DNA from: Amyelois transitella
Taxonomy: Eukaryota; Arthropoda; Insecta; Lepidoptera; Pyralidae
Direction of reading: 5' to 3'
DNA length: 64,000 nucleotides
Assembly (NCBI RefSeq): GCF_032362555.1
Contig: NC_083531.1
Coordinates: 4,712,001-4,776,000, forward strand
Position 1 is the stretch's first letter. Every line of letters begins with the position of its first letter. This document shows positions 1-64,000 of the stretch, one piece after another. The translations under genes and the position numbers were made by a program. Below the pieces are notes generated by a model. It was not told where the DNA came from. It did no database searches and was given only the letters and a program-made list of their open reading frames with translations.

Positions 1-2973
1 CAGGTTGTTAGTCCACCGCTTACAAGAAGATGCCCAAGTTTATAAGCCTATCCCGTATTCACCTTTTACGACATCCATGGGATAGAGATGCAGTGATCAT
101 ATTCTTTTTTTATTGGTACCACACGGCTTAATTATTTCATTAATTTATAGTTGTTAACAAGCTATCTGATAAAGTTATAAGTGGCTAGCTCATCTAAAAA
201 TTTAAAATTATTATTTTTATGAAGAAGATCTTCTTTGCAGTGAAGGAATGTACTGAAAAAGAAACCGCTGGATATTTCCCTCGTGTCAGTTATTTTTATG
301 TTTTTTTTTTTAAGGCGTATTATACTTCACAACCATTGTAAACTTTTAAACAAGTGCATTTTACTAGTGAGAAGTACAATTTTAATCGAATCACCAGTAA
401 AAAAATAAAATTGAGAATAACAATTTAAAAACGTACGTACGGATTGAATACCTAAGTTTGTTGGGTTACCTTGTGACCACACAAAATTTTGACTTTTAAA
501 GCTTCGAGGTTTTTAATAAACATGATAAATATACGCTTACATTAGGTCTAATAACACCTTAAATTTGGAGTTCACGGGTTAGGCAATATTCTTTCATAAA
601 AAAAATATTTTTCTTCTACCTACAGGTTTATGCACCATTCATTCTGATCAGAGCAATGTCCCGTGTAATCACTTTCAAATAAATATCTGATAATTTTTTT
701 GTTATACGAGTTAAATATTAAGCAAACATTTATAATGAGCTTTAGAAAATTATTATGCCTAAACTTGATTATGTTTAAAATACCCTTGTCTAATGTCTTG
801 ATTTTTTGAATCTTGATAAATATCCTATGTTCATACGACTTTCCTTTAACTGACTTTTACAATATTGGCGGAAAAGAAGCAACTGTCACTCACAAAGTTT
901 TTGTTCGCAAACAGACCAAACAATTTCTTAACGTGATACAATAAGAAACATAACTAGCAAAGTGAACTACATACCCCAAATTAGGATGAAAGTAACAAAT
1001 CTACTTTATAATATTTTTGCAGAATTTCAATAATACCTACATATATTGAATAATAATGAGCTTGAATAATACCTAATATGCATTGTTTTTGAACAGGGAT
1101 AAGCTCCAGCAAGAGTTTTAAGAAAAATGGTAGACTCTTATATTGCTCACGAAACTTTGGTCTGTCTTTGTGCTAAATAACATCAAAATCGATTCAGTAC
1201 ATTTTGAGTTAATTCATTTCAAACAAAATACACACAATTATATATATATTTTTTTATAAAATTTTAGTAAATAGGTGTGGATATTATATTTTTTGCCAAG
1301 ATGCCCCAGGTATTCTATATAGACAACCTAAGCCTAGGTCTTATTTAGATTACTGAATTAAACAGATTTCCTGTAACATATAACACAAAGTGAAATGACT
1401 TACAATCTATCTTATTATTTGCTCTATGCTATCTTCTTTTTTTTACTTTCTAACTTTTTCCATTAGCGAAATATCCAACTTAACACTAATTTTAAAGTAA
1501 GACGCGGTTGGTACCTAGGTACTGTATTGATTTTTAGTTTGGCTAGGCTGGGGCTAAGCTAACGCGTCCCAGGTCTAAGTGTTGCCATGTTTCATTTCTT
1601 AGTCGATCGATTGTCTGTTTCCAAATGCAAAACCTCCAAGAAGGCGGATGTATTTGATACCTACGTCATCTATTAAACTCACAGACATAAAAATATTTTT
1701 TTTTCAAATCTGTGATTAAACTAAACAACCAGTTTTCAGTTGCAGCTCTTATCCGTATTCTACACTACACGTGCCTATGAATTTCATGGAAATTGGTTTC
1801 ATGATAGACTGAAAATTAGCACACTTTTACACTTATAATATTAGTTACTTTTCTATGAATGGATAAATAGTTGTAAAAAGGAACTTTAGAGAATAAGTTG
1901 ATCTTATTGGTGGCATCTAAAAGTTCAACTCAAGAGTACCTACCCTAAACTGGAAAGCTTTCACGAAATGATATAATTATGAATATGAACGAAGCAAATT
2001 GATTGTGGAAAGTGGAGAGATTTAACCAATGGCTACCTTTCCTGTAAACAAACAAAGTTAAACACAGAATTATACACAGATATTAATATAAAATAATTAT
2101 TTTGCATCATACATTACATTAAATTCTGTATGATTTGAAATAAAGTAAAACTTACAAATAAGTATTACGAACAAATAGCAGTCGATTGATTTTTAACTAC
2201 AGGCAACACTGCCACGACTGTCAATCTTGTGTTATGAATGCAAGTAGAAATCCGACTTGTCAAACAAACAAATCAGTTTATTGGAGACCGTGAGTGTATT
2301 AACGCGGGTTTTTCATATATTTTTTTTACGAATATTTGTTTGAAACGTATAAATATTTTCATGTTGTAGGTGAGTGTTTATATTTATTAATTTTTTTATT
2401 GTATTCATATTTTATTAATACTAATAGTAAAGTAAGAACTTAATTGTTCTTTTACAATTATTTACTTCAATAGGTATAAGTTTACTATTTATTTATAAAT
2501 TAAAGCTGATCGGTAAAATAGATATAATTTTATTATGTGCCAAATAAAATACATGATAGATACCTATATTTAAATAAAACTTTGCGCTAGCTCTAGCTTG
2601 ACTGCCACAAATTGAAGATCTTCCACCAAGCTAGGTGTCATGCCCGGAGAATCGCGCGATATAGTCTATTTTGAGTCGGATGCTCTAATCCGTGAAATCT
2701 TTGCTTGCGCGATTTAGACTCTTCGCTGGTATTGGCTGAGCGCGTCACATTCTTTGCTAGATGTTTGACATTAGTGATGACGCCACAGATTGAATTTTTT
2801 TATTTATTACTGTAAATCTTTTTACTCTCTTCTAAATTTCATGAACATCGGTCCAGTGATTGTGGAGTTGATTCGTTATTAATGACAAGATGATCGGTTG
2901 GCACTCTAACTAATGTAAATCACTCGAGAGTCATTGATACATGTTTTGAACCTGTGCTTAACGGTTTCTTTAC
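1..2973. other. AT-rich upstream DNA with few repeats
   Basis: Starts inside a truncated SINE-A (1-130, minus). No convincing gene follows. At 2270-2369 a stretch ends in a good donor (tgtag|gtgagtg) after an initiator-like tcagttt; it could be the non-coding first exon of the mannosidase gene, but this is a guess. A dispersed repeat with core ccgtgaaatctttgcttgcgc lies at about 2610-2780. Confidence 0.4.
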
Positions 2974-5900
2974 ATACATACATACATACATATAATCGCG
3001 TCAATATCCCTTGCGGGGTAGACAGAGCCTACAGTCTTGTAAAGACTGATAGGCCACGTGCAGCTATTTGGCTTTATGATAGGATTGAGATTCAAATAGT
3101 GACAGGTTTCTAGCCCATCGCCTAAAAGAAGAATCCCAAGTTTATAAGCCTACCCCTAAGTCGGCTTTTACGACATCCATGGAAAAGAGATGGAGTTGTC
3201 CTATTCTTATTTGTACTGGTGCCGGGAACCACACGGTTTCTTTACGGTCATTGAAAAAAAATTATCGTAAACTTGTATGAAGGAAGTCTCTCCTTGAAAC
3301 TTGACCTGACCTGGGCTCCTTTCTGACCCAGACAAAACCCAGAAGTGCATGACAATATAATAATAACATACATAAAATCACCGATTTTCCCGGAGGGGTA
3401 GGCAGAGACTACATCTTTCCACTTGCCACGATCTCTGCATACCTACTTCTTTCGCTTCATCCACATTCATTCGAGCACTCTTGACCTGACCCTTTGCCAG
3501 GACGTCCTTAATTCGATCCAAATACGTTCGTCTAGGTCTTTCCCCTCCACACTCCTTGTACCTATATCTGCTTAGTCAACCTGCTTTCATTCATCCTCTA
3601 TACATGACCAAAGCATTTTAACATACCCTTTCTACTCCTTCATACATATAATCACGTCTATATCCCTTGCGGGGTAGACAGAGCCAACAGTCTCGCAAAG
3701 ACTGTTAGACCTCGTTCAGCTGTACGGCGTAATGCTGGAAATGAGATTCATTCGCCTAAAAGAAGAATCCCAAATTAATTGGTATAGGTATACCTTAGTC
3801 GCCTTTTACGACTTCCATCCAAAGTCGGTTACCACACGACACTAAAGCGCATGATGATAATAATTCATTCGTTCATATAATCACGTCTATATCCCTTGCG
3901 TTGTAGACAGAGCCAGCAGTCTTCAAATACTCATAATGCCACGTTCAGCTGTTAGGCTTAATAATAGAATTGAGACAGGTTGCTAGCCCATCGCCTAAAC
4001 GAAGAATCCCAAGTTTACAAGCCTTACCCTTAGTCGCCTTTTACGACATCCACGGGAAAGACATAGACTGTATATTGAATAGATCTATATTTGTATATTG
4101 ACGTCCGATGAAAATGCTGCAGTGTAGTTTGTTCCGCCGCTTCTTCTACACAAGCGCTTTGGAAGCAGCAGTAGTTATAATTAGATTTAAGTGATGTGAC
4201 GTCAAAAAGTGATACCTTGTGTCCAATTTTGAAAATTATTCTATTCTATTCTAATGGTCCCATTCTCTTTTCCATTGGTGCCGGGAACCACACGGCGCAA
4301 TAATAAGTAAGTTATTTATAAACAAACTCATTCGTAGCTTTACGGTCAGCGGACTTCTTACGATAACATTATCTAACTACTTAATAACAAACATAATTTT
4401 CTTATCTTAAACACTTGAAACGGTTTAAATATTATTATGTTATCTTAAAAATTCTAACTACTTGACCGTTTAAATTTTACTAGCTGTTTCTGCGACTTCG
4501 CCCGCGTGGAATAGTTATTTTGGGCATCATTGAAGCCCTCAAGGAGTAATAATTTTCCCCGGTTTTTTTCCACATTTTTCATTATTCCTTCGCTCCTTAT
4601 AGTTGCAGCGTGATGTTATATAGCCTAAAGCCTTCCTCGATAAATGGTCTATTAAACACAAAATGAATTTTTCAATTCGAACCAGTAGTTCCGAAGATTA
4701 GCGCGTTCAAACAAACAAACAAACTATTCAGCTTTATAATATTAGAATGGATAATGCCACGGCAGATTATTGGCGTAAATAATCTGACGGTAGAAATTCC
4801 GTGATATATGATTATTGTGACTGACTAGTTAGTTAGTCATTAACCGCGTACACTTATTTTTTTTACAAATACATACATAGGTACATATAATCAAGACTTT
4901 TCCCTGCGGGGTACACAGAGCCTAATAGATCTCAAGTTTATAAGACTGGATAGTCTTATAAACTTGAGATTCTTGTCTCACTTGTCGAAAAGGCGACTAA
5001 GGGATATGCTTACATATCCCTTAGTCGCCTTTTACGACATCCTTGGGTAGGAGATGGAGTTGTCCTGTTCTTTTTTATATTAGTGCCGGGAACCACACGC
5101 CACTGTATAATGTAATTTAGCAAAATAATTATGCAGGGAGCTTGGTAAGTTGACATAAAGTTGTCGTCTCTGCCTACCCCTGAGGGATACAGGCGTTATA
5201 ATATGTTTACAGTTAGTATATTCCTTTTCGCCGCCAAAAATGTAAATCATGTGCCGTGTGGTTCCCGGCACCAATACCAAAAAAAGAATAGGACCACTCC
5301 CATCTCTTTCCCATGGATGTAGTAAAAGGCGACTAAGGGATAGGCTTACAAACTTGGGATTTTTTTATTTGGGCGATGGGCTAACAACCTGTCACTATTT
5401 GAATCTCAATTCTATCATTAAGCCAAATAGCTGTGCGTGGCCATTCAGTCTTTTCAAGACTGTTGGCTCTGTCTACCCCGCAAGGGATATAGACGTGACC
5501 ATATACATACATACACATGGTCACGTCTATATCCCTTGTGGGGTAGACAGAGCCAACAGTTTTGAGAAGACTGAACATATGGTCACGTGACCATATGTAT
5601 GTATGTATGTATAGGTATTCTTATTCCGCTACACAATTCTTTTGCAGACCTTCAGACTGGTCTGGGATATCCTACTACTATTATAAAGGCGAAAGTTTGT
5701 ATGGATGTATGGATGTTTGTTACTCTTTCACGCAAAAACTACTGAACCGATTACCATGAAATTTGGTATGTAGGTAGCTGAAGACCCAGAATAACACATC
5801 TAATAGGCTACTTTTTATCCCAGAGTTCCCGCGGGATTGATAGGGTTTCCATGCGGACGAAGTCGCGGGCGGCCTCTAGTTTTAAATCAGATCGACTAAC

Positions 5901-7190
5901 TGGCCTTTCAAACAAAAAGCGGATGAAACTGGATTCTGTTGCGGAACGGTTTCCCGGTAAAAAACTGGGTCCTGTACCATAGATTATAGAGGCCGGCCGT
6001 AGACATACTTGTTTTTTTAATTCAATAGGATGTAGTAGGTATTTAATGTCGCGATCAATTTATTTCTCATTCAGACAATCAAATTTTCTGATTTATACAT
6101 ACATACATATAATCACGTCTATATCCCTTGCGGGGTAGTCAAAGCCAAAAATCTTGAAAAGACTGACATGCCACGTTCAGCTTTTTGGCTAAATGATAGA
6201 ATTGAGATTCAAATAGTGGCAGGTTACTAGGACATCGCCTAAAAGAAGAATCCCAAGTTTTTAAGCCTATCCCTTAGTCGCCTTTGACGACATCCGTGGA
6301 AACGATATGGAGTGGTCCAATTCTTGTTTTTATTGCTGCAGATGACCACACGGCGTTATTATTTGTATGTATGTTTGTTACTTTCAACTAATCAAGGGGA
6401 AATTTTAAGTCACCATTTCCTTAACGGTTAATTAAAGAATTAAGTACCCATTAGACAGTTCATAACGGTCAATTAACGATTTACCCTGATTCCTGACTGA
6501 CCGTGTTGAGTTAGTCAGGTCAATACACACTGCACTATACTGATATATATATATAAATATATATATCTTCTAGGCGATGGGTTAGCAACTTGTCACTATT
6601 TCAATCTCAATTTTGTCTTTTCGAGACTGTTGGTTCTGTCTACCCCGCAGGGGATATAGACGTTATAATATACATACATACATATGTTAACGTCTATATC
6701 CCCTGCGGGCTAGACAGAGCTGACAGTCTTAAAAAGACTAATAGGCCACGTTCGGCTGCTTGGCTTAATGATGGAATTGAGATTCAAATAGTGACAGGTT
6801 GCTAGCCCATCGCATCGCCTAAAAAAGAATCCCAAGTTTATAACCCACCCTTAGTCGCCTTTTACGACATCCATGGGAAAGACCATATCTCTTTCGTGTT
6901 ATTTATTGGAGAGGTCATATTCTTTTTTTTTCTTCCGGTGCCGGGAACCACGCGGCATTATGATTGATGATGAGATCATTATACACGACATGTATGTCCA
7001 CACTAATAATAAAGAGGAAAGATTTGTATTTTTGTATGTTTGTGTGGAATAAACTAAAAAACTACTGGTCCGATTTTGATAAAATTTGGCACATATATAG
7101 AATAGACCTTCAAAAGTGACATAGGCATAAATTTGTTTTGAAATAAATTTATTTCAAAATATAAAACACAATATAATATAATTTATTCTC
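2974..7190. other. Repeat pile-up upstream of the mannosidase gene
   Basis: In order: SINE-A (2974-3235, -), LINE 3' end (3366-3640, -), SINE-A (3645-3840, -), SINE-A (3861-4290, -) split by a Repeat-B copy (4075-4253), Helitron-C (4483-4749, -), SINE-A fragments (4873-5100), a tail-to-tail SINE-A pair (5240-5600), Helitron-A (5670-5880), SINE-A (6093-6352, -), and a second tail-to-tail pair (6567-6960). Nothing protein-coding seen. Confidence 0.7.
5670..5880 (+). mobile_element. Non-autonomous Helitron-A (reference copy)
   Basis: Begins TCCTACTACTATTATAAAGG after an A, and ends with a GC hairpin (cggacgaagtcgcgggcgg) and CTAG before a T: the TC...CTAG ends and A/T target of Helitrons. Other copies: 24504-24708, 24814-25010, 46209-46410, 49214-49418. 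About 205 bp, no coding capacity. Confidence 0.8.
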
Positions 7191-7200
7191 TTTCCAGACC

Positions 7201-7290
7201 ATGCTGAGAATCATACAATATCTTGTTTTGGTGTCAATTCCATTTTCATTGGCAGGCGTGATAGATACATCACCGAAATGCGGTTATGAG
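7201..7290 (+). CDS. MAN2B1: Mannosidase exon 1: signal peptide
   Basis: Encodes residues 1-30 and ends in phase 0 at gtgagt. The Met is followed by a hydrophobic stretch ([16 protein letters not shown]), read as an N-terminal secretion signal, as expected for a lysosomal enzyme. The first in-frame ATG lies three bases past the acceptor at 7197. Confidence 0.85.
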
Positions 7291-10200
7291 GTGAGTAAAT
7301 ACATACACACATACATTATATTGGCCGTGTGGTTCCCGGCACCAATACAAAAAGAATAGGACCACTCCATCCCTTTCCCATGGATGTCGTAAAAGGCGGC
7401 TAAGGGATAGGCTTATAAAAGTGCGATCGTTTTTTTAGGCGATGGGCTAGCAACCTGTCACTATTTGGATCTCAATTCCATCATTAAGCCGAGCAGCTGA
7501 ACGTGGCCATTCAGTCTTTTCGGGACTGTTGGCTCTGTCTACCCCGCAAGGGATGTAGACGTGACTATATGTATGTATGTACACATACATATAATCACGC
7601 CAATATCCCTTGCGAGGCAGACAGGGCCGACAGACTTGTTAGGCCACGCTCAGCTGTTTGGCTTAATGATAGAATTGAGTTTCAAACAGTGACAGGTTGC
7701 TAGCCCGTCGTTTAAAAGAATAAGAAGAAAGAAATAAGAAGAAGAAGAATAAGAAGAAAGAAAGAATAACATCCCTTGTGTTACCTACATTTGCAATAAA
7801 TAATTTGACTTTGACTTTGAAAAGAATCCCTAGTTTATTAGCCTGTCGCTTTTACCGACATCCTAACGCGACGCCTTTATAGACGTGACTTTATGTATGT
7901 AAGTATGTACGTGTTATAAATACAACAAATTGAAATAATACGTTATCAATTGCACTTTGACATACGCTGATAACTTTTAGTGATAAGGCGTCTGTGGCAC
8001 GGCATACGCTTACCGGAGGTCCCGGGTTCGAATCCCGGCCAGAAATGAAATGAACTTTTCTTTGATCGACCTGGGTCTTGGATGTTTATACATACATACT
8101 ATATGTCGTCCACGTCTATATCCCTTGCGGGTTAGACAGAGCCAACGGTCTTGAAAAGACTGATAGATCATATTCAGCTGTTTGGCTTAATGATAGAATT
8201 GAAATTCAAATAGTGACAGATTGCTAGCCTATCGCCTTAAAGAAGAATCCTAAGTTTATTAGTCTATCCATAAGTCGCCTTTGACGATATCCATGGGAAA
8301 GAGATGGAGTGGTAATATACTTTTTTGTATTGGTGCTGGGAACCACCCGGCACAATGAATAAATATATGAACTATACTTAACAAAATAAGAATTATTCTT
8401 TATTATTTAGTAGCTGTGCCCGCGACTCCGTCCGCGTGGAATAGTTATTTTGAGCATCATTGAAGCCCTGAAAGATGAATAATTTTACTTGTTTTTTTCA
8501 CATTCTCCATTATTTCTTTGCTCCTTATAGTTGCAGCGTGATGTTATATAGCCTAAAGCCTTCCTCGATGAATGGTCTATTCAACGCAAAAAGAATTTCA
8601 ATTCGAACCACAAGTTCCTGAGATTAGCGCGTTCAAACAAACAAACTCATCAGCTTTATAATATTAGTATAGTATAGATTATAAACACGGTATGTATAAA
8701 TCTTTCAATTGTTATCTCTCTACAGAGCTGTCCGAAGACAAAAGATGGTTTTCTCAACGTACATTTAGTTGCGCACACGCATGATGACGTCGGCTGGCTG
8801 AAAACTGTCGACCAATACTATTACGGGAGTAAGTCAATAGTCTTACGAGCATACATACAAACATACATACAAACATACATACTAAAATACATACATATGG
8901 TCACGTCTATTATCCCTTGCGGGCTAGACAGAGCCAACAGTTTTGAAAAGACTGAAATACCACGGCTAGCTAGCTTACTACATACATACATATATATAGT
9001 CACGTTTATATCCTTTGCGTGGTAGACAGGGCCAACAGTCTTGAAAAGACACAGGCCACGCTCAGCTATTTGGCTTAATGATAGAATTGAGATTCAAATA
9101 GTAACAGGTTGGTAGCCCGTCGCTTAAAAAAAGAATCCCGAGTTTGTAAGCCTATCCCTTAGTCGCCTTTAACGACATCCATGGGAAAGAAAAGTACGTA
9201 CATAACTCAGAAAATAGTCATTGATTTTTTTTATTTGTTATCAATGATTTTGTTGGGTTTTTTTTTATGAGAGATATTTTTTAAAATATTGTAATGTTGT
9301 CAGGTCGTAACGGAATCCAAAAGGCTGGTGTTCAGTACATTTTGGACTCAGTCATCAAGGAACTGTGGGAGAAACCTGACCGAAGGTAGGAGTTCATGTT
9401 ATAAACCGAGGGTTATACAGGGTGACATTTAATTCAACTGCATAAATTTAACTGTTAAGTGTACCCATCTAAAGGATATTTAAAAACGTTAAAAGAAAAT
9501 TATCGGTTCATATTACAGAAAGTACGAAAAAAAATAAAAGTATCAAAATCCACGATCCTAAATACATCATATTCTTTATTAATGTGAAGTGAAAATAATG
9601 ACGTTTAATTTAAATAAAAATAGGCTCAAACGACTCAGAAGCATGTGTATAGTCTATGTTTAAAAGGATGCAGTTGTTTTAAATGTCACCCTGTATATAT
9701 ATTTTTTTTATTTAAATTTGAGTGTGTTTAATTTTCGACCTGACTGTTTTATATGTGGCGACATCTATAAGCCACAAGTGTCACAACAATAAAAAATAAA
9801 ATCACGCGACGCTATCAGTCAAAAACAGCGTAAAACCTAAATCGCGCAAGCAAAGATTTCACGGATCGGAGCATATATACAACCTCCGACACAAGATCGT
9901 GTGTCGCGCGGTTCCCCAGGCGTCACACCAGCCTACAGGGAGATCTTCCCTTTGGTGGCGGACGAGCCCCGAATCATCGCTCCCGATACATAAACGAGTA
10001 TATATAAATAGCAGCAAAAGTTGTTTTACCGGGCAAGGTGTCTTGAAAAGACTGAATGGCCACGTTCAGCTATTTGGCTTAATGATAGAATTGATATTCA
10101 AATAGTGACAAGTTGCTAGCACATCGCCTAAAAAAGAATCCCAAGTTTGTAAGCCTATCCCTTAGTCGCCTTTTACGACATCCATGGAAAAGAGATGGGA

Positions 10201-13200
10201 ATGGTCCTATTCTTTTTTGTATTAGTGCCCAGGAACCACACGGCCATTTAGGTATTTCGCTGTTTATGACTGACAGCGTCGCGTGTTTCTATTTTTTATT
10301 TTTGTGACTTATTGCGTATACAGACGGCCTCTGTGGCGCAGCGGTAGTACGCTTGTCTGTGATACCAGAGGTCCTGGGTTCGAATCCCGGCCAGGGCATG
10401 ATGAGAAAAGAACTTTTTCTGATTGGCCTGGGTCTTGGATGTTTATCTATATAAGACTTACTTCGAAGCTAACTCAATCCGTGTAATTTGTCCCGTATAT
10501 ATTTATTTATTTATTTTATACGAATAGATATCGCCACAATAGAGGTAATCACTCACTTCAATTCCAGATTTATCTACGTGGAAACCGCCTTCTTCTGGAA
10601 ATGGTGGTCAAAACAGACAGACTCCATACGTCACAAAGTCCACGCGCTGGTGAGGGAGGGACGCCTGCAATTCGTGGGCGGTGCTTGGAGTATGAACGAC
10701 GAAGCAGCCGTTCATTACCAGTCCACGATTGATCAATTCACGTGGGGATTGCGGTGAGTTGATCATCGTGATCATTATTTCAGCTGTAGGACCTGGAATG
10801 CTGGATATAGGCATCCGTCAATGACTTCTATCTGCGTTCTCTCCAACGTTTTCTTGCTTATCAAGGTATATAGCTATACAGGGTGACATTTAAAACAACT
10901 GCATCCTTTTAAACATAGACTATACCCATGCTTCTGAGCTGTTTGAGCCTATTTTTATTTAAATTAAACGTCATCATTTTCACATTTAAAAAACCCTCAA
11001 AAACTACGTCACACGCTTTATCAAAGACCAATACTACAAAAACAAATTAAAACTAAACATGTAAATAAATGTCTGAAAAATAAATTATTTTTCTAGTATC
11101 AAGATCAAGTAAAGTACAAAGTTGTCGAGATCGCTCAGCTGAATGAATTGTGTCGTTGACCTCTGAATCTTACGCGTCGCTTTTCCGCCGGCCGGGGTGA
11201 TATGACGTATTTAGGATCGTGCATTTTGATACTTTTATTTTTTTCGCACTTTCTGAAATATGAACCGATATTTTTCTTTTAACGTTTTTAAATATCTTTT
11301 AGATTAGTACACTTAACAGTTAAATTTATGCAGTTGAATTAAAAGTCACCCTGTATTATTTCATCATCATCAGCATTCGGGCAGTAGGACGTCGACTGCT
11401 GAACATAGACCTCCACCTCGCTCGTTGGAGACGACGTGCATCCAACGTTTCTTTGCTATATATCAAGGTATATAGCTATATTATTTCATCATCATCATCA
11501 GTTCAGCCGTATGACGTCAACTGCATCCAACTTCCCCCGCAGACTTCACCTGACCATCTCTCCATCTCGCTCGCAGGAACCTGTCACTATTTGAATCTCA
11601 ATTCTATCATTAAGCTAAACAGCTGTACGTGGCCTATCAGTATTATCAAGTCTGTTGGCTCTGTATATCCCGCAAGGGATATAGACGTGATGATATGTAT
11701 ACATATAATCACGTCTAGGGCCAACAGTCTTGTAAAGACTGATAGGCCACGTTCAGCTATTTGGTTTTAAGATAGAATTGAGATACAAATAGTGACAGGT
11801 TGCTAGCCCATCGCCTAAAAGAAAAATCCCAAGTTTATAAGCCTACCCCTTAGTCGCCTTTTACGACATCCATGGGAGAGAGATGGGGTGGTCCTATTCT
11901 TTTTTCTATTGGTGCCGGGAACCACACGTTGTAAAACAGTATTGTGTGCCAATAAATGAATAAATAAATAAAAATAAATATGATTTATTTATTTATGTAC
12001 ACAAAATTATATACAGGAGCATTTAATACAGTAATTCTAGTACAAAGGTGCTGCTTATTTAAAAAAAAATCTCTTCCAGTAGACCCATGAGAGGAGAGAT
12101 GTATTTTGGAGCGGTATGGCGTGTGCATAAATATACATGCTAATACTTACATAATTGATTGTTTTCATAACTCCAATATTGAAATAATTAATTTGAATGA
12201 TTGTTTTCATAGATACAATATTGAAATAATTAATTTGAATGATTGTTTTCATAGCTACAATATTGAAATAATTAATTTGAATGATTGTTTTCATAGCTAC
12301 AATATTGAAATAATTAATTTGAATGATTGTTTTCATAGCTACTACAATATTGAAATAATTAATTTGAATGATTGTTTTCATAGTTACAATATTGAAATAA
12401 TTAATTTGAATGATTGTTTTCATAGCTCCAATATTGAAATAATTAATTTGAATGATTGTTTTCATAACTCCAATATTGAAATAATTAATTTGAATGATTG
12501 TTTTCATAGCTACAATATTCAAATAATTAATTTGAATGATTGTTTTCATAGATACAATATTGAAATAATTAATTTGAATGATTGTTTTCATAGCTACAAT
12601 ATTCAAATAATTAATTTGAATGATTGTTTTCATAGATACAATATTGAAATAATTAATTTGAATGATTGTTTTCATAGCTACAATATTGAAATAATTAATT
12701 TGAATGATTGTTTTCATAGCTCCCCAATATTGAAAAAATTAATTTTTATTACAGAAAATTGAATGATACATTCGGCGTTTGCGGTGTACCGCGAGTCGGT
12801 TGGCAAATCGATCCGTTCGGTCATTCCCGGGAATTCGCTTCCCTGTTGGCGGGAATGGGCTACGATGGGCTGTTTTTGGGCAGAATCGACTACCAAGATA
12901 AGGGGAACAGGTTGAGAATGAAGAATATGGAGACGGTGTGGAGGGGAGACGATGTTTTGGGTGAGTTTTGATTAGATTTTACTTGACTAGTTCGGGCATT
13001 CCAGGGAATTAGCGTCTCTGTTGGTGGTAATGGGCTGTTTTTGGGCAGAATCGATTACCAAGATAAGGGGAACAGGTTGAGGATGAAGAATATGGAGACG
13101 GTGTGGAGGGGAGACGATGTTTTGGGTGAGTTTTGATTTTGGATATAACTTGACCGGTTCGGGCATTTCAGGAAATTTCAGTCTCTGTTGGCGGAAATGG

Positions 13201-16200
13201 GCTGTTTTTGGGCAGAATCGATTACCAAGACAAGGGGAACAGGTTGAGAATGAAGAATATGGAGACGGTGTGGAGGGGAGACGATGTTTTGGGTGAGATT
13301 TCTTTTGGATTCAACTTGACCAGCTCGGGCATTTCAGGAAATTTCAGTCTCTGTAGGCGGAAATGGGCTGTTTTTGGGCAGAATCGATTACCAAAATTAG
13401 TGGAACAGATTGAGGAAGAAGACAAAAGCAATTGGCAAACAATATGCTATAATTGTTATTATATTTATATCAATGAAATTGTGTGTCAGTACATTAAATA
13501 TTTAACCAAAAAAAATATATAAGAGTAATTAAAAAAAACCATAACAAAAAAAAATATTATGGAATTTTTTTAATAAGAAGTAATGAATATATAAATACGG
13601 GACAAATTACACAGATCGAGTTAGCCTCGAAGTAAGTTCGAGACTTGTGTTACGAGATACTAACTCGACGATACTATATTTTATAAAAAATACTTATAGA
13701 CATCCAAGACCCAGCCCGATCAGAGAAAGTTCGTTTCTCATCATGGCATAACCGGGATTCGTAGAAAAAACATATAATCATGTCTACATCCCTTCCGGGG
13801 TAGACAGAGCCAACAGTCTTCAAAAGTTTGAAGTTTGGCTTAATAATAGAATTAAGATTCAAATAGTGACAGATTGCTAGCCCACCGTCTACAAGAAGAA
13901 TCCCAAGTTTATAGGCCTTTCCCTTAGTCGCCTTTTACGACATCCATGGGAACGAAATCGAGCGGTCGTATTCTTTTCTTTTTTGATGCCGGGATCTCCA
14001 CTAAAAAAAATCTAAAATTTAATTAACATACATAATATTTCGCAAAATTATATAATATAATATATGTTTATTGCTATATCAATGAAATTTAATCATATTT
14101 ACAGGTAAATCATCGGACATATTCACCGGAGTATTGTACAACACATACTCCCCCCCGCCTGGTTTCTGCTTCGACGTTTTGTGCAATGACGAGCCGATCA
14201 TTGATGATGTCGAATCGCCGATGTACAACGTTGATAAGCGGGTGAGTCATATCATACATACATACATAAATAATAATTATAAATATATACGGGACAAATT
14301 ACACAGATCGAGTTAGCCTCGAAGTTAGTTCGAGACTTGTGTTACGAGATACTAACTCAACGATACTATATTTTATAATAAATACTTATACATGGTGACA
14401 TTTAAAACAACTGCCTCCTTTTAAACATAGACTATACCCATGCTTCTGAGCTGTTTCAGCTTATTTTTAATTAAATTAAACGTCATCATTTTCACATTTA
14501 AAAAACCCTCAAAAACTACGTCACACGCTTTATTAAAGACCAATACTACAAAAAGAAATTAAAACTAAACATGCAAATAAATGTCTGAAAAATAAATTAT
14601 TTTTCTAGTATCAAGATCAAGTAAAGTACAGAGTTGTCGAGATCGCTCAGCTGAATTAATTGTGTCGTTGACCTCTGAATCTTACGCGTCGCTTTTCCGC
14701 CGGCCGGGGTGATATGACGTATTTAGGGTCGTGGATTATATATAATATACTTTTATTTTTTTCGTACTTTCTGAAATATGAACCGATATTTTTCTTTTAA
14801 TGTTTTTAAATATCCTTTAGATGAGTACACTTAACAGTTAAATTTATGCAGTTGAATTAAAAGTCACCCTGTATAGATAAACATCCAAGACCCAGGTCAA
14901 TCAGAGAAAGTTTTTTCTCATCACGCCCTGGCCGGGATTCGAACCCGGGACCTCCGGGTGTCACAGACAAGCGCACTGCCGCTGCGCCACTGAGGCCGTC
15001 AATTAATAACTAATAAATAATAAACTAGTTGATTATTGAGAATTTATTTATTTAAATCTCACAGCTTATATTACATACATACATATATATTGTCTCTGAC
15101 ACCGGAGGTCCCAGGTTCGAATCATACATACATATAGTCACGTCTATATCCCTTGCGGGATAGACAGGGCCAACAGTCTTGAAAAGACTGATAGGCCGCG
15201 TTCAGCTGTTCGGATTGATGATAGAATTGATATTCAAATAGTGACAGGTCGCTAGCCCGTCGCCTAAAAGAAGTGTCCCGAGTATATAAGGCTATACCTT
15301 AGTCTATTAGTCAAATCATTATGATCATGAATCATTATAATCTCTTCCCTGATACATACATACATACAATTGAATTATAATTTTTTTTTATTTGAATCTT
15401 GGAAACCTATGTCATAACGTAACAATCAATCCAGCGGGTATTCAGTGATAAAAAGAAGCCTATGTAATCTTCAATTACCAAATTTCATCATTATCGGTTA
15501 TATCATAGAATGGAATAGATTTATTTTCAAAATTGGATACAAGTTATCACTAATTGACGTCACATCACTTAAATCTAATTATAACTACTGCCGCTTCCGA
15601 AGTGCGTGTGTAGAAGACGCGGCGGAACAAACTACACTGCAGTACATAAAATAACAAACATCCATACATACTTAACTAAACTTACGTATTTTGTAGGATG
15701 AAAAAAGAGGTACATACAAAGTCGGTTCAATGAGTAACCGTGTTAAGATTATTGTTATTATATATGTTTTTTTTTAGTTTTTTTTTCATAATTCCTTTTT
15801 GGGAAGTTCTAGTTTAAAAAAAATATGATTTGTCCAACTCTCCAAATTATGCCTCTGTCTCAGCGAAGACTTTCTCAAAGTTTTGCGAATTTTGTTCTTT
15901 TTTTTGTGAAAACAATTTATCAGCTGCATGTACCTATGTACTCAAAATTAAAAAAAAAAAACAAAATTTTTATTCATTACTATAGGATACTATATATCGC
16001 TTAATAATTGTCAAAACGTATGGTTTAACAACATTGGTTGACGTCAAATGAATTACTTAAAAACTAAGTTTACTGCCGCTTCCAAGGCGTCAGTGCAGAA
16101 GAAGCGGTAACAAACTGCACTGCAGCATTTTCTTCTTCTTACTCGTACTCTTTTACGTACTACGTACTCGTATGTATATGAACTTTTTAATTCCTTGTAA

Positions 16201-19200
16201 AGGTGTCAGACTTTTTGTCAATAAGTCTGAACATGTCACGAGTGTACCGCTCTCAAAATATCCTGGTCACAATGGGGGAAGACTTCCAGTATCAAGATGC
16301 GGCTATGTGGTACAAGAATTTGGACAAACTTATACAGTGAGTGATTAGTAAATGTCCGAATGTGCATGTAATTTAGGTATACTAATATTATAAAGCTGAA
16401 GAGTTTGTTTGTTTGAACGCGCTAATCTCAGGAACTATTGGTTCGAATTGAAAAATTCTTTTTGTGTTGAATAGACCATTTATCGAGGAAGGCTTTAGGC
16501 TATATAACATCACGCTGCAACTATAAGGAGCGAAGAAATAAATGGAGAATGTGAAAAAAATCGAAGAAAATTATTCATCCTTGAGGGCTTCAATGATACA
16601 TACATACATAAAATCACGCCTCTTTCCCGGAGGGGTAGGCAGAGACTACATCTTTTCACTTGCCATGATCTCTGCACACTTCGTTCGCTTCATCCACACA
16701 TTCGTAACTCTCTTTACCTTTGACCTGACCCTTTACCAGGACGTCCTTAATTTGATCAAGATACGTTCGTCTAGGTCTTCCCACCCCGACCTTTCCCTCC
16801 ACACTCTCCTTGTATATCTGCTTAGTCAACCTGCTTTCATTCATCCTCTCCACATGACCGAACCATCTCAACATACCCTTTTCTATTCCTGTAACTACAT
16901 CTTTCTTTCACATCACAATATTCCCTTATAACGCATGAGCACGTAATGGTTTAAATAAATTAATATTATCATTTAACTGCGAGGAATGATATCGGACGGT
17001 ATTGGATCTATCATTCATCATGTTCATTCATTCATTTTTAAATCATCAGTTTTACGAGTATGTACATTCATCCATATTTTTTTGTAATGTAGACAATGTG
17101 CATTCGTTCACGATTCAGAATTAATTCTAAAATACTTTATTTACGTAAATTGACGTCCGGTGAAAATGCTGCAGTGTAGTTTGTTCCGCCGCTTTTTCTA
17201 CACACGCGCTTCGGAAGCGGCAGTAGTTGTAAACTACATCAAGTGACCAATTTTGATCTAGAGGTCGTGCGTGTGACTTGATTCCCGGCACCAATAAAAA
17301 AAGAATAGGACCACTACATCTCGTTCCCATGTATGTCGTAAAAGGCGACTAAGGGATAGGATTATAAATTTGGGATTCTTTTTTTTTGTCGACAGCCCAG
17401 CAACCTGTCACTATTTAGATCTCAATTCTATCATTCAGCCAAACAGCTGAACGTGGCCCATCAGTTTTATCAAGACTGCTGGCTCTGTCTACCCCGCAAG
17501 GGATATAGACGTGACTATATGTATGTATGTATGTAAAAAGAAAAACATAAATTGTCTTAAGGTGAGCCAGTTCATCGAGGTTGCCTACAAAATGGCGGAC
17601 GCTTATCGCACGAGCAATATTCTCGTGACAATGGGTGATGATTTTCAATATCAGGACGCCGCTATGTGGTTTGTGAACTTGGAAAAGTTAATTGAGTAAG
17701 TGTATCTACATACATACATATCATCACGTCTGTATCCCTTGCGGGGTAGACGTAGCTGATAGTCTCGAAAAGACTGATAGTCCACGTTCAGCTGTTTGGC
17801 TTAGTGACAGGTCGCTAGCCCGTCGCCTTAAAGAATCTCAAGTTTATCAGCCAATCCCTTAGTCGCCTTTTACGACATCCATGGGAATGAGATGGAGTGG
17901 TCCTATTATTTTTTCTATTGGTGCCGGGAACCACACGGCACATACTATCTTTTGAGAAAATTTATTATATGTACCTACGCTTTCTTGTGTAAAATTATTT
18001 GCTCGATCATTAATTGTCGTATCTTGATCAAATTAAGGACGTCCTGGTAAAGGGTCAGCATGTCAATTCTGCTATTTTATTTTAATCCGAAACCGATCTG
18101 AAACACATTGATTACAACTTTTGGTATTCTACTAACAATTTGTCAAAACGAAGCCGTAACGCGTTGGTTCCGCAACCGAAACGGTTTGGTTGTCGTATTC
18201 TGCTAAAGGACGCGTAACCTTCCGTTTGCCGTTCGGCTATTATTTCGTATTCTGATAAGTTTTTGACAGTTGGTCCGGCCGAAACGCAACGGTTCTGCAT
18301 TGGTTGAATTGTCCAAAGTTACGGTTTTGCATCGGCAGCAAATAACCAACCGCTTCCGTTTCATTTGCGTTTCAGCTATCAACGTAAAGTTACTGGAATA
18401 CCGTTTGACAATATAAACGCAACTGTAACCAAGCTGAAACGCATCCGAACTGTTTCGGTTAATAAAAAGCAGAATTGGCCTGCAGGTCAATAGTACCCGA
18501 AACCGCCGAGTTTGCATGTAGAGAGTTATGAATCTGGATGAAGCGAAGGAAGTGTGCAGAGATCGTGGCAAGTGGAACGATGTGGTCTCTGCCTACCGTT
18601 CCGGGATAAAGGCGTGATTTTTATGTATGTTTGCATGTATTAATTGTTTGTCAAAAAGTTTTTGTTACAAAAAAAATATATAATACAGTTTCTGGAATTA
18701 CAAAATATGTACAATGGCGGATTTATCCCAATTTTTTTCCTGGATTTCTTCCAATCTTAAAATAATCCAGGTATCCAAGCGCAGATATAAAGCATTGATT
18801 TGTCTAATTGTTTTGATGTTTGAAATAACAAATCAAAAATATTTAAATACTCCGCCGTGTGGTTCCCGGCACTAAAAAATTGAACCAATCGCATCTCTTT
18901 CCCATGGATGCCGTTAAAGGCGATTAAGGGATAAGCTTCAACTTGGGTATCCCATAGATGTCATGATCCTACGGGATAGGATAAAACTAAGGATTCCACT
19001 TGGAAACGGCCCATATTTGAATCTCATTTCCATTATAAAGCCATACATCTAAACGTGGCCTGTCGGTCTTTTCAAGACTGTTGGCTCTGTCTGCCCCGCA
19101 AGGGATATAGACGTAATTATATGTATGTAAGCTTGAATACGACATGTTTTTGAGGAGCACTAAGCGGGAACTTATCTTTATTCTCTCTGGATTATATTTT

Positions 19201-22200
19201 TTTTAAAGCGGCTGAAACCGTTGGCTTAATATCATTGTAATTGGGTGGAAGGAAACCAAACAGGAGATTGGCGTTGGCGCAGAGCGAGATAAATAAATAA
19301 AACGTTATGGTTTTTTTTTTTAAGATTCCTTTGTTTTTATTTGTTTTTTTTTTAATAACTGACTAATGACAATTACAACGCTGGTCCGGAACGACTGGGT
19401 TTAGCAAGCTGACATTTGATGCGAATGTTGAAATTCAAAAATTTTATTAACTTATTATGGGACACTTCATATCACTTAATAATTGTCATATATCTTTTGG
19501 TTTCACAACATTGGTTGACGTCAAATTAATTTATTCCTTCGTTCCTTGGTTAAAATCTCAATTCTATCATCAAGACCAAAAGCTGAAATTATCGGTCTCT
19601 TCAAGACTGTAGGCTATGTCTACCCCGTAAGGGATATAGACTATATGTATGTACGAATGTATGTAATAATTAGGATCGAGAAGAAACTGGACAATTTTTT
19701 GAATTATTTAATTGTAATTTTAATTCTATTTATCACAACCATTTTACTAATCTTACCGGGTTCGAATCCCGGCCAGGGCATGATGAGAAAAGAACTTTTT
19801 CTGTTTGGCCCTGGGTCTTGGATGTTAATCTATATATAATAAGTATTTATTATAAAATATAGTAGGTATCGTTGAGTAAGCATCTCGCAACGCGAGTCTC
19901 GAACTCACTTCGAGGCTAACTCAATCTGTGTAATTTGTCCCGTATATGTATACATACATATTTATTTATTCATCACCAACTCATCATCATCACCACAATT
20001 CAGATCACCGATTTCCTGGAGTACGCGACACAACAGTCTCAATGCTATAGAACGAACAACATCGCTGTAACCATGGGGGGTGATTTTACCTATCAAGATG
20101 CGTCGATGTGGTTTGTCAACATGGATAAGTTAATTACGTGAGTTTTTCATAAGTCCACGTTATGTCTACAGACTCTGTTTGTTCGGTATATTGCCGTGTG
20201 GTTCCCGGCGGTAATACATACATAATACATACATTCATATGGTCACGTGCCGTGCCGTGTGGTTCCCGGGCACCAATAAAGAATAGGACCACTCCATCTC
20301 TTTCCCATGGATGTCGTAAAAGGCGACTAAGGGATAGGCTTACAAACTTGGGATTATTTTTTAGGCGATGAATGTCGCTATTTGAATCTCAATTCTATCA
20401 TTGAGCCAAAAAGCTGAACGTGACCATTTAGTCTTTTCAATACTGTTGGCTCTGTCTACCCCGCAAGGAATATAGACGAGACCATATGTATGTGTGTATA
20501 TGGTCACGTGGCCGTCCGTCCATTCGGTGTAGTGCCGCGTGGTTCCCGGCGCTAATACATATGGTCACGTCTATATCCCTTGCGGGGTAGACAGAGCCAA
20601 CAGTCTCAAAAAAAAAAAAAATTGGCCACGTTCAGCTGTTTGACTCAATGATAGAATTGAGATTCAAATAGTGACAGGTCGCTAGCCCATCGCCTGTAAG
20701 AAGAATCCCAAGTTTATAAGCCAATACCTTAGTCGTCTTTTACGACATCTATGAGCAAGAGATGGAGTGGTCCTATTCTTATTTTATATTGGAACCCGGA
20801 ACATATAAATATGGAATAATTAATCTTAAAAATTTTCGATTTTATATAGAAAATACTCGTAATAGCATGTTTTACACTACACTATTTCTCAGTGATTTTT
20901 GTATGCGCATGCCGTCTCCATTCACTGCTTGAGGTTTTCATTTCACATTTCACTCACTTACATACATACATATAGTCACGTCTTTATCCCTTGCGGGGTA
21001 GACAGAGCCAACAGTCTTCTCAAAAAGACGAAAAGTCCAAAAGACTGAAAGGTGTCGTTCAGCTTTTTTACTTTGTTGATAAAATTGAGATTCAAATAGT
21101 GACAGGTTGCTAGCCCATCGCATATAAGAGGAATCCAAAGTTTATAAGCCTATCCCTTAGTCGCCTCTTACGACATCCATGGGAAAGCCAAATATCTCTT
21201 TCGTGTTATCTATTGGAGAAGTCGTTTCCTTTTTTTTTTCTATCGGTGCCTGGAACCACACGGCATTTTTTTATTGCAATAATAAATTTTGGTGTAATTT
21301 CCAGACATGCCAATCTAAAAGCGGCTAAAGAAGGTCAGAACGTGACCTTGTTCTACTCGACACCGGATTGTTATCTCAAAGCTGTAAAGGACGCCAAGTG
21401 AGTATTAATCACTACATAGTATAAAACAAAGTCGCTATTTTAGTCTGTTCGTCTGTATGCTTAAATCTTTAAAATTACGCAACGGATTTCGATGCGGTTT
21501 TTTGTAACAGGTAGAGTGATTCAAGAGGAATGTTTTTATGTATAAATTTAATAGGACCCCTCCATCTCTTTCCCATGGATGTCGTAAAAGGCGACTAAGG
21601 GATAGGCTTGTAAACTTGCGATTCTTTATTTTTTAGGCGATGGGCTAGCAACCTGTCACTATTTGAACCTCAATTCTATCATTAAGCCATACAGCTGAAC
21701 GTGGCATGTCAGTCTTTTTAAGACTGTTGGCTCTGTCTACCCCGCATGGGATATAGATGTGATTATATGTATAAATAAATATATATGGGACTAATTACAC
21801 AGATTGAGTTAGCCTCGATGTAAATTCGAGACTTGTGTTACGAGATACTAACTCAACGACACTATATTTTATAATTAATACTTATATAGATAAACATCCA
21901 AGACGCAGACCAATCAGAGAAAGATTCGTTTCTCATCATGCCCTGGCCGGGATTCGAACCCGGTATCTCTTTATATTAAATTAATCACTACATAGTATAA
22001 AACAAAGTCGCTATTTTAGTCTGTTTGTCTGTATGCTTAAATCTTTAAAATTACGCAACGGATTTCGATGCGGTTTTTTGTAACAGGTAAAGTGATTCAA
22101 GAGGAAGGTTTTTATGTATAATTTTTTCCGAATTTTGCACCCGTGCGAAGCCGGGGCGGGTCGCTAGTAAATAATAATAAATAAATATATACGGGACAAA

Positions 22201-25200
22201 TTACACTGATTGAGTTAGCGTCGAAGTAAGTTCGAGACTTGTGTTACGAGATACTAACTCAACGATACTATATTTTATAATTAATACTTATATAGATAAA
22301 CATCCAAGACGCAGACCAATCAGAGAAAGTTTCGTTTCTCATCATGCCCTGGCCAGGATTCGAACCCGGGACCTCCGGTGACACAGACAAGCGTACTACC
22401 GCTGCGCCACAGAGGCCGTCAATTAATAACTAATAAAAACAAAACTAATTGATACCTACATTCCTATAATCACGTCTATATCCCTTGCGGGGTAGACAGA
22501 GCCAACAATCTTAAAAATACTGATAGGCCAGGTTCAGCTGTTTTTGACTTACTGACAGAATTGAGATTCATATAAAGTGACAGGTTGCAAGCCCGTCGCC
22601 CAAACGAAGAATCACAAGTTCAAAAGCCTTATCCCTTAGTCGCCTTTTACGACATCCACGTGAAAGAGATGGTGTGGACTGGTCCCATTCTTTTTTTATC
22701 AAAAGTTTATAAGCCTTATCCCTTAGTCGCCTTTTACCACATCCACGTGAAAGAGATGGTGTGGTCCCATTCCTTTTTTTTTTGTTATTTGTTATTATCG
22801 TAAATCAATTAAGGACGTCCTGGTAAAGGGTCAGCTCAAGAGTGCCCGAAACCGCCGAGCTTGCATGAAGAGAGTTATGAATGTGGATGAAGCGAAGGAA
22901 GTATGCAGAGATCGTGGCAAGTGGAAAGAGGTAGTCTCTGCCTACCCCTCCGGGAAAGAGGCGTGATTTTATGTATGTACGTACATAAACTTGTAATCAC
23001 GTCCATATTCCATGCGGAGTAGACAGAGCCAACAGTCTTAAAAAGACTGATAGGCCACGTTCAGAGCTGTTTGGCTTAATGATAGAATTGAGATTCAAAT
23101 AGTGACAGGTTGCTAGTCTGTCGCCTAAAAGAATCCCAAGTTTAAAAGCCTATCCCTTAGTCACCTTTTACCCCATCCATGGGAAAGAGATGGAGTGGCC
23201 CTATTTTTTGTTTCTTATGGTGCCGGGAACCACACGGCACTACATGTATGTACGTATGTATGTAAATACCCTTCCGGGGAAGAGGCGTGATTTTATATAT
23301 GTATGTATGTATGTAAATCAAATTTATTTTCAGTCCAACTTTGCCGACGAAGCAGGACGATTTCTTTCCGTATGCGAGCGATCCTAACGCGTTCTGGACG
23401 GGTTATTTCACATCGAGACCCACAACTAAATATTTCGAGAGGGAGGGCAATAATTATTTGCAGGTTTGTTTGTTTGTTTATCTAGATTTTAAACGTCTTA
23501 GTCCTTTGCGGGGCAGACGGAGGCGAAAGACTTTGAATGAAAAGGCCACGTTTTAAATTGGAATTAACCATTTTAAACACGTATAGTAATCGCTGCGTAT
23601 AATAAAATTATTAATACTCGTATTAACAGGTTATGAAAGATACAACGTCTTTGTCCCTTGCGGGGTAGACAGAGGCAGCGGACTTTGAAAAGTCTGCAAG
23701 GCCGCGCTTAATTGGATTTTATCTAAAATCACTACGAAATTATTACGTATATATAATCACGTCTGTATCCCTTGAGGGGTAGACAGAGCCAACAGTCTTG
23801 AAAAGACTGAAAGAAACTGATAGAATTGAGATAAAAAATATTATTGTTATGAAAAAGATTGTAAGCCAATCGCCTAAAAGAAGAATAGGTACCAAGTTTA
23901 TAAGCCCATCCCTTAGTAGCCTTTTACGACATCCATGTGAAAGAGATGTTGAGGTCCTATTCTTTCTTTTTTTTTGGCGCCAGGCACCACACGGCACATC
24001 TTTTTCGCACAGAATTTACAACAGTTCAAGAAATAGTACATAATTAATTATAAAAGAAATAAATCACTTGCAATGGCGGACTTTTTAAGTATTATACCAC
24101 GTTTTTTTTATTATTAAAACAGGTGGCAAAACAACTCCTAGTGTTGGCCAATTTGGAGGAACACAACATGTTTGTGCTGGACGAATTGAAAAGTGCTATG
24201 GGTGAGTGTTTCTCGGTGTTTCTCAGTGTTTCTCGTTGTTTCTCTATTAATTTATTTAACAACTAACTTATTCCGAACCTTGTGCTTCTCTTGACGTGGT
24301 GTTCTCTTTAACCGCCTTCAAATGCAAAAGTGGTTCTCAGTTTGACCTGTATGTGTGTATGTATTTGTCCGCGATTATCTCGTGTGTATATATATATATA
24401 TATTATAAGGACAGGTGGACAGTAGTAACGACAGAGTTCTATAATATCAGAGAAGAATAAAGGGGAGGAAAAGGTAGAAGGTAGAAGTCTGTTATCCAAA
24501 ATATCCTACTACTATTATAAAGGCGAAAGTTTGTACGGATGTATGGATGTTTGTTACTCTTTCACGCAAAAACTACTGAACCGAATACCATGAAATTTGG
24601 TATGTAGGTAGCTGAAGACCCAGAATAACACATAGGCTACTTTTTATCCCAGAGTTCCCGCGGGATTGATAGGGTTTCCATGCGGACGAAGTCGCGGGCG
24701 GCCTCTAGTATATTATAAGGACAGGTGGTCAGTACTAACGACAGAGTTCTATAATATCAGAGAAGAATAAAGGGGAGGAAAAGGTAGAAGGTAGAAGTCT
24801 GTTATCCAAAATATCCTACTACTATTATAAAGGCGAAAGTTTGTATGGATGTTTGTAACTCTTTCACGCAAAAACTACTGAACCGATTACCATGAAATTT
24901 GGTATGTAGGTAGCTGAAGACCCAGAATAACACATAGGCTACTTTTTATCCCGGAGTTCCCGCGGGATTGATAGGGTTTCCATGCGGACGAAGTCGCGGG
25001 CGGCCTCTAGTATATTATAAGGACAGGTGGTCAGTACTAACGACAGAGTTCTATAATATGAGAGAAGAATAAAGGGGAGGAAAAGGTAGAAGGAAGAAGT
25101 CTGTTATCCAAAATATATATTTATATTTCAGGCGTCATGCAGCATCATGACGCGGTGACAGGAACTGAGAAACAGCATGTAACGCATGATTACGAGAGAC

Positions 25201-26260
25201 TTTTGGATCAGGCTATTGAGGACTCATTGCTCATACCAAGACATGCTATCAAGTAAGTCTTTATTTTTAGAATAGAATACATATACATAGGTTTAAAGAA
25301 TTTATTCTCAAAAAAAAGATTACAAAAATCCACTTACACGAGAACAAAAGTGATAAACATACATACATACATATAATCACGTCTATATCCCTTGCGGGGT
25401 AGACAGAGCCAACAGTCTTTTAAAGACTGATAGGCCACGTTCAGCTGTTGGGCTTTAAGATAGGATTCCAAATAGTGACAGGTTGCTAGCCCATCGACTA
25501 AAAGAAGAATCCCAAGTTTATAAGCCTACTTTAGTCGCCTTTTACGACATCCATGGGAAAGAGATGGAGTGGTCCTATTCTTTTTTGTAATGGTGCCGGG
25601 AACCACACGGCACGTATATATATATATATACATATATAAATTTAAACATACATACATACATAAAATCACGCCTCTTTCCCGGAGGGGTAGGCAGAGACTA
25701 CCTCTTTCCACTTGCCACGATCTCTGCACACTTCCTTCGCTTCATCCACATTCATACCTTCGCTTCATCCACATTCATAACTCACTTCATGCAAGCTCGG
25801 CGGTTTCGGGTACTTTTGACCTGACCCTTTACCATAAATTTAAAACTGTTTTTATATTTTTTTTCACAGTAAAATAACACAAGGCGACGCCCCGTCTCCG
25901 CCCGTACTGAACATGGACCGGTGTAAATACAACGAGTCTAGTTGTATAACGTCCGAACGCGCCGACAATTTGGTGGTAAGTGCATACATACATACATACA
26001 TTTATTTATTTATTAATGGAAGTCTTACAGTCTAATTTATATGATACTAGCGACCCGCCCCGGCTTCGCACGGGTGCAAAATTATAAATGTTATTATACA
26101 TAAATACCTTCCTCTTGAATCACTCTCTACCTGTTACAAAAAACCGCATCAAAATCCGTTGCGTAATTTTAAAGATTTAAGCATACAGACAAACAGACTA
26201 AAATAGCGACTTTGTTTTATACTATGTAGTGATGGAAGTCTTACAGTCTAATTTATATGA

Positions 26261-26359
<99 letters not shown>

Positions 26360-26376
26360 ATTACTTATATATATTA

Positions 26377-26449
<73 letters not shown>

Positions 26450-29400
26450 TTATATATATAATATATAAGTATATATATAGACTAATAATAATATAATGCG
26501 ATTGCTAATTAAAAGACTTCACAAGTAGAATTGCAACCATGGAAAGATTTACACAAAAACTGCGTCATGACATATGTACATAGATAAATATGTCATAACA
26601 TACACACATACTTATATGCATACATACATACATACATAAAATCATGCCTCTTTTCCGGAGGGGTAGGCAGAGACTACATCTTTCCACTTGCCACGATCTC
26701 TGCATACTTCCTTCGCTTCATCCACATTCATAACTCTCTTCATGCAAGCTCGGCGGTTTCCGGGTACTTATATAATCACGTCTATATCCCTTGCGGGGTA
26801 GACAGAGTCAACAGTCTTGAAAAGACTGAATGGCCACGTTCAGCTGTTTGGTTTAATGAATAGAATTGATATTTAATCTTTATTTACATGATACTCGTGG
26901 AATACACGTAGTTAAATACGTACATACATACATACATATGGTCACGTCTATATCCCTTGCGGGGTAGACAGAGCCAATAAATAGTCTTGAAATGACTGAT
27001 ACGGCCACGTTCAGCTGTTTAGTTTAATGATAGAATTGATATCCAAATAGTGACAGGTTGCTAGCCCATTGCCTAAAAGAAGAATCCCAAGTTTATAAAT
27101 CCCTTACTCGCCTTTTTACGACATCCGTGGGAAATAGATGGAGTGGTACTATTCTGTTTTTTTTTCTTCTATTCATGCCGGGAACCACACGGCACTTTTA
27201 TACAATTTATTTAATAAATCTATTGTACTCTTAAATATTTTGATATTTTTTTAAAGGTAACTATATATAACCCGCTAGCTTGGGAGGTCACTGAACCCAT
27301 CAGGATACCAGTGGTCACGCGAAATAGTCAGACCTATGAGGTGTATGACCCTAATGGTAATTGTATCTTTTATTGATTTTTTTTATTTTATTAAATTTTT
27401 TTTTTTATTAGGTAACATTTCTTTTTTTTTATTTTATTAACTTTTTTTTTTTGACGGCCTCTGTGGCGCAGCGGTTGTACGCTTGTCTGTGACACCGGAG
27501 GTCGCGGGTTCGAATCCCGGCCAGGGCGTGATGAGAAAAGAACTTTTTCTGATTGACCTGGGTCTTGGATGTTTATGTATTATAAGTATTTATTATAAAA
27601 TATAGTATCGTTGAGTTAGTATCTCGTAACACAAGTTTCGAACTTACTTCGAGGCTAACTCAATCTGTGTAATTTGTCCCGTATATATTTATTATTTATT
27701 TATTTCTTGCATGTGGATATGAGGTTTGTGACCCTAATGGTAATTGTATCTTATATATTGAAATTTTTATTTCATTAACATTTCTAGCATGTATGGGTAC
27801 CTAGTTTGAAAATTAAATTTAAAATCCATGGATCCTGGATTGTGTGAGTCAGGTTTTTACACGAAGCGACTCCCGTCTGACCTCCGCGACCTTTGCAGAA
27901 GAACCTGACCCTTGATATACAGGACAAATAACACAGATTGAGTTAGCTTCGAAGCAAGTTCGAGACTTGTGTTACGAGATACTAACTCAACGACACTATA
28001 TTTTATAATAAAAACTTACATAGATAAACATCCAAGACCCAGGCCAATGAGAGAAACTTTATTCTCATCATACCCTGGCCGAGATTCGAACCCTCCGATG
28101 TTGTGACAAGCGTACTACCGCTCCGCCACAGAGGCCGTCAATTAATAACTAATAAATAATAAACTAATGGATTAATGAAAATTTATTTATTTAAATCTCA
28201 CAGCTAATATTACATTATAATGGGAAAGAACTTTTTCTGATTGGCCTGGGTCTTGGATGTTTATCTATATAAGTAGTATAAGGGGCCTCCAAATAATATA
28301 TAATTTTTCAGGTAAAATAATTCAAAGCCAATTACTGCCCATCGCTAATGCAGTCATAAACATACCGACACGAAAAAGCACAGCTAACAATGAAGTCCTA
28401 ATCATGCCGACTTTACCGCCATTAGGATACAGATCTTATTATCTAAAAAAAACCAATTCAAGATCAAAACGAAACACTAAAAAGTCAAAAGAAATAAATT
28501 ATTACAACATGAACGACTATTGGAAGAGTATTCACGAAGAAAATGTGATTGATATAAAAAATATTGATGATTCCGATGTTTTGATAGTGAAAGGTGATAT
28601 ACCCGACGCTCCAGCTAAAGATTTGGTGAGGAATGTTAATGTGGGTGTCATAGATTTTGGCGTTTTGAAAGACAGAGACAGTGTTAAAGATGTTGAGGAA
28701 TTCGAGAAGTTAGTTGAAGAGGAATTGGCTCTGAGGAAAGATGTGAAAGAAATGAGCAGAAGAGCTAAAGATGCTGTTTTTCCGAAATTGAATGATGAAG
28801 AAATGAGGATGCTTTCTGATGAGCCACAAATTGTTGAGATGGTCTCCGATAGCGTAATGCAGGTTGAGGTGAGTGTATTCACAGATATATTACATATAGC
28901 CACGTCTATAATCCTTGCGGGGTAGACAGGGCATACAGTCCGTACATCCAGTTTCTTAACGATGTTTACACTCGCCGTTAGAGAATTGGTTGGCTTCAAA
29001 TGTGTCTGAATGTTAGCCGATGTTCTCAGAAAAGTCAATGATACATATGTTAGAATTAAACAAAGCTATTGAATGAGTGCCGTGTGGATCCCGGCACCAA
29101 TTAAAAAAAGAATGTGACCACTCCGTCTCGTTCCCATGGATGTCGTTAAAGGCGACTAAAGGACAGGCTTATTAACTTGGGATTCTTCTTTTAGGCGATG
29201 GTCTAACCAACCTGTCACTATTTGAATCTCAATTCTATCATTATGCCAAGCAGCTGAACGTAGCCTATCAGTCTTTTCAAGACTGTTGGCTCTGTCTACA
29301 CCGCAGGGGATATAGACGTGTTCAATGTATGTATGTAAGCTATTGACGACAAATTTCCTTTCCAGCCCGCTCAAATATCGGTCGGCGATTCTGGTATGAC

Positions 29401-30547
29401 ATATCAGGAGAAAGATACAACAGTTGCCATTGGCTATTATTACTATCCAGGTTGTGTTGGTGATAATCGTGGAGCCAACAGGTCTTCTGGTGCTTACATC
29501 TTCAGACCCAACGCTACGGAACCTGTAAAAGTCAATATTAAACTAGATGGGTACATAAGCGGCCCTATAGTAAGAGAAACGCGAGTAAGCGGCGACAATT
29601 TCGCTAGCACGCTAAGATCATACGACAATTACTTCGAAATGGACACTGTGGTCGGCCCTATAGATGTCAACGATGATACAGGCAAAGAATATGTAGTTAA
29701 ATATACGACAAATATTATTAATAACGGCGAGTTTTACACAGATTCAAACGCTAGACAGTTGTTGAAGAGAAAATTGAATCAGAGACCGCAATGGAACGTG
29801 TCACTGGAAGAGCCGATAGCTGGCAATTATTATCCGGTCACTAATTTCATTTCTATAAGTGATGATGGTAAAAAATTCGCTATAGTTACTGATAGATCGG
29901 AAGGTGGCACGTCTTTGTCTGAAGGTGAAATTGAATTAATGTTACACAGACGATTGTTACATGATGACGCTTTTGGCGTCGACGAAGCGCTGAATGAAAC
30001 TGCTAACGGTGTAGGTCTGGTCACAAGAATAACTCATAGAGGTTTGATAAACAGGAATGCTCATGATGTGAGAAAGGTTGCGTTGCAAATGAGTTTACAT
30101 CCCAGAGTTTTTGTATCTGATCCCAAAATGAGCATGAAGAATTGGTTGAATTTAAAAAATGAATACAGTTGGTTGAATAATAAATTGCCTGATGGTCTCC
30201 ATTTGTTGACTTTGGAACCGTGGCGTGAAGATCTTCTGTTAAGATTTGAAAATATCAACGAAGTTGAATCTTCATTGAATGTGGATTTGGATAAATTGTT
30301 TAAAAATATCAAAGTCAAGTCTTTGGAAGAGACGACTTTAGCGGCGAATAGATTGTTGAAAGATTATAAAAAATGGGAATGGAAGACAGAGAACAGATTT
30401 TCGAGGAGTTTCAATGAGAATTATGGTAATTTCAAAAACAAAATATTATCCGAAGATGCTGATTTGAAGAATGAAGATGACGGGCTTAAAATTAATTTGA
30501 AATCGAAGCAGATTAGGACTTTTATTGTTAAATATGATTATGTGTGA
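7201..30547 (+). CDS. MAN2B1: Lysosomal alpha-mannosidase (GH38), 15 coding positions, complete
   Basis: Predicted retaining exo-alpha-mannosidase that removes mannose from N-glycans in the lysosome. Coding exons: 7201-7290, 8726-8828, 9304-9385, 10568-10753, 12755-12960, 14105-14241, one of three alternatives (16203-16336, 17562-17695 or 20004-20137), 21305-21397, 23334-23463, 24123-24201, 25132-25252, 25870-25975, 27257-27356, 28312-28868, 29366-30547. All junctions are GT-AG and phases match, giving 1101 residues with any one alternative; vertebrate enzymes have about 1010. Residues 1-19 look like a signal peptide. By comparison with bovine LAMAN and fly Golgi mannosidase II, the Zn ligands are H49, D51, D173 (also nucleophile, in IDPFGHS) and H419 ([14 protein letters not shown]); the acid/base is D295. 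The C-terminal part keeps [14 protein letters not shown] and [11 protein letters not shown]. The Met is preceded by an apparent acceptor (tttccag, 7191-7197), so the 5' UTR probably begins in an upstream exon. The excess length comes mainly from a charged segment at about residues 570-705. Confidence 0.93.
8726..8828 (+). CDS. MAN2B1: Mannosidase exon 2: first Zn-binding motif
   Basis: Residues 31 to about 65. Contains [18 protein letters not shown], the hallmark of the GH38 N-terminal domain, in which H49 and D51 are the expected zinc ligands. Acceptor tctctacag, donor gtaagt, ends in phase 1. Confidence 0.93.
9304..9385 (+). CDS. MAN2B1: Mannosidase exon 3
   Basis: Reads [20 protein letters not shown] in the frame set by exon 2, matching the family segment [11 protein letters not shown]. 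Acceptor ttgtcag, donor gtagga, ends in phase 2. A MITE (9418-9693) sits only 33 bases past the donor. Confidence 0.9.
10321..10505 (+). mobile_element. SINE-B, tRNA-derived family (reference copy)
   Basis: Head has a Pol III A box (tctgtggcgcagcggtagta) and B box (gggttcgaatcccggcc), as in a tRNA gene. A unique body (gcctgggtcttggatgttta) and an AT-rich tail ending gtgtaatttgtcccgtatat follow. Copies: 7983-8085 (+), 13594-13760 (-), 14282-15000 (-, split by a MITE), 19745-19950 (+), 21785-21965 (-), 22185-22420 (-), 27455-27700 (+), 27912-28140 (-), 28226-28275 (+), 31335-31475 (+), 47155-47385 (-), 56985-57125 (+). Confidence 0.88.
10568..10753 (+). CDS. MAN2B1: Mannosidase exon 4
   Basis: Residues 92-153, including [14 protein letters not shown] and [14 protein letters not shown]. 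These match the conserved FIYVE.AFF..WW and GGW.MNDEA blocks. Phase 2 on both sides; donor gtgagt. Confidence 0.93.
10879..11353. mobile_element. TA-target MITE, second copy
   Basis: 475 bp, ends cagggtgacatttaaa / aaaagtcaccctg, with TA at 10877-10878 and 11354-11355. The unoccupied site (ggtatatagctatattattt) exists about 600 bp downstream at 11465-11485. A shorter, reversed and internally deleted copy is at 9418-9693, also between TA dinucleotides. Confidence 0.82.
12158..12748. repeat. 42-bp minisatellite, about 14 units, in mannosidase intron 4
   Basis: Unit is about 42 bp with core gattgttttcatagctac and aataattaatttgaat; one unit carries 3 extra bases. Because 42 and 45 are multiples of three, both strands stay open for over 200 codons, but those frames are repeat artefacts. 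The last degenerate unit forms the sequence just before the exon 5 acceptor at 12754. Confidence 0.95.
12755..12960 (+). CDS. MAN2B1: Mannosidase exon 5: catalytic nucleophile
   Basis: Residues 154-222. Contains [17 protein letters not shown], whose Asp (D173) corresponds to the nucleophile and zinc ligand, then [12 protein letters not shown] and [12 protein letters not shown]. The acceptor (attacag, 12754) lies directly after a 42-bp minisatellite. The 3' part and donor recur downstream in three truncated copies. Confidence 0.93.
12961..13395 (+). pseudogene. Three truncated tandem copies of mannosidase exon 5
   Basis: Units of about 165-167 bp repeat the 3' part of exon 5, from the gggaattcgc region to the donor. 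Donor-like gtgag sites fall at 12961 (real), 13126 and 13293; the third copy stops near 13395 before its donor. Each lacks the first half of the exon and has lost about 10 bp inside GMGYDGLF, which breaks the frame. They follow exon 5 directly within the intron. Confidence 0.85.
14105..14241 (+). CDS. MAN2B1: Mannosidase exon 6
   Basis: Residues 223-268. Includes [20 protein letters not shown] and [13 protein letters not shown], matching the family pattern DLFTGVL.N.Y.PP..LC.DVLC. Ends in phase 0, which is the entry phase of all three versions of exon 7. Confidence 0.9.
14391..14871. mobile_element. TA-target MITE inserted in a SINE-B copy
   Basis: About 481 bp with inverted ends catggtgacatttaaa / aagtcaccctg, flanked by TA on both sides. 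Removing it with one TA restores the SINE-B sequence acttatatagataaac. Ends and TA target fit the Tc1/mariner superfamily. It lies in mannosidase intron 6. Confidence 0.82.
16203..16336 (+). CDS. MAN2B1: Mannosidase exon 7, alternative a
   Basis: 134 nt, enters in phase 0 and leaves in phase 2 (gtgagt). Includes [20 protein letters not shown] and [10 protein letters not shown], matching the vertebrate [23 protein letters not shown] block with the acid/base Asp. Of the three it is closest to vertebrates at WYKNLDKL. Joining it to alternative b gives an immediate stop (cag tga), so the two cannot be used together. Confidence 0.88.
17562..17695 (+). CDS. MAN2B1: Mannosidase exon 7, alternative b
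   Basis: 134 nt, same phases as a; acceptor cttaag, donor gtaagtg. Includes [20 protein letters not shown] and [10 protein letters not shown]. By eye 28 of 45 residues match alternative a, mostly in the second half. A SINE-A copy (17275-17530) ends just upstream and another (17705-17940) starts 10 bases past the donor. Confidence 0.88.
18060..18484. mobile_element. Inverted-repeat element inserted in a LINE fragment
   Basis: About 425 bp splits a LINE 3' end: the parts before 18058 and after 18490 join as ggacgtcctggtaaagggtc and tagtacccgaaaccgccgag. Ends read caattctgctattttat and aataaaaagcagaattg, an imperfect terminal inverted repeat. Target duplication is unclear; superfamily unknown. 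Confidence 0.6.
20004..20137 (+). CDS. MAN2B1: Mannosidase exon 7, alternative c
   Basis: 134 nt, same phases; acceptor caattcag, donor gtgagt. Includes [20 protein letters not shown] and [10 protein letters not shown]. It is the most divergent version: the residue before the acid/base Asp is Gly, and Thr replaces Gln in F-Q/T-Y. There is no stop or damaged splice site, so it does not read as a relic. Confidence 0.86.
21305..21397 (+). CDS. MAN2B1: Mannosidase exon 8
   Basis: 93 nt, phase 2 in and out. The codon split across the junction becomes Q, E or T depending on which exon 7 precedes it. Includes [20 protein letters not shown], matching the family VLYSTPACYL. Confidence 0.9.
23334..23463 (+). 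CDS. MAN2B1: Mannosidase exon 9
   Basis: Encodes [20 protein letters not shown] followed by [18 protein letters not shown]. Matches the very conserved DDFFPYAD...FWTGYFSSRP..K.YER block. Acceptor attttcag, donor gtttgt, ends in phase 0. Confidence 0.92.
24123..24201 (+). CDS. MAN2B1: Mannosidase exon 10
   Basis: 79 nt: [20 protein letters not shown] and ELKSAM, the helical segment before the last zinc ligand. Ends in phase 1 at gtgagt. The downstream intron carries the Helitron/host tandem array at 24399-25115. Confidence 0.85.
24399..25115 (+). repeat. Tandem array of host segment and Helitron-A (S-H-S-H-S)
   Basis: A 105-bp host segment (tatattataaggacaggtgg to gttatccaaaata) occurs at 24399-24503, 24709-24813 and 25011-25115. 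Helitron-A copies fill 24504-24708 and 24814-25010 exactly between them. The third segment runs without a Helitron into the acceptor of mannosidase exon 11. Confidence 0.9.
25132..25252 (+). CDS. MAN2B1: Mannosidase exon 11: last Zn ligand
   Basis: Residues 414-454. Starts [17 protein letters not shown]; the second His (H419) corresponds to the fourth zinc ligand of the family (bovine H446). Acceptor tatttcag, donor gtaagt. Confidence 0.93.
25357..25613 (-). mobile_element. SINE-A family (reference copy; about 50 copies in the window)
   Basis: Sense order: gccgtgtggttcccggcacc, then atggatgtcgtaaaaggcga, then tgtctaccccgcaagggata, then (TATG)n; about 260 bp. Clear + copies: 5240, 7324, 17275, 18850, 20255, 21550, 29078, 32005, 46805, 48765, 53364, 54460, 61245, 62970. 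Clear - copies: 1, 2974, 3645, 6093, 6672, 7580, 8085, 8890, 10035, 11700, 13760, 15120, 17705, 20555, 20960, 22460, 22985, 23745, 26925, 31478, 45960, 47690, 52535, 57665, 57950, 61690 (approximate starts). No protein is encoded, although its translation ([14 protein letters not shown]) recurs as spurious frames. Whether the 5' end comes from a tRNA or another Pol III gene is unclear; no perfect A/B boxes are visible. Confidence 0.85.
25870..25975 (+). CDS. MAN2B1: Mannosidase exon 12
   Basis: 106 nt, phase 2 in and phase 0 out. Reads [20 protein letters not shown], equivalent to the family stretch with two cysteines before the central beta domain. Contains an N-E-S sequon. Confidence 0.85.
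26017..26262. repeat. Helitron-B flanked by an exact 30-bp direct repeat
   Basis: The host 30-mer beginning tggaagtcttacagtctaat is at 26017-26046 and again at 26233-26262; the reversed Helitron-B (26047-26232) lies exactly between. A long (TA)n tract follows. Confidence 0.88.
26263..26475. repeat. (TA)n microsatellite
   Basis: About 200 bases of almost pure TA with two short interruptions (ttattattactta and ttact), in mannosidase intron 12. Frames through it are meaningless. Shorter TA tracts lie at 6543-6568, 46587-46635, 48740-48760 and 53015-53035. Confidence 0.95.
27257..27356 (+). CDS. MAN2B1: Mannosidase exon 13
   Basis: 100 nt, phase 0 in and phase 1 out. Reads [20 protein letters not shown] then YEVYDPNG, matching VIVYNPLGRKV...RLPV and V.DPNGR. 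Acceptor tttaaag, donor gtaatt. Confidence 0.88.
28312..28868 (+). CDS. MAN2B1: Mannosidase exon 14, with a long charged insertion
   Basis: 557 nt, residues about 523-708. The first part ([15 protein letters not shown]) matches the family LPALGFSTYSV block. From about residue 570 to the end the sequence is Lys/Arg/Glu/Asp-rich ([31 protein letters not shown]) and resembles nothing I know in mammalian LAMAN. Donor gtgagt at 28869 fits exon 15 in phase 0. Confidence 0.88.
29366..30547 (+). CDS. MAN2B1: Mannosidase exon 15: C-terminal domain and stop
   Basis: Residues 709-1101, then TGA. Contains [70 protein letters not shown] and LHLLTLEPW, all landmarks of the GH38 C-terminal domain. The last residues ([13 protein letters not shown]) match the family ending IRTF. 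Acceptor cctttccag at 29365. Confidence 0.93.
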   Translation, partial: PAQISVGDSGMTYQEKDTTVAIGYYYYPGCVGDNRGANRSSGAYIFRPNATEPVKVNIKLDGYISGPIVRETRVSGDNFASTLRSYDNYFEMDTVVGPIDVNDDTGKEYVVKYTTNIINNGEFYTDSNARQLLKRKLNQRPQWNVSLEEPIAGNYYPVTNFISISDDGKKFAIVTDRSEGGTSLSEGEIELMLHRRLLHDDAFGVDEALNETANGVGLVTRITHRGLINRNAHDVRKVALQMSLHPRVFVSDPKMSMKNWLNLKNEYSWLNNKLPDGLHLLTLEPWREDLLLRFENINEVESSLNVDLDKLFKNIKVKSLEETTLAANRLLKDYKKWEWKTENRFSRSFNENYGNFKNKILSEDADLKNEDDGLKINLKSKQIRTFIVKYDYV

Positions 30548-30567
30548 TTTGTATTTTTATGTTAACT

Positions 30568-30573
30568 AATAAA
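30568..30573 (+). terminator. Poly(A) signal of the mannosidase gene
   Basis: AATAAA starts 20 bases after the stop codon. Further AATAAA motifs follow at about 30605 and 30720, so the 3' UTR is either very short or has alternative ends. Confidence 0.55.
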
Positions 30574-31760
30574 CATTAATTTTTCGTCTATATTATCTCA
30601 ATTGAAATAAATTACAATAAAAAATATCTAGATGCGGTTGTTATACATATATTTTGTATCACTTTGAATATGAAATTCTCAAAAGTAAATTTAAAACAAA
30701 CATGTGTTTTTAAAGTATTGTAATAAATAGTGAAGTTAGTTTTTATTTTTTGCAATGGCGTATTTTCATAGAACTATAAATAATTTTTCTTATATACCAA
30801 AGTGTATATTTTTTCCCTAAATTACTGCTTGCAATGCTGGCCAAAGCGACATGACTGACCAGGCAAATAAAAATCCCATGAATACCTATATTACAAAAAG
30901 TTATCGAACTAATTGTATGTGCTGAAAATCGATAAGGGGCGCAATGTGAATTATATTAAACGTCTCAAAAGCAAATATTAAATGCTAATTTATTTTTATT
31001 TTCCCATAATTTAAGTTTGTATAAAAATGTTTAGAAAAATTATTTCATTCACCCGTTGTTTATTTTTGGCATCTGTCTAAAAAATTCTTATCGAAGCTAT
31101 GTAAGTATTGCTATTTTATGAGAGAATTTTTAATAAATATTTTTAGAAAATTATTAGTTTTATTTTCATACTTACTGTAACGTATTTCGACCGCAATACA
31201 AAAAAGATATACCCACCTATTAAGACAAATAAGATGTTCTCCTTTTATTTTCTGCGTAGCGAGGGATATGAAAAAAGAGAGTTATGAATGTGGACGAAGC
31301 GAAAGAATTATGAAGGGATCGTGGCAAGTGGAACTTCTTCGATCGTCCTGGGTCTTGGATTGGTTTATCTATGTAAGTAATTTATTATAAAATATAGTAA
31401 ATATAGTATAGTCGAGTCAGTACCTCCTAACACAAGTCTTGTACTACGAGGCTAACCCAATCTGTGTTATTTGTCCAATACATATGGTCACATTTATAAC
31501 CTTTACGGGGTAGACAGAGCCAACAGTCTTGAAAAGACTGAATGGCCACGTTCAGCTATTTGGCTTAATGAAAGAACTGAGATTCAAATAGATTCAAATA
31601 GTGACAGGTTGCTAGCCCATTGCCAAAAAAAGAAGAAAAAAGGTTGTAAGCCTATCCTTTAGTCGCCTTTTACGACATCCATGGGAAAGAGATGGAGTGG
31701 TCCTATTCTTTTTGGTATTGGTGCCGGGAACCATACGTCACTTAATTTGTCCCATATATA
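30574..31760. other. Intergenic DNA between the convergent mannosidase and XTBD genes
   Basis: AT-rich to about 31250, then a LINE scrap (31270-31330), a SINE-B fragment (31335-31475) and a SINE-A copy (31478-31740, -). No gene seen. Confidence 0.6.
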
Positions 31761-31766
31761 TTTATT
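31761..31766 (-). terminator. Probable poly(A) signal of the XTBD gene
   Basis: AATAAA on the minus strand, 65 bases past the TAA. The gene is convergent with the mannosidase, leaving about 1.2 kb between the two signals. Confidence 0.4.
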
Positions 31767-31830
31767 TTTAATTTACACTATCTACACTACTGTCATAAAT
31801 AAAATGCTGTCACATTTAAATGGAATAGTT

Positions 31831-32453
31831 TTATTTGAAAGACCTCTTTGCTTTCTGCTCCGCTGCGTCGCTGGCCTGAACAAAAGTCCTCTTCAATTTG
31901 TTCTTCCTGCTCTCCCGATATTTCGCCGAAACCTTCTCTGACATCTGAGCTATCCTCTTCATGGTCTGCGGAGGGTACCTGGAATTAGCAAATATTACAT
32001 AATGTGCCATTTGATTCCCGGCACCAATACAAAAAAAGAATAGGACCACTCCATCTCTTTCCCATGGATGTCGCAACAGGCGACTAAGGGATAAGTTTGC
32101 AAACTTGGGATTCTTTTTTAGGCGATGGGCTAGCAACCTGTCACTATTTGAATCTCAATTCTATCACTAAGCCAAACAGCTGAACGTGGCCTATCAGTCT
32201 TTTCAAAACTGTTGGCTCTGTCTACCCCGCAAGGGATATAGACGTGACCATATGTGTGTATGTATGTATTCTATATAGCAAGTGTTTACCTGCATCCCAA
32301 GAATTCGATATTGGTAAACAATTGTGCCAAAGTTACTAATTCCTCTTCAGCAAAGTTGTCTTTATGCTCCATCATAAAATTCTTTCGCACTTCCCACTGT
32401 TCATCGGACTCGTGTTCCGTCCGTAAAGATTCTATTTCTACGGAGGTTTTCAT
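31831..32453 (-). CDS. CDKN2AIPNL: XTBD (XRN2-binding domain) protein, CDKN2AIPNL-like, 103 aa
   Basis: Two coding exons: 32290-32453 (Met, 54 codons plus 2 nt) and 31831-31978 (to TAA). Donor gtaaac and acceptor attccag join in frame. The product has one domain: EQWEVRKNFMMEHKDNF, then LVTLAQLFTNIEFLGCRYPP. This aligns with the human CDKN2AIPNL/CDKN2AIP pattern QW..R..F and LLSLSMVWANHLFLGCSY, the fold that binds the nuclear 5'-3' exonuclease XRN2. A Lys/Arg-rich tail (KYRESRKNKLKR) may be nuclear-targeting. The length fits (116 aa in human). An acceptor-like ttgcag lies 3 nt before the ATG and a gtaagt donor (minus strand) near 32713, so a non-coding first exon is likely. The intron holds a SINE-A copy. 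Confidence 0.72.
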
Positions 32454-34044
32454 AATCTGCAATTAAATTAAATATGAAGGTATACATATAAATTTTAAAC
32501 CTTGTTGTACTCATATTATGCAAACAAAAATTTTAAAGTTAGGGAGTTAAATAGGATGATCCTATTGTAGAAATTAGGGGATTAAATTTGTAGATGTAGA
32601 AATAATTGTGGAAATTAAAGCAGGTTTAATACAATAACGAGGGGAAATGCAGAAGAGGTTTAACCACAAAATGTATAAGTTTTATCAGAGGGTTGTTGTC
32701 TTAGAAACTTACAGTGTCAGAATACAATAAATTGCAGCAAAACAATAAGAATAAATTACTGATTAAATCCTTCAATTCAAATAGAATGTAATATAATTAA
32801 TAATTTCTTTAATTTTGTTTTGTTTGATTTTTGATTTCTTTGTTTCTTTTCACGTTACGTTGTTTGACATTGACAAGTAGGTACCTACTAGATTTCGTTT
32901 GTGTTGCTAGATTGCAATTTGAAAAACTTCTTATACTTAATTAATTAATTTAATACTAAAATACTATAGAAATATTTTAATGAATACGAACTAAAACTAT
33001 CTATAAAAAAGAGGATTACAAGTAAAATAAAGTTTACAAATTGTACAAATTTAAATTAATATACATTACTATGGGACATTTCAAAATCACTTAATAATTG
33101 TCATCACCCAAAGGGTTTCACGACATTGGTTGACGTCAAAAAAAATTACTTACTTACAATAAAGTTTACTGCCACTTCGAAAACGTTACTGCAAAAGACT
33201 GCACTGTAGCATTTTCTTCAATAACTCGCAATTACCCATACTTAGAAAAGAAATGTAGACGAGAGAATACATTGTTTCTAACTAGTTCCTGCATAACATC
33301 AACTTGAATTCCAAGTATAATTGCAATTCATGTATTTTATCCGCAGCTTTGCCCGCGTTTTTTGCAAAGTCCACGGTACCTTTAGTTTTACAATGATATG
33401 TACCCTGTGTCCCTTTTTAACGGAAAAAAAATTTCATGATCGCTTGAATATTTCCGAATAAAATGCCTTATAACAAACAATCAAAGTAATACAAACTTTA
33501 CCTCTTACTATTTTAGCACCTCTTGTCTTTCCAACTACTTGAAAGCCCTGCTATTATTTTATATCTACTATTTTAGGGAGTACCTACACAGTAGTAATGT
33601 AGCAATAGCAAGTAGCAACAAACAAAGTATCGATGTATTACCCGGATGATTTAAAAAGTTGTTCATAAATAAACTAAGTTCTTGATAAGGCCCGTATATA
33701 ATAATGACACTAGCGCCATTGCAAACAAAAACCGAGTCTTCTTAATTTATCCTTCACACAATCATACGTTTCATTGTTGTCAAAAAGTCATTCAGCTTAG
33801 CTTGGTCCGTAATATTTTAGGAATAAATCCATTCCGAGGGTAACTGCAAACAAAATTAAAATAATCCTAACAAGATGACGTGATACCGTGAGTGTCGACC
33901 GATTCCCGTCACAGAAATCGTTAAGGTAAAACTTTTATTACAAGAAGCAGTTCCTCCTTTGTTACTTCGTTATTGCAAAACCATTGTTTTCATCCCGAGA
34001 TAATTTGATCTGGGCGTTAATCTCATTAGTTTACTATTAAAAAA
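32454..34044. promoter_or_regulatory. Divergent intergenic region between XTBD and zinc-finger genes
   Basis: 1.6 kb between two divergent start codons. It holds a likely non-coding exon of the XTBD gene (donor near 32713, minus strand), a Repeat-B' fragment (33070-33220) and a GC-richer stretch at about 33840-34040 that is probably the 5' UTR/promoter of the zinc-finger gene. SINE-A is absent. Confidence 0.4.
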
Positions 34045-35919
34045 ATGTCGTTTTCATTGCGTCGTATGCTTTCGAACATAAGTTATTTCAATAAGCCAGA
34101 AGATGACGATAGAAAAAGTCCCGACGTGATTCCATCAAAGCGAAGGCTGAAATATGTCTACACCGATGTCTCTGATAACATAGATTTTGACCGCGTCGAA
34201 GCGGATTCTACTTCCAAACAATGCGCTACAAGCCTAAAACTTCCAGAATCCATTAAAAACTATGCAGCAAAGAAAGGTTCTTTGTCAGACACCGACATTC
34301 TCACTGTTACTTTGGGATCCCCCAAAAAAGGGAAAAAATGCAAAAAGTTAAAGTTGGACATCAAAAAAGCGAGCAAATCGATGACGGACGCAGTCGACGA
34401 GTCAGATAGCTCCAATAACGTTGAAAACACGCCTAAACATGTACTCTTGGATTGCAACAGCGAGGATATCTTCAGTCAAAAGTTTCAGGAATTCGACTTG
34501 GATCGTTCTTTCGATATCTTTGATGCGATGTCTGATGAGTCTTTGGATATAGAATCTCTAACGGAACATTCCGATACGGATATGTCAATTGTCTCGGAAA
34601 AGGAGAGCATCCAAATGTGTCGCAAGGTTGAACATGACGGAGAAATGGACAACGAGTTGATACCGTCTGCCAGTCCGGAGTCGTTCGGAGATGTCGAGGT
34701 TGAGAGGAATGAAGAGGACCGCGTGACACTGCTACTGAACTATCAGATGAGGTTGGAAAAGATTGATAATGTACTTCAAAAACTTTTGTCCGAATTTCAG
34801 TTTCATATCGAAGTTTCTAAAGTCTTTACGTGCAAGTCTATAGTCAGCACATTACCTGGGACTGACATTAGTAAAATCCCAAAGATTTTGGGTGAAGTAG
34901 CTTATATAGATAACGTTAAAGCAGACAGTCCTATTGAATCTTGGAATATTGTTATGGAAACGCAAGATACTGTAACGAAACACAAAGTCAAAGAGCAACT
35001 TCTCGCTATGCGTCAGAATATAGATGAGTTCGTCGACGTATACCTGCAAAATCGGGACACACGGAAGAAGTTGAAAGGTAGAAGTATCACGTTCGACCTG
35101 AGTAAGAAACCGAAGCCCATGAAACGGAAAATAAGCATCAAGAAGAAACACAGACATTTCGACTACCCTGATTATCGTGATGCGTTACTCCGCCTGTTCT
35201 CATGTGAAGATCTTGAAAACACACGGCTCACCCACATGTCATGTTCAGATGAATCTGAAATTTCCAAGTGTGGTTGCCAATGCCACCAAAGTTCTTCGGA
35301 ATCTATCATCGATTCTGGACTCAATAACAAAGAAGAATCTATGTCAAGTCAGTCTATCACCTCATCGATTGGCAATTTCAGCCTTGACAATTCAACGTTA
35401 ACAGCTTACTCGGAATCGTTAGATCAAATCGTGAGTTACAACAGTTTCCAAGACACGAGTCTCTACAGCACTCTACTCCAGAAAGCGGCAATTGAAAGAA
35501 TCACATTCTACGTACAAGTGCACAGCATCCAGTTGAAATGTGAGTCGTCTGAGCAAGAGTTCGAATCAAAAAGCACCATATTGTTTGACTGTCCAGTGTG
35601 CAAAACCGTTGAGAACGAGGAGAACGGCCTCTTGAAGCACATTCTGAGTCAAAGTCACTGTGAAAAAATACATTTTCAGTATAAAACTGCGTATATAAAA
35701 AAATGCGTTGCGGCAGGCAAGGAAATAATGCCCAGCACTGTGCTTAATCCGATGAGGATGTATCGGGATGATAATAAAATTGTATGTTTCGGTGATGCGA
35801 TGTACGCTTGCTCGTTGTGCTTTGAGAACCTGATTGTGGGCGAGTCCGTGCTGATGGCACACTGTGCTGATGCGGAACACATTGATAGGAGAGCGAAGCT
35901 TTGCGAAATCTTAGAATGA
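34045..35919 (+). CDS. Intronless gene, 624-aa protein with two U1-like C2H2 zinc fingers, function unknown
   Basis: One long frame from a well-placed ATG (aaaaaATGtcg) to TGA. I do not recognise the family. Visible parts: a basic N-terminus (MSFSLRRML); an acidic Ser-rich region around residues 100-235; a Leu-rich, possibly coiled region (LLLNYQMRLEKIDNVLQKLL) near 240-260; a basic stretch (KKPKPMKRKISIKKKHRH) near 365; a CGCQCH cluster at 409-414; and two C-terminal fingers. The first is C516/C519...H532/H538 (C-x2-C-x12-H-x5-H, the U1/matrin spacing); the second is C589/C592...H606/H612 (x13, x5). Such fingers usually bind double-stranded RNA or protein, so a nuclear role is an inference. 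Base composition is clearly more GC-rich than the flanks. No intron or repeat interrupts it. It could be a lineage-specific gene or an old retrocopy, though no poly(A) remnant is visible. Confidence 0.85.
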   Translation: MSFSLRRMLSNISYFNKPEDDDRKSPDVIPSKRRLKYVYTDVSDNIDFDRVEADSTSKQCATSLKLPESIKNYAAKKGSLSDTDILTVTLGSPKKGKKCKKLKLDIKKASKSMTDAVDESDSSNNVENTPKHVLLDCNSEDIFSQKFQEFDLDRSFDIFDAMSDESLDIESLTEHSDTDMSIVSEKESIQMCRKVEHDGEMDNELIPSASPESFGDVEVERNEEDRVTLLLNYQMRLEKIDNVLQKLLSEFQFHIEVSKVFTCKSIVSTLPGTDISKIPKILGEVAYIDNVKADSPIESWNIVMETQDTVTKHKVKEQLLAMRQNIDEFVDVYLQNRDTRKKLKGRSITFDLSKKPKPMKRKISIKKKHRHFDYPDYRDALLRLFSCEDLENTRLTHMSCSDESEISKCGCQCHQSSSESIIDSGLNNKEESMSSQSITSSIGNFSLDNSTLTAYSESLDQIVSYNSFQDTSLYSTLLQKAAIERITFYVQVHSIQLKCESSEQEFESKSTILFDCPVCKTVENEENGLLKHILSQSHCEKIHFQYKTAYIKKCVAAGKEIMPSTVLNPMRMYRDDNKIVCFGDAMYACSLCFENLIVGESVLMAHCADAEHIDRRAKLCEILE

Positions 35920-38900
35920 AGCATGATGCATGTAAAAGGTCACATATCATGTGTTTTCTATATGTAAAAAAAAATTTTTTTTTTATTTAAACACTGTTCA
36001 TGACAATGTTGCCATTGTGTAGTTTGTAACATGTTTTTAATTGCAGACAGATTATGTTTTTTAAGTTTAAAAGAATTGTACCTTCCACTATTTTTATTAA
36101 TCAATAAATATTAAGCACATGATATTTGACTAAATTTTTATCAAAATGTGTGTAACCTAATATATAATATTAAGAAGTAACATAATAATAATTATATGTG
36201 TATAACGTAAATCTCATAATATGTCTGCCGATTGTACCAATTTTATTTTATTTTTCATATTCGGATGTATATAGCAGCCCTTCAGTGTTAATTTTTGAGA
36301 CTACATTTTTTTTTATAATTATTAACATAAAAAAATTCTGTAAAAATGCACTCACTTAAAAAAAACATTTTATTCAAAATACTGAGAATATCACCTCTTT
36401 TGCTTACTTTTGTTTAAATTATTATTTTGTAGGAAGACTCAAAGTCAACTAAACGTGATTGTTTTTATGTATCAGTTATATTTTTAGTTACAAGTCATCA
36501 AATTTATATTTACATTCGGAAATATTTTGTAAAATAAAATCAATTGGTATGCAATTTATCTTGGTACAGTCACATACATATTAAAGACGTATTAACATAA
36601 GTAAATATAGTTCACATTTTAGCTAAAAAGCATGACGTTTCATAGAACTGATTATATTCAAATTGAACCAAAATAATAAATTAGATCTCATTTTTATACC
36701 AGGTCCCTTTTTCGTTTATTAAAAGCGACCAGCTTAATTGTGATAAAATGTAATTTTTGAACTACATAGCGGCATATTTGACTGACACGTTATAGAAATT
36801 TAGGAAAAAATATAAAAGTTTTAAATAATATATATAACGAAAGCAAAGAACCTCAATTAAGATTATTTATGGTGCTGAAAATACGATTGTAAAAAGAAAA
36901 TTGGAAATAATTTCTTGATATTTCGTCAAATGTGCCGCGTCCATGCCCCGCACAGATGTGGCGGATTATTTTTGTTTCGTTACATCAAATTTTTATCTTT
37001 GTGGCCAGTTTGAATATACACAATTTTTTTTTAAATCAACAATAAGCTCTTGCAATTTAATAGAGATTACACAAAAAATACAGAGGAAAGCTTTATTAAT
37101 ATAAATTATGCTTTCAAAGTGACAATTTTACATTTTGTTTTTTAAAGATATAAATAAATTTTTTTGCTAAACTGATTAATTTAACATTAATATCTCGCCT
37201 GTTTATCACTGGTATGATAAATTAGGGTGATTTAGAAAAAAAACACAATCAGTGTTTTTTTCTTTTTTTCAAGATAATCCTTGAAGTTTACATCTGTGCG
37301 TGGCATTGTAGTTGGTGCTTGCACACTGCCATATTAAAATACCGTTTCGTGTTCATATTGTCTGGGTTTAGACGATTTAGTGTTAAAATATTGTCGAATT
37401 CGTTTCTCCCGTTACGTTCTGTGATTTGAAATGATGTTGTGAATAAATACATAGTTGACAAATAGTACCGTTGAATTTTACGTATATATACATTCCATTT
37501 TCTTTTGTATATTCTGATGAAATTCTTTTTTTTTTTAGCATTACATACTATGTGAAAATAATATTTAGAGTAAAAAAATAATAATTATGATCTATTCAAA
37601 ATTGATAGATTGGTAACAACAATTATATACGTAATTTTAAAATTAAACTCTCCTGCAATAAGTTACGGAATATTGTGCCTTTCCTCCTATTTATCATAGT
37701 TGTGACGAAGCGAGTTCGACAATAAATTCAAAAACAGGGTGATTATTGCATTTTCTTTGTCCACTTTTCGTTCCAACTTGGATTAGGTGTGATGTAAGTT
37801 ATAGTTTTAAGTGTATATGTACTTTATTAGCACTCTAAAAATGAATACCTCTCATATTGGAACGTTGCAATTATTATGCTCAAATATGCACACGCAATAC
37901 GATATAATATATTCAAAATATTGTTAGTTGCAAACAAGAGTTTCATACACAAGAACTAAACATTCCATCGTTCATTCTGTTTATGTTTTCTCTTCTCTTG
38001 GCGTCTTAGCCTCTTTTTGTGTAAGTATTTGAATCCCTGACTGTTGAAATCACAAGTGAAGTTAAAAATTATTTATATTTACAAAACCTGCCTGTGAATT
38101 TCACATAGAGCTCTTTAAATCTTTCTCAAATGATTTTTGTGAATTGAAAAACTAATGGATACTATTAAAACTGAATTCCTCGTACCATTTGTCTGTACAG
38201 ACCGCTGTACCCGTTGGCACTGATATATCATTATGACAATGTATAATTTTACGTGAATTTCGTCACTGGGAGAACTTATAAATTTCCATATTAGATTATA
38301 ATTAAATAAGCCTCTTATTAATTTTTTTAACTTACTACGAGGCTAACTCAAACAGTTGTCCCATAATATTTTTATTTATTTACGTAAAAATGTGCCACTC
38401 ATGTGTAAATGTAAGGTATTTTTTCCATCATAATTTAACGATTTTCAGTGTGTACATATTTTGTATAAATAAATGGTTTGGAGTCTTCCGTTTTAATCAA
38501 GATACTTTTGAAATAAAACTTTTTTTACCACCCTTTGGTGTTGTGAATGTCATGAGAAATATTTAAAGGAGTTCATGTTTCCTATTTTCATTAAAAATAT
38601 ATATATCTATATATCTCTTCATATTTTCTCCGGACGTGGAATGTATTTAAAATTAAGTAATCAGATCTCAAGCCTAATTAAAGACTGATATTCGATGCCA
38701 CTCCAAAAATTTTGCCGCCTAAAAAAGATAGATTAAATCTGATAAATGTAAGCGAAAAAAAAATGTCTTTTCACTCTTTAAGCTAGTATTTAGCACTTAT
38801 AATGTAGTCAAACATAAAAATTTATTTAGGTATTAAGTTGTAACAATGAATTCGTTGATTATTTGCCATAACTTTGTATGTTTATTGAAACTTTTAAAAA

Positions 38901-41900
38901 AAGTCTAGAAATTATGTCAAAACAATAGTGAAATGTGAAATCTTGAAAGTACATACCAACTGGTTACAACTTTTTATACACTTTTATTTTTTGATTATTA
39001 TTATTTTTTTTAAAAATCGAATACAACTTTTTTTTTCTTAGATGCGTAATAGTTTCGCGTAAGGTAGGTAACATTGATATATATATGTAAGTCTGTGCTT
39101 AGATATTACTAATCAATAATGTAGTGAAATTGTTTACTGGTTTATCAAACAGATAATATGTGAAAAACTAATCGATGACCCAGTTTCTGACTTACCTGAT
39201 TTTCTCAGTTATATATTTGACAAATACTGCCTTTTCTGTATCTTCCTTCTACGTTTTTTTTTTGACTGTAATCTATGTAACTTCTTTGAAATAGTCATAG
39301 GGTATTTTTCCATAGTTAAAATAGATAAACTTATAATTTTAATAATTTTTTTTTATAGTCCTAGACTTTATTATAGTTTTTTGTCTATATCTCTTTTAAC
39401 TCATCGGATTGTACCCTATTTCTTTCAGATTTAGATCAAATTTACAAAAAAAGTGACCATTTTACACCGCAAACGTCATTCCACTTAAATGTTAATTAAT
39501 CATTAAAAACGATTTAACATTGAGTAGTATTAATGCATGTACTCTTATTAAGATGTGTAATGGCTCAAAACTGAAAATGTAAAAAAAAATATTTTTTATA
39601 AGTATACGTATAAGTAACTTAATTTTATTTTTAGAAATTTTCAAAATTCAATTTGTGGCAAAATTCCAAAATTAAAATTGAATGTTTTTTTTTTCTTAAC
39701 CTTTTTTTTGGGTGTTACTCAAATTCTTTCAAAGTACTTACATAACATTTTCAAAATGAACCAAATTCTTAATATTAGACAAGGGTACTCAAAACGCTAA
39801 AACTGTGATTTTTACTGTTGATTATTCAGAAATTAAAAAAAAATAGTGTTGTTACTAAATCCGAGTAGCGATTTTGCAAAATCTTTCATGTCTTTACCAA
39901 AAACAAAGAACGAGTGTTTATCGTTTAGAAACATTATTGCCCAAAAATAGCTTTAAATAAATAGAAATTAAAAATTAGAATATCAATCAAAAATTTATTC
40001 ACACGTTTTAAATATTACTTTTCCTATAATAGTCATTTTAAAAAGTTGCGTGACGACCCTAAAACTAATCGTTATTGTACGAAGGTTTGTCAAGATAGTC
40101 AGAGACGTATTTTGCCGAATTCCAAGTCTCGTTGAATCTAATATGATTGAGGTCTAAGAGGTAAAATGTCTTTTTTTTATGAGATGTTCAAATTGACAAT
40201 ATTCTCAATGTAAATAGGTATATTACATAATACCAAGGTTTCTCAAAGTTGTTTTCTTACACATCAGCAAGGCTTCCAAATCCGAAAGGTCTTTCAGTGT
40301 TTAAATATGTAGTAACTTTTTTATTTTTTTTCCAATGTTTCATAGCTGGAATTTTCAATGAATACACTATATGAATAAAAAAATATCATTTTTTTTCTAC
40401 TAGGTATAGTAAGATTTATTGATGTTCCAATAGGCTAGGCTTTTAAATTTTTCCAATACTAATTAAGACAATATAAAAGATTTTTCAATAATTCAAAGTT
40501 TTTAGATTAAGGTACTTATTCTCGTTATCGCAATAAGAAAAAAATATGAACATCCAAAAAAACAGATTATGAGGTACAAAGGCAATGTTTCTGCATAATT
40601 AATTTTAAGATATGAAGGTTTTCCAAAGTCGTTACTTATACGGCCGTTCGGTAATCTGTGATTCCTTAATAGTGTTCATATCATTAAATATAATGCCGCT
40701 GTAGTACTGTAGAAATTGAATAACTTTGGAATTTAAACTTGGTAGAAAAATAGCTGTTAAAAATTATTCTTAAAAAAATAACAGACTACGCTAAAAACTA
40801 ATTCAATTAATCAATTTCAGGTTATTTTCCGAAATTTTGCATGCCAAATATTTTATCGGGGATCACTCACGACACTATTTACTCATTAATGTACATAAAA
40901 TTATATACAGGAACATTAAATACAGTAATTGTAGTACAAAGGTGCTACTATTTTAATAGAAATCTCTTCATATTTAAATTCAAATTCAAAATTGTTATCC
41001 ATTATTATGGGACATTTCGAACGTCACTTAATAATTGTCTTATCTTTTGGGGGAAATTTAAAACGTCACTTAATAATTGTCATATATTTTGGTTTCACAA
41101 ACATTGGTTGACGTCGAAAAAATTACTCAAAACAATGTTTACTGCCGCTTTCAAAGCTTCGGTGCAGAAGAAGCGGAAACAAACTGCACTGCAGCATTTT
41201 CTACAATAACATCCATTTATAACTATACCGCCTTCCTATTTATGATACAAAGTTCGTAAACTTTTTTGGTTCTTATAATCTGGAAGCCACGCGCCATTTT
41301 GAAAACTTTAGACGGGAAAAATGACAATGCTATTTTTCGATACTCCTCCGTTTCTAAACGGTGTAATTTAAAAAAAAGGAAAATAATAAAATATCTGTCT
41401 CTTTTCTCTATGGCCTGATTCGAAAGGGATGAAGTTAATTTGAAGTTTTATTAAGGGAGTTTGGCTTCCAATTTGTGTGTGTTATTTCCCTGAAATATAT
41501 GAGACTTAGATTTTGGAAATCGCCGTAGGTATATATCGGGAATTTGACAAAACCAGTGAACGAGGTGCCCCATTACTGTGAGTAGGCGTGAGAAGTGACT
41601 GCCATGAAATTTTCACCTCAAATTTGGTCCATTTATGAGTTAATTACAATGCCTAATTCAATTACGATCTAGTTTTGTTTTAAATTGAAAATTTCGAATT
41701 CAAATCATATCATATCTTAGTGTTACATTATTTTCTGATTTCTGCCATAAAAAAAAAACATTATTTTTTTCTACTCTAAAATCCCTTTTATTTGAAACGG
41801 TTTCATTAGAAAACAATAAAATTTTACCAAGATAGATAAATCATAAGTATCTATATAATTGAAAGTTTTTTGTTTTTCAGAAATCAATTATTACTCCAGA

Positions 41901-42290
41901 TATAAGTTATTAGGTATATAATTGTAAAATTGTCGAAAGCCAATGTGCTCTTTCTGTGAAAGAGATAACTACGTTGTATGGAAATTTGTCCTTTATTGCG
42001 ACTGTTAAGATTTAAAACATGACTTTCAATTTTTGTATGAAGACGTGTATTTTTCATTTTGTAAAGTAACGTATTTTTTTTTTACCGAAAGCAAATGTTA
42101 ATTATTTCTACACAACTACAGCGGCGCTACTCCTGTTGACTGTTATTTTTCGGGTAATTAAAACCATTTTCGACTATTAAATGTGTGCAGTTTGGAGTTT
42201 GTTGTTTTTTTTTTAACCCTTTGACCGCCATTTGCAAAATTAGGTGTCCGTAGAAAAAAAAATTTTACGTCAAGAACACATAATTATTGA
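35920..42290. other. Repeat-poor, AT-rich intergenic or long 3' UTR region
   Basis: About 6.4 kb with no SINE-A, SINE-B, LINE or Helitron copy; only a Repeat-B' at about 41005-41215 (plus a nearby short duplicate of its start). Many homopolymer A and T runs and several AATAAA motifs. No frame over 122 codons; the longest (40841-41209) covers the repeat. No gene seen. Confidence 0.6.
36103..36108 (+). terminator. First clear poly(A) signal of the zinc-finger gene
   Basis: AATAAA (tcaataaatatt) about 180 bases after the stop. Many more AATAAA motifs occur down to about 38500, so longer 3' UTRs are possible. Confidence 0.4.
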
Positions 42291-42593
42291 TTAGTGATAC
42301 ATACATACATAAATCACGCCTCTTTCTATTCTCTCTCTGATGCCATCCGCACTGAATCGGTTAATAGAAAAAAAAATATACATAGATACGTCACAATGTC
42401 ATTAAAACTGTTATTTTTTTCTCTGAAGCTCTGTTTTCTTAGGGCGAAAATATTTTTTTTTTTGTATGGAAGTATGTTTGTAACGCCATAACTTGCGAAC
42501 CGTTGCGTCTGATTGACGGAAATTTATAACGTGTATTAAACGTGCATCAAAATCGGTTTAGTTGTTATTAACATATTCACCATTTTGTAAAAC

Positions 42594-42925
42594 GTAGAGC
42601 GTCCGTGGTCGAATCGGTGAGTTGCCCGGTTAAAATGCGTGTGCAGCAAAAAGGCACAGGTTCAAATCCCAACTCGGCCATGTATGCATGTATTATACAT
42701 TCATGACATTCTTTTGTAAAACAACCGATGCTCTTACGGTGAGGGAAAACATCGTGAGGAAACCTGCACGTTCAGGCAACTGGATGTGTGACCATGATCG
42801 ATCCGATACGTGTTAGGTTAACCTGCAAATGTTGTGGAGGTCAGACGGGAGTCGCTTCGTGTAAAACACCTGTCCATGGTCAAAGGCATACCATTTTAGG
42901 CTATAGTGAACGACTAGTTTATTAA
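42594..42925 (+). mobile_element. SINE-C, second tRNA-related SINE
   Basis: Head gcgtccgtggtcgaatcggt and a B-box-like aggttcaaatcccaac resemble a tRNA. The body contains gggaaaacatcgtgaggaaa, a stretch very common in lepidopteran SINEs. A fragment of its 3' part occurs at about 27850-27905 in reverse. Not a functional tRNA: no cloverleaf closes. Confidence 0.7.
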
Positions 42926-44690
42926 ATTTCGTAACGGGAACAAAGAAACAAAGAAACAAAGAAATAAAAAAATTCTACATTTTAACACGCTGAAGGTAAC
43001 CAAGTATCCAAGTTTTGCAACTTTTTCAATTAATAATATGTACTTATTTATTGCGGGTTATTCCACTAATCCCTTATGATGGGGATTTGTGAAAAAAGTT
43101 GTTGATAAAGTTCACAATTCCCCATTACCTTAGAAATGAAATAAAAAACAAACAAAGGAGATAGTAATAATCAGGAAGTCTTTATTTGTTATTAAGATAA
43201 CTTGAATCTTTATTTTACATCGCCGAAATCAAAATTTTTACAATTTTGCACTTTCGAAATAAAAGTTCAGATTTACATGTATCATTATTATATATATTAT
43301 ATAATATATATATATATTATTTAAATCTATGATGCGTTTTGACCGCCACCTCTAAGCCGGTGTGACGCCTGGGACACCGCGCGACACACGATGTTGTGTC
43401 GGAGGTTGTATATTTGCTCCGATCCGTGAAATCTTTGCTTGCGCGATTTAGAATTCGCGCTGTTTTTGACTGATACGTCGCTTGATTGGTTGTATCTTGT
43501 AGAGATGTCGTCACAACGCTGAGCGACAATTCCCAAAAATTCTCGCGGTAACGAGAAAGCGTAAAAGCGTTATACGCTTTTTTTTATCCAGAAATAAAAA
43601 TAAAACTCGTAAAATTTAATTTTAAAAAATCTTTTATTTAAATCAATAAGTCACCGCTGATTTCCGATGATTAAAAAGCAACACCCGCTGTCTTATTCCC
43701 AAACTGACACGACATATGTCTCATCTGCTCTCTTTTTCTATCACTCAATGTTAGAGTGAGAGAGAAAATACAGATATATGACTTCACATCGTGAATAAGC
43801 CCTTTAGTGGTCGATTCACGAATAATAACGGTAAAGTTGCTTAATAATCCCTTTATCACGAAAATAAGCTAGTTCAGTTTGAAACAATAGTATCGATACT
43901 TACTTCGATCAATAATTTTGATATAAGAATAATATTGATTCAATATAGGTATATCTATACTAATATTATAAAGCTGAAGAGTTTGTTTGTTTGTTTGAAC
44001 GCGCTTATCTCAGGGACTACTGGTTTGAATTGAAAAATAGCTTTATAATATTAGTATAATATAAATTTATTTAAACTTTATGCACGTAAATTTGTGCAAC
44101 AGGTGGACTTAATTGCCTACAATGCATTCTCTTATAATAAGCATAATTAAAAATATTTTAAAATAAATGCAGTATTTTTTTTTAAAATAAAACTTCTTAC
44201 TTTAAATACTCAATTTGAAGGGACAACATATAAATATTGACTGTTTTCAAAAATCTTACTAAGAATAAATTAATATAACTACTTAGTATCCATTTTTGCG
44301 CCGTGTGGTTCCAGCCACTTCAGAATAGGACCATTCCACATCGTTCACGTGGACGCCGTACAAGGCGACTAAGGGAAAGGCTAACTTGGGATTCTCTGTA
44401 TAAGATGATGGGCTAGGAACAAATCACATTTTAAATATCAATTCCATGAAATCTAAACGTGGTTTTTCTGAGCTGGCTCTGTCTAGGGATAAAGATATAT
44501 TTATTATTCTATCGGCTTTAGTCCCGGTTGCAAGTGTTATAATATGTTATAATAACACACTTTTACACATACATATAGTCACGTCTAAATCCCTTGTGGG
44601 GTAGACAGAGCCAACTGTATTAACAACAAACAACACATTTACACAATCAAGATTAATACGTTTCTAGGTTATTTGCAAACACACAGTTTG
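42926..44690. other. Intergenic DNA downstream of SKP2
   Basis: AT-rich, with the dispersed repeat at 43325-43530, a deleted Helitron-C (43958-44060), a decayed SINE-A (44300-44500, +) and a SINE-A tail (44570-44620, -). No gene seen. Confidence 0.55.
43325..43530. repeat. Dispersed repeat with core ccgtgaaatctttgcttgcgc
   Basis: Shared with about 2610-2780, 9740-9975 (reverse) and 63390-63515. Contains ggtgtgacgcctgggacacc and gcgacacacgatgttgtgtc. No coding capacity; class unknown. Confidence 0.65.
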
Positions 44691-45800
44691 CGATTAAAAC
44701 ACAACATTTAGTCGCAACGATATAGAAACTTAAATAAATTATCACGAATTAATTACGATATTACTTAATAAGTTACAAGGAGAGTGTGGAGGGAAAGGTC
44801 GGAGTGGGAAGACCTAGACGAACGTATCTTGATCAGATTAAGGACGTCCTGGTAAAGGGTCAGGTCAAAAGTACCCGAAACCGCCGAGCTTGCATGAAGA
44901 GAGTTATGAATGTGGATGAAGCGAAGGAAGTACGCAGAGATCGTGGCAAGTGGAAGGATGTAGTCTTTGCCTACCCCTCCGGGAAAGAGGCGTGATTTTA
45001 TGTATGTAGGTATGTTTACTTAATTGCGACTAGTTGCCAACAGAATTAAAAAAATATCGATATTTACGATTTAAGTTTAGAATTCCTTGCGACTAATCGC
45101 ATCTTTTAGACGCAATACATAAAAAATTTACTATCACGAATTAGATTTCCAATACCTTGCGACTAATATACAAAAATATCGGTATAATACGAGTTACCGT
45201 TTCAATTAACAATGCGACTAGTCGCAACTTTTAGTCGCAATAATACATCAGAAATTCACTATAATGAGATTTCCACTACCTTGCGACTAATATACAAAAA
45301 TATCGGTATAACACGAGTTTCGTTTCGATTAACATACGACTAGTCGCAACTTTCAGTCGCAATAATACATCAGAAATACACTGTCACGAGTTAGATTTCT
45401 ATTACCTTGCGACTTATATACAAAATTAAGTTTCAATTAACATGCGACTAGTCGCAACTTCCAGTCGCAACAAGACATCAGAAATACACTGTCACGAGTT
45501 AGATTTCTATTACTTTGCGACAAGTCGCAACAACATAAAAACATCAGTATCACACGAGTTACGTTTCAATTAACAATGCGACTAATCGCAACTTTGAGTC
45601 GGAAATTACACTCTCACCGAAAAAAAAGTTCCGACAAACTTGTGACCAGTCGCAGCGACTGATCGTTGCGACTAGTCGCAACTTTCAGTCGCGACAACAC
45701 ATCGGAAGGAAATTTCACTGTCACCGAAAAAAAGTTCCGACAAACTTGCGACCAGTCGCGGCGACTAATCGTTGCGACTAATCGCAACGTTCAATCATCT
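44690..45800. repeat. Degenerate array of the palindrome GCGACTAGTCGC downstream of SKP2
   Basis: Period roughly 100-120 bp; each unit has ttgcgactagtcgcaac, tttcagtcgcaa and often atcagaaatacactgtcacg. Perfect or near-perfect palindromes occur near 45090, 45211, 45332, 45447, 45580, 45678 and 45774. It begins within about 10 bases of the SKP2 stop, so it would be in the 3' UTR, and is interrupted by a LINE fragment (44770-45010). Confidence 0.8.
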
Positions 45801-45807
45801 AAACCTA

Positions 45808-45874
45808 TCAGTCCCTGGTCCGCAGTCCCCATATAGACGTTCTTTTCGCTCCTACTGTGGGTCTTGCGATAGCG
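45808..45874 (-). CDS. SKP2: SKP2 exon 14: C-terminal tail and stop
   Basis: SAIARPTVGAKRTSIWGLRT then RD and TGA. In human SKP2 the corresponding tail folds back along the LRR surface and ends in IWGIKCRL. Acceptor ttcacag. Confidence 0.92.
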
Positions 45875-46582
45875 CTGTGAAAAAAAAATAATATATTTAT
45901 TTATTTATTAAAAAGCTGTTCTGTTAAACAAAACAGAACTATTAAACAAAACAGATATTACAGATATATCCCTTGCGGGGTAGACAGAGCCAACAGTCTT
46001 GAAAAGACTGAATGGCAACATTCAGCTATTTGGCTCAACGATAGAATTGAGATTCAAATAGTGACAGGTTGCTAGCGCATCGCCTAAAAGAAGAATCCCA
46101 AGTTTGTCAGCCTATCCCTTAGTCGCCTTTTACGACATCCATGGGAACGAGATGGTGCGGACCGTGTGGTTCCAGGCACCAATACAAAAACGAATAGGTA
46201 TGTAATCCTACTACTATTATAAAGGCGAAAGTTTGTATGGATGTATGGATGTTTGTTACTCTTTCACGCAAAAACTACTGAACCGATTACCATGAAATTT
46301 GGTATGTAGGTAGCTGAAGACCCAGAATAACACATAGGCTACTTTTTATCCCAGAGTTCCCGCGGGATTGATAGGGTTTCCATGCGGACGAAGTCGCGGG
46401 CGGCCTCTAGTACAACATACATATATGTATGTACTCACCTGAACATAAACTGATTAATTTGTATGGCCGGCAATGCGGCTTTCAGCGCGCTGAGTGATTT
46501 TGAAGGCAGCATTCCCCAAACGTCGAGAAACTGTAGACACGGCATACTGCTGACTTTGCTGTTGAAAAACATAATAATAACA

Positions 46583-46637
<55 letters not shown>

Positions 46638-49600
46638 CACGTCTATATCCCTTGTGGTATAATAAATCAATAAAAATAAATAAATATATATATATATATA
46701 ATCACGTCTATGTATATCCCTTGTGGTAGAGGTAGAGGTAGTCTCTGCCTACCCCTCCGGGAAAGAGGCGTGATTGTTATGTATGTATGTATGTATCCCT
46801 TGACCCGTGTGGTTCCCGGCACCATTAGAAAAAAGAATAGGACCACTCCATCTCTTTCCTATGGATGTCGTAAAAGGCAACTAAGGGATAGGCTTACAAA
46901 CTTGGGATCATTATTTTAGGTGACAGACTAACAACCTGTCAATATCTCAATTCTATCATTAAGCCAAACAGCTGAACGTGGCCTATCAGTCTTTTCAAGA
47001 CTGCTGGCTCTGTCTACCCCGCAAGGGATATAGACGTGACCATATGTATGTAATATCTTACGTGAGAGCGTGCGGCGGCAACAAATAACATCGACTCAGA
47101 GCCAAATGTTCGAGACGAGAGAGCTTCTGAAAAAAAAAAACAATAAAATAAATATATACGGGACAAATTACACAGATTGAGTTAGCCTCGAAGTGAGTTC
47201 GAGACTTGTGTTACGAGATACTAACTCAACGATACTATATTTTATAATAAATACTTATATAGATAAACATCCAAGACCCAGGCCGATCAGAAAAAGTTCG
47301 TTTCTCATCATGCCCTGGCCGGGATTCGAACCCGGGACCTCCGGTGTCACAGACAACCGCACTACCGCTGCGCCACAGAGGCCGTCTGTATGTATGTATC
47401 TATAATTGACTTGAAACCGAGCTTGCATGAAGAGAGTTATGAATGTGGATGAAGCGAAGGAAGTGTGCAGAGATCGTGGCAAGTGGAAAGAGGTAGTCTC
47501 CGCCTACCCCTCCGGGAGAGAGACTTGATTTTATGTATGTATGTATGTAACGCTTTTAAATACCTAGTAAGTCACTAGTTCTATAATATGAACCTGCCCC
47601 GGACATAGGATAGGACGAAAATTGTAAAAATCAATTAAGTACTAGGCTCATAAACTTGGGATTCCTCTTCTAGGCGATGGGCTAGCTACGTCTATATAGC
47701 TTGCGGGGTAGACAGAGCCAACTGTCTTGAAAAGACTGATAGGCCACGTTTAGCTGTTCTGCTCAAAGATAGAATTGAGATTCAAATAGCGACAGGTTGC
47801 TAGCCCATCGCGCCTAAAAAAGAAATCCCAATTTTGTAAGCCTATCCCTTAATCGCCTTTTACGACATCCATGTGAAAGAGACGGGAGTGGTCCTATTCT
47901 CTTTTTGTATAGGTGCTCGGGAACCACACGACACTACGGCATTTTGAAACTACGCCGCTTCTTCTACACATGCGCTTTGGAAGCGGTAGTAGTTATAATT
48001 AGATTTAAGTTATGTGACGTCAATAAGTGATACCTTGTATCCAATTTTGAAAATAAATCTATTTTTAATGTAGACAATGTGCATTCGTCCATGATTTAGA
48101 TTTAAGAGATCTATATTTGTATATTGACGTCCGATGAAAGAGCTGCAGTGTAGTTTGTTCCGCCGCTTCTTCTACACATGCGCTTCGGAAGCGGCAGTAG
48201 TTATAATTAGATTTAAGTTATGTGACGTCAATAAGTGATACCTTGTATCCAATTTTGAAAATAAATCTATTCTATACCTACCCTACCATGCCTAAAATTA
48301 AAAAAAAGAGAGAGTTATGTTACCTGCACGCTCTGAACAGCCTCAACGCCCAACTGAGAGCAATCTGACAAATCCAATTCTAATAAATGCGGACACCGCT
48401 CTACGAGTTTACTCAGCACTGTAACAAAGAGATGTTAATAGATATTATAAAATATAATATATGCACATTGTGAGTAAAAAGTACATACATAAATACATAT
48501 GGTCACGTCTATGTCCCTTGCGGGGTAGACAGAGCCAACAGTCTTGAAAAGACTGATAGGCCACGTTCACCTTTGGCTTAATGATGGAGACTTGAGATTG
48601 ATTTGTTGTTTGTTTGTTTGAACGCGCTAATCTCAGGGACTACTGGTTCGAATTGAAAAATTCTGAATTGCGTTGAATAGACTATTTATCGAGGAAGGCT
48701 TTAGGCTATATAACATCACGCTGCAACTATAAGGAGCAATATATATATATATATATACTCACTGTGTGTGCCGTGTGGTTCCCGTCACCAATACAAAAAT
48801 AATAGGACCACTCCATCTCTTTCCCATGGATGTCGTAAAAGGCGACTAAGGGGTAGGCATATAAACTTGGAACTCTAATTCCGGTCGACGGGCCAGCAAC
48901 CTGTCACTATTTGAATCTCAATTCCATCATCAAGCCAAACAGCTGAACGCGACCCATCCATCAGTCTTTTCAAGACCGTCGTCTCTGAATGCCCCGCACG
49001 GGACACAGACGTGACCATACAAATATAAATAGATATACTCACTGTCGCTGGTCATGATCCTAGCGCCCCCCACATTGAGCCGGGTGACGTGGGGGGGCAG
49101 TGACGTCACCAACACCTCCAGAGCGCTCTCCGAGAGGCCGCTCCACGATATGTTCAGGGATTGCAAGCTGGAAATTGAAGAGATAAAAACTTACATACAT
49201 ACATACATAAAAATCCTACTACTATTATAAAGGCGAAAGTTTGTATGGATGTATGGATGTTTGTTACTCTTTCACGCAAAAACTACTGAACCGATTACCA
49301 TGAAATTTGGTATGTAGGTAGCTGAAGACCCAGAATAACACATAGGCTACTTTTTATCCCAGAGTTCCCGCGGGATTGATAGGGTTTCCATGCGGACGAA
49401 GTCGCGGGCGGCCTCTAGTAGCAAATAAAAATATAGCTGGTAATTTGAATAGATCAATCCTACATATGTATGTATATAAAAATAAGCCTCCAGTAAATCT
49501 TGCCAAGTCGAGCAAAAAAAAAAAAAGCGGCACGGCCATACCATCCTTTTATCGAAGCAATTCAGGCTATTTTCGATTAATTTGTTCCAAGTGGATCAAA

Positions 49601-52600
49601 GTGATTGTTTAAAACGTAAAATATTTTTAATACATACATACATTCATATGGTCACGTATATATCCCTTGCGGGGTAGACAGAATATTTTTAATATTGCAA
49701 TGATAATAACTAAATGCAATAACTTAAGGCAGAACATCATTTAAGTGGAGACTAAATAGATTGACCGACTTGTTATAACATGGATCTCACGACTTTTTAC
49801 GGTAGAAAAACTTAGGTGCGAGACTTGGGCTTTTTTACATGATGTTTTTGATGGCATAATAATTTCCATGGCGTGGCCATTCAGTCTTTTCAAGACTGTT
49901 GGCTCTGTCTACCCCGCAAGGGATATAGACGTGATCATATGTATGTATGTATGTATGTAATAATTTCCACTCACAGCTGACACCCCTCCAAGATGGCTTT
50001 CAGTCCATCGGCGGTGATGCCTTGGCACATCGCCAAATTTAATGTTTCCAAGTTCTTGCATTTGCCTGTAACAAAAAAAAAATAAGATTATATATATATT
50101 TTTTTTTTTATGGCAATTTTTCATGAAAACATTTGCCATTGGGAAATGAGACGTGTTTACATAATAACAAATTTTCACAGGTAACAAAAGTCAACTCAGT
50201 AATGGGACAAAATACTGTATACGTACGTAAATACATATGGTCACGTCTATATCCCTTGCGGGGTAGACAGAGCTAACAGATACAATATACATACATACAT
50301 ACGGTCACGTCTATATCCCTTGTGGGGTAGACAGAGCTAACAGATACAATATACATACATACATACGGTCACGTCTATATCCCTTGCGGGGTAGACAGAG
50401 CTAACAGATACAATATACATACATACATACGGTCACGTCTATATCCCTTGCGGGGTAGACAGAGCTAACAGATACAATATACATACATACATACGGTCAC
50501 GTCTATATCCCTTGCGGGGTAGACAGAGCTAACAGATACAATATGCATACATACATACGGTCACGTCTATATCCCTTGCGGGGTAGACAGAGCTAACAGA
50601 TACAATATACATACATACATACGGTCACGTCTATATCCCTTGCGGGGTAGACAGAGCTAACAGATACAATATACATACATACATACATACGGTCACGTCT
50701 ATATCCCTTGCGGGGTAGACAGAGCTAACAGATACAATATACATACATACATACGGTCACGTCTATATCCCTTGCGGGGTAGACAGAGCTAACAGATACA
50801 ATATACATACATACATACGGTCACGTCTATATCCCTTGCGGGGTAGACAGAGCTAACAGATACAAAATACATACATACATACGGTCACGTCTATATCCCT
50901 TGCGGGGTAGACAGAGCTAACAGATACAATATACATACATACATACGGTCACGTCTATGTCCCTTGCGGGGTAGACAGAGCTAACAGATACAATATACAT
51001 ACATACATACATACGGTCACGTCTATATCCCTTGCGGGGTAGACATAGCCAACATATACAATATACATACATACATACGGTCACGTCTATATCACTTGCG
51101 GGGTAGACAGAGCTAACAGATACAATATACATACATACATACGGTCACGTCTATATCCCTTGCGGGGTAGACAGAGCTAACAGATACAATATACATACAT
51201 ACATACGGTCACGTCTATATCCCTTGCGGGGTAGACAGAGCTAACAGATACAAAATACATACATACATACGGTCACGTCTATATCCCTTGCGGGGTAGAC
51301 AGAGCTAACAGATACAATATACATACATACATACGGTCACGTCTATATCCCTTGCGGGGTAGACAGAGCTAACAGATACAATATACATACATACATACGT
51401 TCACGTCTATATCCCTTGCGGGGTAGACAGAGCTAACAGATACAATATACATACATACATACGGTCACTTCTATATCACTTCCGGGGTAGACAGAGCCTA
51501 CAGATGCAATGTAACATACATACATATAGTCACGTCTATATCCCTTGCGGGGTAGACAGAGCCAACAGATACAATATAACTTACCAACTAACAGACACTG
51601 CGTATCGCCAAGTGCGACATTTTCCAAACTCAACCTCCTTAGAGCCGGACACCTCTCCAGCAAACAGCTAAGCGTGTGTCGGTCCACCGTGCTCATGCTG
51701 AGGTCCAGGAATTGAATCCGGGACGCGATCGGTGGCGTAGTTGGGTGCCATTCGCCTATCTATTGGATGTTAAAAAAGTTAGTTAGGTAATCTATACTTA
51801 TTTGTCGCTCAAGAGAAGAATCCCAAGTTTATAGGGCTTTCCCTTAGTCGCCTTTTACGACATCCATGGGAAATAGTTGGGAGTGGTCCTATTCTTTCTT
51901 TTCTAATGGTGCCGGGAATCACACGGCACGGCACCAAATTATATAATGTCTCGTAATATTATAAAGCTGAAGAGTTTGTTTGTTTGAACGCGCTAATCTC
52001 AGGAACTACTGGTTCGAATTGAAAAATTCTTTTTGCGTTGAATAGACCATTTATCGAGGAAGGCTTTAGGCTATATAACATCACGCTGCAACTATAAGGA
52101 GCAAAAAAATAATGGAGAATGTGAAAAACAAAAACCGGTTAAATTTATTCACCCTTGAGGGCTTCAATGATGCCCAAAACAACTAATCCACGCGGACATC
52201 AAGTAGAAGAAGCGGCGGGCGGAACAAACTACACTGCAGCATTTTCACCGGACGTCAATATACAGAATATAGATCTCTTAAATCGTGGACGAATGCACAT
52301 TGTCTACATTATAAAAACATGAATCAATGTAATGCAAGGCAGTTAGAACAACGATAGATCGATGCGACCGGGACTAAAGCCGGGAGGAACAAGTGTGGTT
52401 AGTGAATCCACTATCTATAGGTCAAACTATTATCGAAGACTAGCTGTGCCCGCGACTTCGTCCGCGTGAAATTGTTATTTTGGGCATCATTGAAGCCCTC
52501 GAGGATGAATAATTTTCCCCGTTCTTTTTTTTCATATACATATATACATATGGTCACGCCTATATCCCATGCGGGGTAGACAGAGCCAACAATCCTGCCG

Positions 52601-55600
52601 ATAGGCCACGTTCAGCTATTTGGCTTAATGACAGAATTGAGATACAAACAGTGACAGGTTGCTAGCCCATCGCCTAAAAAAGAATCCCAAGTTTGTAAGC
52701 CTATCCCTTAGTCGCCTTCTACGACATCCATGGGAAAGAGATGGAGTGGTACTATTCTTTTTTTTATTGGTGCCGGGAACCACACGGCACTTTTTTTTTT
52801 TTTTCAAATTTTCCATTATTTCTTCGCTCTTAAAAGTAAGTGTGATGTAAACAAATACTCACTTCAGAGTTAGCTAGCCTGATTACGCTGGGTTTTCTCG
52901 CTAGTATCCTCTCTAACGCGTTTCTGGCTAGAGATTTGTTTCCTAAATCCAAACGTTGCCATAGCGTTTCATCGCACGCTACCCTGTACCATCTGAAAAG
53001 ATAATAAATAACTTATATATATATATATATATATATTAATATTAAGAAGCTGAAGAGTTTGTTTGAAAAGAATTTTTCAATTTGATCCCGTAGTTCCTGA
53101 GATTAGCGCAATCTCAAGAACTACTGGTTCGAATTGAAAAATTATTTTTGCGTTGAATAGACCATTTATCGAGGAAGGCTTTAGGCTATATAACATCACG
53201 CTGCAACTATAAAGATCAAAGAAATAATGGAAAAAGTAAAAAAAAATGGGGAAAATTGTTCATCCTTGAGGGTTTCAATGATGCCCAAAATAACGTTATT
53301 CCTAGCGGACGAAGTCACGGGCACAGCTAGTTGTATATATAACTTTTATACTTATAACGGGAGCCGTGTGGCTCCCGGCACTAATAGAAATAAAAAAACA
53401 GGACCACTTCATTTCTTTCCCATGGATGTCGTAAAAGGCGACTAAGGGACAGGCTTATAAACTTGGAACCTGTCACTGGGATTCCTCTTTAAGCCGATGG
53501 GCTAGCAACCTGTCACTATTTGAATTTAAATTCATATAGTGACAGACATCATGACGACATACAGCTGAACGTGGCTTTTCTGTGTTTTCGTGACTGCTGG
53601 CTACGTCTACCTCGCAAGGGATATAGACGTAATTATATGAGGTATCCGGTTGACCGAGCTTTGCTCGGTCTTCCAGAGATGGCGCTGATATAGTTTTTAT
53701 CGATGGCGATCTTGGGCACCGAGCTTTTCTCGAACCTAGGACCTTGATAAATCGATTCCTTGAGCCGAAAAGCGCCTAATCTGTAACTTTCATGAAAATC
53801 GTTGGCGCCGTTTCCGAGATCCTGATTATATATATACAAGAATTGCTCGTTTAAATATATTAGATAGATGAATGTATATATCTCACCTCTTACAGACCAA
53901 CATACAATTGGACAGCGTCAATTTCGGCAGCCATCGGAACACGCTGAGCATCATCTCGTCAGACAGCGCGGCGAACGAGTCTACCCCGTCGGGGGCGGAC
54001 TGAGACAGCCGGGAGATTATCTGTTCCTCTTCGACGCCTAACGCTGAAACATACATACATACATACATGGGCCTACTGGAAGAAATTTCTCTATAATATA
54101 ATATATATGTATATATATACATATATCACTACATAGTATAAAACAAAGTCGCTATTTTAGTCTGTTCGTCTGTATGCTTAAATCTTTAAAATTACGCAAC
54201 GGATTTTGATGCGGTTTTTTGTAACAGGTAGAGTGATTCAAGAGGAAGGTTTTTATGTATAATAACATTTATAATTTTGCACCCGTGCGAAGCCGGGGCG
54301 GGTCGCTAGTAATATATATATATAAGTCGTGAAGTTTTCTTACTATAGAAAAAATTGAACTGCGTGTTATGATTAAATAGACGCTAATTAAAATAATAAA
54401 TAAATAAAATTTTTTTTTTAAATTATTGATTTAATATTTATCTTTAAAAAAAAAATAGTTTCCGGCACCAATACAAAAAAGAATAGGACCACTCCCATCT
54501 CTTTCCCATGGATGTCGTAAGAGGCGATTAAGGGATAGGCTTACAAACTTGGGATTCTTTCTTAGTCGATGGGCTAGCGACCTGTCACTATTTGAATCTC
54601 AATTCTATCGTTGAGCCAAATAGCTGAACGTGGCCATTCAGTCTTTTCAAGACTATTGGCTCTGTCTAGCCCAGAATGGATATAGACGTGACCATATGTA
54701 TGTATGTAGATTTATTTTCAAAGAAGATGGTAGTTACAGGAATAGAAAAGGGTATGTTAAGATGGTTCGGTCATGTGGAGAGGATGAATGAAAGCAGGTT
54801 GAATAAGCAGATATACAAGGAGAGTGTGGAGGGAAAGGTCGGAGTGGGAAGACCTAGACGAACGTATCTTGATCAAATTAAGGACGTCCTGGTCAGGTCA
54901 AGAGTGCCCGAAACCGCCGAGCTTGCATGAAGAGAGTTATGAATGTGGATGAAGCGAAGGAAGTATGCAGAGATCGTGGCAAGTGGAAAGAGGTAGTCTC
55001 TGCCTAAGGGATTAGCTTATTAACTTGAGATAGGTGATGGGCAAGCAACCTGTCACTATTTGAATCTCAATTCTATAATTACACCAAACAGCTGAACATG
55101 GCCTGTCTTTTCAAGACTGTTGGCTCTGTCTCCCCGCAAGGGTATAGACGTGATTATTGTATGTATGTATGTAAGGGTATAGACGTGATTATTGTATGTA
55201 TGTAAGGGTATAGAGGTGATTATTGTATGTATGTAAGGGTATAGAGGTGATTATTGTATGTATGTAAGGGTATAGAGGTGATTATTGTATGTATGTAAGG
55301 GTATAGACGTGATTATTGTATGTATGTAAGGGTATAGACGTGATTATTGTATGTATCAAAGGGTATAGACGTGATTATTGCATGTATGTAAGGGTATTGA
55401 CGTGATTATTGTATGTATGTTAGGGTATAGACGTGATTATTGCATGTATGTAAGGGTATTGACGTGATTATTGTATGTATGCAAGGGTATAGACGTGATT
55501 ATTGTATGTATCAAAGGGTATAGACGTGATTATTGTATGTATGTAAGGGTATAGACGTGATTATTGTATGTATGTAAGGGTATAGAGGTGATTATTGTAT

Positions 55601-58600
55601 GTATGTAAGGGTATAAACGTGATTATTGTATGTATCAAAGGGTATAGACGTGATTATTGTATGTATGTAAGGGTATAAACGTGATTATTGTATGTATCAA
55701 AGGGTATAAACGTGATTATTGTATGTATGTAAGGGTATAGACGTGATTATTGTATGTATGTAAGGGTATAGAGGTGATTATTGTATGTATGTAAGGGTAT
55801 AAACGTGATTATTGTATGTATCAAAGGGTATAGACGTGATTATTGTATGTATGTAAGGGTATAGACGTGATTATTGTATGTATGTAAGGGTATAGAGGTG
55901 ATTATTGTATGTATGTAAGGGTATAAACGTGATTTCAAAGGGTATAGACGTGATTATTGTATGTATGTAAGGGTATAGACGTGATTATTGTATGTATGTA
56001 AGGGTATAGACGTGATTATTGCATGTATGTAAGGGTATAGACGTGATTATTGTATGTATGTTAGGGTATAGACGTGATTATTGTATGTATGTAAGGGTAT
56101 AGACGTGATTATTGTATGTATGCAAGGGTATAGACGTGATTATTGTATGTATCAAAGGGTATAGACGTGATTATTGTATGTATGTAAGGGTATAGACGTG
56201 ATTATTGTATGTATGTAAGGGTATAGACGTGATTATTGTATGTATGTAAGGGTATAGACGTGATTATTGTATGTATGTAAGGGTATAGACGTGATTATTG
56301 TATGTATGTAAGGGTATAGACGTGATTATTGTATGTATGTTAGGGTATAGACGTGATTATTGTATGTATGTAAGGGTATAGACGAGATTATTGTATGTAT
56401 GTAAGGGTATAGACGTGATTATTGTATGTATGTAAGGGTATAGACGTTATTATTGTATGTATGTATGTAATATTAAAAGCACACTCACACACAGCCTGCC
56501 TCGGCTCCCCGCCGCGCCCCCCGCTGTAGCGGCCCACGCACTGCGCCAGCGGCGTCTCCTCGTCCACGAGGTAGCCCTCCACCAGGGATGTCTCCAACTC
56601 CGTCTGCTGGAGTGCCGCTGGGACAATGAGACTACAATTGTAACTACGTGTTGAGAGAATATAAAATGTAAATAATAAATATATATATATATAATTTTAC
56701 TTCACGTTGTTTGGCATTATAATGTTTATGTACTCAATATGTAGTACATACATACATACATAAAATCACGCCTTTTTCCCGGTGGGGTAGGCAGAGACCA
56801 CATCATTCCACTCGCCATAATCTCTGCATAATAATTACAATAATTTGCATGCTATAATAATTAATGGATGACCGGGAGGAAATATTTTTGTTTTACACCT
56901 TTTGTAAAACCTAGTCAAAAGCAAATAAATATTCTATTCTATTCTGCATACTTCCTTCGCTTCATCCACATTTATAACTTTCTTCTGTGGTTCTTGGACT
57001 GGGTCTTGGATGTTTATCTATATAAGTATTTATTATAAAATATAGCATCGTTGAGTTAGTATCTCGTAACACAAGTCTCGAACTTACTTCGAGACTAACT
57101 CAATCCGTGTAATTTGTCCCGTATTTTATTAATTTACTAGCTGAAACGTTGTTTTGCCATATAAATAATTATTAAGTAATTTTTAGTTAAAAAAAAATGT
57201 TAAAGGTGGACAACCCTTATCACTTAGGGGTAAGAAAAATAGATGTCGGCCGATTCTCAAACCTACTCAATATGCTCACAAAATTTCATGACAATCGGTC
57301 TAGCCGTTTCGGAGGAGCACGGTAACGAACATTGTGACACGAGAATATTATATATAAGAAGATTTATAACTAATATTTATTTACTTATTAACTCAGAAAC
57401 TAACCTTGTTACACGAGAATTTTATTATAAGATGTGAATGTATGTATTTAGTGGATAATAAACTCACCCTTCTCCAAACTCCTAGGGCTCTTAGCCTTAG
57501 AAGGGCCCGGGCTAGGGCTGCACTTTACCCTGGATTTGGGGCTCTTGGGACTGAACCTGGACCTCGGAGACGTTACACAGTTCACATTGGGATTCATGTT
57601 TTCAATGTCATGTTTCCTCTTCAGCGTTTTGTGGTGCTGTTGGTAAAATATTGTTAATTTTAATCATTCATATAGTCACGTCTATATCAGTTGCGGGGTA
57701 GACAGAGACAACAGCCTTGAAGAGCCACGTTCAGCTGTTTGGCTTTATGATAGAATTGAGATTCAAATAGTGACAGGTTGCTAGCCCATCGCCTAAAATA
57801 AGAATCCCAAGCTTATAAGCCTATCCCTTAGTCGCCTCTTACGACATCCATGGGAAATGAGATGGAGTGGTCCTATTCTTTTTTATTGGTGCCGGGAACC
57901 ACATGGCATTAATTTAATGTTTAATAAAACCCTGAAACATACATACATACATATAATCACATCTATATCCCTTGCGGGGTAGACAGAGCCAACAGTTTTG
58001 AAGACTGATTAGCCACACTCAGCTGTTTGGCTTAATGTTAGAACTGACATTCAAATAGTGACAGATTGCTAGCCCATTACCTAAAAGAGGAATTCCAAGT
58101 CCTTCCTTAAGTTCCTTAGATGGGCTAGCCACCTGTCACTGTTTGAATCTCAATTCTATCATCACTAAGCCAAACAGCTGAACATGGCCTATCAGTATTA
58201 GCAAGGGATATAAATGAGATTTTATGTATGTATGTTTATTCTGTACAGATTTTGAACAAACAGGTCTAAGAACGCTTGCCTGTAAATAACCTTTCATACA
58301 TACATAAAATCACGCCTCTTTCAAAAGCTTTCAATGGGAAGAAAATAAAAACTTAATTTAATTAGGTTCATCTGTTTGTTTTCTTCTATGGTGTCAAAGA
58401 CAGACTGACAAGTCAAACCCATGACACCCCTCTATTTTCGTCAGGGGTTAGAATAGAATAAACTTATTTTCAAAATTGGATACAAGGTATCACTTATTGA
58501 CGTCACATCACTTAAATCTAATTATAACGACCACCTCTTCCAAAACGCTTGTGCAGAAGAAGTGGCAGAACAAACTACACAGCAGCATTTTCACCGGATG

Positions 58601-59504
58601 TCAATTTACAGAATATAGATCTCTTAAATCTAAGCAATTGACGTATGCACATTGTCTACATTAAAAAAAGATGAATTAATGTAAAACTAATGATTTCAAT
58701 ACGAATATTTCTTCGTCAAATAATTAAAAAGTTAAAAATTGGATAACTCACCATACTGGTAGGGCTGAGATCACACGGCTGATCGTTCTCATCGGGCTCC
58801 AAAAGACCGACACCCATCTCTTGAAGAACCTTTAGAAATATGACAAAAAAAATATTAAAATTTGCCGTGTGGTTCCCGGCACTTATGGAATAGAAAAAAT
58901 GAACCGGACCACTCTCCATCTCTTTCCCAGGGATGTCGTAAAAGAGGATTAACAATGATCTTATAACGGTATTTTCCGGATCATTTACAAGTGATGTCAT
59001 AGGAAATATAAACATACAACTTACCTCAGAAATATTCATATTATGAATGAAATATAGTTAAAACATCGATTTGATAATACGTAAGATCAAAATAACGAGA
59101 GTTCATTGACTCATGGATAAAAACAAGGCGACATAACCAAAAAATAAGCGGGCAAAAAAGCGGGAACCGTGACATTTACCTCTCTGTCTGTTCTCCTGTC
59201 CATTAAACTCCAACTTTTTCGCGAGGAGTTCTCACGCCGTATACGCTTCCTGCGTCAAAAACACACAATTAACAATAATTTAATAAAAAATATGCAGAAA
59301 TTCGTTCAAAACTCGACACATTATAGAGCGTTCGCGCCTCGCCAGCTTTCAACTTTACCGCTAAAAATCAGCTGTCAGAAATACAGGTGATCGAGCAGAT
59401 CAAGTGTACAATTTATGACATAAACACTCAATTTACCTGGGACTTCCCATTTCTTCCGCCGCTCTAGATGGTGGGATATCTTCTTTGCTATTATCGACAC
59501 TCAT
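45808..59504 (-). CDS. SKP2: SKP2-like F-box/LRR protein, substrate receptor of an SCF ubiquitin ligase, complete
   Basis: Fourteen coding exons on the minus strand, all GT-AG with matching phases, 512 residues (human SKP2: 424). Exons: 59437-59504, 59180-59249, 58752-58829, 57468-57636, 56489-56617, 53887-54043, 52863-52992, 51585-51759, 49975-50065, 49043-49167, 48324-48418, 47062-47126, 46439-46558, 45808-45874. The F-box lies at about residues 197-236 (LSDEMMLSVFRWLPKL then LVCKRWYRVACDETLWQRLD, cf. [18 protein letters not shown] in human). Leucine-rich repeats follow (RIQFLDLSMS, LRRLSLENV, LETLNLAMCQGI, LQSLNISWSGLSE, LLELDLSDCSQLG). The C-terminal tail AIARPTVGAKRTSIWGLRTRD matches the human TIARPTIG...IWG tail. 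The N-terminal third is longer than in human, basic and rich in Ser-Pro. Known role of the family: ubiquitination of CDK inhibitors such as p27 with CKS1. Confidence 0.92.
46439..46558 (-). CDS. SKP2: SKP2 exon 13: last repeat
   Basis: MPCLQFLDVWGMLPSKSLSA then LKAALPAIQINQFMF, matching human [31 protein letters not shown]. Acceptor caacag, donor gtgagt. Confidence 0.9.
47062..47126 (-). CDS. SKP2: SKP2 exon 12: leucine-rich repeat
   Basis: KLSRLEHLALSRCYLLPPHA, matching human [20 protein letters not shown]. 65 nt, phase 0 in and phase 2 out. Confidence 0.9.
48065..48277 (-). repeat. Repeat-B (reference copy) with TTCTA-type tail
   Basis: Contains gctgcagtgtagtttgttcc, gccgcttcttctacacatgc, gtgacgtcaataagtgatac, ending aataaatctattctat. 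Other copies: 4075-4253, 15511-15650 (+), 17085-17260 (-), 47950-48064 (-), 52205-52320 (+), 58450-58672 (+). A related family (B': gttgacgtcaaa, actgcactgcagcattttct) is at 15985-16135, 19455-19530, 33070-33220 and 41005-41215. Confidence 0.75.
48324..48418 (-). CDS. SKP2: SKP2 exon 11: leucine-rich repeat
   Basis: LSKLVERCPHLLELDLSDCS then QLGVEAVQSVQ, matching human [22 protein letters not shown]. Acceptor gttacag, donor gtaaca, phase 0 out. Confidence 0.92.
49043..49167 (-). CDS. SKP2: SKP2 exon 10: leucine-rich repeats
   Basis: LLQSLNISWSGLSESALEVL then PPHVTRLNVGGARIMTSDS. Matches human LDELNLSWCFDFTEKHV and ITQLNLSG. Acceptor tttccag, donor gtgagt. Confidence 0.9.
49975..50065 (-). 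CDS. SKP2: SKP2 exon 9: leucine-rich repeat
   Basis: Residues 326-355. KCKNLETLNLAMCQGITADG then LKAILEGCQ, one full repeat. Acceptor gttacag, donor gtgagt. Confidence 0.9.
50230..51575. repeat. 64-bp minisatellite, about 21 units, in SKP2 intron 8
   Basis: Unit: catacatacatac, ggtcacgtctatatcccttg, cggggtagacagagctaaca, gatacaatata. It is the tail end of SINE-A (minus orientation) plus a short linker. Units are nearly identical, so the expansion is recent. The array ends next to the donor of exon 8 (51584). Confidence 0.93.
51585..51759 (-). CDS. SKP2: SKP2 exon 8: leucine-rich repeats
   Basis: Residues 268-325. IQFLDLSMSTVDRHTLSCLL and RRLSLENVALGD match human VQHMDLSNS.IEVSTLHGIL and LQNLSLEGLRLSD. 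Acceptor ccaatag, donor gtaagt. The 64-bp minisatellite begins a few bases past the donor. Confidence 0.9.
52863..52992 (-). CDS. SKP2: SKP2 exon 7: end of the F-box and linker
   Basis: Residues 224-267. RWYRVACDETLWQRLDLGNK completes the F-box and matches human [21 protein letters not shown]; followed by SLARNALERILARKPSVIRL. Phase 0 out at gtgagt. Confidence 0.92.
53887..54043 (-). CDS. SKP2: SKP2 exon 6: F-box
   Basis: Residues 172-223. Contains FAALSDEMMLSVFRWLPKLT and LSNCMLVCK, the F-box that binds SKP1. Acceptor gtttcag, donor gtgaga. Confidence 0.92.
54127..54311 (+). mobile_element. Non-autonomous Helitron-B (reference copy)
   Basis: Begins TCACTACATAGTATAAAAC and ends with the hairpin cccgtgcgaagccggggcgg, then gtcgCTAG before T. 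Other copies: 21405-21545 (3' end lost at a SINE-A junction), 21990-22169, 26047-26232 (reverse). About 185 bp. Confidence 0.8.
54720..55005 (+). mobile_element. LINE 3' end with reverse-transcriptase C-terminus (truncated)
   Basis: Translates to [20 protein letters not shown] and [18 protein letters not shown], the usual C-terminal block of non-LTR retrotransposon ORF2. It is 5' truncated and has lost its tail. Other copies: 3366-3640 (-), 16598-16925 (-), 18020-18058 plus 18490-18630 (+), 22808-22985 (+), 25650-25840 (-), 26625-26765 (-), 44770-45010 (+), 46730-46795 (+), 47410-47545 (+), 56750-56990 (-, interrupted), 62400-62530 (+). Intact 3' ends read ctacccctccgggaaagagg, cgtgatttta, then (TATG)n. 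Confidence 0.85.
55140..56465. repeat. 31-bp minisatellite, about 43 units, in SKP2 intron 5
   Basis: Unit: agggtatagacgtgattatt, gtatgtatgta. It continues from the 3' end of a SINE-A copy (55010-55160), whose tail reads gcaagggtatagacgtgatt, so it grew from that tail. Variants (gaggtg, aaacgtg, atcaaagg) recur in blocks, suggesting higher-order duplication. It stops about 23 bases from the exon 5 donor (56488). Confidence 0.93.
56489..56617 (-). CDS. SKP2: SKP2 exon 5
   Basis: Residues 129-171. Reads ALQQTELETSLVEGYLVDEE then TPLAQCVGRYSGGRGGEPRQ. It is strikingly GC-rich compared with its surroundings. The donor chosen is GTGT|gtgagt, the only one whose phase fits the next exon. A 31-bp minisatellite starts about 20 bases past it. 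Confidence 0.8.
56750..56990 (-). mobile_element. LINE 3' end interrupted by another LINE tail with target duplication
   Basis: The minus-strand LINE fragment is split after ctctgcata by about 120 bp ending aataaatattctattctatt; the fragment resumes with ctgcatacttcc, so ctgcata is duplicated. The uninterrupted sequence ctctgcatacttcc exists at about 26698, showing the empty site. Confidence 0.7.
57468..57636 (-). CDS. SKP2: SKP2 exon 4: Ser-Pro-rich basic region
   Basis: Residues 73-128. Starts HHKTLKRKHDIENMN, then a run with six Ser-Pro dipeptides among Lys/Arg (TSPRSRFSPKSPKS, KCSPSPGPSKAKSPRS). Probably disordered. Acceptor accaacag, donor gtgagt, ends in phase 1. Confidence 0.82.
58752..58829 (-). 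CDS. SKP2: SKP2 exon 3
   Basis: Residues 47-72, VLQEMGVGLLEPDENDQPCD then LSPTSM. Resembles the human segment ELLSGMGVSALEKEEPD. Acceptor tctaaag, donor gtgagt. Confidence 0.82.
59025..59039 (-). CDS. SKP2: Possible alternative SKP2 first exon (MNISE)
   Basis: ATG followed by four codons and a strong donor (GAG|gtaagt). It ends in phase 0, so it splices in frame to the exon at 58752-58829 and gives M-N-I-S-E-V-L-Q-E-M-G-V. No AG acceptor is visible within about 50 bases upstream, which argues for a first exon and not an internal one. Confidence 0.45.
59180..59249 (-). CDS. SKP2: SKP2 exon 2: basic segment
   Basis: Residues 23-46, RKRIRRENSSRKSWSLMDRR and TDRE. A probable nuclear-localisation cluster comparable to PPRKRLKSKG in human SKP2. 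Acceptor gacgcag, donor gtaaat, ends in phase 0. Confidence 0.72.
59437..59504 (-). CDS. SKP2: SKP2 exon 1: start codon
   Basis: ATG at 59502-59504; reads MSVDNSKEDIPPSRAAEEMG then SP, 22 codons plus AG. Donor gtaaat. It lies about 1.05 kb from the start codon of the divergent gene at 60558. Confidence 0.75.
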
Positions 59505-60557
59505 TTCGAGATTTAAAAAAATGTATCCTACTATTTGTAATAAATTGTGAAGGTGCCGAAAAACGCCACCCAGACACCAACTCAACTTTTTACAAAAGTC
59601 CAAATGTCAAAAATGCACTTGCAGTCAGTTCAATAGACAATATGGTGTTACCAGTGCATATCTAGAATCTATGTTAAGAAAGCACACAAATCTAAATTAA
59701 GTAAGAATACCTACACGATTTTACTTGTAGAAGTCGTAGATAGGATAATACAAATTGAAAACTATTCGCAGACCCGTTTGAACGAATTTTAAAGATTATT
59801 TCACTCAATGGTCCTATAAATTTTAATTTTAAAAAATATTAATAATCTGAATAAATCACGCAAAAGATGTATTTTTAGTTGATATCAAAATATATTTTTC
59901 CTTCATACCCTTAATAAGTGAAAATTTAAAGTAACATCGCAAGCAAACTCTTCATAATCATAATCGGTCACATTTCTTACGTAATGTAAGAACTATGACC
60001 AGTTAACGTTCCTACGTTTCTGGTAGCATCTCGTTACTGCTAGCGATTTCATTTCAGTAGATAGTTATAATGATAAGTAAGAAAATACGCCACCTTTAAC
60101 CCTCCTTATTTAGGTCATTGACATTTTAATACCATAGACAAGTTAAATTAATTTAAATAACTGGCAATAATGACTTCTTTTTTTTTTATTTTTCCCTCGT
60201 CGAAGGTTCTTCTTATTGGTTTATATTAATCGCATGAAAGCCAATCCAATTGTAGTTTGTAACATCATCTCCAAGAATAAGTGCATTTAATTTTTCACCT
60301 TATAGGGTGAGAATAAAGCTCGATATTGTAATAATTGGTGTATATTTTATCTGTGTCTCGGCGACACTGGCGCCACCGTCTTGTCACGGCGGATTGAAAA
60401 TAAAACAGGAAACAAAGGCCGAAGGCGGACTGCGAGCAACGTGAAGTCCGTTGCTTTCTTTGTAATTGTGCGCAAAAAGTTCGAAAATAACAATCGAAAG
60501 TGATTATTTTGTCGAAAAACTATATTCTCAAGTGTAGTGTTTGCGATTATCGCGAAA
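59505..60557. promoter_or_regulatory. Divergent promoter region between SKP2 and the gene at 60558
   Basis: About 1.05 kb between two start codons facing away from each other. No dispersed repeats are seen, unlike the flanks. Sequence from about 60340 to 60560 is GC-rich for this genome. No defined TATA box was picked out; the call rests on gene arrangement. Confidence 0.45.
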
Positions 60558-60597
60558 ATGGCAGCACGAAAGCTGAATACCATCGAAGATTTGAGCG
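60558..60597 (+). CDS. First coding exon of an unidentified gene
   Basis: ATG in good context (gcgaaaATGgca) followed by MAARKLNTIEDLS and a strong donor (G|gtaagt at 60598). Upstream DNA (60350-60557) is GC-richer with no in-frame upstream ATG close by, as for a 5' UTR. I cannot find the next exon in the remaining 3.4 kb, so the first intron probably runs past the window. Too short to assign a family. Confidence 0.5.
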
Positions 60598-63500
60598 GTA
60601 AGTGATTCGTAACATAAATAAACAATGAGATGAAAACATGCATGACGAAACTCGATTTTCTTGTTTTTATCAAGGATATCGACTATGCACGATGCAAAAA
60701 TGCTATTAATACAATGCGAATACTTCATTCGTGGATTTCTTATCGCAGAAATTACTTTTAAATTTGTTATTTCAGCCAGCTGTTTCTTTGTTTACATTGT
60801 AGAAATTTAGTTTCAATAAAATGGCGCAGTCGTGTTGAACTTTCGAGGTCATTGAATGTAACAACACAACAACGCATGATTTTGCGTCATAAATAATTAG
60901 CTGATGTGTACGTGATACCACAAGGGATAAACCGACTATTGTAATATTGCTCTCTTGAGTGCAATTTCCAGTTAACTTATCGTCTTCCGCATTCGGCCGG
61001 GTAACACCTGTAAACATTTTCAACCTCCTTCAAGTTTCTGTTTGCCTGGTACTTGCACCTATTGATTGGGAGACATTTTGTTTACGTTTTCATGTTTGTA
61101 AACAAGTTGTTTTCACCGCATATTGTTGTTATTCATACATTCAATATGGATCTATCTATCTATTCATACTATCTTATCCTACTTCCTTCTTAGTAATATT
61201 AAAAACACGAAAGTTTGTAGCGAAAAAGAGTAAAAAATTGAACCACTCCATATCTTTCCAATGGATATGTCGTAAAAGGTGACTAAGGGATAGGCTTAAA
61301 ACATGAGATTGCTCTTGTAGGCAAGTTAGCAACCTGTCACTATTGGAATCTCAATTTGGTTAAAAAATGGCATAGCTGAATGTGGCCTTTCAGTCTTTTC
61401 AAGACTGTTGGCTCTGTCTACTCCGCAAGGGATATAAACATGACCATATGCACATATGTATGAGAAGAAAAAGAAAAAATAAAAGTGAAATTACAGAAGT
61501 CTTACCCCTACTTTTTGAGAAATGTATATTTTTATTAATGGACATTTCAACATTGTATATCCTTTATCTCATGGAATAAACTTCATGATTTATATTTATC
61601 ACTAGTGACCTGCCCCGGCTTTTAACAGCTAGCATTTAAAGATATAAACCTTCCTCTGAAAACTCTCTTTCCAACATTTCATACATGAACAAAATTTGAC
61701 AGGCCACATTCAGCTGTTTGGCTTAATGATATGAATTGTGATTCAAATAGTGACAGGTTGCTAGCCCATTGCCTAAAAGAGGAATCCCAAGTTTATAAGC
61801 CTATCCCTTAGTCACCTTTTACAACATCCATAGGAAAGAAATGTCTTATTTTTTTATATTGGTACCTAGAACCACACGGCACAGTGTAAGATTAGTGATA
61901 AAAGAATCCAAGTTTATAATTGGTACCGGGAATCACACAGCACTATATACATATTATGTAGTGATTGGCTTCTATAATCATATAATACTTCAACTTGAAT
62001 GATATCTATACTATTAATATAAAGCTGAAGAGTTTGTTGTTTGTTTGAACGTCCTAATCTCAGGAACTACTGGTTGGAATTGAAGAATTCTTGTTGTGTT
62101 TAGTAGGTAGACCATTTATCGAGGAAGGCTTTAGGCTATATAACATCACGCTGCAACTATTAAGGGCCAAGAAATAATGGAATATGTGAAAAAAATGGGG
62201 AAAATTATTCATCCTTGAGGGCTTCAGTGATGCCCAAAATAACTATTCCACGCGGATGAAGTCACGGGCACAGCTAGTGTGATTATAAATGTTATTGTTT
62301 TGAACAGACCTGCTCTGATTATATACTGAATATAACAAAACTATTCAGTAAACAATATTTTGCTACATAGCTGATAAGAAGCAAGGTCATTTAATTTTAA
62401 TCGCCGAGCTTGCATGAAGAGAGTTATGAATGTGGATGAAGCGAAGGAAATATGCAGAGATCGTGGCAAGTGGAAAGAGGTAGTCTCTGCCTACCCCTCC
62501 GGGAAAGAGGCGTGATTTTATGTATGTATGGATCATTTAATTTTTGCATTTAAAGTTGTGGCCTATTGTGAAAAAAATTCTATTTTATTTAATAATCACA
62601 ATCAATTTTACATAAAATACAGACCTTTTCACATAATTTGAGTAAGTGGTGTTTACCTTGTTTGCTACCAGACCAAAATTTTTGGCTTTATGATAGAAAT
62701 GAGATTTTAATAGAGAGATGAGATTCAAATAAAAATCTCATTTCTATCATTAAGCCAAATAGCTGAGTGTGACCTGTTAGTGTTTTCAAGACTGCTGGCT
62801 CTGTCTAGCCCACAAGGGATATAGACGTGACGTACTATATTGTAATGATCCTTTTCCCTTAGTCGCCTTTAACGATATCCATGGGAAAGAGATGGTGTGG
62901 ACCTATTCTTAAGCGCTAGTAGAACTAGAAATAGGTATAGTAAATTTACAATCATAATTAGTAAAATAAATGTGCCGTGTGGTTCCCGGCACCAATAAAA
63001 ACATGAATAGGACCATTCCGTGTCATTCCCATGGATGTCGTAAAAGGCGACTAAGGGATAGGCTTATAAATTTGAGATTCTTGATGGGCAAGCAACCTGT
63101 CACTATTTGAATCTCAATTCTATCATTAAGCCAAACATTGAACGTGGTCTCTACAAGACTGTTGGCTCTGTCTACCTCGCAAGGTATGTAGACGTGATTA
63201 TATATATGTATGTTCACAATCATAAATGCCGCTATACATAGCCCGTTCTCATAGTTACGAGGCTCAAATACAATTCGTACGAATTGGATGATTACAGTCG
63301 AATATAGATCGAGATGCGTATTAGCAAACCCTATTCGAATCGACTGGTCTGCAGAAAATAAATGTCTGCAGCGTGAGCGATGATTCGACCGCCACAAAGG
63401 GAAGATCTTTCGCCGGGCTCGCTGTTATGCTTGGTTCCGGGGAGACGGGGTTGCATTTATGCTCCAATCCGTGAAATCTTTGCTTGTGCGGTTAAGACTC

Positions 63501-64000
63501 TTCGCTGTTACAAAATAGTGACTTAAAATAGTGATTCTGCCACTATTAGAATCTCAATTCTATCATTGAGCCAAACAGCTGAACGTGGCCTTCCACGTGG
63601 TCTTTTCAAAACTGTTGGCTGCCTACTACTATATAGTCGTGATTATATGTATGTATTTTTAAGCGTGTTTTAGTTTAAAGAGTTCCATATCTAAAAGGTA
63701 AAAAACGGTACCCCTTTTACTTAGCCACCACTGTCTGTCTGTCACTAGGCCGTATCTCATTAACCGTGATATGTAATTAGCTGATTTTTTTTACAAATTA
63801 TGTATTTCCTTTGTCGCTATTACAAATCAATAATAAAAAAATACAGAGTCAAAAGTTTTGGTCAGAAAGTTGGTTCGTGCTAGATTAGGGTTTGCAAATA
63901 CGCGTCCGAGTGAATCCGTTTATTGGTTTTGATTGACAAATTGTCCAATACGTTCCGTGCCGTTAATTCGTATGACCGGTCAATGCTTTTAGGAAAGCAA
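60598..64000. other. Start of the first intron of the unidentified gene, with repeats
   Basis: Unique AT-rich DNA to about 61240, then SINE-A copies (61245-61470, +; 61690-61885, -; 62735-62905 mixed; 62970-63220, +; 63530-63650, +), Helitron-C (62008-62277), LINE 3' end (62400-62530) and the ccgtgaaatcttt repeat (63390-63515). No exon recognised. Confidence 0.5.
62008..62277 (+). mobile_element. Non-autonomous Helitron-C (reference copy)
   Basis: Begins TCTATACTA...ataaagctgaagagtttg and ends cacgcggatgaagtcacggg, cacagCTAG before T. Other copies: 4483-4749 (-), 8408-8682 (-), 16377-16595 (+, cut by a LINE fragment), 43958-44060 (internally deleted), 48605-48745, 51955-52195 (+), 52441-52520 (-), 53033-53330 (+). 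Confidence 0.75.

Follow-up and report, generated by a model that had tools for sequence, protein, structure and literature searches.

Three tandem versions of the acid/base exon in a lysosomal-type alpha-mannosidase gene of Amyelois transitella: a probable cluster of mutually exclusive exons

Introduction

In pyruvate kinase M and ketohexokinase, a swap between two versions of an exon near the active site retunes the enzyme while the reaction stays the same. A splicing swap of the very stretch that bears a catalytic residue is, to our knowledge, unusual, and one would hardly look for such a choice in a lysosomal glycosidase. Among insects, the clusters of Dscam, 14-3-3zeta, Mhc, MRP (PMC6071210), nAChR alpha6 and the ryanodine receptor are described as tandem homologous exons of similar length and identical frame, with good splice sites, of which one is used at a time. 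PMC6071210 also names decay of frame-shifted messages as one mechanism of exclusion, limited to clusters of at most three exons.

The locus described here, in a 64,000-nucleotide stretch of contig NC_083531.1 (the window), shares these features of insect clusters, with single use predicted from the sequence. It departs from them in its host gene, which encodes a glycoside hydrolase of lysosomal type, and in the catalytic residue that the exon bears. As in pyruvate kinase M and ketohexokinase, one exon choice would retune an enzyme and leave its reaction unchanged; unlike those systems, there are three versions, and the swapped exon bears the general acid/base itself. An earlier note on this DNA knew of no mutually exclusive exons in a lysosomal alpha-mannosidase, and our search of titles and opening abstract lines in the open-access literature likewise found none published for an alpha-mannosidase. 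Our best reading is a new cluster of this kind, one that would retune the active site. The three isoforms, should all of them be produced, would constitute a natural experiment on how residue 318 and its neighbours govern GH38 selectivity, on which inhibitors that act on the Golgi mannosidase and spare the lysosomal one depend.

Results

A complete GH38 gene surrounds the cluster. The gene model comprises 15 exons on the forward (+) strand (7201-30547) and gives a protein of 1101 aa when exactly one copy of exon 7 is used. Exon 1 (7201..7290), coding, contains the start codon and a hydrophobic leader that is probably a signal peptide. Exon 2 (8726..8828) carries the metal-site motif HTHDDVGW, exon 5 (12755..12960) the nucleophile motif WQIDPFGHS, and exon 11 (25132..25252) the second metal-site motif, QHHDAVTGT, while exon 15 (29366..30547) encodes the GH38 C-terminal domains and the stop codon. 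The remaining exons outside the cluster and its immediate neighbours are 3 (9304..9385), 4 (10568..10753), 9 (23334..23463), 10 (24123..24201), 12 (25870..25975), 13 (27257..27356) and 14 (28312..28868). With the MGxDF motif of exon 7, the model holds the metal ligands and the nucleophile and acid/base residues; residue roles were taken from passages of PMC11931667 and PMC13204073, which assign the nucleophile Asp differently.

Pieces of a rough gene model without exons 3 and 12-14 scored above the curated Pfam cut-offs for PF01074, PF09261, PF07748 and PF17677 (GH38 N, middle and C-terminal domains). None of the three lone exon 7 copies matched a Pfam model, as expected for segments only 45 aa long. 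Bovine LAMAN was the best of the three PDB sequences matched, and the domains and the metal-site, nucleophile and acid/base motifs are like those of the bovine (1O7D) and jack-bean (6B9O) enzymes. By sequence the gene is a GH38 alpha-mannosidase of lysosomal type, for which lysosomal location and activity are predicted.

Only single use of exon 7 leaves the frame open. Three tandem copies of exon 7, namely 7a (16203..16336, MGEDFQYQ), 7b (17562..17695, MGDDFQYQ) and 7c (20004..20137, MGGDFTYQ), all on the + strand, sit between the same pair of constant exons, 6 (14105..14241, ending in phase 0) and 8 (21305..21397). The coordinates given in the earlier note, its length of 134 nt for all three and its phases (0 in, 2 out) were all confirmed, and its residue numbering of 269-313 agrees with the full gene model. 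With a slash at the exon border, the splice sites read ag/GTG..ca/gtgagt for a, ag/GTG..ga/gtaagt for b and ag/ATC..ac/gtgagt for c, so that the donor is GTRAGT in every case. The frame consequences previously proposed also held: joining a to b produces an immediate CAG TGA, and a+c or b+c runs into an early stop. Use of all three gives a length divisible by three, yet meets the stop at the a/b join, and skipping all three leads to a stop at codon 276. The message is therefore open in the three single uses and stops early in all five other combinations (none, ab, ac, bc, abc).

Steric hindrance between neighbouring exons was rejected as the mechanism of exclusion given the introns of 1,225 nt (a-b) and 2,308 nt (b-c) between the copies, as was U2/U12 incompatibility given the common donor type.

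The versions differ beside the catalytic residue. As the earlier note had stated, the catalytic Asp is retained throughout, and the residue before it is Glu in a, Asp in b and Gly in c. Also as described there, c has Thr in place of Gln two residues after the catalytic Asp, and the W-F/Y-K/V-N segment varies; the segment preceding the acid/base motif varies as well. The Glu/Asp/Gly position aligns with Ser318 of the bovine and human lysosomal enzymes and Asp340 of the Golgi enzyme, the catalytic Asp being the equivalent of Asp319. In passages of PMC13204073, Ser318 with Asn262 of the lysosomal enzyme is the counterpart of the Golgi Asp270-Asp340 pair, which is used for inhibitor selectivity, and human S318L is recorded as activity-defective in PMC11931667. 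GH38 enzymes are not uniform at residue 318, which is Ser in the bovine and Asp in the jack-bean enzyme, so the choice of Glu, Asp or Gly may be near neutral.

The copies are old and constrained. Copies share 57-64% of their residues, match one another in tblastn with E-values of 9e-15 to 6e-18, and are 52-63% identical in register within the exon compared with 15-40% in flanking 60-nt blocks; the tblastn values and the drop in identity outside the exon argue that the likeness is not due to chance. Base differences amount to 37-48%, with synonymous sites near saturation (pS 0.99, 1.01 and 0.73 against pN 0.27, 0.34 and 0.27 for a-b, a-c and b-c, respectively). Simulations free of constraint, 10,000 for each pair, never attained the residue identity seen between the copies. 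Twelve residues are invariant in an alignment of six sequences (a, b, c, the paralogue termed C29, bovine and jack bean, with a degenerate paralogue left out), and a, b and c keep them alike. On these sequence measures each copy is retained as coding sequence, and near-saturation of synonymous sites combined with the retained residues marks the copies as old tandem duplicates and not an assembly artefact. In a poorly supported tree of seven short rows, which left the order of duplication unresolved, branch lengths were 0.24-0.38 for a, b and c, 0.43 for C29 and 1.39 for the degenerate paralogue.

Besides this gene, the genome carries two or more others of lysosomal type, and one of them ends within a few kb of the window on its upstream side. 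Unlike the gene described here, both paralogues examined have a single version of the exon 7 segment, of 134 and 137 nt, between AG and GT at matching places. No further or decayed exon 7 copies were found in the 64-kb window or in 50 kb around the two paralogues. A search for relatives with exon 15 gave three pattern matches in the viral DNA collection, and one with the exon alignment gave 52 in the viral and 13 in the prokaryote DNA collection, none of which was confirmed in either search.

Discussion

Mutually exclusive use and its rivals. In our view the three copies likely form a genuine mutually exclusive cluster of which two or more versions are used. An artefact of assembly, through collapsed paralogues or uncollapsed haplotypes, might be entertained given the further lysosomal-type genes, one of them nearby, but is extremely improbable: across the 327-Mb assembly the DNA of exon a matches a single place, and the explanation was rejected on the high divergence of the copies and the single pair of flanking exons. 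It is also unlikely, if less so, that just one copy, a or c most probably, is in real use and the others are relics yet to decay. The weak acceptor of b, the hairpin of 206 pairs predicted around it (see below) and the presence of one copy in both paralogues would fit such relics; against them, although synonymous sites have diverged almost to saturation, no copy has lost its open frame, any of the 12 invariant residues or its GTRAGT donor. Unconstrained drift after insertion of the repeats beside b, simulated at 8% (n=5,000), kept b free of stops and the 12 residues intact in just 5.6% of runs, which is suggestive but not decisive.

A further alternative, itself unlikely though the strongest of these, holds that two or three versions are spliced but that the choice is loose and without functional effect, the isoforms being interchangeable. 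It overlaps with mutually exclusive use and departs from it only at the retuning step. The variability of position 318 among GH38 enzymes is in its favour, whereas the human S318L record is not, and redundant copies should have decayed over such divergence, which none did.

Under mutually exclusive use, an old tandem duplication of exon 7 in one GH38 gene would have given rise to the three-member cluster, and messages with skipped, double or triple exons would be removed by nonsense-mediated decay, so that only single-exon mRNAs persist. The choice among versions could then be biased by cell type or stage. Each choice would set the residue beside the general acid to Glu, Asp or Gly and leave the catalytic Asp unmoved; the charge of the pocket would be retuned, with shifts in linkage preference, leaving-group preference or pH profile and no change in chemistry. 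We see roughly even chances that exon choice retunes the active site in this way. Because only one version is usable at a time, one gene could probably give three enzymes with different active-site edges. The corresponding proposal of the earlier note thus stands as regards constrained, interchangeable acid/base exons that give a full-length enzyme only singly, while splicing of all three in vivo, regulation of the choice and differences in specificity, pH optimum or tissue stay at the level of prediction.

Intron repeats and the use of exon 7b. Exon 7b lies in the loop of the predicted 206-pair hairpin, formed by inverted copies of a dispersed repeat upstream (17276..17531, - strand) and downstream (17707..17942, + strand). 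These repeats are 8.6% and 8.1% off their consensus, the origin of the 8% drift figure. As a tentative extension, which we would not expect to hold in full, the pocket may be acidic (Glu, Asp) or neutral (Gly) at the position separating Golgi from lysosomal enzymes, splicing may alter glycan specificity or the range of pH according to tissue or diet, and competing inverted-repeat hairpins, one enclosing b, may set the ratio in this species. Repeats are very common (94 matches in 64 kb), with inverted nearest neighbours flanking 5 of 17 exons and a loop shorter than 400 nt in 3 of 17, including constant exon 8. The full-length protein requires exon 8 in spite of this enclosure, and such pairings resemble background.

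In unique intron sequence, docking/selector pairing of the kind associated with the insect clusters stays within the range of shuffled sequence: the best stem scores 37.5 and lies within a single intron, compared with maxima from 30 simple shuffles that average 30.2 (sd 3.0) and reach 39.0. The acceptor of exon 7b has a pyrimidine share of 0.47, joint-lowest of 16 acceptors, and reads AAG, which among the 16 it has in common only with a and exon 13. With this weak acceptor and its place in the loop of a strong predicted hairpin, exon 7b may be little used here.

A triplicated catalytic exon

The window holds a complete GH38 lysosomal-type alpha-mannosidase gene of 15 exons on the + strand (7201-30547), whose spliced model has GT..AG boundaries at every intron and an open frame of 1101 residues. 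Rough query pieces passed the Pfam cut-offs for the GH38 N-terminal, middle and both C-terminal domains. Of solved structures, bovine lysosomal alpha-mannosidase (1O7D, E = 1.7e-28) was the closest relative of a query made of exons 6, 7a and 8. Exon 14 (28312-28868) encodes a long charged stretch, possibly inserted in this enzyme.

Three copies of exon 7 (residues 269-313) lie between constant exon 6, ending at 14241, and constant exon 8, starting at 21305. As an earlier note had claimed, exons 7a (16203-16336, +), 7b (17562-17695, +) and 7c (20004-20137, +) are each 134 nt long, phase 0 in and 2 out, with an AG acceptor and a GTGAGT, GTAAGT and GTGAGT donor, respectively. Any single copy (3 of 3) gives a full-length protein. 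Since all five other outcomes (none, a+b, a+c, b+c and a+b+c) stop early, including the three pairs for which the same note had predicted a broken frame, single use is the sole productive outcome. Skipping exon 7 altogether leads to a stop at codon 276, the a+b join creates an immediate stop, and a+b+c, although a multiple of three, hits the stop at the a/b join. The reading of exon 7 as a predicted cluster of mutually exclusive exons is well supported by the sequence.

According to passages in a 2018 research paper (PMC6071210), decay of double-exon messages is one mechanism of exclusivity, limited to clusters of at most 3 exons with a length that is not a multiple of three; as so described, the limit includes the exon 7 cluster. 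The host is an unexpected gene for such a cluster, and the swapped exon is the catalytic one. In line with the earlier note, which knew of no description, no report of an alpha-mannosidase with such exons was found in a search of open-access literature that covered the abstract, outline and excerpts of Kassiopeia, a database of predicted mutually exclusive exons.

Conservation of the three copies

Base identity between the copies is 0.59 (a-b), 0.52 (a-c) and 0.63 (b-c), and residue identity is 0.64, 0.57 and 0.59, respectively. For the same pairs, the proportion of synonymous differences is 0.99, 1.01 and 0.73, and that of nonsynonymous differences 0.27, 0.34 and 0.27. When the same number of base changes was placed at random, the observed residue identity was reached in none of 10,000 simulations per pair, the highest simulated values being 0.500, 0.409 and 0.568. 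These differences and simulations show that the exon 7 copies have each been kept under purifying selection on the protein. In-register identity is 0.15-0.40 (60-nt blocks) in the introns beside exon 7, compared with 0.52-0.63 within the exon. All 12 residues invariant across an alignment of six sequences (a, b, c, the single-copy C29 paralogue, bovine and jack bean; the degenerate C27 paralogue omitted) are present in a, b and c alike. A seven-row tree with weak support, which did not recover the order of exon 7 duplication, gave branch lengths of 0.32 (a), 0.38 (b) and 0.24 (c); the C29 paralogue (0.43) was near these values, unlike the degenerate paralogue (1.39).

Variation beside the general acid

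In the comparison with 1O7D, residue numbers are offset by 49 from the bovine chain index, so that the exon 7 Asp is residue 319, the preceding Ser 318 and the Asn of Y-N-P-P 262; bovine positions so numbered agree with the published Asn262-Ser318 pair. Passages in PMC13204073 describe this pair as the lysosomal counterpart of the non-conserved Golgi dyad Asp270-Asp340, which selective inhibitors target and in which ionisation of Asp340 is said to depend on protonation of the acid Asp341. Human S318L appears among activity-defective mutations in an excerpt of PMC11931667. In the window's gene, constant exon 6 encodes Ser at position 262, and the copies of exon 7 put Glu (a), Asp (b) or Gly (c) at position 318, which bears out the residues originally proposed to precede the catalytic Asp. 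The jack-bean enzyme also has Asp at 318, so this residue is not exclusive to Golgi enzymes. Swapping exon 7 would be expected to retune the charge beside the general acid.

Repeats, hairpins and exon choice

A dispersed repeat of about 260 nt, starting CATACATA, crowds the introns and has 94 matches in the 64 kb (66 + and 28 -). Repeats make up 62% of 14242-21304 and were masked before the pairing search. Two near full-length copies flank exon b in inverted order (17276..17531, -, and 17707..17942, +). Folding of 17276-17942 is predicted to pair them over 206 base pairs, with 17535-17703 innermost and an energy of -357 kcal/mol across the entire stretch; exon b, with its acceptor and donor sites, falls in the hairpin loop. 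The same repeats can alternatively pair with other copies, looping out a or c, alternatives that would resemble a set of competing structures. Because inverted repeat neighbours occur at 5 of 17 exons, constant exon 8 among them, such repeats alone do not bar splicing. Inverted copies enclose exon 1 in a 365-nt loop and exon 8 in a 281-nt loop. With repeats masked, the best pairing in unique intron sequence, within the b-c intron, scored 37.5, which is high relative to the maxima of 30 shuffles (mean 30.2, sd 3.0, highest 39.0), yet was matched by chance in at least one of them.

The acceptor of exon b has a pyrimidine share of 0.47, joint-lowest among 16 acceptors, and of the three versions this one is expected to see the least use in Amyelois transitella. 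Measured against the consensus of 30 copies, its two flanking repeats diverge by 8.6% and 8.1%. Exon b came through intact in 5.6% of 5,000 simulations of unconstrained drift at 8%, which weakly suggests that it stayed under selection after the repeats arrived.

Paralogues and other GH38 genes

Of the 7 genomic matches to an exon 7b/8 query, 4 fall in the window's gene. The other 3 belong to two paralogue loci, near 3.5356 Mb on C29 (exon 7 at L013:638-771) and near 4.694 Mb on C27, each of which has exon 7 once. Neither tblastn nor a profile search found a second copy at either locus in the 50 kb examined. The C29 paralogue shares the MGGDFTYQ core of exon 7c, possibly a mark of a functional class or of an older state. 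Upstream of the window lies the C27 paralogue; its exon 7 is about 18 kb from the window start, and the last of its exons to be matched about 6 kb. This tandem paralogue (L009:8128-8199, L010:1974-2183 and L010:3828-3964; about 4.688-4.694 Mb) shows loss of catalytic residues, having MGTRF for the acid/base motif MGxDF and HTHGELGF for HTHDDVGW, along with WQSDVFGHS; its matched exons retain open frames, and it resembles a pseudoenzyme. Scans of viral and prokaryote DNA (viral_contigs and genome_contigs) gave no confirmed relative and no insect orthologue. A further GH38 gene on C31, which we take from its LGDDFRYE motif to be the Golgi enzyme, has Asp at the same place as exon b.

Tandem repeats around exon 5

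A 167-nt tandem array at 12865-13422 (3.4 copies, 91% matches) has as its unit the second half of exon 5, the nucleophile exon, with its donor and the start of the intron. Among the extra part-copies, the frame is open in two, so extra donor sites may exist; a third is interrupted by stops. A 42-nt tandem repeat (12156-12745, 13.9 copies) stops 9 nt short of exon 5, which starts at 12755.
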